43,088 nucleotides of DNA. Origin: an uncultured Alphaproteobacteria bacterium (GTDB taxonomy: Bacteria; Pseudomonadota; Alphaproteobacteria; Rhodobacterales; Rhodobacteraceae). Of this stretch, positions 1-43,088 are shown piece after piece; positions within the stretch are counted from its first letter, which is position 1; each line of letters begins with the position of its first letter. The stretch lies in contig CACBNQ010000010.1 in assembly GCA_902540655.1 (NCBI GenBank), positions 1-43,088 of the forward strand, read 5' to 3'. Below the pieces are notes generated by a model. That model did not search any database. It was given only the letters and a program-made list of their open reading frames with translations, and had not been told where the DNA came from. A program made the translations under genes and the position numbers.

Positions 1-114
1 ACAGGTTTAGCGATTTCAGTGGCTGATGAGTCACTAAATTGTGTTGCTTTAGGCACCGGAAAATCTTTAGAGTTTGAAAAGCAGCTGGCTCATGTGATAG
101 ATTACGGTAGTTAA
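1..114 (+). CDS. mreB: MreB rod-shape actin homologue, C-terminal fragment
   Basis: The window opens in frame 1 inside a reading frame that runs to a TAA at 112-114. The 37 residues contain TGLAISVADESLNCVALGTG, which matches the extreme C-terminus of MreB (pattern TG..V.VA.dpL.CVA.G.G). MreB is the actin-like filament protein that positions the lateral-wall synthesis machinery. Its position directly before mreC supports the call, since mreB is the usual first gene of this cluster. The 5' end lies outside the window. The fragment is short, so the call rests on the motif plus context. Confidence 0.85.
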   Translation, partial: TGLAISVADESLNCVALGTGKSLEFEKQLAHVIDYGS

Positions 115-134
115 GAGCTTATTTATTAAGGAAA

Positions 135-995
135 ATGGCTAATAAGTCTAAACCCAATAGATCTAAGTCATGGAGCATACCAATTACTACCTTTACATTT
201 GTATGCCTCACTCTTATTTTTATTTTGTGGCGAGTAGATAATACTAGAACAGAGTTAATAAGAACAAAAATCATTGATTTTGTTTCCCCCCTTACAATAC
301 CTCTAAACTACCCGATTAAAGTGGTTGGGGACTTAGTAACGTATTTTGAAACTTACTCAACACTTTTAGAAGAGAATAAAGAACTTAAGAGAGACCTACA
401 GAATATGACTGGTTGGAAAGAAAAAGCCTTACAGCTGGAACAAAAAAATGCACAGCTCAGAGCGTTAAATAATGTAAAGCTGAGTGAAGATCTCATATGG
501 ATAACGGGAGAAATGATGGCTGACAGTGGTAGTCCCTTTTATCAATCGGGTGTTATAAATATTGGATCGAAGGATGGGATAAAAAATGGCTCTGCGGCGG
601 TGGACGGGCTTGGGCTCGTTGGTCGAATTTCTGGCGTTGGACAGAAGGTCGCTAGGGTATTATTTTTAACGGATATTTCCTCTGCAATACCCATAAAGAT
701 AAAGCGAAGCAACCAAAAAGGTCTTATGATCGGAGATAATAGTCCATGGCCTTTGTTAGAGTTTGTTGAGGAAAAAGGTCTTATTAATATTGGGGATAGG
801 GTATTCACGTCAGGTGACGGCAATGTTTTCCCATCCGATATTCTTATAGGAACTATCTTGATCGATAATAAAAAAAAGTTGAGAGTAAAGCCAGTTGCTA
901 ATTTTGAGTCTTTGGAATTTCTACGAATTTTGAATACAAAAAAAATAGTTGTGGACTGGACAGAACCGGACTTGGTAGGAATGGAAAATTTTTAG
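135..995 (+). CDS. mreC: Rod shape-determining protein MreC
   Basis: This is a 286-residue protein, a normal MreC length. It has one N-terminal membrane helix (about residues 17-33), then a periplasmic coiled coil (about 70-112, rich in E, K, L and Q), then the beta-rich MreC core with GLVGRISGVG near residues 157-166 and a VFTSGDGNVFP-like stretch near 222-232. MreC links cytoplasmic MreB to PBP2 and RodA. The ATG at 135 has AAGG just upstream, with tight spacing. It follows mreB by 20 nt and precedes mreD by 9 nt, so these are one operon. Confidence 0.95.
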   Translation: MANKSKPNRSKSWSIPITTFTFVCLTLIFILWRVDNTRTELIRTKIIDFVSPLTIPLNYPIKVVGDLVTYFETYSTLLEENKELKRDLQNMTGWKEKALQLEQKNAQLRALNNVKLSEDLIWITGEMMADSGSPFYQSGVINIGSKDGIKNGSAAVDGLGLVGRISGVGQKVARVLFLTDISSAIPIKIKRSNQKGLMIGDNSPWPLLEFVEEKGLINIGDRVFTSGDGNVFPSDILIGTILIDNKKKLRVKPVANFESLEFLRILNTKKIVVDWTEPDLVGMENF

Positions 996-1004
996 TATTA
1001 GAAA

Positions 1005-1505
1005 ATGAAATTTTACCAATCGAATCTTTTGACTAATACTATTTTTTTTGCTTTGGGACTTTTATTCATTATTTTCCCTACCGCATTAACAAGTACGGGG
1101 TTTAGCAATACATATTCATTTTACCCAGATCTTTTTTTATGCTTAATCTTTGCTTCCACTCTAAATAGACCAAAGGTTATAAACTTATATGCAATTTTGG
1201 TACTATTGCTCTTTTCAGATGTTTTACATATGAAGCCTATCGGACTATTTACAACTCTTATGTTTACGAGTGTTGTAATTATAAGACGCTATAAACTACA
1301 AATAGAGCAATCACCGTTCTACATCCATTATTTGATATTTTTAATCTTGCTCTCTTGTGTTCAAACACTCAATCTTTTCCTACACCACTTACTATTTTTA
1401 CCAAAACTTAGCTTGCTTACAATTATCAATCAGACAATTTTTACTTTAATTTGCTATCCCTTATTTGATATACCTTATAAACTGGTAAGAGCGAATAAAA
1501 GATAA
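1005..1505 (+). CDS. mreD: Rod shape-determining protein MreD
   Basis: This 166-residue, very hydrophobic protein has about five predicted membrane helices and a short basic C-terminus, as expected for MreD, the small integral membrane partner of MreC. Sequence conservation in MreD is weak, so the assignment leans on size, topology and position between mreC and mrdA. Its stop codon overlaps the start of mrdA (TAATG at 1503-1507), suggesting translational coupling. Confidence 0.85.
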   Translation: MKFYQSNLLTNTIFFALGLLFIIFPTALTSTGFSNTYSFYPDLFLCLIFASTLNRPKVINLYAILVLLLFSDVLHMKPIGLFTTLMFTSVVIIRRYKLQIEQSPFYIHYLIFLILLSCVQTLNLFLHHLLFLPKLSLLTIINQTIFTLICYPLFDIPYKLVRANKR

Positions 1506-3442
1506 TGTCAAAATTTAAAGATACCACCCTGAAATCAAAGCTAATCAGGCGAGTACATAGAAGGATAGTGCTTGCTGGATTATTAAAAGCGAGCACGGTA
1601 GCGCTATTGGGATGGAACATAAGAAAACTACAAATTGAAGACTCTGAGGATTACAAGTTACTAGCAGATGCCAATAGAGTGAACCTAAGACTTATTCCAC
1701 CTTCAAGAGGGCTTATTTTTGATAGATTGGGTACGCCGATTGCCTTAAATGAACAAAATTACAAAATAGTTTTCATTAGAGAACAAGCTGCTGATCCTAG
1801 AAAAGTATTAAAGAAACTTGCAAGCATCATAGAGTTAGACCAAAAGCGTCAAGAGAAAATATTGCAAGATATGAAAAAAAGAAGCCCTTTTATACCGATT
1901 ACCGTCGCCGAAAACCTCACTTGGAAAGATTTTGCGCACATATCAGTAAATTTACCAAGTCTCCCCGGCATAATTCCAGAGGTGGGGTTAACCCGCCACT
2001 ACCAAGAATACGAATCATACGCTCATATTGTAGGTTATGTTGGACCGATATCTGATAAAGATCTCAAATCTGAGAAACCAGTTGACCCAGTTCTTCAAAT
2101 CCCAAAGTTTCAAATTGGGAAAGTAGGGGTTGAGAAAAAATTAGAGACCCATTTACGAGGAAGAGCAGGAGTCAGTAAAGTTGAGGTTAACGCCTCAGGA
2201 CGAGTAATGAGAGAACTAAACAGAACTCAAGGTAAATCTGGGGAAAACATCCACCTGACTATAGCAACCAATCTTCAGAAGTTTGCATCAGAAAGATTGA
2301 AGGGGATGAGCGCTTCATCGGTTCTTATTGATATAAAGAGTGGAGATATATTATCACTAGTATCAACCCCAAGCTATAATCCAAATAACTTTGTATTAGG
2401 AATATCGCAGTCTGATTGGAACGCTTTACTGAATGACGAGCGAAAACCTCTACTGAACAAAGCTACTTCTGGAGCCTATCCCCCAGGCTCAACATTTAAA
2501 ATGGTAGTAGCTGCAGCAGCTCTCGAACTAGGGCTTATTGGATTAAATGACAAAATATTTTGTGCCGGATTCTATGAGTTAGGAAGCAGAAATTTTCACT
2601 GCTGGCTTAAGGGTGGGCACGGGAAACTAACCCTCCAAGAAGCTATTCAAAAGTCATGCGACGTCTATTTTTATGAACTTGCTCGTAAGGTCGGAGTGAA
2701 AAGAATCGGGGATATGGCAAGACGGCTAGGTCTTGGTCAAGCATACAACCTACCATTGACCGGTTTAAGTAAGGGTTTTGTACCAACAAAAAAATGGAAA
2801 AAGGAAAGATTTGGCACCAGCTGGCTTGTCGGAGATACTCTCAATGTGGGCATCGGGCAAGGATTTAGCTTAGCAACGCCTTTACAGTTAGCTGTTATGA
2901 CAGCCAGACTGGCATCTGGGAAAGAGGTGACCCCAAACATTATTAAAAACTCTAATAAAAACCCAGATAACCCCAAAGCTCTTTCGATAAAAGAAAATAC
3001 TCTTGTTGCTATTAGAAAGGGAATGTTTGACGTTTTAAATGAAAAAGACGGTACAGCATTTAACTTTAGAACTACTAATCATAATTTCTTAATTGCAGGT
3101 AAAACAGGTACCTCTCAAGTAAGGAGAATAACGCGAGAGGAGCGAGAGGAAGGCGTGATCAAAAATGAAGATTTGCCATGGAAAATGAGAGATCATGCTC
3201 TATTTACATGTTTTGCTCCATTTAAAAATCCTAAATACGCGCTTAGCGTAGTAGTTGAGCATGGAGGAAGTGGTTCCAAGGTAGCTGCTCCAATTGCACG
3301 GGATATAATGCTTTTTCAACTTTACGGAGGTATTCCTCCTGTCACTGCTTATCCAGAAAAACAACAAGTAGAGGCACGTAAAAGGCTTATGGATATTGAA
3401 AAAAAAATAAATTCTAGAACTAACATAAATCCAAATATTTAA
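1505..3442 (+). CDS. mrdA: Penicillin-binding protein 2, elongasome transpeptidase
   Basis: This 645-residue class B PBP has a short basic cytoplasmic N-terminus, one membrane anchor (about residues 21-38), a PBP-dimer domain beginning at the PPSRGLIFDR motif (about 66-75), and a transpeptidase domain. The active-site motifs are present: STFK with the acylated serine (about residue 329), SCD as the SxN-equivalent (about 394-396), and KTGT (about 535-538). It crosslinks peptidoglycan during cell elongation. It sits between mreD (1-nt overlap) and rodA (next ATG after 1 nt), its glycosyltransferase partner. Confidence 0.95.
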   Translation: MSKFKDTTLKSKLIRRVHRRIVLAGLLKASTVALLGWNIRKLQIEDSEDYKLLADANRVNLRLIPPSRGLIFDRLGTPIALNEQNYKIVFIREQAADPRKVLKKLASIIELDQKRQEKILQDMKKRSPFIPITVAENLTWKDFAHISVNLPSLPGIIPEVGLTRHYQEYESYAHIVGYVGPISDKDLKSEKPVDPVLQIPKFQIGKVGVEKKLETHLRGRAGVSKVEVNASGRVMRELNRTQGKSGENIHLTIATNLQKFASERLKGMSASSVLIDIKSGDILSLVSTPSYNPNNFVLGISQSDWNALLNDERKPLLNKATSGAYPPGSTFKMVVAAAALELGLIGLNDKIFCAGFYELGSRNFHCWLKGGHGKLTLQEAIQKSCDVYFYELARKVGVKRIGDMARRLGLGQAYNLPLTGLSKGFVPTKKWKKERFGTSWLVGDTLNVGIGQGFSLATPLQLAVMTARLASGKEVTPNIIKNSNKNPDNPKALSIKENTLVAIRKGMFDVLNEKDGTAFNFRTTNHNFLIAGKTGTSQVRRITREEREEGVIKNEDLPWKMRDHALFTCFAPFKNPKYALSVVVEHGGSGSKVAAPIARDIMLFQLYGGIPPVTAYPEKQQVEARKRLMDIEKKINSRTNINPNI

Positions 3443-3443
3443 G

Positions 3444-4556
3444 ATGAACCCATTCATAAAGATAATTTACATTAATTGGCCACTACAGATCCTAATTTTG
3501 GCAACAGCCTTATTTGGATTTTTAATGCTGTATTCTGTTAGTGGTGGGAGTTGGGACCCTTGGACTAAACCTCAAATAAATAGGTTTTTTATAAGCTTTA
3601 TATTAATCTTTGTAATGTCAGCTATCAGTATTTCCTTTTGGCAGAAGATATCTCCTTTTTGCTATATACTAGGTTTAGCATTACTAATAGCTGTCTATTT
3701 TTATGGTGATACGGGAATGGGTGCAAAAAGGTGGTTGGATTTAAGAATAATAAAATTACAGCCATCGGAAGCTTTCAAAATATCAATGGTAATGGCCCTT
3801 GCTTATTATTATCATAAGCTTCCTGTCAATAAGGTATCACATCCGTTTTATGTTTTAGTTCCACTTTTACTAATAATAATTCCTGCATTAATAGTTTTTC
3901 GACAGCCAGACCTTGGCACAGCGTTGGTTATAATTATGATAGGTATTTTTGTAATGTTCATTGCTGGGGTACATTTTGGATATTTTTTATTTGGAGGACT
4001 TAGCTTCTGTACTCTACTTTTTATCCTATTTCAGAGTAGAGGCACAGATTGGCAACTACTTAAGGATTATCACTTTAGAAGAATAGATACGTTTCTAGAT
4101 CCATCAGTGGACCCATTAGGAGCAGGTTATCATATTACACAATCAAAAATTGCCTTAGGATCAGGGGGCCTTTTTGGACGAGGCTATATGCAAGGCTCAC
4201 AAAGTCAGCTTAATTTCTTACCCGAGAAGCATACCGATTTTATTTTTACTACTCTGGCAGAAGAGTTTGGATTTTTTGGTACAATTGGTCTTCTCATCAT
4301 ATATAGCCTCATTGTTGCTTTTTGTATTTTTTCAGCACTAGCAACTACAGACAAATTTTCTCGATTATTGATAACCGGTCTTTGCATGACTTTTTTTACG
4401 TATTTCTCTATTAATATCGCAATGGTTATGGGCCTATTGCCAGTTGTGGGTATCCCTTTGCCGCTAGTTTCCTATGGAGGATCTTCAATGATTGTAATCA
4501 TGTTGAGCTTTGGACTAATTCAAAGTGCACACGTGCACAAGAATGTTGGCTTCTGA
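3444..4556 (+). CDS. rodA: RodA, SEDS peptidoglycan glycosyltransferase
   Basis: This 370-residue polytopic membrane protein of the SEDS family has about ten hydrophobic segments. Family landmarks are visible: GAKRWLDL and LQPSEAFKI (about residues 93-112), the FRQPDLGTAL motif carrying the catalytic-region aspartate (about 151-160), LPEKHTDFIF (about 260-269) and GIPLPLVSYGGSS near the C-terminus. RodA polymerises glycan strands for lateral wall growth and pairs with the PBP2 encoded immediately upstream. Its last 14 nt overlap the likely start of the next gene. Confidence 0.95.
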   Translation: MNPFIKIIYINWPLQILILATALFGFLMLYSVSGGSWDPWTKPQINRFFISFILIFVMSAISISFWQKISPFCYILGLALLIAVYFYGDTGMGAKRWLDLRIIKLQPSEAFKISMVMALAYYYHKLPVNKVSHPFYVLVPLLLIIIPALIVFRQPDLGTALVIIMIGIFVMFIAGVHFGYFLFGGLSFCTLLFILFQSRGTDWQLLKDYHFRRIDTFLDPSVDPLGAGYHITQSKIALGSGGLFGRGYMQGSQSQLNFLPEKHTDFIFTTLAEEFGFFGTIGLLIIYSLIVAFCIFSALATTDKFSRLLITGLCMTFFTYFSINIAMVMGLLPVVGIPLPLVSYGGSSMIVIMLSFGLIQSAHVHKNVGF

Positions 4557-5490
4557 TTTGAACATTTTTATTTCAACTGGATCTAAAACGGCAGAATACA
4601 AGAAGGCTCTTGCAAAAGAAATCGAAGCCCAATCTTTGAACTATAACATAGTAGAAGACATTTCCAGAAGCAATGAGGTTAATGCAATAATATATGCTGA
4701 CGATAGTGACATAGCCGACTTTTCCATTTTCCCAGATGATACCGTGATATTCTCTATATTTGCTGGTGTTGAAAAAACACTCCTAAACAAAACTATAAGG
4801 CAACCATTGGTAAGATTAATTGATGCTGAAATGACAGAATGCATGGCCGAGTGGTGTGTCGCTCATGTATTTAGGTATCATCTTGATCTTGATAAATTTA
4901 TTAAGCCTGAAAAAAAAGAGTGGATAACCTGCAATAAGGAAAGGTTACTTGCAAATCAAGTTCATATTGGAATCTTAGGTCTTGGAACCTTGGGTGCAGC
5001 TACTGCTAACAAGTTTAAGAAACTTGATTTTAAAGTTGCAGGCTGGTCGGCGAATGAAAAAAGAATTAGTGGGGTAAATTCATTAGTAGGACAAGACGGT
5101 TTAAGAAAAATTTTGTCGACTTCCGATTATTTAATACTTCTATTACCACTTACAGAACGAACAAAAACAATTATCAATTCAGCTTCCCTCAAATTTGTTA
5201 AGAATGGAGCAGTTGTAATTAACGCTGGCAGAGGTGGGCTAATTGAGGATAATGATCTTCTTAAAGCACTTGATGTTGGAAAAATATCTGGGTGTACCTT
5301 AGATGTATTTAATGAAGAACCCTTGCCGCAAGAGCACCCTTTCTGGCTTCATGAAAAAGTGACGGTTACCCCACACATCTCTGCTCCAACTCGATTAAAA
5401 AGCTCTATTAAATCTATTCTAGCAAACATAAGCAGGATAAAAGAAGGGTTGCAACCGATTGGATTAGTAGAAAAAGAGCGTTCCTATTAA
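4543..5490 (+). CDS. ghrA: GhrA-like D-2-hydroxyacid dehydrogenase (glyoxylate/hydroxypyruvate reductase)
   Basis: This 315-residue NAD(P)-dependent D-2-hydroxyacid dehydrogenase has the Rossmann motif GILGLGTLGAAT in its middle. Catalytic residues are recognisable: Arg in NAGRGGLIEDNDLL, Glu in DVFNEEPLP and His in VTPHISAPT. The family reduces glyoxylate or hydroxypyruvate, although substrate cannot be read from sequence. I chose the ATG at 4543; a GTG at 4525 is also in frame. It overlaps rodA by 14 nt, so it is co-transcribed with the elongation genes without an obvious functional link. Its stop overlaps the convergent antiporter gene by 4 nt. The symbol is by similarity. Confidence 0.85.
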   Translation: MLASDLNIFISTGSKTAEYKKALAKEIEAQSLNYNIVEDISRSNEVNAIIYADDSDIADFSIFPDDTVIFSIFAGVEKTLLNKTIRQPLVRLIDAEMTECMAEWCVAHVFRYHLDLDKFIKPEKKEWITCNKERLLANQVHIGILGLGTLGAATANKFKKLDFKVAGWSANEKRISGVNSLVGQDGLRKILSTSDYLILLLPLTERTKTIINSASLKFVKNGAVVINAGRGGLIEDNDLLKALDVGKISGCTLDVFNEEPLPQEHPFWLHEKVTVTPHISAPTRLKSSIKSILANISRIKEGLQPIGLVEKERSY

Positions 5491-7181
5491 AAAAGAATAA
5501 TTCCCAGAACGACTAATAGTACAATTGCAATGAAGAGAACCATGGTTCCAGAGGTAAGTATTCTTGTCATAACACCTTCTGGACCAGATACATGATATAC
5601 TTTATCTAAAACCACCCGCAAAGACTTATTGAAAAGCTTTAGTCCTTTTTGTTCTACTAATTCGAGAATAAATATTATCTTACGTAATAAGAATGGTAGG
5701 AACACGCGATAGGTCCAATCAAAATCAAGATTTATTGAACGTGTTTCAGAAGGCAGCTGCCTAAGTTTGCTCAAAATAATGAACGCTAAAATAGCAAAGC
5801 ATAATAGTTGCAACTGCGTTAAAATATGTTCAAACGTATATGGGTTATATTTCACTTCAAAAGGCATAATTGCATACAAATTATTTGGGAAAATACCTAT
5901 ATAAATACAAAGAATTGCCGTCAATCCCATCGCTAATAACATGTGAGCAGGTGCTTCGTTCGGTCTTTTGCCTGAGTCATGATGAAAAAAAGTAAAGTAG
6001 GGAACTTTTATCCCAGAATGCGATAAAACACCAGCGGACGCAAAAACAAGGATTAACCAAATAAACTGATAGTGTTCCTTTCCTGCTCCACTCATAATTA
6101 GCGATTTACTAACAAATCCAGAAAACAGAGGAAAAGCAGATATCGATGAGGCTCCAATAAGGCAAAAGGTTGCTGTTAAGGGCATCGTTCTATACAAACC
6201 TCCTAACTCCGATGCTCTAGAAGTACCCGTTCTAAAAAGAACGGCGCCAACGCTCATAAAGAGCAGTGCTTTATACAATATATGAGAGAAAGCGTGTGCC
6301 GCAGTGCCATTGAGCGCTAATTCCGTTCCCACACCTACTCCAACGACCATAAAACCAAGTTGATTATTGAGGCTATACGCTAATACCTTTCTTAAATCAT
6401 TCTCAACTTCTGCAAAGAAAATAGGAAATACTGTCATAGCTGCGCCAATATAAATGAGAAGTTCTGTTCCTGGAAACCCTCGTGCCAAAGCGTAAACTGC
6501 AAGCTTTGTTGTAAAAGCAGAGAGTATAACTGTACCCGTTATAGTAGCAGACGGATAGCTGTCTTGAAGCCAATTATGCAGAAATGGAAAAGCACACTTT
6601 ATGCCGAAAGCAACAAAAATTAAAGCTGTAGCTAAACTATCTAGTTCCATTTTACTAAAAGATATTGATCCCTTCTCAAAGTAAAAAAGAGCAACACCGA
6701 AAAGCAGCACAACTCCCGACAAAACTTGAATAATAAGGTACCGCATTCCAGAATGGTAAGCACCTTCAGTTTTCCGAGCCCAAATTAAAAATACCGATGA
6801 TATGGCAGTGAGCTCCCAATAAACAAAAAGCGTAACAAGATCACCAGCGAAAACTGCTCCTATAGCTGCTCCTGAATAAATAAGAGCTACAAAGGGCTGT
6901 GTACTTTCGCGAAGATGGAATGCAAATATATTTCCTAAAAAAGCAGCTATACAGAAAATAATTCCGAATACAGTCGAAAGCTTATCTACTCTCATAAAGT
7001 TCAGTTCAAGATCCAAAAATTGCACCTTGAAGCCATCATCCCAACCTCCATTAAGTAAAACTAATAGTGCTATAACAGGCACTAGGCATACGAAAGAAGA
7101 CTTAATAAATCCTTTAGGCAAAAAGATTGATATTAGTCCTCCTATCAAAAAGTAAATTGGGAGAGGAAGTGTTGCTAACAT
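5487..7181 (-). CDS. Third NuoL/MrpD-like antiporter subunit
   Basis: This is a 564-residue polytopic protein of the proton-translocating NuoL/M/N (Proton_antipo_M) family. Ion-path residues are present: Glu in the fifth-helix-like LFVYWELTAISS, Lys in FGIKCAFPFLHNW, Lys in FTTKLAVYAL and a late Lys in GFVSKSLIM. After the canonical core it has an extension of about 100 residues with a charged amphipathic helix and a final membrane helix, recalling the NuoL lateral arm. The ATG at 7181 is preferred over an upstream start at 7235 because GGAGG lies 10 nt before it and the upstream gene's stop is 1 nt away. It is the last gene of the Mrp operon. Confidence 0.85.
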   Translation of the reverse strand: MLATLPLPIYFLIGGLISIFLPKGFIKSSFVCLVPVIALLVLLNGGWDDGFKVQFLDLELNFMRVDKLSTVFGIIFCIAAFLGNIFAFHLRESTQPFVALIYSGAAIGAVFAGDLVTLFVYWELTAISSVFLIWARKTEGAYHSGMRYLIIQVLSGVVLLFGVALFYFEKGSISFSKMELDSLATALIFVAFGIKCAFPFLHNWLQDSYPSATITGTVILSAFTTKLAVYALARGFPGTELLIYIGAAMTVFPIFFAEVENDLRKVLAYSLNNQLGFMVVGVGVGTELALNGTAAHAFSHILYKALLFMSVGAVLFRTGTSRASELGGLYRTMPLTATFCLIGASSISAFPLFSGFVSKSLIMSGAGKEHYQFIWLILVFASAGVLSHSGIKVPYFTFFHHDSGKRPNEAPAHMLLAMGLTAILCIYIGIFPNNLYAIMPFEVKYNPYTFEHILTQLQLLCFAILAFIILSKLRQLPSETRSINLDFDWTYRVFLPFLLRKIIFILELVEQKGLKLFNKSLRVVLDKVYHVSGPEGVMTRILTSGTMVLFIAIVLLVVLGIILF

Positions 7182-7182
7182 C

Positions 7183-7473
7183 TTACTTTTCCTCCATACC
7201 TGGATAATCTTCACTATCCACTGCTTTTTTGGCATAGAAATTTTCTGGCCTTCCCAAAAGCAACCTTAGCAATCGTGATCCAAATATTATAATTGAAAAC
7301 ATTATGAACCCATAAATACTATAAAAATTATAGGTACTCTCAATTTCAAAATAGACATATCTCTTAACAAAAAAATCTGTTACGAATAAGCAAAGACACA
7401 AAATTAAAAAAACAATCAGTAGAACTCGAAGTCGATTAGCTTTCTCAAAAAATATGAATGGGTTAAATCTCAT
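7183..7473 (-). CDS. Small two-helix membrane protein inside the Mrp operon
   Basis: This 96-residue protein has two hydrophobic helices (about residues 17-35 and 50-66), a basic N-terminus and a C-terminal tail with the motif LLLGRPENFY followed by an acidic end. I do not recognise a named family. The RBS GAGGTGAGAAC precedes the ATG. It lies between the second and third MrpD-like genes with only a few nt either side, so it is probably an accessory subunit of the same antiporter complex. That role is inferred from context only. Confidence 0.75.
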   Translation of the reverse strand: MRFNPFIFFEKANRLRVLLIVFLILCLCLFVTDFFVKRYVYFEIESTYNFYSIYGFIMFSIIIFGSRLLRLLLGRPENFYAKKAVDSEDYPGMEEK

Positions 7474-7482
7474 GTTCTCACC

Positions 7483-8946
7483 TCAGCTCACTAAACCGAA
7501 ATTAATCATAAAATCTCTTATATGACCTACATAAAAAAATAAAAGTAGTGAGATACTAGCCGTTATTGCGGGCGGTAGCCAAACAAATGCGCTCGGCTCT
7601 TTAAAACTTTTAAACTCTTTTTGATCTGAAGGGTTAAGATAAAAGCCCTTTGCCACTAATGGCAAAAGATATGCGATATTAAGAAGGGAACTTATCAATA
7701 GGACTAAAACCACGAATTGTTTATCTGCCTCAAGAGATGACAATATTAAAAACCATTTTGCCCAAGACCCCCCCATCGGAGGAAGTCCTATGATCGATAT
7801 GGCACCTATAAGAAAACTTAAAAACGTAATTGGCATCACTCTTCCCAATCCCTGCATATCACTAATATTTGTTTTCTTGGTCGCAACATAAATCGAGCCA
7901 GCACACATAAATAGAGTGATTTTCCCAAACGCGTGAGTAACTATTTGTAGAGCTCCACCCAAAACGCCCAGACTATTCGCAAGAGAGAAAGCAAGCACAA
8001 CGTAGGCCAATTGACTAATAGTCGAATAAGCCAGTCGGGCTTTTAAATTATCTTTAGTCATCGCGATCAAAGAAGCGAATAAAATTGAAAAACAAGCCAA
8101 CCAGGTTAGCCAATCTGTTGCTCCCGATACTGACAAACTCTCCACCCCAAATATATAAACACCTACTTTAAGTACTGTGAAAACTCCTGCTTTGACCACG
8201 GCAACGGCGTGCAGCAAAGCGCTAACGGGTGTGGGAGCGACCATAGCAGCAGGCAGCCACCTATGGAACGGGAATAGAGCTGCCTTCCCTATCCCAAAGG
8301 CAAATAACGCGACGAGGAGTGTTAATTCTGATGATCCAAAGGAGCCATTTAAAATTCCACCTTTTACAAAATCCAACGTGCCAACAGAAAAATAAATCCA
8401 AATTATGCCTAGCAACTGTAGACCAATTGACGTTCCTAGTAATATTGATAGGTAAACTCTTGCACCTCTCAACGCTTCATTCGAGCCCTTATGAGAAACT
8501 AATGGAAAAGTAATAAGAGTAAGTATTTCGTAGAATAGAAATAAGGTGAAAAGATTTCCAGAGAATGAGATCCCCATAACACTGGCTATTGACACAGAAA
8601 AAAAGAAAAAGAACCTTGAGTGGTTTTTCTCCTTTGCCCCTCTCATATACCCAATAGCGTAAATATGAGTAAGTATCCAAAGCCCAGAGGCCAACAATGA
8701 GAATACAATACCCAGAGGCTCAATATGAAAAGAAATATCAATCCCGGGCATTATGGTAGCCAGTTTATATTGTGTCGCCTGACCATCAAACCCGAGAAAA
8801 ATATTTGCACTAAAATAAAATGTTATCAGTGCCCCTAGTAGAGTAACAGTATCCCTGACATTTGGGTTTTTATTAAAAATTAAATTTAACCCGCCTACTA
8901 ATGCCGGAGTAAAAACTGTTAAAAATATTAAAAACTCTATCGGCAT
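7483..8946 (-). CDS. Second MrpD-like antiporter subunit
   Basis: This is a 487-residue Proton_antipo_M family membrane protein with about fourteen helices. The residues expected for ion translocation are visible: Glu in LFYEILTLITFPLV, Lys in GIGKAALFPFHRWLP, Lys in VVKAGVFTVLKV and Lys in SWAKWFLILSS. The ATG at 8946 is chosen because TAGGG sits 8 nt upstream; a GTG at 8955 is in frame. It follows the first mrpD copy almost directly. It is probably a proton/cation channel subunit paralogous to MrpD and to the N-terminal part of MrpA. Confidence 0.85.
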   Translation of the reverse strand: MPIEFLIFLTVFTPALVGGLNLIFNKNPNVRDTVTLLGALITFYFSANIFLGFDGQATQYKLATIMPGIDISFHIEPLGIVFSLLASGLWILTHIYAIGYMRGAKEKNHSRFFFFFSVSIASVMGISFSGNLFTLFLFYEILTLITFPLVSHKGSNEALRGARVYLSILLGTSIGLQLLGIIWIYFSVGTLDFVKGGILNGSFGSSELTLLVALFAFGIGKAALFPFHRWLPAAMVAPTPVSALLHAVAVVKAGVFTVLKVGVYIFGVESLSVSGATDWLTWLACFSILFASLIAMTKDNLKARLAYSTISQLAYVVLAFSLANSLGVLGGALQIVTHAFGKITLFMCAGSIYVATKKTNISDMQGLGRVMPITFLSFLIGAISIIGLPPMGGSWAKWFLILSSLEADKQFVVLVLLISSLLNIAYLLPLVAKGFYLNPSDQKEFKSFKEPSAFVWLPPAITASISLLLFFYVGHIRDFMINFGLVS

Positions 8947-8956
8947 AAAATACACC

Positions 8957-10456
8957 CTACTTGAAAAGAATTTCTGTGGCCATGTTAGCTACATCCACTG
9001 TTAAGCTAGTATTAATGCCTAGAAAAATACAAAAAAAGGCGAGTATCCAAATAGGCATCAATGTAAGAACGCTTACTTCACTGTAAGTTTCTGTACTTTC
9101 TGCAAAGTATAAAACTTCGATTATCTTCCATATATAAATAACTGCGAAGAGCGACGACACTATAATGAGAATTGCTAATAACCAATACCCAGTTTCAAGT
9201 GCTGCTTCTAGAAGTAGCCATTTGCTAATAAAACCAGCTGTACCAGGCACACCAATTAGGCTTAGCCCCCCTATTACAAAAGCGCCCGAGGTAAATGGCA
9301 TCGATCTTCCTAAACCTCTTAAACTTTTAATGTAAACATTTTTTGTATTAAGCATAAAAGCACCTAGGGACATAAATAGCGCTGCCTTTGTGAAGCCATG
9401 ATTAACCATATGCACTAATGAAGATGAAAGGCCTTTTTGACTCATTAACGATAATCCAAGGAGCATATACCCTATTTGTGCAAGGCTAGAATAAGCAAGT
9501 AGCTTTTTTAAGTTCTGTTTGAAAATGGCAATGACTGATGCAGCAATCATTGCAACTACTGCAAGAGGCATTAAAAGGAGAAAAAAGAGCTCATTGACAA
9601 AGGTATCTTCATAGTTAAACACAGAGAATACAAATCGGATCAAAACATAAAGTGCAACTTTGGTTGCTGTTGCAGCCAAAAAACAGGTCACTACAGTAGG
9701 TGCGTAGGTATACGCATTAGGTAACCAAACATGAAGAGGAATCATAGCGAGCTTAAGCCCCATTCCCACAACAATAAAAGCAAATCCCGCTTGAATAGTT
9801 CTGTTATCACCTATTTGGCTAACTCTTTCCGCAATGTCCATCATATTTAGAGATCCAGTTGCCATATATATATATCCAATGCCAATCACAAAAAAAGTTG
9901 CACCAATAGTGCCCATTATTAAATAATTAAAAGAAGCAGAAAGTGCTCTTCTATCAAAATAGGCTCCTTGTGCTACCAAAACATAGGTGGATAAACTTGA
10001 AATCTCTAAAAAGACAAAAACGTTAAAAATATCTGCTGTTGCTACTACACCTAACAAACCGGTAAGGCATAAAAGAAAGCAGGAGTAGAACAAAGTATGT
10101 TTTTCTTCAGGAATTTCTGCGTGGAGTGAAGAATACGAAAAGATCAGAACGATGGCACTTATAATCGATATGAGAAACAATAATATAGAGTTGGCGGCGT
10201 CTATTCTGTATTCAATTCCGATTGGTGGCACCCACCCGCCAAGGTAATAAGTGAGAATGCTGCCATCACTAACAGTTTGCATCAGTAAGATTGATATAAA
10301 TAGACACGCTAATGCGCCTAGAAAGCTGAGTAACCAAGACAAAGTTTTATTGTTAAGCACAACCAATATAGGTGCGATCAACATCGGAGTAATAACCTGT
10401 AAAATCGGCAAATGGTTAACTAACTCTAAGGTACCCTGTTTAATTTCTGAAGCCAT
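8957..10456 (-). CDS. mrpD: Mrp-type cation/H+ antiporter subunit D
   Basis: This 499-residue protein is the closest of the three large subunits to canonical MrpD in length and position after mrpC. It has about fourteen membrane helices. Conserved charged residues include Glu in FVFLEISSLSTY, Lys in GLKLAMIPLHVWLP, Lys in ATATKVALYVL and Lys in FISKWLLLEAALE. In Mrp antiporters this subunit exchanges monovalent cations for protons across the inner membrane. Its ATG overlaps the mrpC stop as TAATG, indicating translational coupling. Confidence 0.9.
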   Translation of the reverse strand: MASEIKQGTLELVNHLPILQVITPMLIAPILVVLNNKTLSWLLSFLGALACLFISILLMQTVSDGSILTYYLGGWVPPIGIEYRIDAANSILLFLISIISAIVLIFSYSSLHAEIPEEKHTLFYSCFLLCLTGLLGVVATADIFNVFVFLEISSLSTYVLVAQGAYFDRRALSASFNYLIMGTIGATFFVIGIGYIYMATGSLNMMDIAERVSQIGDNRTIQAGFAFIVVGMGLKLAMIPLHVWLPNAYTYAPTVVTCFLAATATKVALYVLIRFVFSVFNYEDTFVNELFFLLLMPLAVVAMIAASVIAIFKQNLKKLLAYSSLAQIGYMLLGLSLMSQKGLSSSLVHMVNHGFTKAALFMSLGAFMLNTKNVYIKSLRGLGRSMPFTSGAFVIGGLSLIGVPGTAGFISKWLLLEAALETGYWLLAILIIVSSLFAVIYIWKIIEVLYFAESTETYSEVSVLTLMPIWILAFFCIFLGINTSLTVDVANMATEILFK

Positions 10457-10881
10457 TAACTATTGGTCTCCAGAACATTCTTTTTATTGTATTTCATTAG
10501 GTCTTTTTGATCCATTTTTTGGATATCATCTTCTTCAACCGAGTCGTACTCTTCTCGAATTTTTATTATTAAAGCTAAACCTAAAGCAGTAGTCGCTATA
10601 CCGACAACAATTGCGGTAAGAATAAGAACATGTGGAAGCGGATTAGAATAAATAACTGCCGAATTATCAGCGGACTTATCAAGCAGAATTGGGGCCGTGC
10701 CACCCTTCATTTTACCTATTGATATATAAAACATAAAAACTGATGTTTGGAAAATATTTAATCCCACAATTTTCTTAATGAGATTTCCTCTTGAAACAAC
10801 TATAAAGAGGCCTGACAGCATAAGTATGATGAACAACCAATAAGGCAAGTGACCATATATAAAGTTTAAATTACTGTCCAT
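10456..10881 (-). CDS. mrpC: Mrp-type antiporter subunit C (NuoK-like)
   Basis: This 141-residue protein has three membrane helices and the NuoK/MnhC arrangement. There is a helix with GLNIFQTSVFMFYIS, then a proline-rich linker ending in NPLPHVLILTAIVVGIATTA, the strongly conserved MrpC signature. The C-terminal 40 residues are charged and cytoplasmic. It lies 3 nt after mrpB and overlaps mrpD by 1 nt. It acts as a membrane subunit of the multisubunit antiporter. Confidence 0.92.
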   Translation of the reverse strand: MDSNLNFIYGHLPYWLFIILMLSGLFIVVSRGNLIKKIVGLNIFQTSVFMFYISIGKMKGGTAPILLDKSADNSAVIYSNPLPHVLILTAIVVGIATTALGLALIIKIREEYDSVEEDDIQKMDQKDLMKYNKKNVLETNS

Positions 10882-10884
10882 GGG

Positions 10885-11325
10885 TTACCACTCTTTATCG
10901 TCTAGACGCGGAGTGCGCCCAGCAAACCCATAATAAATAGCGATCATCACAAAGGTCACCGTTATTCCAACACCAAGCTCAACTAATATGATCCCGTAGT
11001 GCTGTCCATGTTTTGGATGTTCGGGGTTAATTGCGTGATAGTTTAAGAATTCAAATCCAACAATAATTGAGAAAACACCCGTTAGTGCGTATACTAAAAC
11101 GCCCACAGCTGCCGCCTTCTGTGCAAACCAAATAGGCATTACTTTTTGTACATTCTCCAGACCCATGACTATACCATAAAGTATAAAGGCTGCCGCGATG
11201 ATTACGCCAGCTTGGAAACCTCCTCCAGGAGAGTAATCTCCATGAAACTGCACATATAGTCCGAACAAAACAATAACTCCGACCATGAATTTTGTAATAA
11301 CTTTTAAAATTAAATGATGTTTCAT
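10885..11325 (-). CDS. mrpB: Mrp-type antiporter subunit B (MnhB domain)
   Basis: This 146-residue membrane protein has the MnhB signature FHGDYSPGGGFQAGVI near its N-terminus and further helices ending in LVELGVGITVTFVM. The ATG at 11325 is preferred to an upstream TTG/GTG-type start at 11361, because homologues begin close to this point and the upstream gene stops at 11330, leaving 4 nt. It is the equivalent of MrpB and of MbhF in membrane-bound hydrogenases. Confidence 0.9.
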   Translation of the reverse strand: MKHHLILKVITKFMVGVIVLFGLYVQFHGDYSPGGGFQAGVIIAAAFILYGIVMGLENVQKVMPIWFAQKAAAVGVLVYALTGVFSIIVGFEFLNYHAINPEHPKHGQHYGIILVELGVGITVTFVMIAIYYGFAGRTPRLDDKEW

Positions 11326-11329
11326 AGTC

Positions 11330-11869
11330 TCACTCTTTATCTTTTCTTCCTTTGAGACCACTCAATAATAGAATAACTCCGAGGCCTGCTGTTAGCACAA
11401 CCACTGTTTCGCCAAGCGTATCATATCCTCGATAGCTCGCCAATATACCTGTTACAACATTTGGTATTCCCATATCTTTGTAAGTGATACTCAGATATGT
11501 AGATCCCAGATGTAATTGAGCAGGTGAGTCAAAAGCTCCAAAGTTCGGCATATCAAGAGTTCCATAAATTAGCAAAACACCAACAAGGCAAACAACTACA
11601 AGCGGAAATAAAATAGGTCTTTTTGTCTCTTTCTGAACTCGAACCGTGAGCGCCATTGTTGCAAGCATCAAAACAGTAGATACCCCTGCCCCGACAGCTG
11701 CTTCAGTAAAAGCGACATCGACAGCATCCATCACAACAAAAAGCATTGCAGACACTAAACTAAAAGCACCCGATAACATTATTACTGCAAAGAGATGCTT
11801 TAACGTCAATGCCATAATTGCGATGGTAACCAAAACTATGAAGAAACATATTATAATAAATAACTCTAT
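11330..11869 (-). CDS. DUF4040 subunit, equivalent to the MrpA C-terminus (MbhD+MbhE-like)
   Basis: The protein has a DUF4040 segment containing DVAFTEAAVGAGVSTVL, which is diagnostic, followed by an MbhE-like part with YRGYDTLGETVVVLTAGLG. In canonical Mrp these make up the C-terminal end of the very long MrpA; here they are a free-standing gene. The first ordinary start in frame is a TTG at 11833 or ATG at 11815, both inside what should be the first membrane helix. In-frame coding continues upstream to an ATA at 11869, 5 nt after the mrpG stop and 8 nt after AAAGGG. I give 11869 as the likely start; that start is uncertain. Confidence 0.8.
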   Translation of the reverse strand: MELFIIICFFIVLVTIAIMALTLKHLFAVIMLSGAFSLVSAMLFVVMDAVDVAFTEAAVGAGVSTVLMLATMALTVRVQKETKRPILFPLVVVCLVGVLLIYGTLDMPNFGAFDSPAQLHLGSTYLSITYKDMGIPNVVTGILASYRGYDTLGETVVVLTAGLGVILLLSGLKGRKDKE

Positions 11870-11874
11870 TTTCT

Positions 11875-12180
11875 TTACCCTTTCTTTTTTTTGTATCCCA
11901 GAGTAACAAATGCTGCATTAGCAATGGCATGCGAAGCCGTGGGTGAGGAAATAAAAATAAATATAGCTATAGCTAAAAGTTTAAAAAAGACCCATATGGT
12001 CGTGACATGCAACATCATTCCCAAAATTAAAAACAGCACACCTCCTGTATCACTAATAGATGCACCGTGTAGTCTTGACCAAAAATCAGGTAACCTTATT
12101 AAGCCTAAGCTTCCGGTTAAAAGCAAAAATGATCCTAAGAGGATAAAAATCCAACTACATATGTCTATCAATAAACTCAT
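11875..12180 (-). CDS. mrpG: Mrp-type antiporter subunit G
   Basis: This 101-residue protein has three membrane helices and the MnhG/PhaG signature GLIRLPDFWSRLHGAS, followed by DTGGVLFLILG. It ends in a short lysine-rich tail. Its ATG overlaps the mrpF stop (TAATG at 12180-12182 read on the minus strand). It is a small structural subunit of the antiporter and the equivalent of MbhC. Confidence 0.92.
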   Translation of the reverse strand: MSLLIDICSWIFILLGSFLLLTGSLGLIRLPDFWSRLHGASISDTGGVLFLILGMMLHVTTIWVFFKLLAIAIFIFISSPTASHAIANAAFVTLGYKKKKG

Positions 12181-12464
12181 TACGCTTTCTTTCTACTCAA
12201 GGCTTTTTTGTCACCAATTTCTTTATATCTAAAGAATTTAAGGATCGCGATTGTGCCAATAAAATTAAGTAGTGCATATAATAAGGCGATATCGAGAAAA
12301 TCGGGTCTGCCAAATAAAAAACCAACGACGCTTATCATTAAAACGGCTAGTGTGCCAAATGCATTTAACGCTAGAACTCTGTCATATAATGTTGGGCCTA
12401 AAAATAATCTTACAAGCACCAATATAAATGAAATCAGGATTGAGATGGTTGCAACGTAAAACAT
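12180..12464 (-). CDS. mrpF: Mrp-type antiporter subunit F
   Basis: This 94-residue protein has three membrane helices. It carries the MrpF signature GPTLYDRVLALNAFG (about residues 28-42) and a third helix with DIALLYALLNFIGTIAI. The C-terminus is basic. It lies 4 nt after mrpE and overlaps mrpG. It is the equivalent of MbhB. Confidence 0.92.
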   Translation of the reverse strand: MFYVATISILISFILVLVRLFLGPTLYDRVLALNAFGTLAVLMISVVGFLFGRPDFLDIALLYALLNFIGTIAILKFFRYKEIGDKKALSRKKA

Positions 12465-12468
12465 AAAT

Positions 12469-12948
12469 TTATGCTTCCCTTCTCTCGCATCTACTTACTC
12501 TCTTACCCATCTCTGCTATTTCATCTTCAGTGCTACCGGAGAAATTTAGAGAGTGTACCAAAAGACTGTTTTTCTCAGTTTCAACCGTTATAGTCCCTGG
12601 AGTGAGTGTAATAGAATTTGCAAATATTACCTGAGCCGCTTCACTTTTAGGAGATAGAGGTACATCAAACATATTTTGTTTAATCTTTATTTGTGGGCTT
12701 AATATTGTCTTAGTCACCGCGATATTGGATTTCAATATTTCTTTGAGGAGCCAAAAACAATAAGTCACAAAGCTAAACAAATTCATTTGGAACTTAATAG
12801 GAGTTTCATCAATTACTCGCATACGTCGAAGTATATATAAGACTATCAAAACTGATATAACGCCAAAAGATAGCAACAGAAAATCAAAATGTCCTGAAAA
12901 GGAAATCCAAATCAGACCGTATAATATTGCTAGCACAAAGATTTTCAA
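12469..12948 (-). CDS. mrpE: Mrp-type antiporter subunit E
   Basis: This 159-residue protein has two N-terminal membrane helices followed by a cytoplasmic domain with the MrpE signature ITLTPGTITVE (about residues 112-122). It is the first gene of the operon, transcribed away from kdsA. Gene order from here is E, F, G, DUF4040, B, C, D, which is the order of the membrane module of archaeal Mbh hydrogenases rather than the A-to-G order of Bacillus mrp. Confidence 0.9.
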   Translation of the reverse strand: MKIFVLAILYGLIWISFSGHFDFLLLSFGVISVLIVLYILRRMRVIDETPIKFQMNLFSFVTYCFWLLKEILKSNIAVTKTILSPQIKIKQNMFDVPLSPKSEAAQVIFANSITLTPGTITVETEKNSLLVHSLNFSGSTEDEIAEMGKRVSRCERREA

Positions 12949-13039
12949 AATAATTTTAACCTATTCAAGAATAAAGAAATGCCGTAAACATATAATTAAA
13001 TTATTAATAATAATAAGTAAATTAAAACAAGAGATTTAT
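12949..13039. promoter_or_regulatory. Divergent mrpE/kdsA intergenic region
   Basis: This 91-bp, very AT-rich gap separates the divergent starts of mrpE and kdsA, so promoters for both must lie here or inside the neighbouring genes. A TATAAT at 12991-12996 could be a -10 element for kdsA, but no convincing -35 is spaced correctly. A weak AAGAG lies before the kdsA ATG. Confidence 0.4.
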
Positions 13040-13885
13040 ATGAATAACACTGAACTCACTGATCATACAATTGAACTAAATGGTCTCAAAATCTCAAATA
13101 AGTACCCATTGACGCTTATTTCTGGTCCATGCCAGCTTGAAAGCCTTGAGCATGCTATGATGATCGCCGAAAAATTAATAGAAATCTGTGATCGTAATGC
13201 TATCAACTTTGTCTTTAAATCGTCATTTGATAAGGCCAATCGAACTTCACATTTAGCAAAGCGTGGCCTTGGAATTGAAGAAGGTCTTAAAATCTTCCAA
13301 AAATTGAAGAGCAGTCTACACATATCCACATTGACGGATGTGCACACACCAGAACAATGCGAGCTTGTAGCAAAAGAAGTCGATATTCTGCAAATACCTG
13401 CTTTTCTATGCCGACAGACGGATTTAATCATTGCAGCTAGTAAAACAAATAAACCCGTCAATATAAAGAAGGGGCAATTTCTATCCCCCGCTGAGATGCA
13501 GCAGGTGGCCGGAAAGTTTATATCTACAGGTAACAAAAATTTACTCCTATGTGAACGAGGCACTACTTTTGGCTACAATGATTTGGTTTGCGACATGCGT
13601 TCCATAGAAATTCTTAGAAAAAGTGGGTTCCCAACCGTTTTAGATATTACTCATTCTATTCAACAACCAGGAGGAAAAGGCTCAGAGAGTGGAGGCTCAA
13701 GAGAGTTCATTGAAACTTTAGCAAAAGCAGGCACAGCAGTTGGTATCGCTGGTGTGTTCATTGAGACCCACGAGAAGCCTGAGACAGCGCCGTCAGATGG
13801 TGCTTCTATGCTTCCTCTCGAACAGTTATCAGGGCTATTAAGTAAAATTAGAGCAATTGATGATGTCGTAAAATCTTTTGACTGA
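13040..13885 (+). CDS. kdsA: 3-deoxy-8-phosphooctulonate (KDO-8-P) synthase
   Basis: This 281-residue enzyme condenses phosphoenolpyruvate with arabinose 5-phosphate to make KDO-8-phosphate for lipopolysaccharide core. Motifs match the family throughout: SGPCQLES, KSSFDKANRTS, TDVHTPEQCE, QIPAFLCRQTDL, KKGQFLSPAEM, CERGTTFGYNDL and DITHSIQQPGG. It is full length. It stands alone on the plus strand before the tRNA-Gln gene and indicates a Gram-negative outer membrane. Confidence 0.95.
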   Translation: MNNTELTDHTIELNGLKISNKYPLTLISGPCQLESLEHAMMIAEKLIEICDRNAINFVFKSSFDKANRTSHLAKRGLGIEEGLKIFQKLKSSLHISTLTDVHTPEQCELVAKEVDILQIPAFLCRQTDLIIAASKTNKPVNIKKGQFLSPAEMQQVAGKFISTGNKNLLLCERGTTFGYNDLVCDMRSIEILRKSGFPTVLDITHSIQQPGGKGSESGGSREFIETLAKAGTAVGIAGVFIETHEKPETAPSDGASMLPLEQLSGLLSKIRAIDDVVKSFD

Positions 13886-13901
13886 GCTACTATTAATTTT
13901 C

Positions 13902-13930
13902 TTGAATCATATGCACTAAGATATTACAAC
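13902..13930 (+). promoter_or_regulatory. Probable sigma70-type promoter of tRNA-Gln
   Basis: TTGAAT at 13902-13907 and TACAAC at 13925-13930 are separated by exactly 17 nt, and the mature tRNA starts 9 nt further on. Spacing and position fit a housekeeping promoter, although the -10 has two departures from consensus. Confidence 0.5.
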
Positions 13931-13938
13931 AATAGTGT

Positions 13939-14013
13939 TGGGGTGTAGCCAAGCGGTAAGGCAGCGGGTTTTGATCCCGTGTACCGTAGGTTCGAATCCT
14001 ACCACCCCAGCCA
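13939..14013 (+). tRNA. tRNA-Gln (anticodon UUG)
   Basis: The 75 nt fold as a cloverleaf. The acceptor TGGGGTG pairs with CACCCCA, followed by discriminator G and an encoded CCA (14011-14013). The anticodon stem GCGGG/CCCGT encloses the loop TTTTGAT with anticodon TTG at 13971-13973, which reads CAA (Gln). The T arm is GTAGG-TTCGAAT-CCTAC. This gene is the anchor of the downstream accessory array: partial copies of its 3' part recur at 19125, 20834 and 22679, with decayed ones further on. Confidence 0.97.
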
Positions 14014-14027
14014 CTTTTAATAAACAG

Positions 14028-14061
14028 CTGTAGGTAATAATTTAAGGGCTATCTGTAGGTA
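14028..14061. repeat. Short direct repeats just 3' of the tRNA
   Basis: CTGTAGGTA occurs at 14028-14036 and again at 14053-14061, 25 bp apart, immediately after the tRNA. Paired short repeats beside a tRNA-borne crossover site are typical of integrase arm-type sites. The function is inferred. Confidence 0.45.
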
Positions 14062-14107
14062 TGGGAGTTTTTTGTATTAGGTTGGTGATTGGACAAAAGT
14101 TTTGCTG

Positions 14108-14131
14108 TGACAACACTTTGACAACACTTTG
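14108..14131. repeat. Tandem TGACAACACTT repeat (putative recombinase arm site A)
   Basis: GACAACACTTT is present twice in tandem (14109-14119 and 14120-14130), with an 11-bp period close to one helical turn. The same motif recurs in tandem at 20715 and 25082 and singly at 27646, each near a tRNA-Gln-like junction. A role as an integrase arm site is inferred. A -35 promoter box (TTGACA) is the alternative, but the tandem form and linkage to junctions argue against it. Confidence 0.5.
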
Positions 14132-14215
14132 CAACTCCGCGGAGGATGTTACATCAGGGAGCATATAATTACTTTTTCTAGTTTTGTTTGATTTGCTTAT
14201 TCAAGGCTTTTAGCA

Positions 14216-14581
14216 ATGCGAATAATTTTTTCTTCTCCTTTTTCATATATTCATCTCTTACTCTTTGCTGTTCCATTGATGCAGGAGGTTCAGAATGTAT
14301 ATCTGAAACGACATGGAAAGAAGGAGGGTTCCAGACGATGGTCGATTATTACATATGGCAAATTTGATGAATGGGATGTCAGAAACTATTCACTGGAACT
14401 AGCAAATTGTGCAGAGGATGATGTGCCTGACATGATTGATAAATGGTACAAACCTGATGAAGTTACTTTCGAAGACCTTTGGGAAATGGGTTGGGACGGT
14501 GACATTTCAAAGTGGAGGGATGCTAAGATGTATGACTTTAATTCTGGGCAGTTAATAAAGAGAGAGGAATATGAGGATTAA
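14216..14581 (+). CDS. Hypothetical small protein of the first cassette
   Basis: The frame encodes up to 121 residues. I do not recognise the family. From about residue 22 it is hydrophilic and looks genuinely coding, with tryptophan-rich, acidic stretches such as FEDLWEMGWDGDISKW. The first 21 residues are hydrophobic and could be read-through of upstream sequence. The ATG at 14216 has AAGG nine nt upstream, while the ATG at 14279 gives a 100-residue protein but lacks an RBS. It is followed by a good hairpin terminator. It sits just inside the tRNA-Gln island. Confidence 0.55.
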   Translation: MRIIFSSPFSYIHLLLFAVPLMQEVQNVYLKRHGKKEGSRRWSIITYGKFDEWDVRNYSLELANCAEDDVPDMIDKWYKPDEVTFEDLWEMGWDGDISKWRDAKMYDFNSGQLIKREEYED

Positions 14582-14609
14582 AATCTACTAACTTCTTTTA
14601 GATAAAGGG

Positions 14610-14639
14610 GGGTAGGCCAAAACCCCTGCCCTTCTTTTT
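14610..14639 (+). terminator. Rho-independent terminator
   Basis: GGGTAGG (14610-14616) pairs with CCTGCCC (14625-14631) around an 8-nt loop, with one G-T wobble, and is followed by TTCTTTTT. It lies 28 nt after the stop of the small + strand gene, so it probably ends that transcript. Confidence 0.65.
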
Positions 14640-14744
14640 GCAAGGGATAGTGGTGGCACATTTTTTCGCTATGAAGCAATTTAGCAAACAGAATTCCAAC
14701 TCAATTCATGTGTCTGATATAAATAAAGTTTCCAATAAAGTTTA

Positions 14745-15656
14745 TTATTCCGATGCTAATACTTTAAACTCAAAACCGCCAAGACCATATCTGGGAATAT
14801 AGTGAGTTCCCCCATTTTTTGTGGTTTCCATAGAAAAGGTATCTTCCAATCTAAACCCAACATCCAAATTAGATGTTTTTGGCGTGATACTTACAGCAGT
14901 ATTGAATTTTTGTATTCCCAAAAAATAACTCGCTGTGCCAAAAGAACCATAGTTACCTGGCGTCCCCGTATTTATTGTCTCATCGGCTTTAAGTAAATAA
15001 ACAGACCAAGTTGTCGACGCCGTTGTTCCTGTTTCATAATTATCAAAACGGCCTCCACTAGCAGTACTCCACACCGCGTTTTGGTTGGCAGTATGTGTCC
15101 CTATAGTTGTCGGTTCGTCAGCGCCACATTCAGCTATCCACGTAGATCTTTGAGCGAAACTCAAACCTACGGTCGTCGTTTCACCATCTAAAGTCCAGCA
15201 CCACTCTCCAGTTCCTGTTTTACCGGACCTCGCTGGTGAGAATTTCTTTTTCACACTAAAGCCTATATTATTTTTTATCAATATCGCAGCATGAGTGTAA
15301 TTTCCTTCTGTAATAGTGACATCGTTCATGAGGTTAGCTGATGATGTAGTCGTAATTTTTTTCGACTCACCTGTACTAGATGAGAATAAGGATGAGCACG
15401 CTGTCCTAAAGTTGGCAATAGTTGGTTCTGAGGTGCATAAGCCAATAAAATGCAAAATAATAGTCATACTATCGGGCGTTAGATTACATGCGGTTGATGC
15501 TCCACTGGAGTCGTCCGTGTAAGTGATAGTACCATCTGCATTTGTGTAATTGCTACATAGAAGTTGGGCATGTCCTTTATCGAAAATGAAAAACCCTGAT
15601 AAAAAAATTAATACAAAGATAAACTTTAAAAGAGAAATTCTTGGATTAATAGCCAC
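14745..15656 (-). CDS. Secreted hypothetical protein paired with the inverse autotransporter
   Basis: This 303-residue protein has a clear signal peptide (basic start, hydrophobic stretch to about residue 25, then an FDKGHAQ-type cleavage region). The mature part is rich in Thr, Ser, Gly and Asn and predicted to be beta-rich, as in many surface proteins. I do not recognise a domain. Its start overlaps the end of the upstream beta-barrel gene by 31 nt, so they are translated together. It may be exported to, or assembled with, the barrel, but that is inference. Confidence 0.75.
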   Translation of the reverse strand: MAINPRISLLKFIFVLIFLSGFFIFDKGHAQLLCSNYTNADGTITYTDDSSGASTACNLTPDSMTIILHFIGLCTSEPTIANFRTACSSLFSSSTGESKKITTTSSANLMNDVTITEGNYTHAAILIKNNIGFSVKKKFSPARSGKTGTGEWCWTLDGETTTVGLSFAQRSTWIAECGADEPTTIGTHTANQNAVWSTASGGRFDNYETGTTASTTWSVYLLKADETINTGTPGNYGSFGTASYFLGIQKFNTAVSITPKTSNLDVGFRLEDTFSMETTKNGGTHYIPRYGLGGFEFKVLASE

Positions 15657-16609
15657 TTACCGTCACTCCTAGTTTGATTGATTTTTTTCATAATTCTATT
15701 CTCACGCTGAACAGGTTTATACAACTCCGACCTTACTGATTTTAATTTAAAGGTAAAATCTCTATCAGCTTTACTATCTAAAGTGGACGTTTTAGCGCCA
15801 AGAGGAATAGAGTAGTTAAGTGCAATTACGCCGACAGCATCCTTTGATTCCTTTTTTTGTTGTGCAACAGTGAGTGTTAGATTTTTTGCTATTTCTGCAG
15901 AAATTCCTAATTCTTCATTGTTTGTTTTGTAACCACTATCATCTGTCCAATAGCTCTTTTCAAAATAAATATCAGCATAGGGTATTTTGCCAGTAAACTT
16001 CACGTCATAACCATCTAGTGCCGTTTCATCGACACCCTTGTAACTAATTGTTCCTGATTGAGCATCATATGAATTGGCTCTTACATCAAGCAGCGAAGTA
16101 ATAAGCTCGGCTCCAAAGCCAAGACGTCTGTGTGCGGAGTCCAATTCATAGTCAAAAAATGTGTTGGCGCCTAATATAGTAGTATCGGCATTGAAAATAT
16201 AGCGCGCACCAATACCAATATTCACAGTATTACGCCCATCAAAATTAGATAGTGAGGTTTGATTGAAGAAGAAGGAATTTGGTGTTTCGTACAATCTATA
16301 AACCGCCATTAACTCAGTAAGAGCAGAGGAGCCGTTTCTTAAACCAAAACTGTCACTACCAATGTTGAGATTTAAGTGTGTGAAGTTGGTGCTACTTTCT
16401 ATTTGTCGTTCTGTCTTATCAATCTTAGAATTAATAAGCCCAAAGGAATAGCGAGATAGGTAACTACGAATGCTATTACTCTGGTTTTCGCTCTGTGCTA
16501 ATTCTTTTGCTGCACTCGCTATAGATGCTGTTGCAGAGTTATCCACCTCGGCAACAGCTTGGGAAAATATGAAAACAGCTAAAAAAATTGTATGAACGAC
16601 AATCTTCAT
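15626..16609 (-). CDS. Inverse autotransporter (intimin/invasin-type) beta-barrel, no passenger
   Basis: This 327-residue protein has a signal peptide (about residues 1-20), a linker helix, then an amphipathic beta-strand domain. Inverse-autotransporter features are visible: GARYIFNADTTILGANTFFD, then a YELDSAHRRLGFGAEL stretch and repeated GYDVKFTGKIPYADIYFE-type strands. The barrel ends around residue 309 (PVQRENRIMKK), and only about 18 residues follow. Normal intimins and invasins continue into large Ig-like passengers, so this is a barrel-only form or a truncation. It is upstream of, and overlaps, a secreted protein gene. Confidence 0.8.
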   Translation of the reverse strand: MKIVVHTIFLAVFIFSQAVAEVDNSATASIASAAKELAQSENQSNSIRSYLSRYSFGLINSKIDKTERQIESSTNFTHLNLNIGSDSFGLRNGSSALTELMAVYRLYETPNSFFFNQTSLSNFDGRNTVNIGIGARYIFNADTTILGANTFFDYELDSAHRRLGFGAELITSLLDVRANSYDAQSGTISYKGVDETALDGYDVKFTGKIPYADIYFEKSYWTDDSGYKTNNEELGISAEIAKNLTLTVAQQKKESKDAVGVIALNYSIPLGAKTSTLDSKADRDFTFKLKSVRSELYKPVQRENRIMKKINQTRSDGKWLLIQEFLF

Positions 16610-16786
16610 TGGGGACTCTCACACTCTTCAATGCCATTAATACAAATTATGACGTTGGAAAAAATATAAATATTTACTACCAGTTTTTGGTGCCAATTTT
16701 TACTTTCTTTATTTACTAAATTTTTATTGTAAATTTTTGTCAAATGTTTAGCTTTTTTGTCATTAAATTATCTTTAAGTTGCTAAA

Positions 16787-17155
16787 ATGAACTATAAAAA
16801 CAAAGCAAGAAGACTTTTCGAAACTTTAATTCAAAACTCTACCTCCAGCAGATTTAAACAGTTTTTCTACAGATCACGTTCAACAGTTCTTGTGACCCTA
16901 TTAATTGCATCAGCAAAAGATGGTGAACAATATTCTTTAGAAAATATATTGGAACGAATACCAAGGAAATTGGTCAGTAGAACCTCAGTAAAAAATATTT
17001 TGGATGAAGCGGTGACACAAGAATTTTATTTTAAGGCCCTCGATGATAAAGATAATCGTAGACGGGTATATTCAATAAACTCCAAATACGAAGAAGAAAT
17101 TATTGGTTTAATGGCTCGATACCAAGATATTTTCGGAGAATTTGGGCAGACATAG
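16787..17155 (+). CDS. MarR-like winged-helix protein
   Basis: This 122-residue basic protein has a winged-helix layout. A helix-turn-helix occupies about residues 50-79 (SLENILERIPRKLVSRTSVK), followed by a wing with DDKDNRRRVYSI, the arrangement typical of MarR-type regulators. It is divergent from the inverse autotransporter gene across a 177-bp AT-rich gap, so it may control that gene or itself. No dimerisation detail can be read. The fold call is moderately sure; the target is a guess. Confidence 0.65.
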   Translation: MNYKNKARRLFETLIQNSTSSRFKQFFYRSRSTVLVTLLIASAKDGEQYSLENILERIPRKLVSRTSVKNILDEAVTQEFYFKALDDKDNRRRVYSINSKYEEEIIGLMARYQDIFGEFGQT

Positions 17156-17360
17156 AACCGATGGTAAATAGTTTCTAGCGTCTCTGAGGCCTTCTTTTAA
17201 TAGTACCTAGTGATGCTACGTTAGTAACATTGTAAATAATTTATAAGTTTTGAATAGAGTTTTATAGAGAGTTATCTGAAACTTGGGATTGCTATTTCAA
17301 GTATCTAGCTTGCTATTTACATAAAAAATTTCCAAGCTATTTTTTGTCAGGAGAAAACAT

Positions 17361-19100
17361 ATGATGAAAATTATCAAGACACTAGGGATAGCCTTATTTA
17401 TATTGTTGCAAAGCATGGCAGCGAACTCTAATTCATACGTTCGAGGAAGCCAATATATGCTCAATCAATTAGGTTATGCAGCCGGAACGGAAGACGGGAT
17501 AAAAGGAAAAAATACAATAGAGGCATTAACTAAATATTATGCCGATAATAATAAAGTTTTTGATGGAATCATTGATGACAATGAATTGATAGATTTAAAA
17601 GCTTCAGTGATAAGTTTAGGAATTCCTAAAATCGAGGAAACGAAAAATAAGTTAAAGGTACACTTTTTTGGAAACTTTATTTCAAATCAATCGAAAATAA
17701 TACCGGACTCAAACTCACCATATTTTTTACCCTCTGATCTATTTCAAAGAAAAAATGCCTCTGAAAATAGAGAGGTATTCTACATAAATCATATGGCATT
17801 TGGAAATTTGAATAATGATGGTCGCCAAGATTTACTTATGTCTTATGAGATGGAAGTTTGTCCTGATGGATATACCCTTACATCTATAGGTGTCCCGCTG
17901 TGCGAGCTAAAAAGTGACAATGACCGTTACTTAAATTTTACTGCATTTTCGGTAAGTATAAATGAACGAGACGAAACCATTATCAATGATTTTGAGCACA
18001 ATACTTCTATGGGTAGGAATTGTCAGAGACCGATACTAGCCGATTTTAACAATGACGGAATAGATGACGTATATTGCCCAAGTGCTTTTGGCCACACTTA
18101 CAAAGGAAAGTTTTATCATGGGGGAGCAGATATAGTTTTCATTTCTAACGACAAAGGTTGGAAGCATGTAAAGGAAAAGGGAGCTTTCGTAGATAAAAAA
18201 ACAGGGCTATACCAAGGGTTTTCACATGGCGTCACGGCGAATGATATTGATCATGATGGGGACTTAGATGTGGTAACTCCCCATATTAAATGGGAAAATA
18301 CAAAAGGCGGGGGCAAGATATATTGCCATTTTAATGATGGTGCTGGGAACTTTACTGTAAAACAGTGTGCTGACCAATTTGCTTTTGCCGTGACAAGCGG
18401 TGATTATAATGGTGATGGAATAGTTGATTTAATAGCTAGTGGAGGTTGGTTTGAAAAAAAATTGTATTCACATAATAGTAGTAAGAAACACAATAATACC
18501 GTAGTTCTGTTTGGGGATGGTAAAGGAAGTTTTAAAACAGGTTGGAAAAAAATTCCACCAGCGTATGACATTTATGGATCGGGATATTTACTATCACACA
18601 TCGTAGATCTAGTATCATGGGACTTTGATGGAGATGGGGATCTAGATATAGCGGGAACCACCGTAGGCCCACTTTACGCTGGAGGAACTCACACTATTTG
18701 GTCTAATAATGGGGAGGGCAAATTTACCATCGCAGATCAAATTCCGATGATTTCAGGAAAAAAGAGCTGGACTTCTGTAAAAGCCTGGAAGAAAGATATT
18801 AAGTCTGAAAGTAATAGATGGAATTCATATTGCGGTAGCACCAAGTTAATTGATGTAAATAACGACGGTATGATGGATATGTACTGCGATACTCCTACAC
18901 AGGATAAACATGGTGGCTGGATCTTTCTAAACATGGGAGGACTTCAGTTTAAAAAGATTTCTCCGTTTAACGCATGGAGTAAAGACTGGACCATTTACTA
19001 TACAGGCCCAACAGGTTATTCATTTCAAGATTTTGAGGGTTACTCTGATCCAGATCTCTTTGAAACTCATTGGGAATATAAACCATTCTTTGAAAAATAA
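17361..19100 (+). CDS. Secreted FG-GAP/VCBS repeat protein with N-terminal peptidoglycan-binding-like domain
   Basis: This 579-residue protein has a signal peptide (residues 1-23). Next comes a PG_binding_1-like segment (about 27-60) with the pattern YMLNQLGYAAGTEDGIKGKN. The rest is a beta-propeller of FG-GAP repeats with calcium-loop motifs such as NLNNDGRQD, DFNNDGIDD, DIDHDGDLD, DYNGDGIVD, DFDGDGDLD and DVNNDGMMD. AGGAG lies 10 nt before the ATG. It is probably a cell-surface or periplasmic, calcium-binding propeller. It ends 24 nt before a tRNA-Gln 3'-end copy, so it is the last gene of its module. Confidence 0.8.
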   Translation: MMKIIKTLGIALFILLQSMAANSNSYVRGSQYMLNQLGYAAGTEDGIKGKNTIEALTKYYADNNKVFDGIIDDNELIDLKASVISLGIPKIEETKNKLKVHFFGNFISNQSKIIPDSNSPYFLPSDLFQRKNASENREVFYINHMAFGNLNNDGRQDLLMSYEMEVCPDGYTLTSIGVPLCELKSDNDRYLNFTAFSVSINERDETIINDFEHNTSMGRNCQRPILADFNNDGIDDVYCPSAFGHTYKGKFYHGGADIVFISNDKGWKHVKEKGAFVDKKTGLYQGFSHGVTANDIDHDGDLDVVTPHIKWENTKGGGKIYCHFNDGAGNFTVKQCADQFAFAVTSGDYNGDGIVDLIASGGWFEKKLYSHNSSKKHNNTVVLFGDGKGSFKTGWKKIPPAYDIYGSGYLLSHIVDLVSWDFDGDGDLDIAGTTVGPLYAGGTHTIWSNNGEGKFTIADQIPMISGKKSWTSVKAWKKDIKSESNRWNSYCGSTKLIDVNNDGMMDMYCDTPTQDKHGGWIFLNMGGLQFKKISPFNAWSKDWTIYYTGPTGYSFQDFEGYSDPDLFETHWEYKPFFEK

Positions 19101-19124
19101 TTTCAAGAGTTATCATTATAGAGC

Positions 19125-19153
19125 CTTAGGTTCTAGTCCCACCACCCCAGCCA
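19125..19153 (+). repeat. Partial tRNA-Gln 3'-end copy 1 (att-like)
   Basis: The 29 nt match tRNA-Gln positions 13985-14013 at 25 sites, including an unbroken ACCACCCCAGCCA at the end. It covers only the T arm and acceptor 3' strand and cannot form a tRNA. It marks the right end of the first cassette. Confidence 0.8.
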
Positions 19154-19206
19154 ATTACTAAAATTAGCCTTGTGGTTTTGTAGCTTTTGTCTTGATAAGC
19201 GTATCA

Positions 19207-20568
19207 TTAATATTGCTTCCAACCTACTGAGCAGTGAAATGGCATAGAGTATATCAGGTTAGATTTATCAGAAATTATTTTCAGCTCATCATCCAGTTCA
19301 ATTTTCTCATCTTCATTCAAAGTTTGTCGCGTACGTCTCAGAAACCACTCAAATAAATTTTTGTTTTTGCCTCTGGGCACAGCTACCATGCTCGGAAAGT
19401 TAATCGATTCATGAAGTCCGTTTTTGCGCATCTGGTCGTAAAGTGATTTATCAGCAATGCCATAAGTACTTTTTAATTGAAGGGGAATATTTAACTTATG
19501 CTTTAATTCGCCAGTTATATCGAAGTTAAACCACTGAGGCATGTCAATAGCTCTTACAATTATTCCTATAGGTCCTCCTGGTTTGACTACCCTCACTATT
19601 TCTTTTATTGCTTTATCTGCATCACATTCCTCCAAGACAGTTACGGAATAAACAGCATCAAAAAAGTTATCAGGAAAGGGTATATCGATGGCGTCACTGT
19701 AAGCGAAGTTTAATTCACCAGCTTCAGAAAAATTCTTCTCTGTAAATTCTTTCTCATCAATATAATTATTAACATACAAATCTTCATTTTCAGCGATTTG
19801 GATAGCTCCATTCAACAAGTAAGTATTTATATCAACCCCGGTCACAGAAAGGTCTGATCTTAAGTTTAAAACTTGACGACATAGAGCACCAGTCCCACAA
19901 CCCAATTCTAAAATTTTTCCATTTGGTGTAATATTCATTATTGATACCAATGATGAAATCATAGTTTGATAAGTTGGTAGCGCTGCACGACTTTCCAAAA
20001 CTGGAATAAATCCTAAATTAGGCCCACTTAAAGTGATTACTGTAAATTTTTCTGCCAGTAATGGTATTATAGGTTTCCATTGTGCTGCCGACAGAGTGAA
20101 TGGGAAAAGAATTAGAGGAGGTCCACATCCTTCAATTGAAAAGTAAGTGTCTTTGAATTTTCCGCCCACTTTGGATTTTGCAAATGCATTTTTTTTTGGA
20201 CCCATAGATCCAAAAAAGTTCGAAAGACTTTCGAATAATTGTTTGGGGTGATCTATGGAAATATCTGACCACGGAAGTATTTCATAGTTTTTTATTTCAT
20301 AGGTACTTGCCTTTTTTAAATCCTTTTTAAAATCATTTGCTGCCGTCTTGGTAGGTCCATGCTCACTATTTATCATCAATATTCTTTCAGCAATAATTTC
20401 AAAAGCTGAGCTATTTGTTTCATTTGGGCCAACTAGGGCTAACCCAGTAACTTTTTCTGGATAAACTTTACAAAAATCCTCGATATCAGCAGGGTATTGC
20501 GCGGCAAGGAAAGCATCGTTTAATTCCAGATGGTCAAATAGGTCAGCAATGTCACTTGACTTACTCAT
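19207..20568 (-). CDS. Alpha/beta-hydrolase-like plus SAM methyltransferase protein, probably 5'-truncated
   Basis: The 453 residues have three parts. Residues 1-50 resemble the middle of an alpha/beta hydrolase (helix, strand, VTGLALVGP) with a degenerate nucleophile elbow, AQYPA in place of GxSxG. Residues about 140-190 resemble a hydrolase N-terminus (PLILFPFTLSAAQW). Residues about 210-345 are a class I methyltransferase with motif I ILELGCGTGA and acidic VTGVDIN, plus SDAIDIPFPDNFFDAVYS. The frame stays open upstream without a start or RBS, and the first hydrolase lacks its N-terminal half. This suggests loss of the 5' end near the adjacent junction repeats. Substrate unknown. Confidence 0.65.
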   Translation of the reverse strand: MSKSSDIADLFDHLELNDAFLAAQYPADIEDFCKVYPEKVTGLALVGPNETNSSAFEIIAERILMINSEHGPTKTAANDFKKDLKKASTYEIKNYEILPWSDISIDHPKQLFESLSNFFGSMGPKKNAFAKSKVGGKFKDTYFSIEGCGPPLILFPFTLSAAQWKPIIPLLAEKFTVITLSGPNLGFIPVLESRAALPTYQTMISSLVSIMNITPNGKILELGCGTGALCRQVLNLRSDLSVTGVDINTYLLNGAIQIAENEDLYVNNYIDEKEFTEKNFSEAGELNFAYSDAIDIPFPDNFFDAVYSVTVLEECDADKAIKEIVRVVKPGGPIGIIVRAIDMPQWFNFDITGELKHKLNIPLQLKSTYGIADKSLYDQMRKNGLHESINFPSMVAVPRGKNKNLFEWFLRRTRQTLNEDEKIELDDELKIISDKSNLIYSMPFHCSVGWKQY

Positions 20569-20713
20569 GGGCGATAATCTGTATAATCGAGAGCATGCCT
20601 GACCAGCGAAACAAGATCAGGTAATTTATATCTATAGAAAATAAATTTAAGAACGCCATCGACTGTTCCTTGATTTAGTTCACTTTAGAAACTATTACGG
20701 AAATGCTAGTTGT

Positions 20714-20825
20714 TGACAACACTTTTGACAACAGTTTTCGTGATTTTCCTGATAACTCATAAGAAGCATGAGAAGGATAAGAACTATTTTAAAGGGTTAT
20801 GAGAATCCTGATAACTCCTGATAAC
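20714..20825. repeat. Putative recombinase arm region B
   Basis: This is the fullest copy of the junction-linked region. It has tandem TTGACAACACTT/TTGACAACAG (12-bp period), then three copies of CTGATAAC (near 20749, 20812 and 20820) and a spaced inverted repeat CTCATAA/TTATGAG. It leads directly into the 49-bp tRNA-Gln copy. A clearly related version lies at 25081-25199 in front of the decayed tRNA copy. Its 24-mer at 20723-20746 is repeated exactly at 27642-27665. The 351-bp gap 20569-20919 holds only this and the tRNA copy. Confidence 0.6.
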
Positions 20826-20833
20826 AATATCCA

Positions 20834-20882
20834 CGGGTTTTGATCCCGTGTACCGTAGGTTCGAATCCTACCACCCCAGCCA
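20834..20882 (+). repeat. Perfect 49-bp tRNA-Gln 3'-half copy 2 (att site)
   Basis: All 49 nt are identical to 13965-14013, from the anticodon stem through the CCA end. The identity starts at the anticodon arm, the usual crossover zone for tRNA-targeting tyrosine recombinases. It is the best-preserved junction and therefore probably the most recent. It lies just downstream of arm region B. Confidence 0.92.
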
Positions 20883-20919
20883 TCTCCTAAAAGAAGATAA
20901 CTTTGCTGTCTCCATAAAA

Positions 20920-21861
20920 TCAATTAAATTTAATTACAAGTCGGCCTCTGACCCCGCCACCTTCAAATCGTTTATGTGCTTCCGACACTTGAGACGGACT
21001 AAATGTATCGGCTACCCTCAATGAAATTTTGTTTGCGTTTACAAGCTTTCTTAAATCATCTAATTTTTCGTACATGCAATCTTGAGTTCTTACCCATGTT
21101 TGCGTAAAATTTATATCACGCTCACCTGTCCCTTGATAACCTCTTACTGCGGTAAAAGAGCCTCCATTTTTGACTGCAGCAACTGCTTTTTTATTTAATA
21201 AAGCGCCATCTGCTAAGCCGTCAACGCCCTCGGGAAACCGTTCTAATATATGTTCAATGAATTCTTCTCCTCTTGGAAGCGATAGATCTGCACCAAGTGA
21301 TTTAATTAAATTTTGGTCTTTTTCTGACGTATCTGCTATCACAAATAAACCTAAAGTTTTTGCAATTTGGATCATGTAACCTCCGTAGGCTCCTGCAGAG
21401 CCAGTAACTGCTAACTTATCGCCTGAATTTAAGTTCAAAAGTTCTAGAGAAAGCTTCGCCGTTAATCCATTCATTGGTAAAGTACATGCTTCTTCAAAAC
21501 TGACCCCCTTGGGAATTGGAACCACTGCTCCTGATTTTAGAGCAATTTGTTCGCGGTATGCCCCATGTTGACCATTTGGTATGACCATTGCCATGACCGC
21601 GTCGCCTTTTTTGAGATGAGTTTTAATGTTTTTTCCAATCTCCACTACTTTCCCAGAAATATCCATTCCCGGAACATACGGAGGATCATAAGGTTTTTGT
21701 CGTTCTGCTATACCTCCATTACGAGCTAAGATATCTGTGGGGTTTAAAGCTGCGCAAAACACCTGCACTAGTATTTCATCCGCTTCAGGTTTTACCTCAG
21801 GCACCTCAATAAGCTCTAGCACTTCAGGTCCGCCATGCTTCATTAAGCCAATCGCACGCAT
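20920..21861 (-). CDS. Zinc-less MDR family NADPH:quinone oxidoreductase-like protein
   Basis: This 313-residue member of the medium-chain dehydrogenase/reductase superfamily has a GroES-like N-terminal domain ending with the pattern NPTDILARNG and VPGMDISGKVVEIG, then a nucleotide-binding domain with VTGSAGAYGGYMIQIAK. Catalytic zinc ligands are absent, as in quinone oxidoreductases. It ends with GRLVIKF, the usual terminus. It is divergent from the DUF924 gene, with 62 bp between starts, in the third cassette. Substrate cannot be inferred. Confidence 0.85.
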   Translation of the reverse strand: MRAIGLMKHGGPEVLELIEVPEVKPEADEILVQVFCAALNPTDILARNGGIAERQKPYDPPYVPGMDISGKVVEIGKNIKTHLKKGDAVMAMVIPNGQHGAYREQIALKSGAVVPIPKGVSFEEACTLPMNGLTAKLSLELLNLNSGDKLAVTGSAGAYGGYMIQIAKTLGLFVIADTSEKDQNLIKSLGADLSLPRGEEFIEHILERFPEGVDGLADGALLNKKAVAAVKNGGSFTAVRGYQGTGERDINFTQTWVRTQDCMYEKLDDLRKLVNANKISLRVADTFSPSQVSEAHKRFEGGGVRGRLVIKFN

Positions 21862-21923
21862 CTTTACTCCTTTGATTACGATAGAAAGTTGATTTATGTT
21901 ACACTATTAAAAAAGAATTTTAA

Positions 21924-22676
21924 ATGATGTTACCAGAAGATCTTACCCCTGAGCAATTTAGTAGAAAACCCGCAGTCCTGAAAGCTCTTACTAATCCTCG
22001 TTCTCCAAGTAGTGTTTTGAATTATATGTGTGGCTGCGATATTAATAATGCTAATGATAGAAAAAGACTTTTTTACGATGAAACAGTGGAACCACTATTA
22101 GGCATATGGTTTAGGAGTGGAACCGCTTTAGACGATATTTGCAAGCCATTCTCATCTGTTATTCGCGAATTGAAAGCTGATCCACAAACCCTAATTGAAG
22201 ATGAATGGTTTACCCTTGAAGGCCAGGTTGCTAGAGTATTGCTAGCAGACCAACTATCTCGCTCATGTTTTCGAGGGACGGCTGAAGCTTTTTCGTATGA
22301 CTACATAGGACGCGAGATCGTTCGAGACCTAGTTAGTAAAGAGAAAGTCGAACAAACTTTAAAATTGCCTCCAGCACTACTGTATTTACTTCCCTGGGCT
22401 TTGGCCCATTCAGAAGAAATAGTCGACCTTGTTCGCGCATGCGAAATAATTGACATGGCAATCGGTGCCTATCCTAATTTCAGTCTATTTGAAGGAAGAA
22501 ATAAAAAAGCGGTAGATCAACATAGGCAGGTTTTAGAAAAATTTGGGCGTTACCCGCAAAGAAATTCAGAGTTTGGAAGAGCTAATACCCCTGAAGAAGA
22601 AAAATGGCTCAATGATAAAGAGAATTTACCAATTTGGGCTGGTGGTAATCTTTCTTTTGATCAAAAAATTAGATAA
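21924..22676 (+). CDS. DUF924 family protein
   Basis: This is a 250-residue all-helical protein. The DUF924 signatures are present: VLLADQLSRSCFRGTAEAF, then AHSEE in the middle and QHRQVLEKFGRYPQRN near the C-terminus. The biochemical role of the family is not established. The start at 21924 has an ATG-ATG pair; the second ATG is equally possible. Its stop codon is only 2 nt before a tRNA-Gln 3'-end copy, so the gene ends exactly at the cassette border. Confidence 0.85.
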   Translation: MMLPEDLTPEQFSRKPAVLKALTNPRSPSSVLNYMCGCDINNANDRKRLFYDETVEPLLGIWFRSGTALDDICKPFSSVIRELKADPQTLIEDEWFTLEGQVARVLLADQLSRSCFRGTAEAFSYDYIGREIVRDLVSKEKVEQTLKLPPALLYLLPWALAHSEEIVDLVRACEIIDMAIGAYPNFSLFEGRNKKAVDQHRQVLEKFGRYPQRNSEFGRANTPEEEKWLNDKENLPIWAGGNLSFDQKIR

Positions 22677-22678
22677 GA

Positions 22679-22709
22679 ACCGTAGGTTCGAATCCTACCA
22701 CCCCGGCCA
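22679..22709 (+). repeat. Partial tRNA-Gln 3'-end copy 3 (att-like)
   Basis: The 31 nt match tRNA positions 13983-14013 with one change (A to G before GCCA). It covers the T arm and acceptor strand only. There is no TGACAAC arm upstream; coding sequence of the DUF924 gene abuts it directly. Confidence 0.88.
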
Positions 22710-22771
22710 TTCCATTTATTGCTAGCATTCACGGTAAGTGATCAATTTTCAAAGCAAAATCAAATATAAAT

Positions 22772-23479
22772 TCAATTGGCCATTTTTATGAAAATGTCTC
22801 CCATACCTCCCCTGACCTCTTTGAGTGGTGTGTTATTTCTAAGTGGACAGTAGCTTCCTGTTATAACTTCTCTATTTATCTTTTCAATGTCCTTAGGTGA
22901 ACAGATTTTGCTTTCGAATAGTACTCCAACTACAAGCCTTCCATTTATTTCAGTCACTCTTTTTTTATTTAGAGAGGTGCCAACACAAATGGACTCTCTA
23001 TCGACCTCTTCAGGAAAATCTGGTTTTTCACAGGGGTTCTTGATTGTTAATACGTTGATTAATTCCGTCCTATCACCAAATGTTTTTTCAAGGGCCTGCA
23101 CCTGAACATATTTCATCACATCACAAGAGCAGGGCCAACAACATCTGTAAAGCGAGCCGCAAATTAATTCTTCATCATGACCTCTGACAGAAACAAATTC
23201 AGGTTGAGAACCGGGCCGTACAAGTGACCCAGAGACACTACAATACATCTTATTCTTCTCAAAAAACTCATCTTTAGAATTTGAATTATCTAAAATATAT
23301 TTAAAAAATAAAGCACCGCCAGCATTTCTGTTTTTGTTTGGAAATATTTTCCCCCAATCTGCTCGTAACTCCTCATAATAACGTATCAATTTTAAACTAT
23401 CGGGACTCCGAGACTCTCCTAAGCTTATTGGGGGAATTATTAAGCACATGACAAAAAGTGTGAAAATATACCGAGTCAT
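22772..23479 (-). CDS. Secreted cysteine-rich hypothetical protein
   Basis: From the ATG at 23479 the protein has about 235 residues, with a signal peptide (FTLFVMCLIIPPISLGES). The mature part has about ten cysteines, including the cluster CGSLYRCCWPCSCDVMKY, plus CSVSG, NPCEKPD, SICVGTS, SKICSPKD and GSYCPLRN. Disulfides or metal binding are likely. I do not recognise a family. The chosen start is 1 nt after the stop of the upstream FG-GAP gene, implying coupled translation; an alternative start at 23509 overlaps that gene. Confidence 0.7.
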   Translation of the reverse strand: MTRYIFTLFVMCLIIPPISLGESRSPDSLKLIRYYEELRADWGKIFPNKNRNAGGALFFKYILDNSNSKDEFFEKNKMYCSVSGSLVRPGSQPEFVSVRGHDEELICGSLYRCCWPCSCDVMKYVQVQALEKTFGDRTELINVLTIKNPCEKPDFPEEVDRESICVGTSLNKKRVTEINGRLVVGVLFESKICSPKDIEKINREVITGSYCPLRNNTPLKEVRGGMGDIFIKMAN

Positions 23480-23480
23480 A

Positions 23481-24986
23481 TCAATTTGTTTTACCTTGGT
23501 TGAAAACATATTGATGGTTCAGCTTTTCAATTTTGTATTTTGATTTTTGACCATCAGTCCAATTTATCTGAATGTGTTCAATCTCTTCATTTTTACGGAT
23601 TCCAAAATGGGCTACTGGTTCCATCTGGCATAAATACCCAGAGCCTGCATCTATAGTTTTAGCGTGGGTTCTGAAATTTGTCTTAAGTGTTACGGTAGCA
23701 CCTCTTGCTGGCGCATCGTAAGAGTTTCTAGGTTCTATTCTTAAATATTGAAAATCGTCTTTAACATTAGCTGAAAAAAGGCTTAATGGTTCAGGAGCAC
23801 TTTCACCATGAGCAATCAGTAGCTCCAAAATTCCGTCACCATTTAAATCCGCTACTGCTCCACCAGTACCCAGACCGGTCTTTTCTAGAGCATTCGTCAA
23901 TTCCAACTGTTCGAGTTTATTGTTATCTAGAATTCTAAATAATTTATTTGGTTGACCGATATTGTTCAAAAATATCTCATCAAAACCATCATTATCGAAA
24001 TCAGCGGATATAACGGTTCTAATTTTTGAAGGTTGTCTAAAATTTAAAGACGCTGTATCGACAAATGTGTTGTTTGCATGAGTGTATATTCTGTGGAAAC
24101 CATTCCAATTTCCTGTGATAAGGTCTAAGCTTCCATTATAACCAATATCTGATAGAGCCGTTCCTCTCCCATTTTGGAGTGTGTCATCGATACCGTACTC
24201 TAAAGCTTTGTCAGTGTATGTGCCGCCCTTATTTATCAGTAAAAAATTAGGTCCGCGTTCATTCGCAGCAAAAATATCGACTTTTCCTGATAGAATATTC
24301 CCTGCTACGACAGCACGACCACCGGTCGTAGAATTTATTCCGAGTGAAGGTGCGATGTCTTGGATAATATCAGCTTCTAATTCGTAAAATCTTGTTGGAC
24401 CCCCATAGTTGGAGACATAAATTCCATAATTACCGTTGCCATGTCTATCAACGCAAGCCACCGACCTACCCGCCGTAAGGTTCAAGTTTGCCTGATTTTT
24501 TCTAAAACCGAAAATATCGTAAATCGTTTTATCCACGTCTATTAGACGATCGGAATATTTTTTCGTTCCACTATAAGTGTCGGTATTCAAGAAATAAATT
24601 TCTTCATATCCATCCTGATCGACATCACAAGCGACAACTCCAATCGATGACCTTTTTTCATCAGCAAATAGTTCACTAGAATTAATATTTGTATATGAAC
24701 CATTCTCATAGCTCAGTGCGAGATTAGGATACCGAAACCCTGTAACTATAAACTCCATTTTTCCATCATTGTTGAAATCTGTTACAGCCACGCCATAAGA
24801 CAATCTCGGTACGTTATTTTCTATTTTATCGGTAATGTTTTGAAAAAACTGAGCATTAGCCGTAAGATTGTTTTCTGATACACATAAACAGACAGCAAAA
24901 ATAGCTGTAACAAATGTGCTTTTTTTTACCAAGACAATATATGCGGCAACTTTTTTAAACAGTTTTTTTAAATCCGTCTTATTCAT
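23481..24986 (-). CDS. Secreted CRTAC1-like FG-GAP protein with ASPIC/UnbV C-terminal domain
   Basis: This 501-residue protein has an N-terminal hydrophobic export segment after a basic stretch (about residues 18-45). FG-GAP repeats with calcium-loop motifs follow: DFNNDGKME, DVDQDGYEE, DFDNDGFDE and DLNGDGILE. The C-terminal domain (about residues 410-500) matches ASPIC/UnbV in pattern, with ARGATVTLKT, DAGSGYLCQMEPVAHFG and INWTDGQKSKY. Such proteins are extracellular calcium-binding propellers of unclear role. It is followed by, and probably co-translated with, the Cys-rich secreted protein. Confidence 0.8.
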   Translation of the reverse strand: MNKTDLKKLFKKVAAYIVLVKKSTFVTAIFAVCLCVSENNLTANAQFFQNITDKIENNVPRLSYGVAVTDFNNDGKMEFIVTGFRYPNLALSYENGSYTNINSSELFADEKRSSIGVVACDVDQDGYEEIYFLNTDTYSGTKKYSDRLIDVDKTIYDIFGFRKNQANLNLTAGRSVACVDRHGNGNYGIYVSNYGGPTRFYELEADIIQDIAPSLGINSTTGGRAVVAGNILSGKVDIFAANERGPNFLLINKGGTYTDKALEYGIDDTLQNGRGTALSDIGYNGSLDLITGNWNGFHRIYTHANNTFVDTASLNFRQPSKIRTVISADFDNDGFDEIFLNNIGQPNKLFRILDNNKLEQLELTNALEKTGLGTGGAVADLNGDGILELLIAHGESAPEPLSLFSANVKDDFQYLRIEPRNSYDAPARGATVTLKTNFRTHAKTIDAGSGYLCQMEPVAHFGIRKNEEIEHIQINWTDGQKSKYKIEKLNHQYVFNQGKTN

Positions 24987-25080
24987 TCATCATTATACAG
25001 GGAAACTTTTTTAATCTTATTTTCGGGACGAGGGCGAAGGCCCCTCGGGTGCAAAGTACTAGATAGACTAAAAAGGAAAA

Positions 25081-25199
25081 TTGACAACAAAATTGACAAG
25101 AGATTTAAAGATTTTCCCATAACGCACATGAAGAATGATAAGGATAAGAGCTTTTTTGAAAAGGTTATGAGGGACTTGCGGCTTCTGATAACCATATCT
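25081..25199. repeat. Putative recombinase arm region C
   Basis: Tandem TTGACAACAAAA/TTGACAAG (12-bp period) is followed by a stretch aligning with arm region B. Shared landmarks are GGATAAGA, GGTTATGAG and CTGATAACCATATC just before the tRNA-like copy (CTGATAACAATATC in region B). The common order of these elements supports shared ancestry with the region before copy 2. Confidence 0.55.
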
Positions 25200-25200
25200 A

Positions 25201-25236
25201 CGGATTTTTATCTTGTGCACCGTTGCTTAAAATCTT
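25201..25236 (+). repeat. Decayed tRNA-Gln 3'-half copy 4
   Basis: Starting at CGG, the sequence aligns with tRNA-Gln 13965 onward; 18 of the first 23 positions match, and matching continues more weakly for about a dozen further nt. It occupies the same place relative to arm region C as copy 2 does to region B. It is probably the oldest clear junction. Confidence 0.6.
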
Positions 25237-25420
25237 GTAATGCTACCTATTAATGCCTTAGTTTAAGACTCACCAATGAATAAAATTATTAGGATTACGT
25301 AACGTAATATTTGTAAGAAATAAATTTAGTTAATACCATGTAGCTGTGTTGCGTATTTTACACCTATCTGCTTCTAGAGTGGTATATTAACCCGTCGAAT
25401 TAGTAAGGTGTTTAGAAAAG

Positions 25421-26203
25421 TTGATTTTAATCAAAAAAAACGAAACCTTGAAAGTGGCATCAGTATTTACCGTAAAATTACTTCCAAAAGATATCCAACA
25501 ACTAGCTCTATTCCTGGACGTCGATGGCACACTATATGAGATTGAGAATAGTCCAAACTTGATTAAACCTTGTTTTAAATTGCAAAAAAAACTGCAAACC
25601 ATCCGTAATAGACTTGGAGGTGCGTTAGCGCTTATTAGTGGTAGATCATTAGACGATCTAGATAGGATTTTCGAGAACGATAAAATTTCTGTTGCTGGAA
25701 ACCACGGAGCACAATTGAGAGATACACTCCGACTTAAGGAGTACCAAGCCGAGTCTGGAAAAATAAAGGGAATTGCTTATAAGATTAGTGAATTACTTAA
25801 TGGCCAAAAAAATATTGAGATTGAAAACAAGGGTTCAAATTTAACTGTTCATTTTCGAAATTCAACGATCGACAGGAAAGAGATTAATAAAATAATGTTC
25901 GAGATTGTAAAGTATGAACCAAAATTAATTTTACTTGAAGGAAAGGAAGTTTTGGAAGTTAAACCTCTGAGCCACAATAAGGGAACGGCAATTTCATACT
26001 ATATGAAAACTAAACCTTTTATTAAGCGAAGACCGATTTTTATAGGTGATGATATAAGCGATGAAGATGGTTTTGAAACTGTTAACAAGATAGGCGGCTG
26101 GTCAGTTCGTGTTGGAAATTATAAAAGAAGTAAAGCCAACTTCTTTTTACCTAATGTTAAATCCGTTCACGAAATAATGGAGCAGCTTCTAAAATCAAGG
26201 TAA
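25421..26203 (+). CDS. otsB: Trehalose-6-phosphate phosphatase
   Basis: This 260-residue HAD-superfamily enzyme has the nucleophile motif LFLDVDGTLYE, motif II ALISGRSLDDL, VAGNHGAQLR, KPLSHNKGTAI with the conserved Lys, and the acidic motif FIGDDISDEDGF. It removes phosphate from trehalose 6-phosphate. There is no ATG before the first motif; a TTG at 25421 with AAGG about 13 nt upstream is the most upstream start after an in-frame stop. otsA follows after 15 nt. The pair lies between the decayed junction at 25201 and a further arm-like repeat at 27642, so it may be cassette cargo. Confidence 0.93.
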   Translation: MILIKKNETLKVASVFTVKLLPKDIQQLALFLDVDGTLYEIENSPNLIKPCFKLQKKLQTIRNRLGGALALISGRSLDDLDRIFENDKISVAGNHGAQLRDTLRLKEYQAESGKIKGIAYKISELLNGQKNIEIENKGSNLTVHFRNSTIDRKEINKIMFEIVKYEPKLILLEGKEVLEVKPLSHNKGTAISYYMKTKPFIKRRPIFIGDDISDEDGFETVNKIGGWSVRVGNYKRSKANFFLPNVKSVHEIMEQLLKSR

Positions 26204-26218
26204 ATCAATTGGAGAGTT

Positions 26219-27601
26219 ATGAGTAGAGTAGTCGTTATTTCTAACAGAGTTATGCTTCCCAAGGAAAAGAAACCTGAGGCATCTGGCGGTCTTGCAGTTG
26301 CATTATTTGATACGCTGCAGGAGACAAACGGTCTTTGGTTTGGTTGGAGTGGCGCAGTCACTACAGATAAGAATATTAAACCACTTGTTAAAAAGGATGA
26401 AGGAATTACTTATGCCATTGTTGATTTACCAAAAAAAGATTATGAAAATTACTACAACGGTTATTGTAACGAAGTACTTTGGCCCATTTTTCACTATAGA
26501 TTGGACTTAGTAGATTATTCCAAATTAAAATTCGAGAGTTATAAAAGGGTTAATAAGTCTTTTTCCTTAATGATTAAAAAACTTCTCAATAATGAAGATT
26601 TGATATGGGTTCATGATTATCATTTTTTATTAATTGCTAAAGAGTTGAGAAAGCTCAAATGCACTCAGAAAATAGGATTTTTTTTACATATACCATGGCC
26701 ATCAAAAGAAATTTTGACTGCATTACCTGATCATCGAGAGCTCGTTGATGCTCTATTAGAGTTTGACTTGATAGGCTTTCAAACTAGAAAACATGTACTT
26801 ATCTTTTTAGATTATATCATAAGTGAGCTAGGAGGCTCAGTTGAACCAGATGGATCAATATTTGCTTTAGGGAAAAAGTCTAAAGTAAAACATTTTCCAA
26901 TATCTATAGATACGAACAAAATTATAAAAATATCAGAAGAAACTGATAACTCTCCTCAAGTGAAAAGACTAGTCAAAAGTATTAAAACGGACAAACTAAT
27001 AGTCGGAGTCGATAGGCTAGACTATTCAAAGGGGCTTGAGCTTAGATTCTTGGCATACAATCATCTTCTTACAAATCATAGTGAACACATGAGATCAACA
27101 ACTTTGCTTCAAATAGCCCCGACCTCAAGAGGCTCTGTTTTTCAATACAAAGAAATAAGAAGAAAATTAGAGCTTAGTGCTGGAAAAATAAATAGTGCGT
27201 ATGGTGACTTTGATTGGACGCCAATTAGGTATCTCAATAAAGGATTCCAGCAAAAAAGTCTTATGGGATTTTTTAGAAATAGTAGAATTGGACTAGTAAC
27301 ACCGCTGAGAGACGGAATGAATTTGGTAGCAAAGGAATATATAGCTTCTCAACGCGTGAGTGATCCAGGGGTGCTAATTTTGTCAAGATTTGCAGGCGCA
27401 GCAGAGGAATTTCCCGACGCATTGATTGTGAATCCTCATGATCCGGAGGGAGTAGCAGATGCATTGCATCATGCCTTAAAAATGCCTAAAAAAGAACGCT
27501 TGAGGAGATGGCTTAGTGCTTTTGATCAATTACAATCTTTTAATATAAGTGTATGGAGAACTCACTACATCGAAGCATTACAAACATCAATAATCAAATA
27601 G
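26219..27601 (+). CDS. otsA: Trehalose-6-phosphate synthase
   Basis: This 460-residue GT20 glycosyltransferase transfers glucose from a nucleotide sugar to glucose 6-phosphate. Motifs are intact: VVVISNRV with the ASGGLAVAL loop, WPIFHYR, IWVHDYHFLLI, FFLHIPWPS, VGVDRLDYSKGL, LLQIAPTSRG and RDGMNLVAKEY. GGAGAG lies 2 nt before the ATG at 26219. With otsB it forms a complete pathway for trehalose, an osmolyte and stress protectant. Confidence 0.95.
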   Translation: MSRVVVISNRVMLPKEKKPEASGGLAVALFDTLQETNGLWFGWSGAVTTDKNIKPLVKKDEGITYAIVDLPKKDYENYYNGYCNEVLWPIFHYRLDLVDYSKLKFESYKRVNKSFSLMIKKLLNNEDLIWVHDYHFLLIAKELRKLKCTQKIGFFLHIPWPSKEILTALPDHRELVDALLEFDLIGFQTRKHVLIFLDYIISELGGSVEPDGSIFALGKKSKVKHFPISIDTNKIIKISEETDNSPQVKRLVKSIKTDKLIVGVDRLDYSKGLELRFLAYNHLLTNHSEHMRSTTLLQIAPTSRGSVFQYKEIRRKLELSAGKINSAYGDFDWTPIRYLNKGFQQKSLMGFFRNSRIGLVTPLRDGMNLVAKEYIASQRVSDPGVLILSRFAGAAEEFPDALIVNPHDPEGVADALHHALKMPKKERLRRWLSAFDQLQSFNISVWRTHYIEALQTSIIK

Positions 27602-27641
27602 TTAAAAAGAAGTGAATGCACTAGGTCCGTGTAAGTTAATT

Positions 27642-27665
27642 TTTTGACAACAGTTTTCGTGATTT
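27642..27665. repeat. 24-bp exact repeat of arm region B (arm D)
   Basis: These 24 nt, containing TTTTGACAACAGTTTTCG, are identical to 20723-20746, and a few flanking positions also agree (CCTGA follows both). It lies 40 nt after otsA. About 90 nt further on, at 27757-27797, there is a very weak tRNA-Gln-like stretch (CAGGGTCTATCCCATGTA) that could be an eroded junction. The repeat is certain; the junction is doubtful. Confidence 0.7.
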
Positions 27666-27822
27666 CCCTGAAAATTATGCACTATAAGAAACTTGGCAAT
27701 TATTTGACTACTTATAAAAAGTTTATATTTATTTCAATTATTATGTGCCAATCTTACAGGGTCTATCCCATGTATATCTGATCGATGATTTTTTACCTAT
27801 TATGAGGTGCAAACCTGAAACT

Positions 27823-28236
27823 TTACTTATACATTTGCGCAATCGTAGGGATCACTCCTCGACGGTTCAGGCTTTGATTAACTGACGATGGGTTCAATAT
27901 CTTTTTTAAATAATCCAATGCATCCTGTGGATCACAATTCCCACACATGAAAATATCAAGTGAAGCAAAATTACGTTCTGGCCAAGTATGTATACTTATG
28001 TGACTTTCAGATAAAACTGTTACACCGCTTACGCCCATTCCTTCACCAAAAGGATGATAGTAGGAATGCAGAATGGTCGCGCCAGCCTTGCGAGCACTTT
28101 CTTCTATTGCTTCTTTTATAAAATCTAAGTCACCCATTTGTTCCACGTCCCAAAAATCAGCAAGTATGTGCCTTCCTGCAAATTGATCGCCTGTTTTTGA
28201 ACATGTTACGAAATAATCGCTATCAAGATGGTTCAT
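27823..28236 (-). CDS. speD: S-adenosylmethionine decarboxylase proenzyme (prokaryotic type)
   Basis: This 137-residue proenzyme carries the self-cleavage motif LSESHISIHTWPE, where Glu-Ser is cut and the Ser becomes the pyruvoyl cofactor, followed 20 residues later by the conserved Cys in DIFMCG. It makes decarboxylated AdoMet, the aminopropyl donor for spermidine. The ATG at 28236 is chosen because AGGAGG precedes it and speE stops 1 nt before; a longer reading from 28305 would run through speE. Last gene of the operon. Confidence 0.93.
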   Translation of the reverse strand: MNHLDSDYFVTCSKTGDQFAGRHILADFWDVEQMGDLDFIKEAIEESARKAGATILHSYYHPFGEGMGVSGVTVLSESHISIHTWPERNFASLDIFMCGNCDPQDALDYLKKILNPSSVNQSLNRRGVIPTIAQMYK

Positions 28237-28237
28237 T

Positions 28238-29149
28238 TTATCCTGCCTCCTCTTCTTTCTTGGATCTTTTATTAATGTCATCTTGGATCCAGGGAGGAAG
28301 AACAAAAGATGCTAAATGCATTTCTGGACTGTAATGTCTAGTTTTAAAACATGCTCTTTTAAAACGTTTGTTGAGTGTTTCTAAAAGGGGTAGTGACCAA
28401 GTGGAGTTGAGAACTCCAAAGCCCAGTGTCATGTATCCGCCATAATAAGTTGGGATCGCAGCAATATAACAACTAGCGTTCAATCCAGCCTCCTCAAGGC
28501 AAGAAAGAGTACTTCCAACCTCACCTGATTGAAATTGAGGGACACCTCCTTGGGTGGAAACCACAGCATTTTCCTTAAGAATTTCAACTAAGTTTTTATA
28601 AAATTCATGGCTAAATAATTTCTCCCCAGGGCCTACAGGATCAGTTGAGTCAATTATAACCACATCGAACTTTAAATCTGTTTCTTTCACATACGCAAAA
28701 GCATCGCCAACTATTAGTTGCACTCTAGTATCTTGGTAAACTTCACCTCCATTATTAACGCTAGGTATATATTCCACGCAGGCATCAATTACCATCTGAT
28801 CAATTTCTGCCATGACAACTCTTTTTATGCCTTTATGGCGAAGAACCTCGCGTAAAATCCCACCATCACCACCGCCAATAATTAGAATATTCTCTGGTTT
28901 TTCATGTGAAAAAAGGGGTACATGCGTCATCATCTCTTGATAAACGAATTCATCACATTCTGTGATCTGAATTATACCATCAATGGCTAGCACACGACCA
29001 AGTGTATCGTTCTCGTAAATTGCAATATCTTGATATTCGCTCTTTCCCTCAAATAAGGTTCTATTGATTTCAAAACCCTGAAATGCCTTGCTGCCTTCAA
29101 TTGTATAAATGCTTTCAACATCTTCTATGAAATTACGCCGCGCGCACAT
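28238..29149 (-). CDS. speE: Spermidine synthase
   Basis: This 303-residue aminopropyltransferase has IIGGGDGGILREV (AdoMet-site glycine loop), the catalytic-region DSTDPVGPG, TQGGVPQFQ and PTYYGGYMTLGF. It transfers the aminopropyl group from decarboxylated AdoMet to putrescine. GGAGGGG lies before the ATG. The start overlaps the upstream SpeD-like gene by 17 nt and the stop abuts speD, giving a three-gene polyamine operon. Confidence 0.95.
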   Translation of the reverse strand: MCARRNFIEDVESIYTIEGSKAFQGFEINRTLFEGKSEYQDIAIYENDTLGRVLAIDGIIQITECDEFVYQEMMTHVPLFSHEKPENILIIGGGDGGILREVLRHKGIKRVVMAEIDQMVIDACVEYIPSVNNGGEVYQDTRVQLIVGDAFAYVKETDLKFDVVIIDSTDPVGPGEKLFSHEFYKNLVEILKENAVVSTQGGVPQFQSGEVGSTLSCLEEAGLNASCYIAAIPTYYGGYMTLGFGVLNSTWSLPLLETLNKRFKRACFKTRHYSPEMHLASFVLPPWIQDDINKRSKKEEEAG

Positions 29150-29585
29150 TTCGCCCCTCCTTGGTAAAATTTTTTACAGTAGCCTGATTTGCCTGATGGA
29201 ATCCCCTATCCATATTGTGCATATTGGCTTGGGTCGGATTGAAATATTTTTTACAAATTCCAAGTGCAACTTCGACGTCAAATGCTTTACAAGAAAAAAC
29301 ATCAATATATACCTGTCCGATATTTTCAGCGAAATGTGCAGCAATATTGGAAGTTTCAATCATCTGGAGTAAAGTGTAGCCCGCGGCCTCATGGGAATGC
29401 GTGGCGAAATGCTCAATTACTGGTTCACCGTAAGCTACCATGTCAATAGCGCGCACTAGCTCCTTACTCCAATTCAGTATATTTTCTTTATCTGCTAGTA
29501 ACTCTTTGGGACAACCATTAAAGTCTAATACTAAATGCTGACCCCATGGTGCTCGCGCCAAATTAGTTTCATTTTGTGTCGTCAT
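29133..29585 (-). CDS. Divergent SpeD paralogue, candidate pyruvoyl-dependent decarboxylase
   Basis: This 150-residue protein begins with WGQHLVLDFNGCP, a pattern of the AdoMet decarboxylase family. In its core, MIETSNIAAHFAE aligns with LSESHISIHTWPE of the neighbouring SpeD. Aligning the serines places the distal Cys (DVFSCK) 20 residues later in both, with His at +5 and Asp at +16 also matching. The pyruvoyl Ser is therefore kept, but the preceding Glu is Thr and the TWP region is lost. It is first in the operon, with AGGAGA before its ATG. SpeD homologues turned into arginine or ornithine decarboxylases are known, and such an enzyme could supply putrescine precursor to SpeE. Activity is unproven. 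Confidence 0.8.
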   Translation of the reverse strand: MTTQNETNLARAPWGQHLVLDFNGCPKELLADKENILNWSKELVRAIDMVAYGEPVIEHFATHSHEAAGYTLLQMIETSNIAAHFAENIGQVYIDVFSCKAFDVEVALGICKKYFNPTQANMHNMDRGFHQANQATVKNFTKEGRNVRAA

Positions 29586-29995
29586 TTCTTTCTCCTTTAA
29601 TGATTGGCAAAGGCCAACGTACTAAAAAGAAAAAGCTCGCGATAAAAGGCTTAAACGTCAAATGCTCCAATGGTAATGTCATCAGTTATGGCATACAACG
29701 TTATTTAATAACGCAAACCCTCTCAAAACTAGGCGGATGGGACTTTATGCAGCAAGCATCGAACAAAGCCCGCCCCGAATTAAAAACATTCACGCCGTTA
29801 CATAACCATTATCTGAAATTTTCAGGGGTTAGAGACACGTGCGTAAGCGCATGTATACAAAATTTTTAAAAAAAAGAAATAAAAAAATTCTTCTAGGTAA
29901 ATTAATTGTTTAAATCTAAATCATTAAAACACACTTTTAACATATGATGGTGCTGACCTACATGAGTTAGAGTGAAAAGGAAAAGGATTCTCGAG
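29586..29995. other. 410-bp intergenic region upstream of the polyamine operon
   Basis: No convincing gene is seen. It holds the promoter and leader of the polyamine operon. A perfect 6-bp inverted repeat CGTTAT-TTA-ATAACG (29699-29713) lies about 115 nt before the first start codon and could be an operator. A possible 37-codon leader frame (29682-29569, minus strand) overlaps the SpeD-like start. The rest is AT-rich. Confidence 0.4.
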
Positions 29996-31000
29996 TTAAA
30001 AATACTTGGAATTTACCCAAACAAAATCCTCAGCGTCGCTAAAAAACTCCAAAGACATTTCAGGGACAATTAAAGAAGTGATGGGTCTACTACAGCCACT
30101 CGAATAGTATATGTTGGCGTCTTGTTTATTTTCTGCCGTATCCATCCCTATATAAATATATGTGTCATCAGTATCTTTATACTGTGCAACACAGGAAAAA
30201 AGGTTTCTTGGTAACATTGACGGTTGAAGAACGATATCTTTCACTTCTTGAATAAAACTGTCTTTCATTTTTACCACTAATACCGTAAACGCTTTTGTCT
30301 CAGCATTAAACCTATTTAAGTTTTCAAAGTTTGGAAACCAACCCCAAACAGGTCCAGAAAATGATTCGGTACGGCTTCCATTAGGGTATTTAATTAAAAG
30401 GTGGTCTACGGAGTCCAACCAGTTGGTACCAACACCTTCTAAATCAAGAGCAGCATCAATACTCTCCATAAAACTTACACAAACAAATTCGTTTTTTTGA
30501 TTGAAGCCCATGTGACGTGCAATAACATTTGGGTATTCTCTGGTGTAAAGTTCAGTTCTGAACTGATCAAAACATCCATCCTTTGGTCGATACTTAACAA
30601 TCATAACTACTTGTGGATCGGGAAATTTTTTATATTCATGATCCGATATCTGCCAATTAGATTTATAAGTAAAGGAAGAAATTGGGTTCTTGTTATGAAC
30701 CCTTCGTGCCTCAAATAGGACATTTTGATCCTCTGATTTATTTCCGTCAGGTTTCAACAAATCTTTTCCATTTTTAATATCAAGATTTTGGGATCGTTTC
30801 CAAAAGAATACGTGGCATCTGGTTTCAGGATTTGGAGAAACAGAAACTAACTCCCAGCCCTTTCCACCCATATCTTTCATATGGGATGAACGACCAGTTG
30901 AATTGAAGGGTAGTTCTGTATCTATATAATCCCACATAACCATGTTCATTTTTTTGTATTTTTTTAGGCTTAAATTATATCCTATTTTCTCAAGATACAT
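29996..31000 (-). CDS. Hypothetical protein with DUF4177-like N-terminus and ABM-like fold
   Basis: This 334-residue soluble protein has no signal peptide. The first 50 or so residues after MWDYIDTEL contain MGGKGWELVSVSP, resembling the DUF4177 pattern. Residues about 125-220 (VVMIVKYRPKDGC, then VCVSFMESIDAALD) resemble a dimeric alpha/beta barrel of the antibiotic-monooxygenase type. The C-terminal third may repeat a similar fold (TVLVVKMKD, YIYIGMD). I do not know its function. The start is uncertain: 31000, or an ATG cluster about 17-21 codons later. Confidence 0.6.
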   Translation of the reverse strand: MYLEKIGYNLSLKKYKKMNMVMWDYIDTELPFNSTGRSSHMKDMGGKGWELVSVSPNPETRCHVFFWKRSQNLDIKNGKDLLKPDGNKSEDQNVLFEARRVHNKNPISSFTYKSNWQISDHEYKKFPDPQVVMIVKYRPKDGCFDQFRTELYTREYPNVIARHMGFNQKNEFVCVSFMESIDAALDLEGVGTNWLDSVDHLLIKYPNGSRTESFSGPVWGWFPNFENLNRFNAETKAFTVLVVKMKDSFIQEVKDIVLQPSMLPRNLFSCVAQYKDTDDTYIYIGMDTAENKQDANIYYSSGCSRPITSLIVPEMSLEFFSDAEDFVWVNSKYF

Positions 31001-31042
31001 GAATATAAAACAAACTAAAATTCCTTGAAAATATTTCCTAAT

Positions 31043-31900
31043 TCACAATTTACTTTTTCTAGAAATCAAAATCCCACCAAAAACAATTAGACCACCCCCA
31101 GCAATGGTTGAAATCGTTAGAGGGTCCTGGAAAAATATAATTCCTACTATAGATGCAAAGAAAAGATGAAAATATGAAAATGGTTGCAACACACTAGCCT
31201 CCGCATGGCGATAAGCGTTCGTAAGCAAAAAGTGGCCTACTAAGCTAAACGTACACAACAAAATTAAAAAGTATAAATCAGAGAATTGTATCGGCTTATA
31301 AAATAAAGGGCTGGGAATTGTGATCGCAATTGCGGAGACTAGAGATACCCAGAAAAAACTGGTTTCAGTATTATCAGTAGAAGCTACCTTTCTTGTAAGT
31401 ACTGCATAAATTGCGAAGGTAACTGCAGAGATCAAAGGCAAAACAGATACCAAAGAGAATTCAAGATTTATTGGATTAATAATAATAGTTACTCCTAAAA
31501 ATCCTACCCCGACCGCTACTACTTTTATTCTTGTAATTTCCTCTTCTAAAAATAGCCCAGACAAGAGCACTGTTAGGAGAGGAAAAACCGCCATTAGTGC
31601 GTGTGTTACTATTAATCCAACTTGGGTATATGAGTAGATAGCCATTAACAAAGACGAAATGAATAAAAGGCCTCTGAAAATCTGGGCAACTGGTTGTTTT
31701 GTCTTTAAAATTGACCGTAAAACACCTCGGCCTCTTAAGCTGACTAACATCACGAAACTTCCAATTATCCAAAATCGGAACATATTTATGTTTAAAACAT
31801 CATAAAGTTCGGCCATATACCGCGACATACCATCCATCAATGCAAGAAAGAATGTTGCTATAATCAGAGTGATTATTCCTTTTTTTGATGCAGTACTCAT
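31043..31900 (-). CDS. EamA/DMT-family membrane transporter
   Basis: This 285-residue protein has ten predicted membrane helices in two EamA halves. Typical features are FRGLLFISSLLMAIYSYTQV with LMAVFPLLTVLLSGLFLEEE in the first half, and a second half ending SYFHLFFASIVGIIFFQDP and GGGLIVFGGILI. The ATG at 31900 is preferred to a TTG at 31921. The substrate of DMT exporters cannot be predicted from sequence. A second EamA gene lies at 32824, but the two are not close copies. Confidence 0.85.
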   Translation of the reverse strand: MSTASKKGIITLIIATFFLALMDGMSRYMAELYDVLNINMFRFWIIGSFVMLVSLRGRGVLRSILKTKQPVAQIFRGLLFISSLLMAIYSYTQVGLIVTHALMAVFPLLTVLLSGLFLEEEITRIKVVAVGVGFLGVTIIINPINLEFSLVSVLPLISAVTFAIYAVLTRKVASTDNTETSFFWVSLVSAIAITIPSPLFYKPIQFSDLYFLILLCTFSLVGHFLLTNAYRHAEASVLQPFSYFHLFFASIVGIIFFQDPLTISTIAGGGLIVFGGILISRKSKL

Positions 31901-31970
31901 AATTAATGCTATAAATTGCAAACAGTCAAACTAATGGACTAATTAAAAAAATTTAGCAATATATTTAAAA

Positions 31971-32261
31971 TTAATACCCCTCGACAATAAGAATATATCC
32001 TGTTGAGTTTTCTTTACGTATATCAATTATTTTTGCGTACTCTTCTGACGCATAGAATTGCTTTGCTTTTTCTAAAGTATCAAATTCAACTACCACGTCA
32101 CGATTACCCTGAGGAGTTCCTTCAGCAATAATTTGTTCGCCACCTCTTATTAGGTACCTACCCCCAAAACTTTTAATGATTTTTTCTGTTTCGGAGGCAT
32201 ATTGTTGATATTTTTTTGGATCTGTAATAGTTATTTGTCCAATAAGATAGCCTTTTTTCAT
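31971..32261 (-). CDS. DUF1330 family protein
   Basis: This 96-residue single-domain protein has the DUF1330 layout: GYLIGQITITDPKKYQQYA at the start, GGRYLIRGGE in the middle and VVVEFDTLEKAKQFYAS, ending with YILIVEGY. It has a ferredoxin-like dimeric alpha/beta-barrel fold of unknown function. GAGG lies 8 nt before the ATG. Confidence 0.88.
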   Translation of the reverse strand: MKKGYLIGQITITDPKKYQQYASETEKIIKSFGGRYLIRGGEQIIAEGTPQGNRDVVVEFDTLEKAKQFYASEEYAKIIDIRKENSTGYILIVEGY

Positions 32262-32293
32262 ATAATAGCCTCAGTGTTTTTAATTAAATTTTT

Positions 32294-32709
32294 TTACTTT
32301 ATTTTTGGTTGTGTCTCAAATATTTGATCCGTTTTGATACATTCCACCCAATCCAAACTAGATTTTTTCCATACCTGCCTCATAGGTTGGAGACTCATTC
32401 TTTGTCTAATCGTCCCGACTCTCAACCCAAAAAAACCAGATTTTCCATTTTCAGGTCTAGCATAAATTCTTGTTCCACACTTTCCACAAAATGCCAACTC
32501 ACGTTTTGCACCACTATCTGCTAATTTGATATAAAAGCTCAATTCTCCTTTTAAAAGATTGAAGCTATCATTAACAGCACAACGACATAGCCAAATGCAG
32601 TACCAGAATTTATTTGGCAATCCGTACAGTGGCATATTGTTGTTGTCTCAGGGTCAATATCCGCTTCAAACTGAATTTGCCCACATAGACATGTCCCATC
32701 TATATTCAT
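32294..32709 (-). pseudogene. GFA-domain (CENP-V/GFA) protein gene, frameshifted
   Basis: Two overlapping frames together make one GFA protein of about 138 residues. From the ATG at 32709 one frame gives GTCLCGQIQFEAD and CHCTDCQINSGTAFGY, with the first zinc cysteines, then runs out of family similarity and stops soon after. A second frame continues with VNDSFNLLKGELSF and FCGKCGTRIYARPE, the last zinc CxxC, to the stop at 32294. The shift falls near 32574-32584 and fits a one-base loss. Either the gene is dead or there is a sequence error. GFA-family enzymes include glutathione/formaldehyde adduct and related zinc proteins. Confidence 0.75.
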
Positions 32710-32823
32710 TGTATCCCTTTTTTATAGTTAAACTCCTCAAAGTATGGGGTCTTTAACCATTCGAGTACAACTAATTTTAAAAATAAACCTAGAAAGATCG
32801 CTGAATATATATAGAAAGAACTC

Positions 32824-33738
32824 ATGCTTAATTTAGATCGTCGATATTTAGGAATTATTGTTGCTTTGATGACAGTTTCTATCTGGGCAGTTTTTATAGT
32901 TGCTACCAGATTTTCTGTAAGCACTAACTTTACAGTTGAGGAGGTTATATTTTTAAGACTAGTACCGAGTACCCTGATTATGGCACCTTTTATGATCAAA
33001 TATGATTTGATCCCCAGAGGTTTGTCTTGGTTAAAAGCTGGAATGTTGATGATTGGTGCTAGTGCTATTTTTCCGTACATTGTTTCAAGTGGACTATCGT
33101 TTGCACCAGCGTCAGACGGTGGGGTACTTGCTCCTGGCATGCTACCTTTCTGGACCGCGTTAGCAGCTTTTTTTATTTTAGGCGAACAGTTAGACAAAAT
33201 ACGTGGAACCGGATTATTTATTATACTGGTTGGGGCACTATTGGTTGGCTTGTGGCAAATTTTATTAAATTCAGACGAAGGAGTTTGGAGGGGCCATATC
33301 CTTTTTCTTATTGGATCTGGATTATTTGCTGTCTATTCAGTTGTTTTTCGGCAAAGTGGGCTAACGCCTCTTCACGGTCTTTTAATAGGTTTGTTTTGGG
33401 GCACTCTATTCATAATCCCTATTTTACTCCTCACAGGAAGGGTAAACTTCAACGATGTATCTGTATTTGATATTGGCATAACTATAGTTATTCAAAGTTT
33501 AATAATCGGTATTTTAGCTACCATTCTTTTCAACTACGGGGTTCGATTAATAGGGGCATCAGAGATGGGTGCCTTCGGTGCATTAACGCCAATACTTGCA
33601 ATGCTGGGAGGGATTATGTTTTTAGATGAGACCGTACCTGCAATAAAGATGATTGGAATTTTTTTGGTTGCCATTGGTGTATTCTTGGCTTCGGGCATCC
33701 TAAAGGATAAAAGTAATAAAAATGAAAAACCAAAATAG
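32824..33738 (+). CDS. EamA/DMT-family membrane transporter
   Basis: This 304-residue protein has ten predicted membrane helices in two EamA repeats. The first half contains FLRLVPSTLIMAPF and APGMLPFWTALAAFFILGE; the second ends GAFGALTPILAMLGGIMFLDE and AIGVFLASGIL. A lysine-rich tail follows. It is on the opposite strand from the first EamA gene and the GFA gene. Substrate unknown. Confidence 0.87.
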   Translation: MLNLDRRYLGIIVALMTVSIWAVFIVATRFSVSTNFTVEEVIFLRLVPSTLIMAPFMIKYDLIPRGLSWLKAGMLMIGASAIFPYIVSSGLSFAPASDGGVLAPGMLPFWTALAAFFILGEQLDKIRGTGLFIILVGALLVGLWQILLNSDEGVWRGHILFLIGSGLFAVYSVVFRQSGLTPLHGLLIGLFWGTLFIIPILLLTGRVNFNDVSVFDIGITIVIQSLIIGILATILFNYGVRLIGASEMGAFGALTPILAMLGGIMFLDETVPAIKMIGIFLVAIGVFLASGILKDKSNKNEKPK

Positions 33739-33828
33739 AAAGAAAGCTTTCAAGCAATTATCAAGGAAACTAATTTGACGGAGTGTCTTTTAAAACTAAT
33801 CTTAAATAAATTAAATGAGGGATAAAAC

Positions 33829-35364
33829 TTGGAAACAATACTGTTATGGATGGCGGGTGCACTTTTTGCTGGCTATTTGTGCAGGCTAATATTCATCCCG
33901 ACAATAGTAGGATTTATTCTATCGGGTTACTTATTCTCACTTTATGATGGAAGTGGACAATCATTATTAGACATTCCATCAGAGATTGGTGTAGAGCTCC
34001 TTTTATTTTCAATAGGTTTGAAAATCAAACCCTCATCACTGCTAAATACCTCACTATTTTTGGTATTCTTGATGCACTCTACTGCCGTTTTTTGTATTTT
34101 TCTTCTACTTCTTAATCTTGGTGTAAGCCTAGAAATCAAAGTGCTCATTTGCTTAGCTTTTACCTTCTCTAGCACTATAATAGCTTCAAAGGCTCTCGAA
34201 AATCGAAATGAACTTACAACCTTTCACGGCAGACTAGCTATATCGTTGTTAATTTTTCAAGATATCTTAGCTCTTATAGTATTGTTACTCACAAATGACA
34301 CATCATGGACACCTTCAACCCTTTACCTTCTTGCGTTACCCTTATTAATTCCAATACTAAAAATATTATTAGAGAAATTTAACCCAAGTGAAGAACTAGA
34401 GCTTATTGCTACAATCTTATTGGCATTGTTATTAGGCTCTGCTCTTTTTAAATACGCCGGATTATCGGGAGAAATAGGTGCCCTCACTTTAGGTATGTTA
34501 ATGGCTAACTATAAGTCAGCGAAACAACTCGGGGAAAGAATATGGACAATAAGAGAGATCTTATTAGTAGCATTTTTCTTCTCGCTCGGCATGAGCTTAG
34601 ATCTAAATTTACAAATTATTCTAAGTGCATTTTTAATAACGATCCTTATTTTTATTAAATCGATTATTTTATTTTGCCTTCTATTGGTGTTTAAGCTAAG
34701 AGCTTACACCGCCTTTTTAGTAGTCATTTCATTAGCAACTTACTCAGAGTTTTCATTAATTCTTATATCGTCTTGGGAACAAAGTGGGCTGTTAAGTTCG
34801 GAAACGTTCTCCATTCTAACATGCACTATATGTTTTAGCTTTGCTTTAGGTGCTATCTTGAATAACTCTGTGCATGAGATTTTTGTGGTAATTGAAGGGT
34901 ATTTAGTTAACTTTGAAAGACGTCAACACCATCCAGATGAGCAACCTCACACATGTGGTGGAGCTGATGTTATGGTGCTAGGCATGGGACGAGTAGGTAG
35001 TGCTATTTTTGATAATTTGTCAGCTAACAATGTAAAAGTCGTAGGGTTTGATGCTGATACTAATCTTGTTAAGGAACAGTTAAAATTTGGGAAAAGGGTT
35101 ACGTTCGCTGATGCAGAGGACCCAGGGTTTTGGTCAAAGCTACGATTTGGAAAATTAAAAGCAATAATCTTAGCTTTACCGGAATTTCATGCTCAAAATT
35201 GGTCTACACAACAAGCAAGGCGCTACGGCTTCAAGGGAAAAATAATTGTGCCCACACGATCTCAAGGCAATCCCGAGACGCTGAAAATTTCAGGAGCTGA
35301 TGAAATATATGATGCTTATCAAGCAACAGGTATAGGCGTAACTGAAATTTTTCTAAAGGACTAA
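33829..35364 (+). CDS. KefB-type monovalent cation:proton antiporter (CPA2) with TrkA-N domain
   Basis: This 511-residue protein has an N-terminal Na+/H+ exchanger domain of about twelve helices (landmarks PTIVGFILSGYL, GVELLLFSIGLKI, FTFSSTIIASKAL, FQDILALIVLLL) and a C-terminal TrkA-N (RCK) nucleotide-binding domain with VLGMGRVGSAIFDNL and VVGFDADTN. KefB/KefC-like proteins move K+ or Na+ against protons under nucleotide control. The start is a TTG at 33829 with GAGGG about 8 nt upstream; no ATG lies nearby. Confidence 0.85.
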   Translation: METILLWMAGALFAGYLCRLIFIPTIVGFILSGYLFSLYDGSGQSLLDIPSEIGVELLLFSIGLKIKPSSLLNTSLFLVFLMHSTAVFCIFLLLLNLGVSLEIKVLICLAFTFSSTIIASKALENRNELTTFHGRLAISLLIFQDILALIVLLLTNDTSWTPSTLYLLALPLLIPILKILLEKFNPSEELELIATILLALLLGSALFKYAGLSGEIGALTLGMLMANYKSAKQLGERIWTIREILLVAFFFSLGMSLDLNLQIILSAFLITILIFIKSIILFCLLLVFKLRAYTAFLVVISLATYSEFSLILISSWEQSGLLSSETFSILTCTICFSFALGAILNNSVHEIFVVIEGYLVNFERRQHHPDEQPHTCGGADVMVLGMGRVGSAIFDNLSANNVKVVGFDADTNLVKEQLKFGKRVTFADAEDPGFWSKLRFGKLKAIILALPEFHAQNWSTQQARRYGFKGKIIVPTRSQGNPETLKISGADEIYDAYQATGIGVTEIFLKD

Positions 35365-35417
35365 TTTGATTTACAAAGACTAAGGAATAGAGAAATTTAA
35401 ATTTAAGAGGTGAATTG

Positions 35418-36407
35418 ATGGAGAAAAAATTATTAACTATTTTTGGAGCTAGCGGTTTAGTTGGCTCAAGTATTTTAAGAGAAGCACTAGATAAAGGGTA
35501 TCATGTTAATGGCACACTCAGAGATATCGATAATCAAGATAGAATTACCAGGTTAAAAAGCCTTCCTTCCGGGAATAATGCCGATTTTTTTTCGGCAAAT
35601 ATGGCAGACATTTCGTCGTTGGATAGTCCTCTCAAAAACGCCGATGCAGTTTTTATTTGTTGCCTTATACCGACATATAAAGGCTTTGATGGAACACCCG
35701 CTAAAGAGCTTGATGATGAAAAAGGCTATAATGAAATTATTAAGCCAACTGTGGATGGGTGCCTCAATATACTTAAGACAGCAAAAAGAAATAATGTTAA
35801 GAATATTCTAATTTGTTCTTCCACTTCTAGTACAAACCCCATCCCCGCGGTTACTATAAAGAACGAGCTGGATCATTGGTCTGATGAAAAAGAACAATGC
35901 AATTCAAAAAAGTATACATCAGCTGCTAAAACATATATGGAGAAAGCCGCGTTTAAATTTTGCAATGAAAATAATTTGCGCCTTTCAGTTTTTTTACCAA
36001 CTGGCTTGTACGGGCCTGCTGTATTACCAGAACATTTAAAACATAATCCATTTTTATGGATTAAAAGTGCTCTCGAAGGGGGACCCCCAAGACATCTAAA
36101 AGTGCCAAATGACTCGGCTTCGTTAATACACCTCCAAGACTTAGCAAAGCTATTTTTAGCAGCATACGAAAACACTTCAGCCTCTGGTCGTTACTTTGGA
36201 GTATTGGAAAGTTTTCATTGGAATGACATTTATAAGGAGTGTCAGAAGTTAATACCAGATATGCAAATGCCTGAACCTTTGTCAGAAGATCCCGTAGTAC
36301 CAACACAATTTGATTTTAAACGAAGAGATAGTCTTGGAATTAATATAAGGGATTTCCCCACTATAATGCGTGAAACTGTTGAATGGATAAAAAGCAAGCC
36401 TTTTTAA
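35418..36407 (+). CDS. NAD(P)-dependent epimerase/dihydroflavonol-reductase-like protein
   Basis: This 329-residue extended short-chain dehydrogenase starts with the Rossmann motif TIFGASGLVGSSI. It then has NADAVFICC, a Ser-rich strand ICSSTSSTNP and a YTSAAKTYMEKAAF region standing in for the catalytic YxxxK, with spacing unlike the classic motif. LSVFLPTGLYGPAV follows. It resembles dihydroflavonol 4-reductase-type enzymes. AGAGGTG precedes the ATG at 35418; TTG at 35415 is an alternative. Substrate unknown. Confidence 0.75.
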   Translation: MEKKLLTIFGASGLVGSSILREALDKGYHVNGTLRDIDNQDRITRLKSLPSGNNADFFSANMADISSLDSPLKNADAVFICCLIPTYKGFDGTPAKELDDEKGYNEIIKPTVDGCLNILKTAKRNNVKNILICSSTSSTNPIPAVTIKNELDHWSDEKEQCNSKKYTSAAKTYMEKAAFKFCNENNLRLSVFLPTGLYGPAVLPEHLKHNPFLWIKSALEGGPPRHLKVPNDSASLIHLQDLAKLFLAAYENTSASGRYFGVLESFHWNDIYKECQKLIPDMQMPEPLSEDPVVPTQFDFKRRDSLGINIRDFPTIMRETVEWIKSKPF

Positions 36408-36408
36408 G

Positions 36409-36424
36409 GCCCATCTAAGTGGGC
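36409..36424. terminator. Possible bidirectional terminator hairpin
   Basis: GCCCA (36409-36413) and TGGGC (36420-36424) form a 5-bp hairpin in the 16-bp gap between the convergent epimerase-like and livM genes. T-rich stretches follow at a distance on both strands. The stem is short, so the call is weak. Confidence 0.35.
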
Positions 36425-37635
36425 TAAATAGCATCATTTTTTCTTTTATTTAAGTTAGTCGCTAATAAGCAGATACCTAGAATTGCTATTGAGATTGCTA
36501 GAAACCAATTCAATGGATTTGAAATTGAAAATAAAATCCAAAGAAATATAAAGTCAGTTTTTTCTTGGTGATGCAAAATCGTATTAAGGCACTCAATCAA
36601 CCATGTGATGGATAATACCGTAACCATCGCAGGCACTATAATTTTAAAATAATGGTTTAGAACTTCTAGCTTACTTCTCGATTTAACAAAATCTCCTTGA
36701 TCGATAAAAAAGCCAGCCAAACCTCTAGGAAAGTAAAGAACAAAAATAATTAGTATAACCCCTTGATATAATGGCCAAATTTCCGTGCTATTACTTAATA
36801 AGATACTACATAATGAAAAAATAGAAGTACCAATAATTGGCCCTAAAAAAAAGCCAATGCCACCAATGAAAGTTGCTGATAAAATGTTGAAGACCTCTCG
36901 GAGGCTGAATACCTCTGGGGAGAATAATTCATAGTTGATTACAAACAAGGTTCCTGCAATTCCTGCTAGAAATCCGGAATAACAAAAAGAAAGATATCTA
37001 ACCATATAGCTCGAATAACCTATATATTCCGCTCTAGACACATTTTCTCTCACAGCATTGCACATTTTGCCAAGTGGAGTTTGTAGAAAATAGTAGGAAA
37101 CAAATACAGCTATGAATAACCAAGCCATCACAATAAAGCATACTGTATCCTTGCCACCATAATCAAAATTAAAAAAATTGGTATTGAGAGTCCGATCAAC
37201 TATGATCCCACCTAAAATGCTTGGGAATGAGGTACTAAATGAGTTAACAAATTCAAGTATCGCTAAAGTCAACATAGCGAAAATCATTCCAGATCGTTTT
37301 ACGGAAAAATATCCAGTTATCCCTGCCACAAGGAACCCTGCAAGCCCACCAAATAGGGGTAAAATTGGAAGAGGAATAAATAATGCACCACTGTTAATCT
37401 GTAATAAAATCAAACCTGAAAAATAACTTCCTGCTCCCATAAATATGGAATGACCTAAATTTAATAGTCCCGTTTGCCCAAGAAGCTGGTTAAAACTTAT
37501 TGCAAAAATTATCGTTATGCCAATTTGACTTAAAACCATAAAATGCCAATCTCTCGAAATTAACATTGGCAGAGAGATTAGAGATATAAAAATAAAACCC
37601 CACATAATTTCGTGTAAGCTTTTAGGTTGGAACAT
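36424..37635 (-). CDS. LivM-type branched-chain amino-acid ABC transporter permease, orphan
   Basis: This 403-residue permease has the LivM signature FNQLLGQTGLLNLGHSIFMGAGSYFSG near residues 47-75 and the later AEYIGYSSYMVRY and ATFIGGIGFFLGPIIGT. After the canonical end (IDQGDFVKSR) it has about 75 extra residues with two more membrane helices. No LivH, ATPases or binding protein are nearby. It follows the aminotransferase gene by 13 nt and is probably co-transcribed with it. Confidence 0.82.
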   Translation of the reverse strand: MFQPKSLHEIMWGFIFISLISLPMLISRDWHFMVLSQIGITIIFAISFNQLLGQTGLLNLGHSIFMGAGSYFSGLILLQINSGALFIPLPILPLFGGLAGFLVAGITGYFSVKRSGMIFAMLTLAILEFVNSFSTSFPSILGGIIVDRTLNTNFFNFDYGGKDTVCFIVMAWLFIAVFVSYYFLQTPLGKMCNAVRENVSRAEYIGYSSYMVRYLSFCYSGFLAGIAGTLFVINYELFSPEVFSLREVFNILSATFIGGIGFFLGPIIGTSIFSLCSILLSNSTEIWPLYQGVILIIFVLYFPRGLAGFFIDQGDFVKSRSKLEVLNHYFKIIVPAMVTVLSITWLIECLNTILHHQEKTDFIFLWILFSISNPLNWFLAISIAILGICLLATNLNKRKNDAI

Positions 37636-37648
37636 GATTGAAAATGTA

Positions 37649-38896
37649 CTATTTTATCTCTAGAGATATTTTTTTCATTGCAAATTCGACCGCATCAAGT
37701 GTTATATCCACATCCTTGGCAGTATGGGCCAAGGACAGAAACATATTATGCCAAGGATGAAAATAAATTCCCCTTCCTAGTAGATATTGGACAAATTTTT
37801 TACCTCTTGAGAAATCCTTATCGTCTTTGAACAAAATCAAGGGCATTTGGGGGGGACCTGATTGAGATATACCAACTCCTAAATTATTTGCTATTTGGTC
37901 TATTCCAGCTCTGAGCTTATTACCCAAGAAGGAAATATGGCCTACAACGTCTATTTCTTCGATTATTGATAATGTCTTTAAGCTCGCGGCCATAGAGGTA
38001 GCATTACACCAGAAAGAGCCGGTAACATAAATTTCACTTGCTGCTTGTCTTAATTTATCAACGCCTACAACTGCAGAAAGAGGATATCCATTTCCAATAG
38101 CTTTTGAAAACGCAGTTAAGTCAGGCTTTACCCCAAAATCAAACCAGCTCCCACTTTTGTTCAGTCTGAAGCCCGCTCTTACATCATCTAGAATAAGAAC
38201 AGCATTTTTTTTATCACAAATCTCTCGTGCTTTCTTCAAAAAAGCCTTTTTTGGTAAATCCTGGTCTCTTCGAACATCATGGCGGAAAGCAGTCAATATT
38301 ATTCCTGCTAGGTCACTATCGGCGTCCTGAACGGCAGCCTCAAGACTCGCGTTATCATTGTATTCAAAGAAAATTAAGTTGGAAGTATCTTCTTCCACAA
38401 CACCGGTTGCTACGGGGGTACACCATGGCGCAGATCCATGATAAGATCCTCTTGCAACCAATATCTTTTTTTTACCAGTTGCCGCTCTCGATATGGTTAA
38501 ACAGGTTGTTGTGGCATCAGTACCATTCTTTGCAAATAAAGCCCAATCTGCACTATCAACAATCGTTATTATTTTTTCTGCCAAATCTACGACTAACGCA
38601 GATGGGCCATTTCCTAGGTCTATTTTTTTTCGTTGCTCATTTACTGCGTGATCGACTTCCGCATTACTGTAACCGAGGAGATTTGGTCCATAACCACACA
38701 TAAAGTCGATATAACAGTTCCCATCTAAATCCCATATTCTTGCATCCTTTGCTTTAGAAAAAAACTGTGGGTAACCATGGGGTAGCTTTTTAACACTCAT
38801 ATGACCCCACATTCCACCAGGAATAAAAGTCTCTGCTCTTTTTCTAAGCGAGAGGTCCTTTGCTAGTTTTATATTATGCTGTTTGTTCAATTGCAT
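37649..38896 (-). CDS. Class III aminotransferase, glutamate-1-semialdehyde aminomutase-like
   Basis: This 415-residue PLP enzyme has FIPGGMWGH and GYGPNLLGYSN at the start, ARGSYHGSAPW, the cofactor-binding Asp in LILDDVRAGFR (usually DEVxTGFR), and the Schiff-base Lys in AFSKAIGNGYPLSAVVG. It belongs to the HemL-like branch, but the altered motif and the context next to an amino-acid-type permease suggest a catabolic or secondary-metabolism role rather than haem synthesis. It is divergent from the acyl-CoA synthetase gene. Confidence 0.85.
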   Translation of the reverse strand: MQLNKQHNIKLAKDLSLRKRAETFIPGGMWGHMSVKKLPHGYPQFFSKAKDARIWDLDGNCYIDFMCGYGPNLLGYSNAEVDHAVNEQRKKIDLGNGPSALVVDLAEKIITIVDSADWALFAKNGTDATTTCLTISRAATGKKKILVARGSYHGSAPWCTPVATGVVEEDTSNLIFFEYNDNASLEAAVQDADSDLAGIILTAFRHDVRRDQDLPKKAFLKKAREICDKKNAVLILDDVRAGFRLNKSGSWFDFGVKPDLTAFSKAIGNGYPLSAVVGVDKLRQAASEIYVTGSFWCNATSMAASLKTLSIIEEIDVVGHISFLGNKLRAGIDQIANNLGVGISQSGPPQMPLILFKDDKDFSRGKKFVQYLLGRGIYFHPWHNMFLSLAHTAKDVDITLDAVEFAMKKISLEIK

Positions 38897-38969
38897 ACCT
38901 TTTTAGATAAAGCTTTAAAATAATCTAAAAATAAGTTTAATAAAAGAAAGTCGTATTTGGAAGGTGCTA

Positions 38970-40577
38970 ATGACAAAAAATAATATAATGGATTTAAAAA
39001 AAAAAATTGAACCTCATTATGATGGCCGAGACCTTTTATGCTTTGAGACTAGACCGAACGACTTTCTCGAAATTTTCAAAGACATAGTTAAAAAGCATCC
39101 AGATAGGGTAGCTCTGTGTTTTCAAGAACGATTTATTTCCTATAAACAACTAGATGAGCTGTCCGATAGCTTGGCCGGAGGGTTGTTGAAATCTGGGCTA
39201 AAAGAGAAAAATATCCTTGTTATAAATCTCGCAAATAGCATTGAGTTCGTAGTCGCCCTATTTGCTTCATTCAAAACTGGTCTAATTGCTATGCCGGTTG
39301 GCCATAGACATAAAAAAGACGAGCTTATTTCTCTTTATGATGATGCAGGGGTACACGCAGTTTTATTTGATAAAGAAACCGAGAAGGAACAACCTCTCAG
39401 CAAAGATGGCAACTCTATTCTTTTTATAACTACGCAAGCTGAAACTCAAACTGATTGTTTAAAATTTAATGAATTACTTGAAAAAGGTGTTGAGGAAAAC
39501 ATCATTTTAAAAACAATCGATGAGGAAGACCCAGCCATACTATTATATACCTCTGGTACTACCGGTCGCCCAAAAGGAGCTATATTGACCCATCTTGGGC
39601 TAGTCCATTCTTTTCTTCATTTCCAAATGGAACTAGGACTTAAAGATGGTGAATGCACTATTCTTGCTATACCTGCAAGTCATGTTACTGGACTAGTGGC
39701 TCAAATTCTGACCTTAATTGGATGTGCGGGGAAAATTGTCATAATGGAGCATTTTGAGGTACAAGAGTTTGCAATTCTTGCAAAGAAGCATGCATTAACA
39801 TATTCAATACTTGTTCCCGCAATGTACGCATTACTACTTCATCGAAATGCATTAATTGCTGAAGATCTACAATCGTGGAGAATAGGTGCATTTGGGGGCG
39901 CTCCAATGCCTGATGCTGTTAGGAAGAAATTGGCTTCAAAGTTGCCATTCCTAAGTTTACATAATGCATACGGTGCGACTGAAACCACGTCCCCTACGAC
40001 TATCATTCCAATTAATTGCAATGACCCAGGTGATAGCGTAGGTCTTGTAGTGCCTTGCGGAAAAATAAAGATTGTTAACGAAAATAATGAAGAGATAGAT
40101 CAAGGTAAGCCTGGAGAGCTATGGATTAAAGGTCCTATGGTTGTACCTGGATATTGGAAAAACGAAAAGGCTACTCAGAACTCGTTCGAAAATGGTTACT
40201 GGAAGTCTGGTGATATCGCCAGCCAAGACGAAAATAGTTTTATACGAATTCATGATAGAAAAAAAGACATGATAAATCGTGGAGGATATAAAATCTTTAG
40301 CGCCGAAATAGAAAATCTGATGATGTTAATGGATGAAGTCCAAGAGGCTGCTTTGGTTCCCTACCCATGCCCCATACTTGGCGAAAGATCACATGCTTTC
40401 GTTTTTCCTTCATCAGCCTCGCTCGATCCTAGTGAAATTCGGCTCCAACTGTCGGAAAAAGTTGCCGATTACAAGGTTCCCGATAAAATTACAATCACCA
40501 GAGAACCACTTCCACGGAATGTAAATGGTAAAATTACCAAGGCTCCTCTTAGAGAGAGGGCACAAAAAGAATTATAA
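38970..40577 (+). CDS. AMP-dependent acyl-CoA synthetase/ligase
   Basis: This 535-residue member of the ANL superfamily has the P-loop-like LLYTSGTTGRPKGAILTH, then NAYGATETTSP, YWKSGDIASQDE, RKKDMINRGGYKIFSAEIE, and the catalytic Lys in PRNVNGKITKAPL. It activates a carboxylic acid to an acyl-AMP and then usually to the CoA thioester. GGAAGG lies 5 nt before the ATG at 38970; a GTG at 38964 is in frame. The acid is unknown. Confidence 0.9.
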   Translation: MTKNNIMDLKKKIEPHYDGRDLLCFETRPNDFLEIFKDIVKKHPDRVALCFQERFISYKQLDELSDSLAGGLLKSGLKEKNILVINLANSIEFVVALFASFKTGLIAMPVGHRHKKDELISLYDDAGVHAVLFDKETEKEQPLSKDGNSILFITTQAETQTDCLKFNELLEKGVEENIILKTIDEEDPAILLYTSGTTGRPKGAILTHLGLVHSFLHFQMELGLKDGECTILAIPASHVTGLVAQILTLIGCAGKIVIMEHFEVQEFAILAKKHALTYSILVPAMYALLLHRNALIAEDLQSWRIGAFGGAPMPDAVRKKLASKLPFLSLHNAYGATETTSPTTIIPINCNDPGDSVGLVVPCGKIKIVNENNEEIDQGKPGELWIKGPMVVPGYWKNEKATQNSFENGYWKSGDIASQDENSFIRIHDRKKDMINRGGYKIFSAEIENLMMLMDEVQEAALVPYPCPILGERSHAFVFPSSASLDPSEIRLQLSEKVADYKVPDKITITREPLPRNVNGKITKAPLRERAQKEL

Positions 40578-40671
40578 TTTTCCAATATTAATTTTTAAGT
40601 TTTTTAAACTAAGATTATGTATTGATTTGAAAATTTTTATTAAAACTTATTTTAATTGTTAAGGAGATGTT

Positions 40672-40917
40672 TTGAACGATAACTACGAAAATCTATTATA
40701 TAATGTAAATGAGCCCATCGTCTGCGAAGCCTGCCTCAAAGAATATAAAAATTTAGATAACCCAGACATAGCTCTTAGAGATTATGTAAAGGTAGATGTT
40801 GGGTTTACTCGAATTGGTATTCAAGTTTGGTGCCAACGCCATGAGAAAAATATCTGTCATATTGATTTTGGAGGAAATAGACCTCCAGCTGACTTCAGAT
40901 GCTTAGAGAAGAGATAA
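40672..40917 (+). CDS. Small CxxC protein, first of a pair
   Basis: This 81-residue soluble protein has CEAC at about residues 18-21, then VDVGFTRIGIQVWCQRHEKN and ICHIDFGG, leaving four cysteines and histidines in a zinc-ribbon-like layout. I do not recognise a family. The start is a TTG at 40672 with a strong AAGGAG upstream. The next gene begins 2 nt after its stop. Confidence 0.65.
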   Translation: MNDNYENLLYNVNEPIVCEACLKEYKNLDNPDIALRDYVKVDVGFTRIGIQVWCQRHEKNICHIDFGGNRPPADFRCLEKR

Positions 40918-40918
40918 A

Positions 40919-41185
40919 ATGCAAAACTTTATTTATAACCAACCTGAAGCAAAGTGTGATTTTTGTGAGGCGACAGAAAATCCTCATCCTGATTATGATG
41001 AAACAATTCCAATAACAAGAATAGATATTGGAAAAAAAAGAAAATTAACCCTATGTATAAATTGCTTTTTTATGCATAAAGAATGTTCTGAAAAAAAAGG
41101 CCACTCCCTCGTTGCCTATTTATCAAAATTGAATAATTTATCGCTTATTTTGAATAAATCTAACAAAAAACCTCAAACTCAATAG
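40919..41185 (+). CDS. Small CxxC/CxxC protein, second of a pair
   Basis: This 88-residue protein has CDFC (about residues 13-16) and CINCFFMHKEC (about 46-56), the pattern of a small zinc-binding domain, with RIDIGKKRKLTLC between. Its layout resembles the preceding protein (CxxC, then a D-V/I-G strand, then a second Cys/His group), so the two may be diverged duplicates. The C-terminus is basic. It is co-transcribed with the renalase-like gene 10 nt on. Confidence 0.65.
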   Translation: MQNFIYNQPEAKCDFCEATENPHPDYDETIPITRIDIGKKRKLTLCINCFFMHKECSEKKGHSLVAYLSKLNNLSLILNKSNKKPQTQ

Positions 41186-41195
41186 TGATTAATAT

Positions 41196-42143
41196 ATGAA
41201 TGAGAAGAAAATTGTAGTAATTGGCGCTGGAATCTCTGGGTTATTATGTGGCAAAAGATTAGCCAAGGCTGGTCATTCAGTTCTTATACTTGATAAAGGC
41301 AGGAATATAGGTGGAAGGCTGAGTACACGACGAATTGATCGAGCTGTATTCCATCATGGGGCAAGTTCCTTACCTGACTTTTACAGTCATAAAGAATTGC
41401 CAGAATTTGGGTTAGCAATATTCAAAAGAGCAGAAAAAGAAAAAATAATCCAGCGTAAAGGAAATCTATTTGAGCCCATAAATTCAGTTTCCGACTTTGT
41501 AAATTATTGCGGGACGAATTTAAATATACGGAAGAGCTGTGAGGCTATCTCGTTAAATTTACATAATAAGACAATTGTTGTGAAATGTGGAGGTGGAGTT
41601 CATAAAAAAACGCCTTATGATCTCTTGGTCCTTTCAATACCTCCAAATCAAGCTAAAACTCTTATTAATAAACAAATTAATAAGTTTGACAGCCTAATAG
41701 AGAAAGTCCAAATGAGGAGCTCTGCAGCAGCTCTCTTTTCCTTTGACATAAATCCAGAGCCTATAAAAGAAAAACATTTCTCGAACGAAAAAGTTCATAT
41801 TCAAGTAGAAAATAATCGATTCAAATGTGAGCAGCAGTTATTCTGCTTAACCGTTCACACTAAAGAACCTTTTGCCAAGAAAGTCGTTAAAAACGACAAA
41901 GATACAATTAAAGAACTGTTGCTTAAAGAGATAATAGATGCCGTCCCCTTTTCCTTACCTAAAGCAACTTACGAAGCTGGCCACCGTTGGCTTTATGGGT
42001 TCACCGAACGATCTTTGGGAAAATCTTTTCTATTTTATAACGACGAAAATGTCGGCATTTGCGGCGATTGGTGTTTAGGTGAAACAATTTTGGATGCCGC
42101 CTCAAGTGGAATAAAGTTAGCGGAACACATATTAACTCGTTAG
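41196..42143 (+). CDS. Renalase-like NAD(P)/FAD-dependent oxidoreductase
   Basis: This 315-residue flavoprotein has the dinucleotide-binding motif VIGAGISG (residues 8-15), an acidic end of the second strand (ILDKG), GGRLSTRR and FHHGASSLP, and a C-terminal FAD motif VGICGDWCLGETILDAASSG. The layout matches bacterial renalase-type proteins (COG3380). Members oxidise isomeric dihydropyridine nucleotides, but substrate cannot be shown here. It follows the small Cys proteins in one transcription unit. Confidence 0.82.
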   Translation: MNEKKIVVIGAGISGLLCGKRLAKAGHSVLILDKGRNIGGRLSTRRIDRAVFHHGASSLPDFYSHKELPEFGLAIFKRAEKEKIIQRKGNLFEPINSVSDFVNYCGTNLNIRKSCEAISLNLHNKTIVVKCGGGVHKKTPYDLLVLSIPPNQAKTLINKQINKFDSLIEKVQMRSSAAALFSFDINPEPIKEKHFSNEKVHIQVENNRFKCEQQLFCLTVHTKEPFAKKVVKNDKDTIKELLLKEIIDAVPFSLPKATYEAGHRWLYGFTERSLGKSFLFYNDENVGICGDWCLGETILDAASSGIKLAEHILTR

Positions 42144-42172
42144 TATCTTTTTACACTTATTTATTTAAGCCT

Positions 42173-43088
42173 TTAGAAAAGACTTTCAGCGAACTCTATT
42201 AGCGACTCTTTTGCTCCCTCATTATTAAGCCGAAAGCTGTCAACTTCAGCTGCCCAATCTTTATCAATAAACTCTTCTTTTCCGCGTTTATACCAATCTT
42301 CTTCTGTTATATCGTGTTCCTCATCACTACAGAGCTTTGCAGTTAAAAGCCATGATTTAGAGTCTATATCCTCTAATTTTTCTACTAACTCGAGACAATT
42401 ATCTTTATTTCTAGCCAAATACTCTCCGAATAATACTGGAGTTGTTCTGGAGTCAGAGTTTGTTTTTCCTTGTGCAATTGGGTCGATCTCTAATGCTAGC
42501 TTCAGCGCATCTAAGCCTTGATCGATTTTTCCTAATCGCAGTGACACTTCCCCGTAAACTGATAAAACTCGTGGGTCATTTGGAGCCATTTTGTAGGCTT
42601 TAGAGGCATGTCTTTCTGCTACTCTAAAATTTCTACCCGATAAATTAACTTCGGCCATCAATCGATGAACCTCAAAATCATTGTCATTAAGTTCATGTGC
42701 CTTTTTAAGGCATCCTTCCGCTTCACTCCATATTTCAGCCATATCACCCTCGATAAAGCCTCTACTCATACCCTGGCCAAGAGCACAGGCTTTCCAAGCA
42801 TACGCTTGGCCATTAGTCTCGTCAGCTTTTATAGCTTCATCGAAGGTGGTTAAGGCGTTTTGTAACGCATCCTTTTGTATTTTGTGGTGTAAAACTTTGC
42901 CCTTTAAAAGCAATTCGTAAGAAGATAAATTTTCAGTGGGTTTTCTTTGAGCTCTTTCTAAGCTCGATAATTCAATCTCTCCCAGAAGTTTTCCAGAAAT
43001 TTGTCTAACTATTTCATCTTGTACATCAAAGATATCTTCGATGATTTTATCAAACTTTTGGCTCCATATCTGGCTATCATCTTTTGCG
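42173..43088 (-). CDS. C-terminal TPR part of an adenylate-cyclase-type regulatory protein (5' end outside)
   Basis: The frame is open from 42173 to the window edge. Upstream of the first apparent start (a TTG at 42913) it continues with WSQKFDKIIEDIFDVQDEIV and RAQRKPTENLSSYELLLKG. That is the linker found between the TolB-like part and the TPR repeats of many class III adenylate/guanylate cyclase and CadC-like proteins. After it come several TPR-like helical pairs (AYAWKACALGQGMSRG, FEVHRLMAEVNLSGRN, PRVLSVYGEVSLRLGKI). The catalytic or DNA-binding end is not in view, so cyclase activity is inferred from the family only. Confidence 0.75.
   Translation of the reverse strand, partial: AKDDSQIWSQKFDKIIEDIFDVQDEIVRQISGKLLGEIELSSLERAQRKPTENLSSYELLLKGKVLHHKIQKDALQNALTTFDEAIKADETNGQAYAWKACALGQGMSRGFIEGDMAEIWSEAEGCLKKAHELNDNDFEVHRLMAEVNLSGRNFRVAERHASKAYKMAPNDPRVLSVYGEVSLRLGKIDQGLDALKLALEIDPIAQGKTNSDSRTTPVLFGEYLARNKDNCLELVEKLEDIDSKSWLLTAKLCSDEEHDITEEDWYKRGKEEFIDKDWAAEVDSFRLNNEGAKESLIEFAESLF

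Follow-up and report, generated by a model that had tools for sequence, protein, structure and literature searches.

A tandem array of gene-sized cassettes behind tRNA-Gln in ocean Rhodobacteraceae, probably filled by a rare integrase acting in trans

Introduction

The window (the whole stretch of DNA that was analysed, 43,088 nucleotides from an uncultured alphaproteobacterium of the Rhodobacteraceae) contains a tRNA-Gln gene that is followed by copies of its own 3' part and by cargo genes lying between them. How could these modules, predicted to lack a recombinase, have been gathered behind one tRNA gene? The original prediction described the region as a tRNA-based cassette store filled in trans. 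We analysed the locus in the window and in 22 genomes of the same genus (58-91% complete, the window's own genome included).

Results and Discussion

Copies of the tRNA-Gln 3' part in the window

A repeat search of the window recovered a five-member family of the tRNA-Gln 3' part, with all members in the same orientation (Table 1). In BLAST searches of the 1.66-Mb genome, the copy at 20834-20882 matched tRNA-Gln with an E-value of 1.2e-19, the copy at 22679-22709 matched its 3' part in 30/31 positions (E=1.7e-8), and the copy at 19124-19153 gave an E-value of 6.9e-4, with 26/31 positions matching the 3' part. Shuffling the single bases of the window 200 times gave best chance matches of 28/49, or 22/31 against the 3' part alone. 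Additionally, a site profile built from 32 sites of relatives, none of them from the window's own genome, matched the window on the + strand only; its E-value was 3e-15 at tRNA-Gln itself and 9.5e-64 at 20711-20882, where the right arm and core adjoin. The BLAST and profile E-values and the shuffles rule out chance repeats, and the repeat search found the copies where the original prediction had placed them.

Upon comparison, the copies fell into two kinds: those at 20834 and 25201 are preceded by an arm of about 120 bp, while those at 19123 and 22678 are arm-less: each follows a stop codon and contains no more than the T-arm/acceptor part. The original prediction had divided the region into four modules bounded by these copies. 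The copies themselves were found, but 19123 and 22678 are not complete attachment sites and the borders of the modules differ. In particular, the element that retains both arms spans 14014-20882, and the 19123 copy therefore lies inside it; a methyltransferase cassette follows a 19123-type arm-less copy in 4/5 genomes. An origin of the 22678 site from a crossover at TTTTGATC within the DUF924 gene was ruled out by the junction sequences. At 25236, where the array had been thought to end, a decayed copy is present, but the array continues: because a further decayed arm lies at 27642-27704, we extend it to about 27.7 kb, beyond the two trehalose genes, and regard this arm as its probable distal end.

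The predicted lack of a recombinase in the modules held as far as it was tested. A whole-genome search for tyrosine recombinases (PF00589) gave no match on the window contig and two matches elsewhere in the genome, on contigs C48 and C1. No recombinase appeared when ten ORFs of at least 120 aa between 14216 and 24986 were scanned against Pfam, nor in the Pfam results for the two trehalose genes. PADLOC analysis of ten proteins returned one match, to a methyltransferase domain.

Table 1. Positions of the tRNA-Gln gene, attachment-site parts and genes in the window.
Feature	Coordinates	Strand	Remarks
tRNA-Gln(ttg), integration target	13939..14013	+	sole tRNA of the window by ARAGORN
Core of attachment site	13965-14013	+	tRNA-Gln positions 27-75
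Left arm, TGTGACAACACTTTGACAAC	14106..14125	+	92 nt 3' of tRNA-Gln; same position in G003 integrase element
Cargo ORF, 121 aa	14216..14581	+	no Pfam family
Cargo ORF, 303 aa	14745..15656	-	no Pfam family
Inverse autotransporter beta-domain protein	15626..16609	-	PF11924, E=7.5e-32
Cargo ORF, 122 aa	16787..17155	+	no Pfam family
FG-GAP repeat protein (cluster c19)	17361..19100	+	Pfam
Arm-less copy of tRNA-Gln 3' part	19123..19153	+	profile E=0.0091
Methyltransferase-domain protein (c36)	19207..20568	-	Pfam
Right arm	20711..20833	+	TTGACAAC repeats about 121 nt before core, CTGATAAC repeats adjoining core
attR core	20834..20882	+	49/49 to tRNA-Gln
Zinc-type alcohol dehydrogenase family (c15)	20920..21861	-	Pfam
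DUF924 protein (c1)	21924..22676	+	Pfam
Arm-less copy (about tRNA-Gln positions 45-75)	22678..22709	+	directly after DUF924 stop codon; profile E=1.9e-6
Cargo ORF c7, 245 aa	22772..23509	-	no Pfam family
FG-GAP / ASPIC-UnbV protein (c8)	23481..24986	-	Pfam
Decayed right arm and core	25081..25235	+	profile E=1.8e-22
Trehalose-phosphatase (c12)	25421..26203	+	
Glycosyltransferase family 20, trehalose-phosphate synthase type (c16)	26219..27601	+	
Decayed right arm without core	27642..27704	+	before S-adenosylmethionine decarboxylase gene; profile E=7.8e-7
S-adenosylmethionine decarboxylase gene	27823-28305	-	right of array

Distribution of the array and its attachment ends

The tRNA-Gln query matched in 20/22 genomes of the genus, 15 of which carried a full-length copy. 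Outside tRNA-Gln itself, 73 copies were present in the arrays of 19/22 genomes, 20 of them identical to the tRNA over 49/49 positions. The flanks of the array were conserved: kdsA precedes tRNA-Gln in 14/15 contigs with the tRNA, the exception (G001) beginning too near the tRNA, and a block of S-adenosylmethionine decarboxylase and spermidine synthase follows the array in the contigs that reach it. The profile gave 115 matches in 23 pieces from the genus and one genome of another genus (G054), all on the + strand, and the site score dropped with rank from tRNA-Gln (Spearman -0.48, n=59). The spacing between sites was about 0.7-10 kb, which corresponds mostly to gene-sized cassettes; one cassette border (M20) falls inside a gene. 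The family-wide tRNA search scored four candidates per genome, and arrays in further genera are possible.

A complete cassette end measures about 170 bp and consists of the arm of about 120 bp, with its TTGACAAC and CTGATAAC repeats, followed by the 49-nt core; this arm precedes the core in otherwise unrelated cassettes. The right-arm query gave 89 matches in 19/22 genomes, 82 of which were on contigs with tRNA-Gln arrays, and four of the remaining 7 shared a contig with cargo or sites of the array type. The left-arm motif (at most 1 mismatch) occurred at 4 places in the 22 genomes, all 92-94 nt past tRNA-Gln and one of them in an integrase-bearing element of G003, while a control pattern gave 0 matches in the same genomes. 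Within 4 mismatches, the left arm was found in 6 modules, and most cassettes are without it. Arm-less sites numbered 11 in the arrays, including 19123 and 22678, and six of these lie behind a DUF924 gene and are followed by six different modules.

Cassettes change neighbours and cross species borders

According to the original prediction, an identical gene content and order in all close relatives, with no precise loss or gain at the repeats, would contradict mobility; we found the genes and their order to differ among the relatives. Comparison of relatives revealed a series of occupied and empty sites, namely tRNA|M5 in G013, tRNA|M7|M5 in G018 and tRNA|M1|M5 in G010, in which the joins fall directly after GCCA. 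This comparison shows a precise gain of cassettes at the 3' end of tRNA-Gln and, together with the permuted cassettes, supports the idea of a tRNA-based store. A cassette of 7316-7319 bp without an integrase was found in 4 genomes beside 4 different right neighbours; the same was true of M4 (1729-1730 bp; 4 genomes, 4 right neighbours) and M6 (1827-1828 bp; 3 genomes, 3 right neighbours), neither of which carries an integrase. Since these cassettes keep their length beside different neighbours, they moved singly while already integrase-free.

As judged from sequence comparison, some cassettes have spread recently between species. The 7319-bp cassette showed 98.9-99.5% identity in 6/6 pairs of four genomes, and its genes were more conserved than the flanks in all pairs with a flank value (7/7, 7/7, 7/7, 6/6, 4/4 and 4/4). 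Where this cassette stands first, identity per 100-bp bin was 0.83-0.97 on the kdsA side and 0.96-1.00 from tRNA-Gln onwards (4/4 pairs). Other cargo was mostly less conserved than the flanks: c26 was above them in 1/10 pairs, c29 in 1/10 and trehalose-phosphatase in 2/32. Paralogues seem to be combined in the clusters of c26 and c29.

At the far end, M0 is the last module before the right flank in 4/9 arrays that have it, with 7 different left neighbours in the 9 arrays. In G020 and G003 other cassettes follow M0; the far end is therefore not fixed, and array growth with a fixed far end does not hold strictly.

In G054, the core is a hybrid whose type switches between tRNA positions 30 and 36, an assignment for which the arm and a single base to the left of the crossover are the evidence. 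This hybrid core argues for strand exchange in the anticodon loop. It closes a single-gene cassette of the c15 alcohol dehydrogenase family, whose protein is 93% identical while KdsA is 56% identical, and the comparison points to one transfer of a cassette between genera.

A G003 element with a tyrosine integrase and the cassette arms

The original prediction had proposed to search relatives for a tyrosine recombinase gene accompanied by this tRNA-Gln and its arm repeats, and such a gene was present in one relative, G003. The first module of the G003 array carries a tyrosine integrase (P0001; PF00589 E=3.1e-22, phrog_1 E=1.9e-65), an excisionase-like HTH_17 gene that phrog families match weakly (E about 1e-5 to 1e-4) and a replication-initiation-like gene (phrog_391 E=4.8e-15), and its arms are those of the cassettes. 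The left arm has 0 mismatches, and about 55 bp of the right arm precede the contig end. The element resembles a tycheposon or a satellite.

Elements with a P0001-type integrase were found in 1/22 genomes of the genus and P0001-type integrases in 0/394 genomes of the family (E<=1e-30; a sample without any known positive); an integrase of this type was not found to be common in either. Pattern-based searches found attR patterns or a P0001 relative in 0 viral contigs; neither a phage or satellite carrier nor a cassette circle was found. The relatives of P0001 in phage and plasmid records were all below 60% identity, with the ten best of each at about 26-31%. We also considered a tRNA-Ser integrase as the mover and largely rejected it: the G000 stretches examined contained no arm motif, but G018 contained one arm-like piece.

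Proposed mechanism and alternatives

The array, its common arms, the permuted cassettes, their precise gain at the tRNA, their recent spread between species, one transfer between genera and an arm-matched integrase element are all evident from comparison of the genomes. We consider it likely that the locus is a tandem array of cis-mobilizable cassettes at the tRNA-Gln 3' part, filled by the integrase of a rare helper acting in trans. A tyrosine integrase would exchange strands in the anticodon loop of tRNA-Gln, and the 3' part brought in by the new cassette would make the tRNA whole again. Each insertion would push older cassettes outward, and the array would therefore grow at the tRNA and decay away from it. 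The enzyme would be supplied in trans, most likely by a rare satellite-like helper of the kind seen in G003, which targets this tRNA-Gln and carries the cassette arms. We infer the trans action of a G003-type integrase, a circular intermediate and the direction of growth.

Tandem elements without an integrase are usually explained, as in the available parts of PMC5704250 and PMC3146451, by serial decay and accretion in cis, in which modules once complete with their own integrase lost it later and the remnants move, if at all, only alongside an intact neighbour. G003 does hold one integrase element with the same site and arms, but integrase-less cassettes of the same length stand beside different neighbours across species, and the window contig contains no PF00589 remnant; we regard this account as unlikely. 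Slightly less probable still is homologous recombination after DNA uptake, in which the repeats of about 170 bp and the common cargo would serve as RecA homology with no site-specific enzyme today. Such repeats are long enough for RecA, and the arm-less DUF924 ends, which offer 31 nt of homology, also precede six different modules. Arm-less sites should be unusable by an arm-dependent integrase, yet these ends have varied neighbours, and this variety, which such an integrase leaves unexplained, counts for homologous recombination. However, in 4/4 pairs with the 7319-bp cassette the step in identity falls at the tRNA, with no tract into kdsA, the arms keep fixed distances (-121, +92) also in the integrase element, the site type of G054 switches within the few positions named above, and insertion at the tRNA end, as in the tRNA|M5 series, is what an integrase is expected to produce. 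Recombination across the repeats could nonetheless do part of the shuffling.

An artefact of assembly or amplification, with chimeras from whole-genome amplification or misassembly at repeats, is very improbable. The genomes have the look of metagenome-assembled genomes or amplified single cells in many contigs, several of which end within arrays, but the array occurs independently in 19/22 genomes, where cassette lengths agree and older copies are decayed, and also in a second genus.

Returning to cassettes filled in trans, we put forward a wider reading more tentatively, as one that falls a little short of an even chance: a genus-wide, partly cross-genus pool of integrase-free, gene-sized cassettes behind a tRNA, comparable to an integron, in which the tRNA anticodon loop would be the entry site, the end of about 170 bp would be kept, cassettes would be captured, shuffled and lost singly, and the recombinase would reside on a rare satellite-like helper. 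If so, the arm-less ends and the in-gene border of M20 would be traces of genes becoming cassettes. The cargo of the arrays includes genes for sugar-type ABC transport, trehalose synthesis, methyltransferases, AMP-ligase and amidase/arginase, and thus ecological traits. Gene packages are swapped between species of these small-genome ocean bacteria, and the matching enzyme of a rare element probably moves them; this bears on how streamlined ocean bacteria gain and exchange adaptive genes. Trans mobilisation of integrase-less tandem islands has been a hypothesis so far, according to the accessible text of PMC3146451; with the gene store, attachment ends, candidate enzyme and crossover point now named, it becomes testable using a single enzyme and a pair of short DNA sites.

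Comparison with known systems

The comparisons below draw on the available parts of the cited papers. CIMEs are att-flanked modules at a gene 3' end without integration genes, and tandem accretion is insertion into an att site of a resident element (PMC5704250). Our array is similar in that related att sites bound modules at a gene 3' end and the window contig has no integrase. In contrast to CIMEs, which are single remnants of a decayed element (PMC5704250), it forms long arrays of mostly gene-sized cassettes that have one attachment end in common and are redistributed singly across a genus. The Dehalococcoides ssrA islands likewise follow a single RNA gene in tandem, with a repeat of its 3' end at the boundary of each; 16 have an integration module and 15 lack one, and cis-mobilisation was proposed (PMC3146451). 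Those islands insert in the tmRNA T-loop, with a serine recombinase and a repeat of 20 bp (PMC3146451), whereas here the target is tRNA-Gln rather than ssrA, the core is a 49-nt, tyrosine-integrase-type site with arms, exchange would take place within the anticodon loop, and only one of the genomes was found to have an integrase in the array.

The locus also resembles the additive flexible islands of Alteromonas (PMC4119200), Actinomarinales (PMC7771536) and Methylopumilus at tRNA-Lys (PMC10872708), in which cassettes join a conserved tRNA and partial copies of that tRNA mark them: variable cassettes, a conserved tRNA with partial repeats and fixed flanks were all observed here. Cassette exchange between genera has been reported for Actinomarinales (PMC7771536). 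A common arm, a crossover point and a matching integrase element are identified here and are not given in the available text of these three papers. Like tycheposons (Hackl et al. 2023; 4-200 kb, with a tyrosine recombinase), compared here as they are mentioned in PMC10872708 and PMC11389934, the cassettes are cargo elements at tRNA genes of marine bacteria; unlike them, nearly all modules are short and without a recombinase, and only the first element of G003 has its own tyrosine recombinase. CALIN (PMC11389934) are likewise recombinase-less cassette arrays that need an integrase from elsewhere, but in our array the repeated unit is the 3' part of a tRNA, accompanied by arms and with a double-stranded core site, and genes lie in both orientations. 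With partial coverage of the literature, no account of this tRNA-Gln array was found in the accessible portions of PMC12416821, PMC3146451, PMC10872708, PMC4119200, PMC7771536, PMC5704250, PMC11389934 and PMC12595487. Tandem islands at tRNA and tmRNA genes are already known, and what is new is an array of gene-sized cassettes that is almost free of integrases.

Sites in the window and their spread

The window, a whole contig of 43,088 bp from a 1.66-Mb genome (72% complete), contained a sole tRNA, tRNA-Gln(ttg), at 13939-14013. According to the original prediction, copies of the 3' end of this tRNA recur in the window; they were indeed present and far above chance, with matches of 49/49, 30/31 and 26/31 compared with maxima of 28/49 and 22/31 in 200 single-base shuffles of the window. 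A site profile whose 32 source sites all came from other genomes identified the array sites listed in the table. On the right flank of the array (27823-29585), a spermidine synthase gene lay between two S-adenosylmethionine decarboxylase genes.

Array sites in the window identified by the site profile
Feature	Position	Strand	Profile E-value
Array site, arm-less	19123-19153	+	0.0091
Array site	20711-20882	+	9.5e-64
Array site, arm-less	22678-22709	+	1.9e-6
Array site	25081-25235	+	1.8e-22
Array site, not in the original prediction	27642-27704	+	7.8e-7

The tRNA query matched 20 of the 22 same-genus genomes (the window's genome counted), with a full-length copy in 15; the weakest-scoring rows were tRNA-Ser matches. 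Beyond the tRNA itself, the arrays fetched from 19 genomes contained 73 copies, of which 20 matched exactly over the 49-nt core and 11 were arm-less. All profile matches (115/115, in 23 pieces from the genus and in G054, a genome of another genus of the same family) had the same orientation. When 84,980 species were scanned for the arm-core pattern, possibly with records near the window left out, 22 stretches were obtained, from uncultured Alphaproteobacteria records (AG- isolate names, some titled MAG) and one MAG, Rickettsiales SP3058. AG- names are described in PMC12416821 as GORG-tropics single cells. In PBGQ01000036.1 (stretches L098 and L104), a block of a permease, an ABC ATPase, the c101 cluster and the EamA-type c38 cluster apparently occurred twice; the copies were slightly different and each was ended by an array site, but the duplication may be chimeric, as this record is a MAG.

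Cassette order and precise gain

The array was held between fixed flanks: kdsA preceded the tRNA in 14 of 15 tRNA contigs (that of G001 starts too near the tRNA), and the right flank, where the contig extended far enough, was the S-adenosylmethionine decarboxylase/spermidine synthase block. Swapped modules and empty sites in relatives had been named in advance as signs of mobility, and both were found. In particular, shared cassettes stood in differing orders between the flanks, and the tRNA was followed by M5 in G013, by M7 and M5 in G018, and by M1 and M5 in G010, with every junction directly after GCCA. M1 (7316-7319 bp; LysR, ABC transporter and SnoaL proteins) was found whole in four genomes, each time with a different right neighbour; its label also covers two further modules with a similar left end, including the integrase element. 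M4 (1729-1730 bp) had four different right neighbours in four genomes and M6 (1827-1828 bp) three in three, while M7 (1006-1009 bp) was present in three genomes and M0 had seven different left neighbours across nine arrays. This comparison shows that the modules move precisely.

In 4/4 pairs, identity per 100-bp bin around M1 was 0.83-0.97 towards kdsA and rose to 0.96-1.00 once the tRNA was reached, and the whole cassette showed 98.9-99.5% identity in 6/6 pairs among four genomes. Its genes were above the flanks in all pairs with a flank value (7/7, 7/7, 7/7, 6/6, 4/4 and 4/4). Some other cargo differed: c26, c29 and the trehalose-phosphatase were mostly below the flanks (above in 1/10, 1/10 and 2/32 pairs, respectively), and the synthase c16 was level with them (above in 13/26).

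Attachment ends and a candidate integrase element

We found that approximately 120 bp directly before the core were common to unrelated cassettes. This right arm ran from TTGACAAC repeats, ~121 nt upstream of the core, to CTGATAAC repeats and ACAATATCCA. Among 77 sites other than the tRNA, with four from G054 included, the far motif was present in 49 at ≤10 mismatches, and the near motif in 53 at ≤5 mismatches compared with 3/1532 background windows. Searching with the right arm yielded 89 matches across 19/22 genomes, 82 of them on array contigs. The other seven lay on five contigs, G002:C12 among them; on the four contigs inspected, matches on G013:C15 (three) and G016:C28 (one) lay beside array-type sites or cargo, and those on G018:C11 and G017:C42 had neither nearby. 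The piece at G018:C11:1994-2061 (68 bp, 91% identical to the right arm) was ~0.8 kb from a tRNA-Ser, outside the tRNA-Gln array.

Six modules carried the left arm, TTTGACAACACTTTGACAAC, at ≤4 mismatches and at a distance of 92-94 nt beyond the core, compared with 0/1532 background windows. At ≤1 mismatch it occurred in four places in the 22 genomes, all at this distance and one of them at 14106-14125 in the window; most cassettes lacked it. A tRNA core flanked by two arms at fixed distances is the form of a tyrosine-integrase attP.

A tyrosine recombinase beside the same tRNA-Gln with the same arms, which the original prediction had proposed to search for, was found in G003. This integrase, P0001 (384 aa; PF00589, E=3.1e-22; phrog_1, E=1.9e-65), is encoded in the first module after the tRNA; the left arm of this module had 0 mismatches, and its right arm was present up to the contig end. 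By eye, P0001 retains the family motifs R, HxxR, H and Y, and distant solved relatives aligned across the motif-bearing part. The module also encodes an HTH_17 protein (weak excisionase matches), a replication-initiation-like protein and a flagellin-domain protein. The latter (G003:C8, L044:133-2130; 665 aa, flagellin N and C domains) is unusual cargo for an element of the satellite type. In the remaining 21 genomes of the genus, matches to P0001 were absent or only weak (E 1e-5 or worse, Xer-sized frames), and 394 family genomes, a sample of mostly 2.5-5.5 Mb without a known positive, gave none at E≤1e-30.

Additionally, on contig C1 of the window's genome, an integrase match (21227-21655, 433-aa frame) lay ~0.9 kb downstream of tRNA-Ser(tga) (20267-20356), and pairs similar by coordinates were observed in G004, G016, G019 and G021. 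This locus is an island hotspot separate from the tRNA-Gln array.

Probable crossover point and exchange between genera

The tRNA of G054 differed from that of the window in the anticodon arm. One G054 array site carried the arm and the base at tRNA position 30 of the window's genus, with G054-type bases at 36, 38 and 39; it ended a 1298-bp cassette whose dehydrogenase was 93% identical to its relative in the window's genus, compared with 56% for KdsA. Judging by this hybrid site and these identities, the anticodon loop, from position 30 to position 36, is the most likely site of strand exchange, and this cassette passed across genera. In G218, a congener of G054, the left arm followed the tRNA at a distance of 92 nt without a mismatch.

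Further arm types were also present in G054. A second type, TGACAATACGGTGACAATAC, preceded cores in this sister genus (G054, oriented 20556 and 23979; L154 of G218), which suggests that a second family of cassettes exists in parallel, served by an integrase of different specificity. A 100% copy of tRNA-Gln positions 1-42 lay at G054:C10:25558-25599, ~2.5 kb away on the 5' side of the tRNA, as would result from a tRNA broken in its anticodon arm.

Proposed growth and decay, with misfits

The further a site ranked from the tRNA, the lower its score tended to be (Spearman -0.48, n=59, nominal p=1.2e-4); this correlation is over non-independent sites and counts partial matches as well as one first-rank site that is low owing to a contig end. 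M0 was final before the right flank in 4/9 arrays having it, and other modules followed it in G020 and G003.

Of the 73 sites, 11 had neither the arm nor the anticodon half; an FG-GAP gene preceded five of these and a DUF924 gene six. The two arm-less copies in the window directly followed gene ends and recurred in relatives. At the FG-GAP type, a methyltransferase cassette came next in 4/5 cases, and this type of site resembles a passively transported relic. The DUF924 type acted as a border because six different modules followed it in six genomes; it may reflect recombination across 31 nt or another enzyme that acts at the T-loop. In five genomes, the DUF924 gene was fused with the next cassette with no site between, and the left border of M20 (G011, G021) was within the start of a dehydrogenase gene.

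Comparison with known systems

As described in the cited sources, integrase-less tandem islands, namely CIMEs (PMC5704250) and Dehalococcoides ssrA islands (PMC3146451), work in the same way as the tRNA-Gln array, and CALINs (PMC11389934) resemble it in logic. Small tRNA-targeted cassettes are known from Alteromonas (PMC4119200), Actinomarinales (PMC7771536) and Methylopumilus (PMC10872708). Relative to the accounts of these systems in those sources, the new features are the genus-wide array of gene-sized cassettes, the single attachment end that these have in common and an external integrase element whose arms match.
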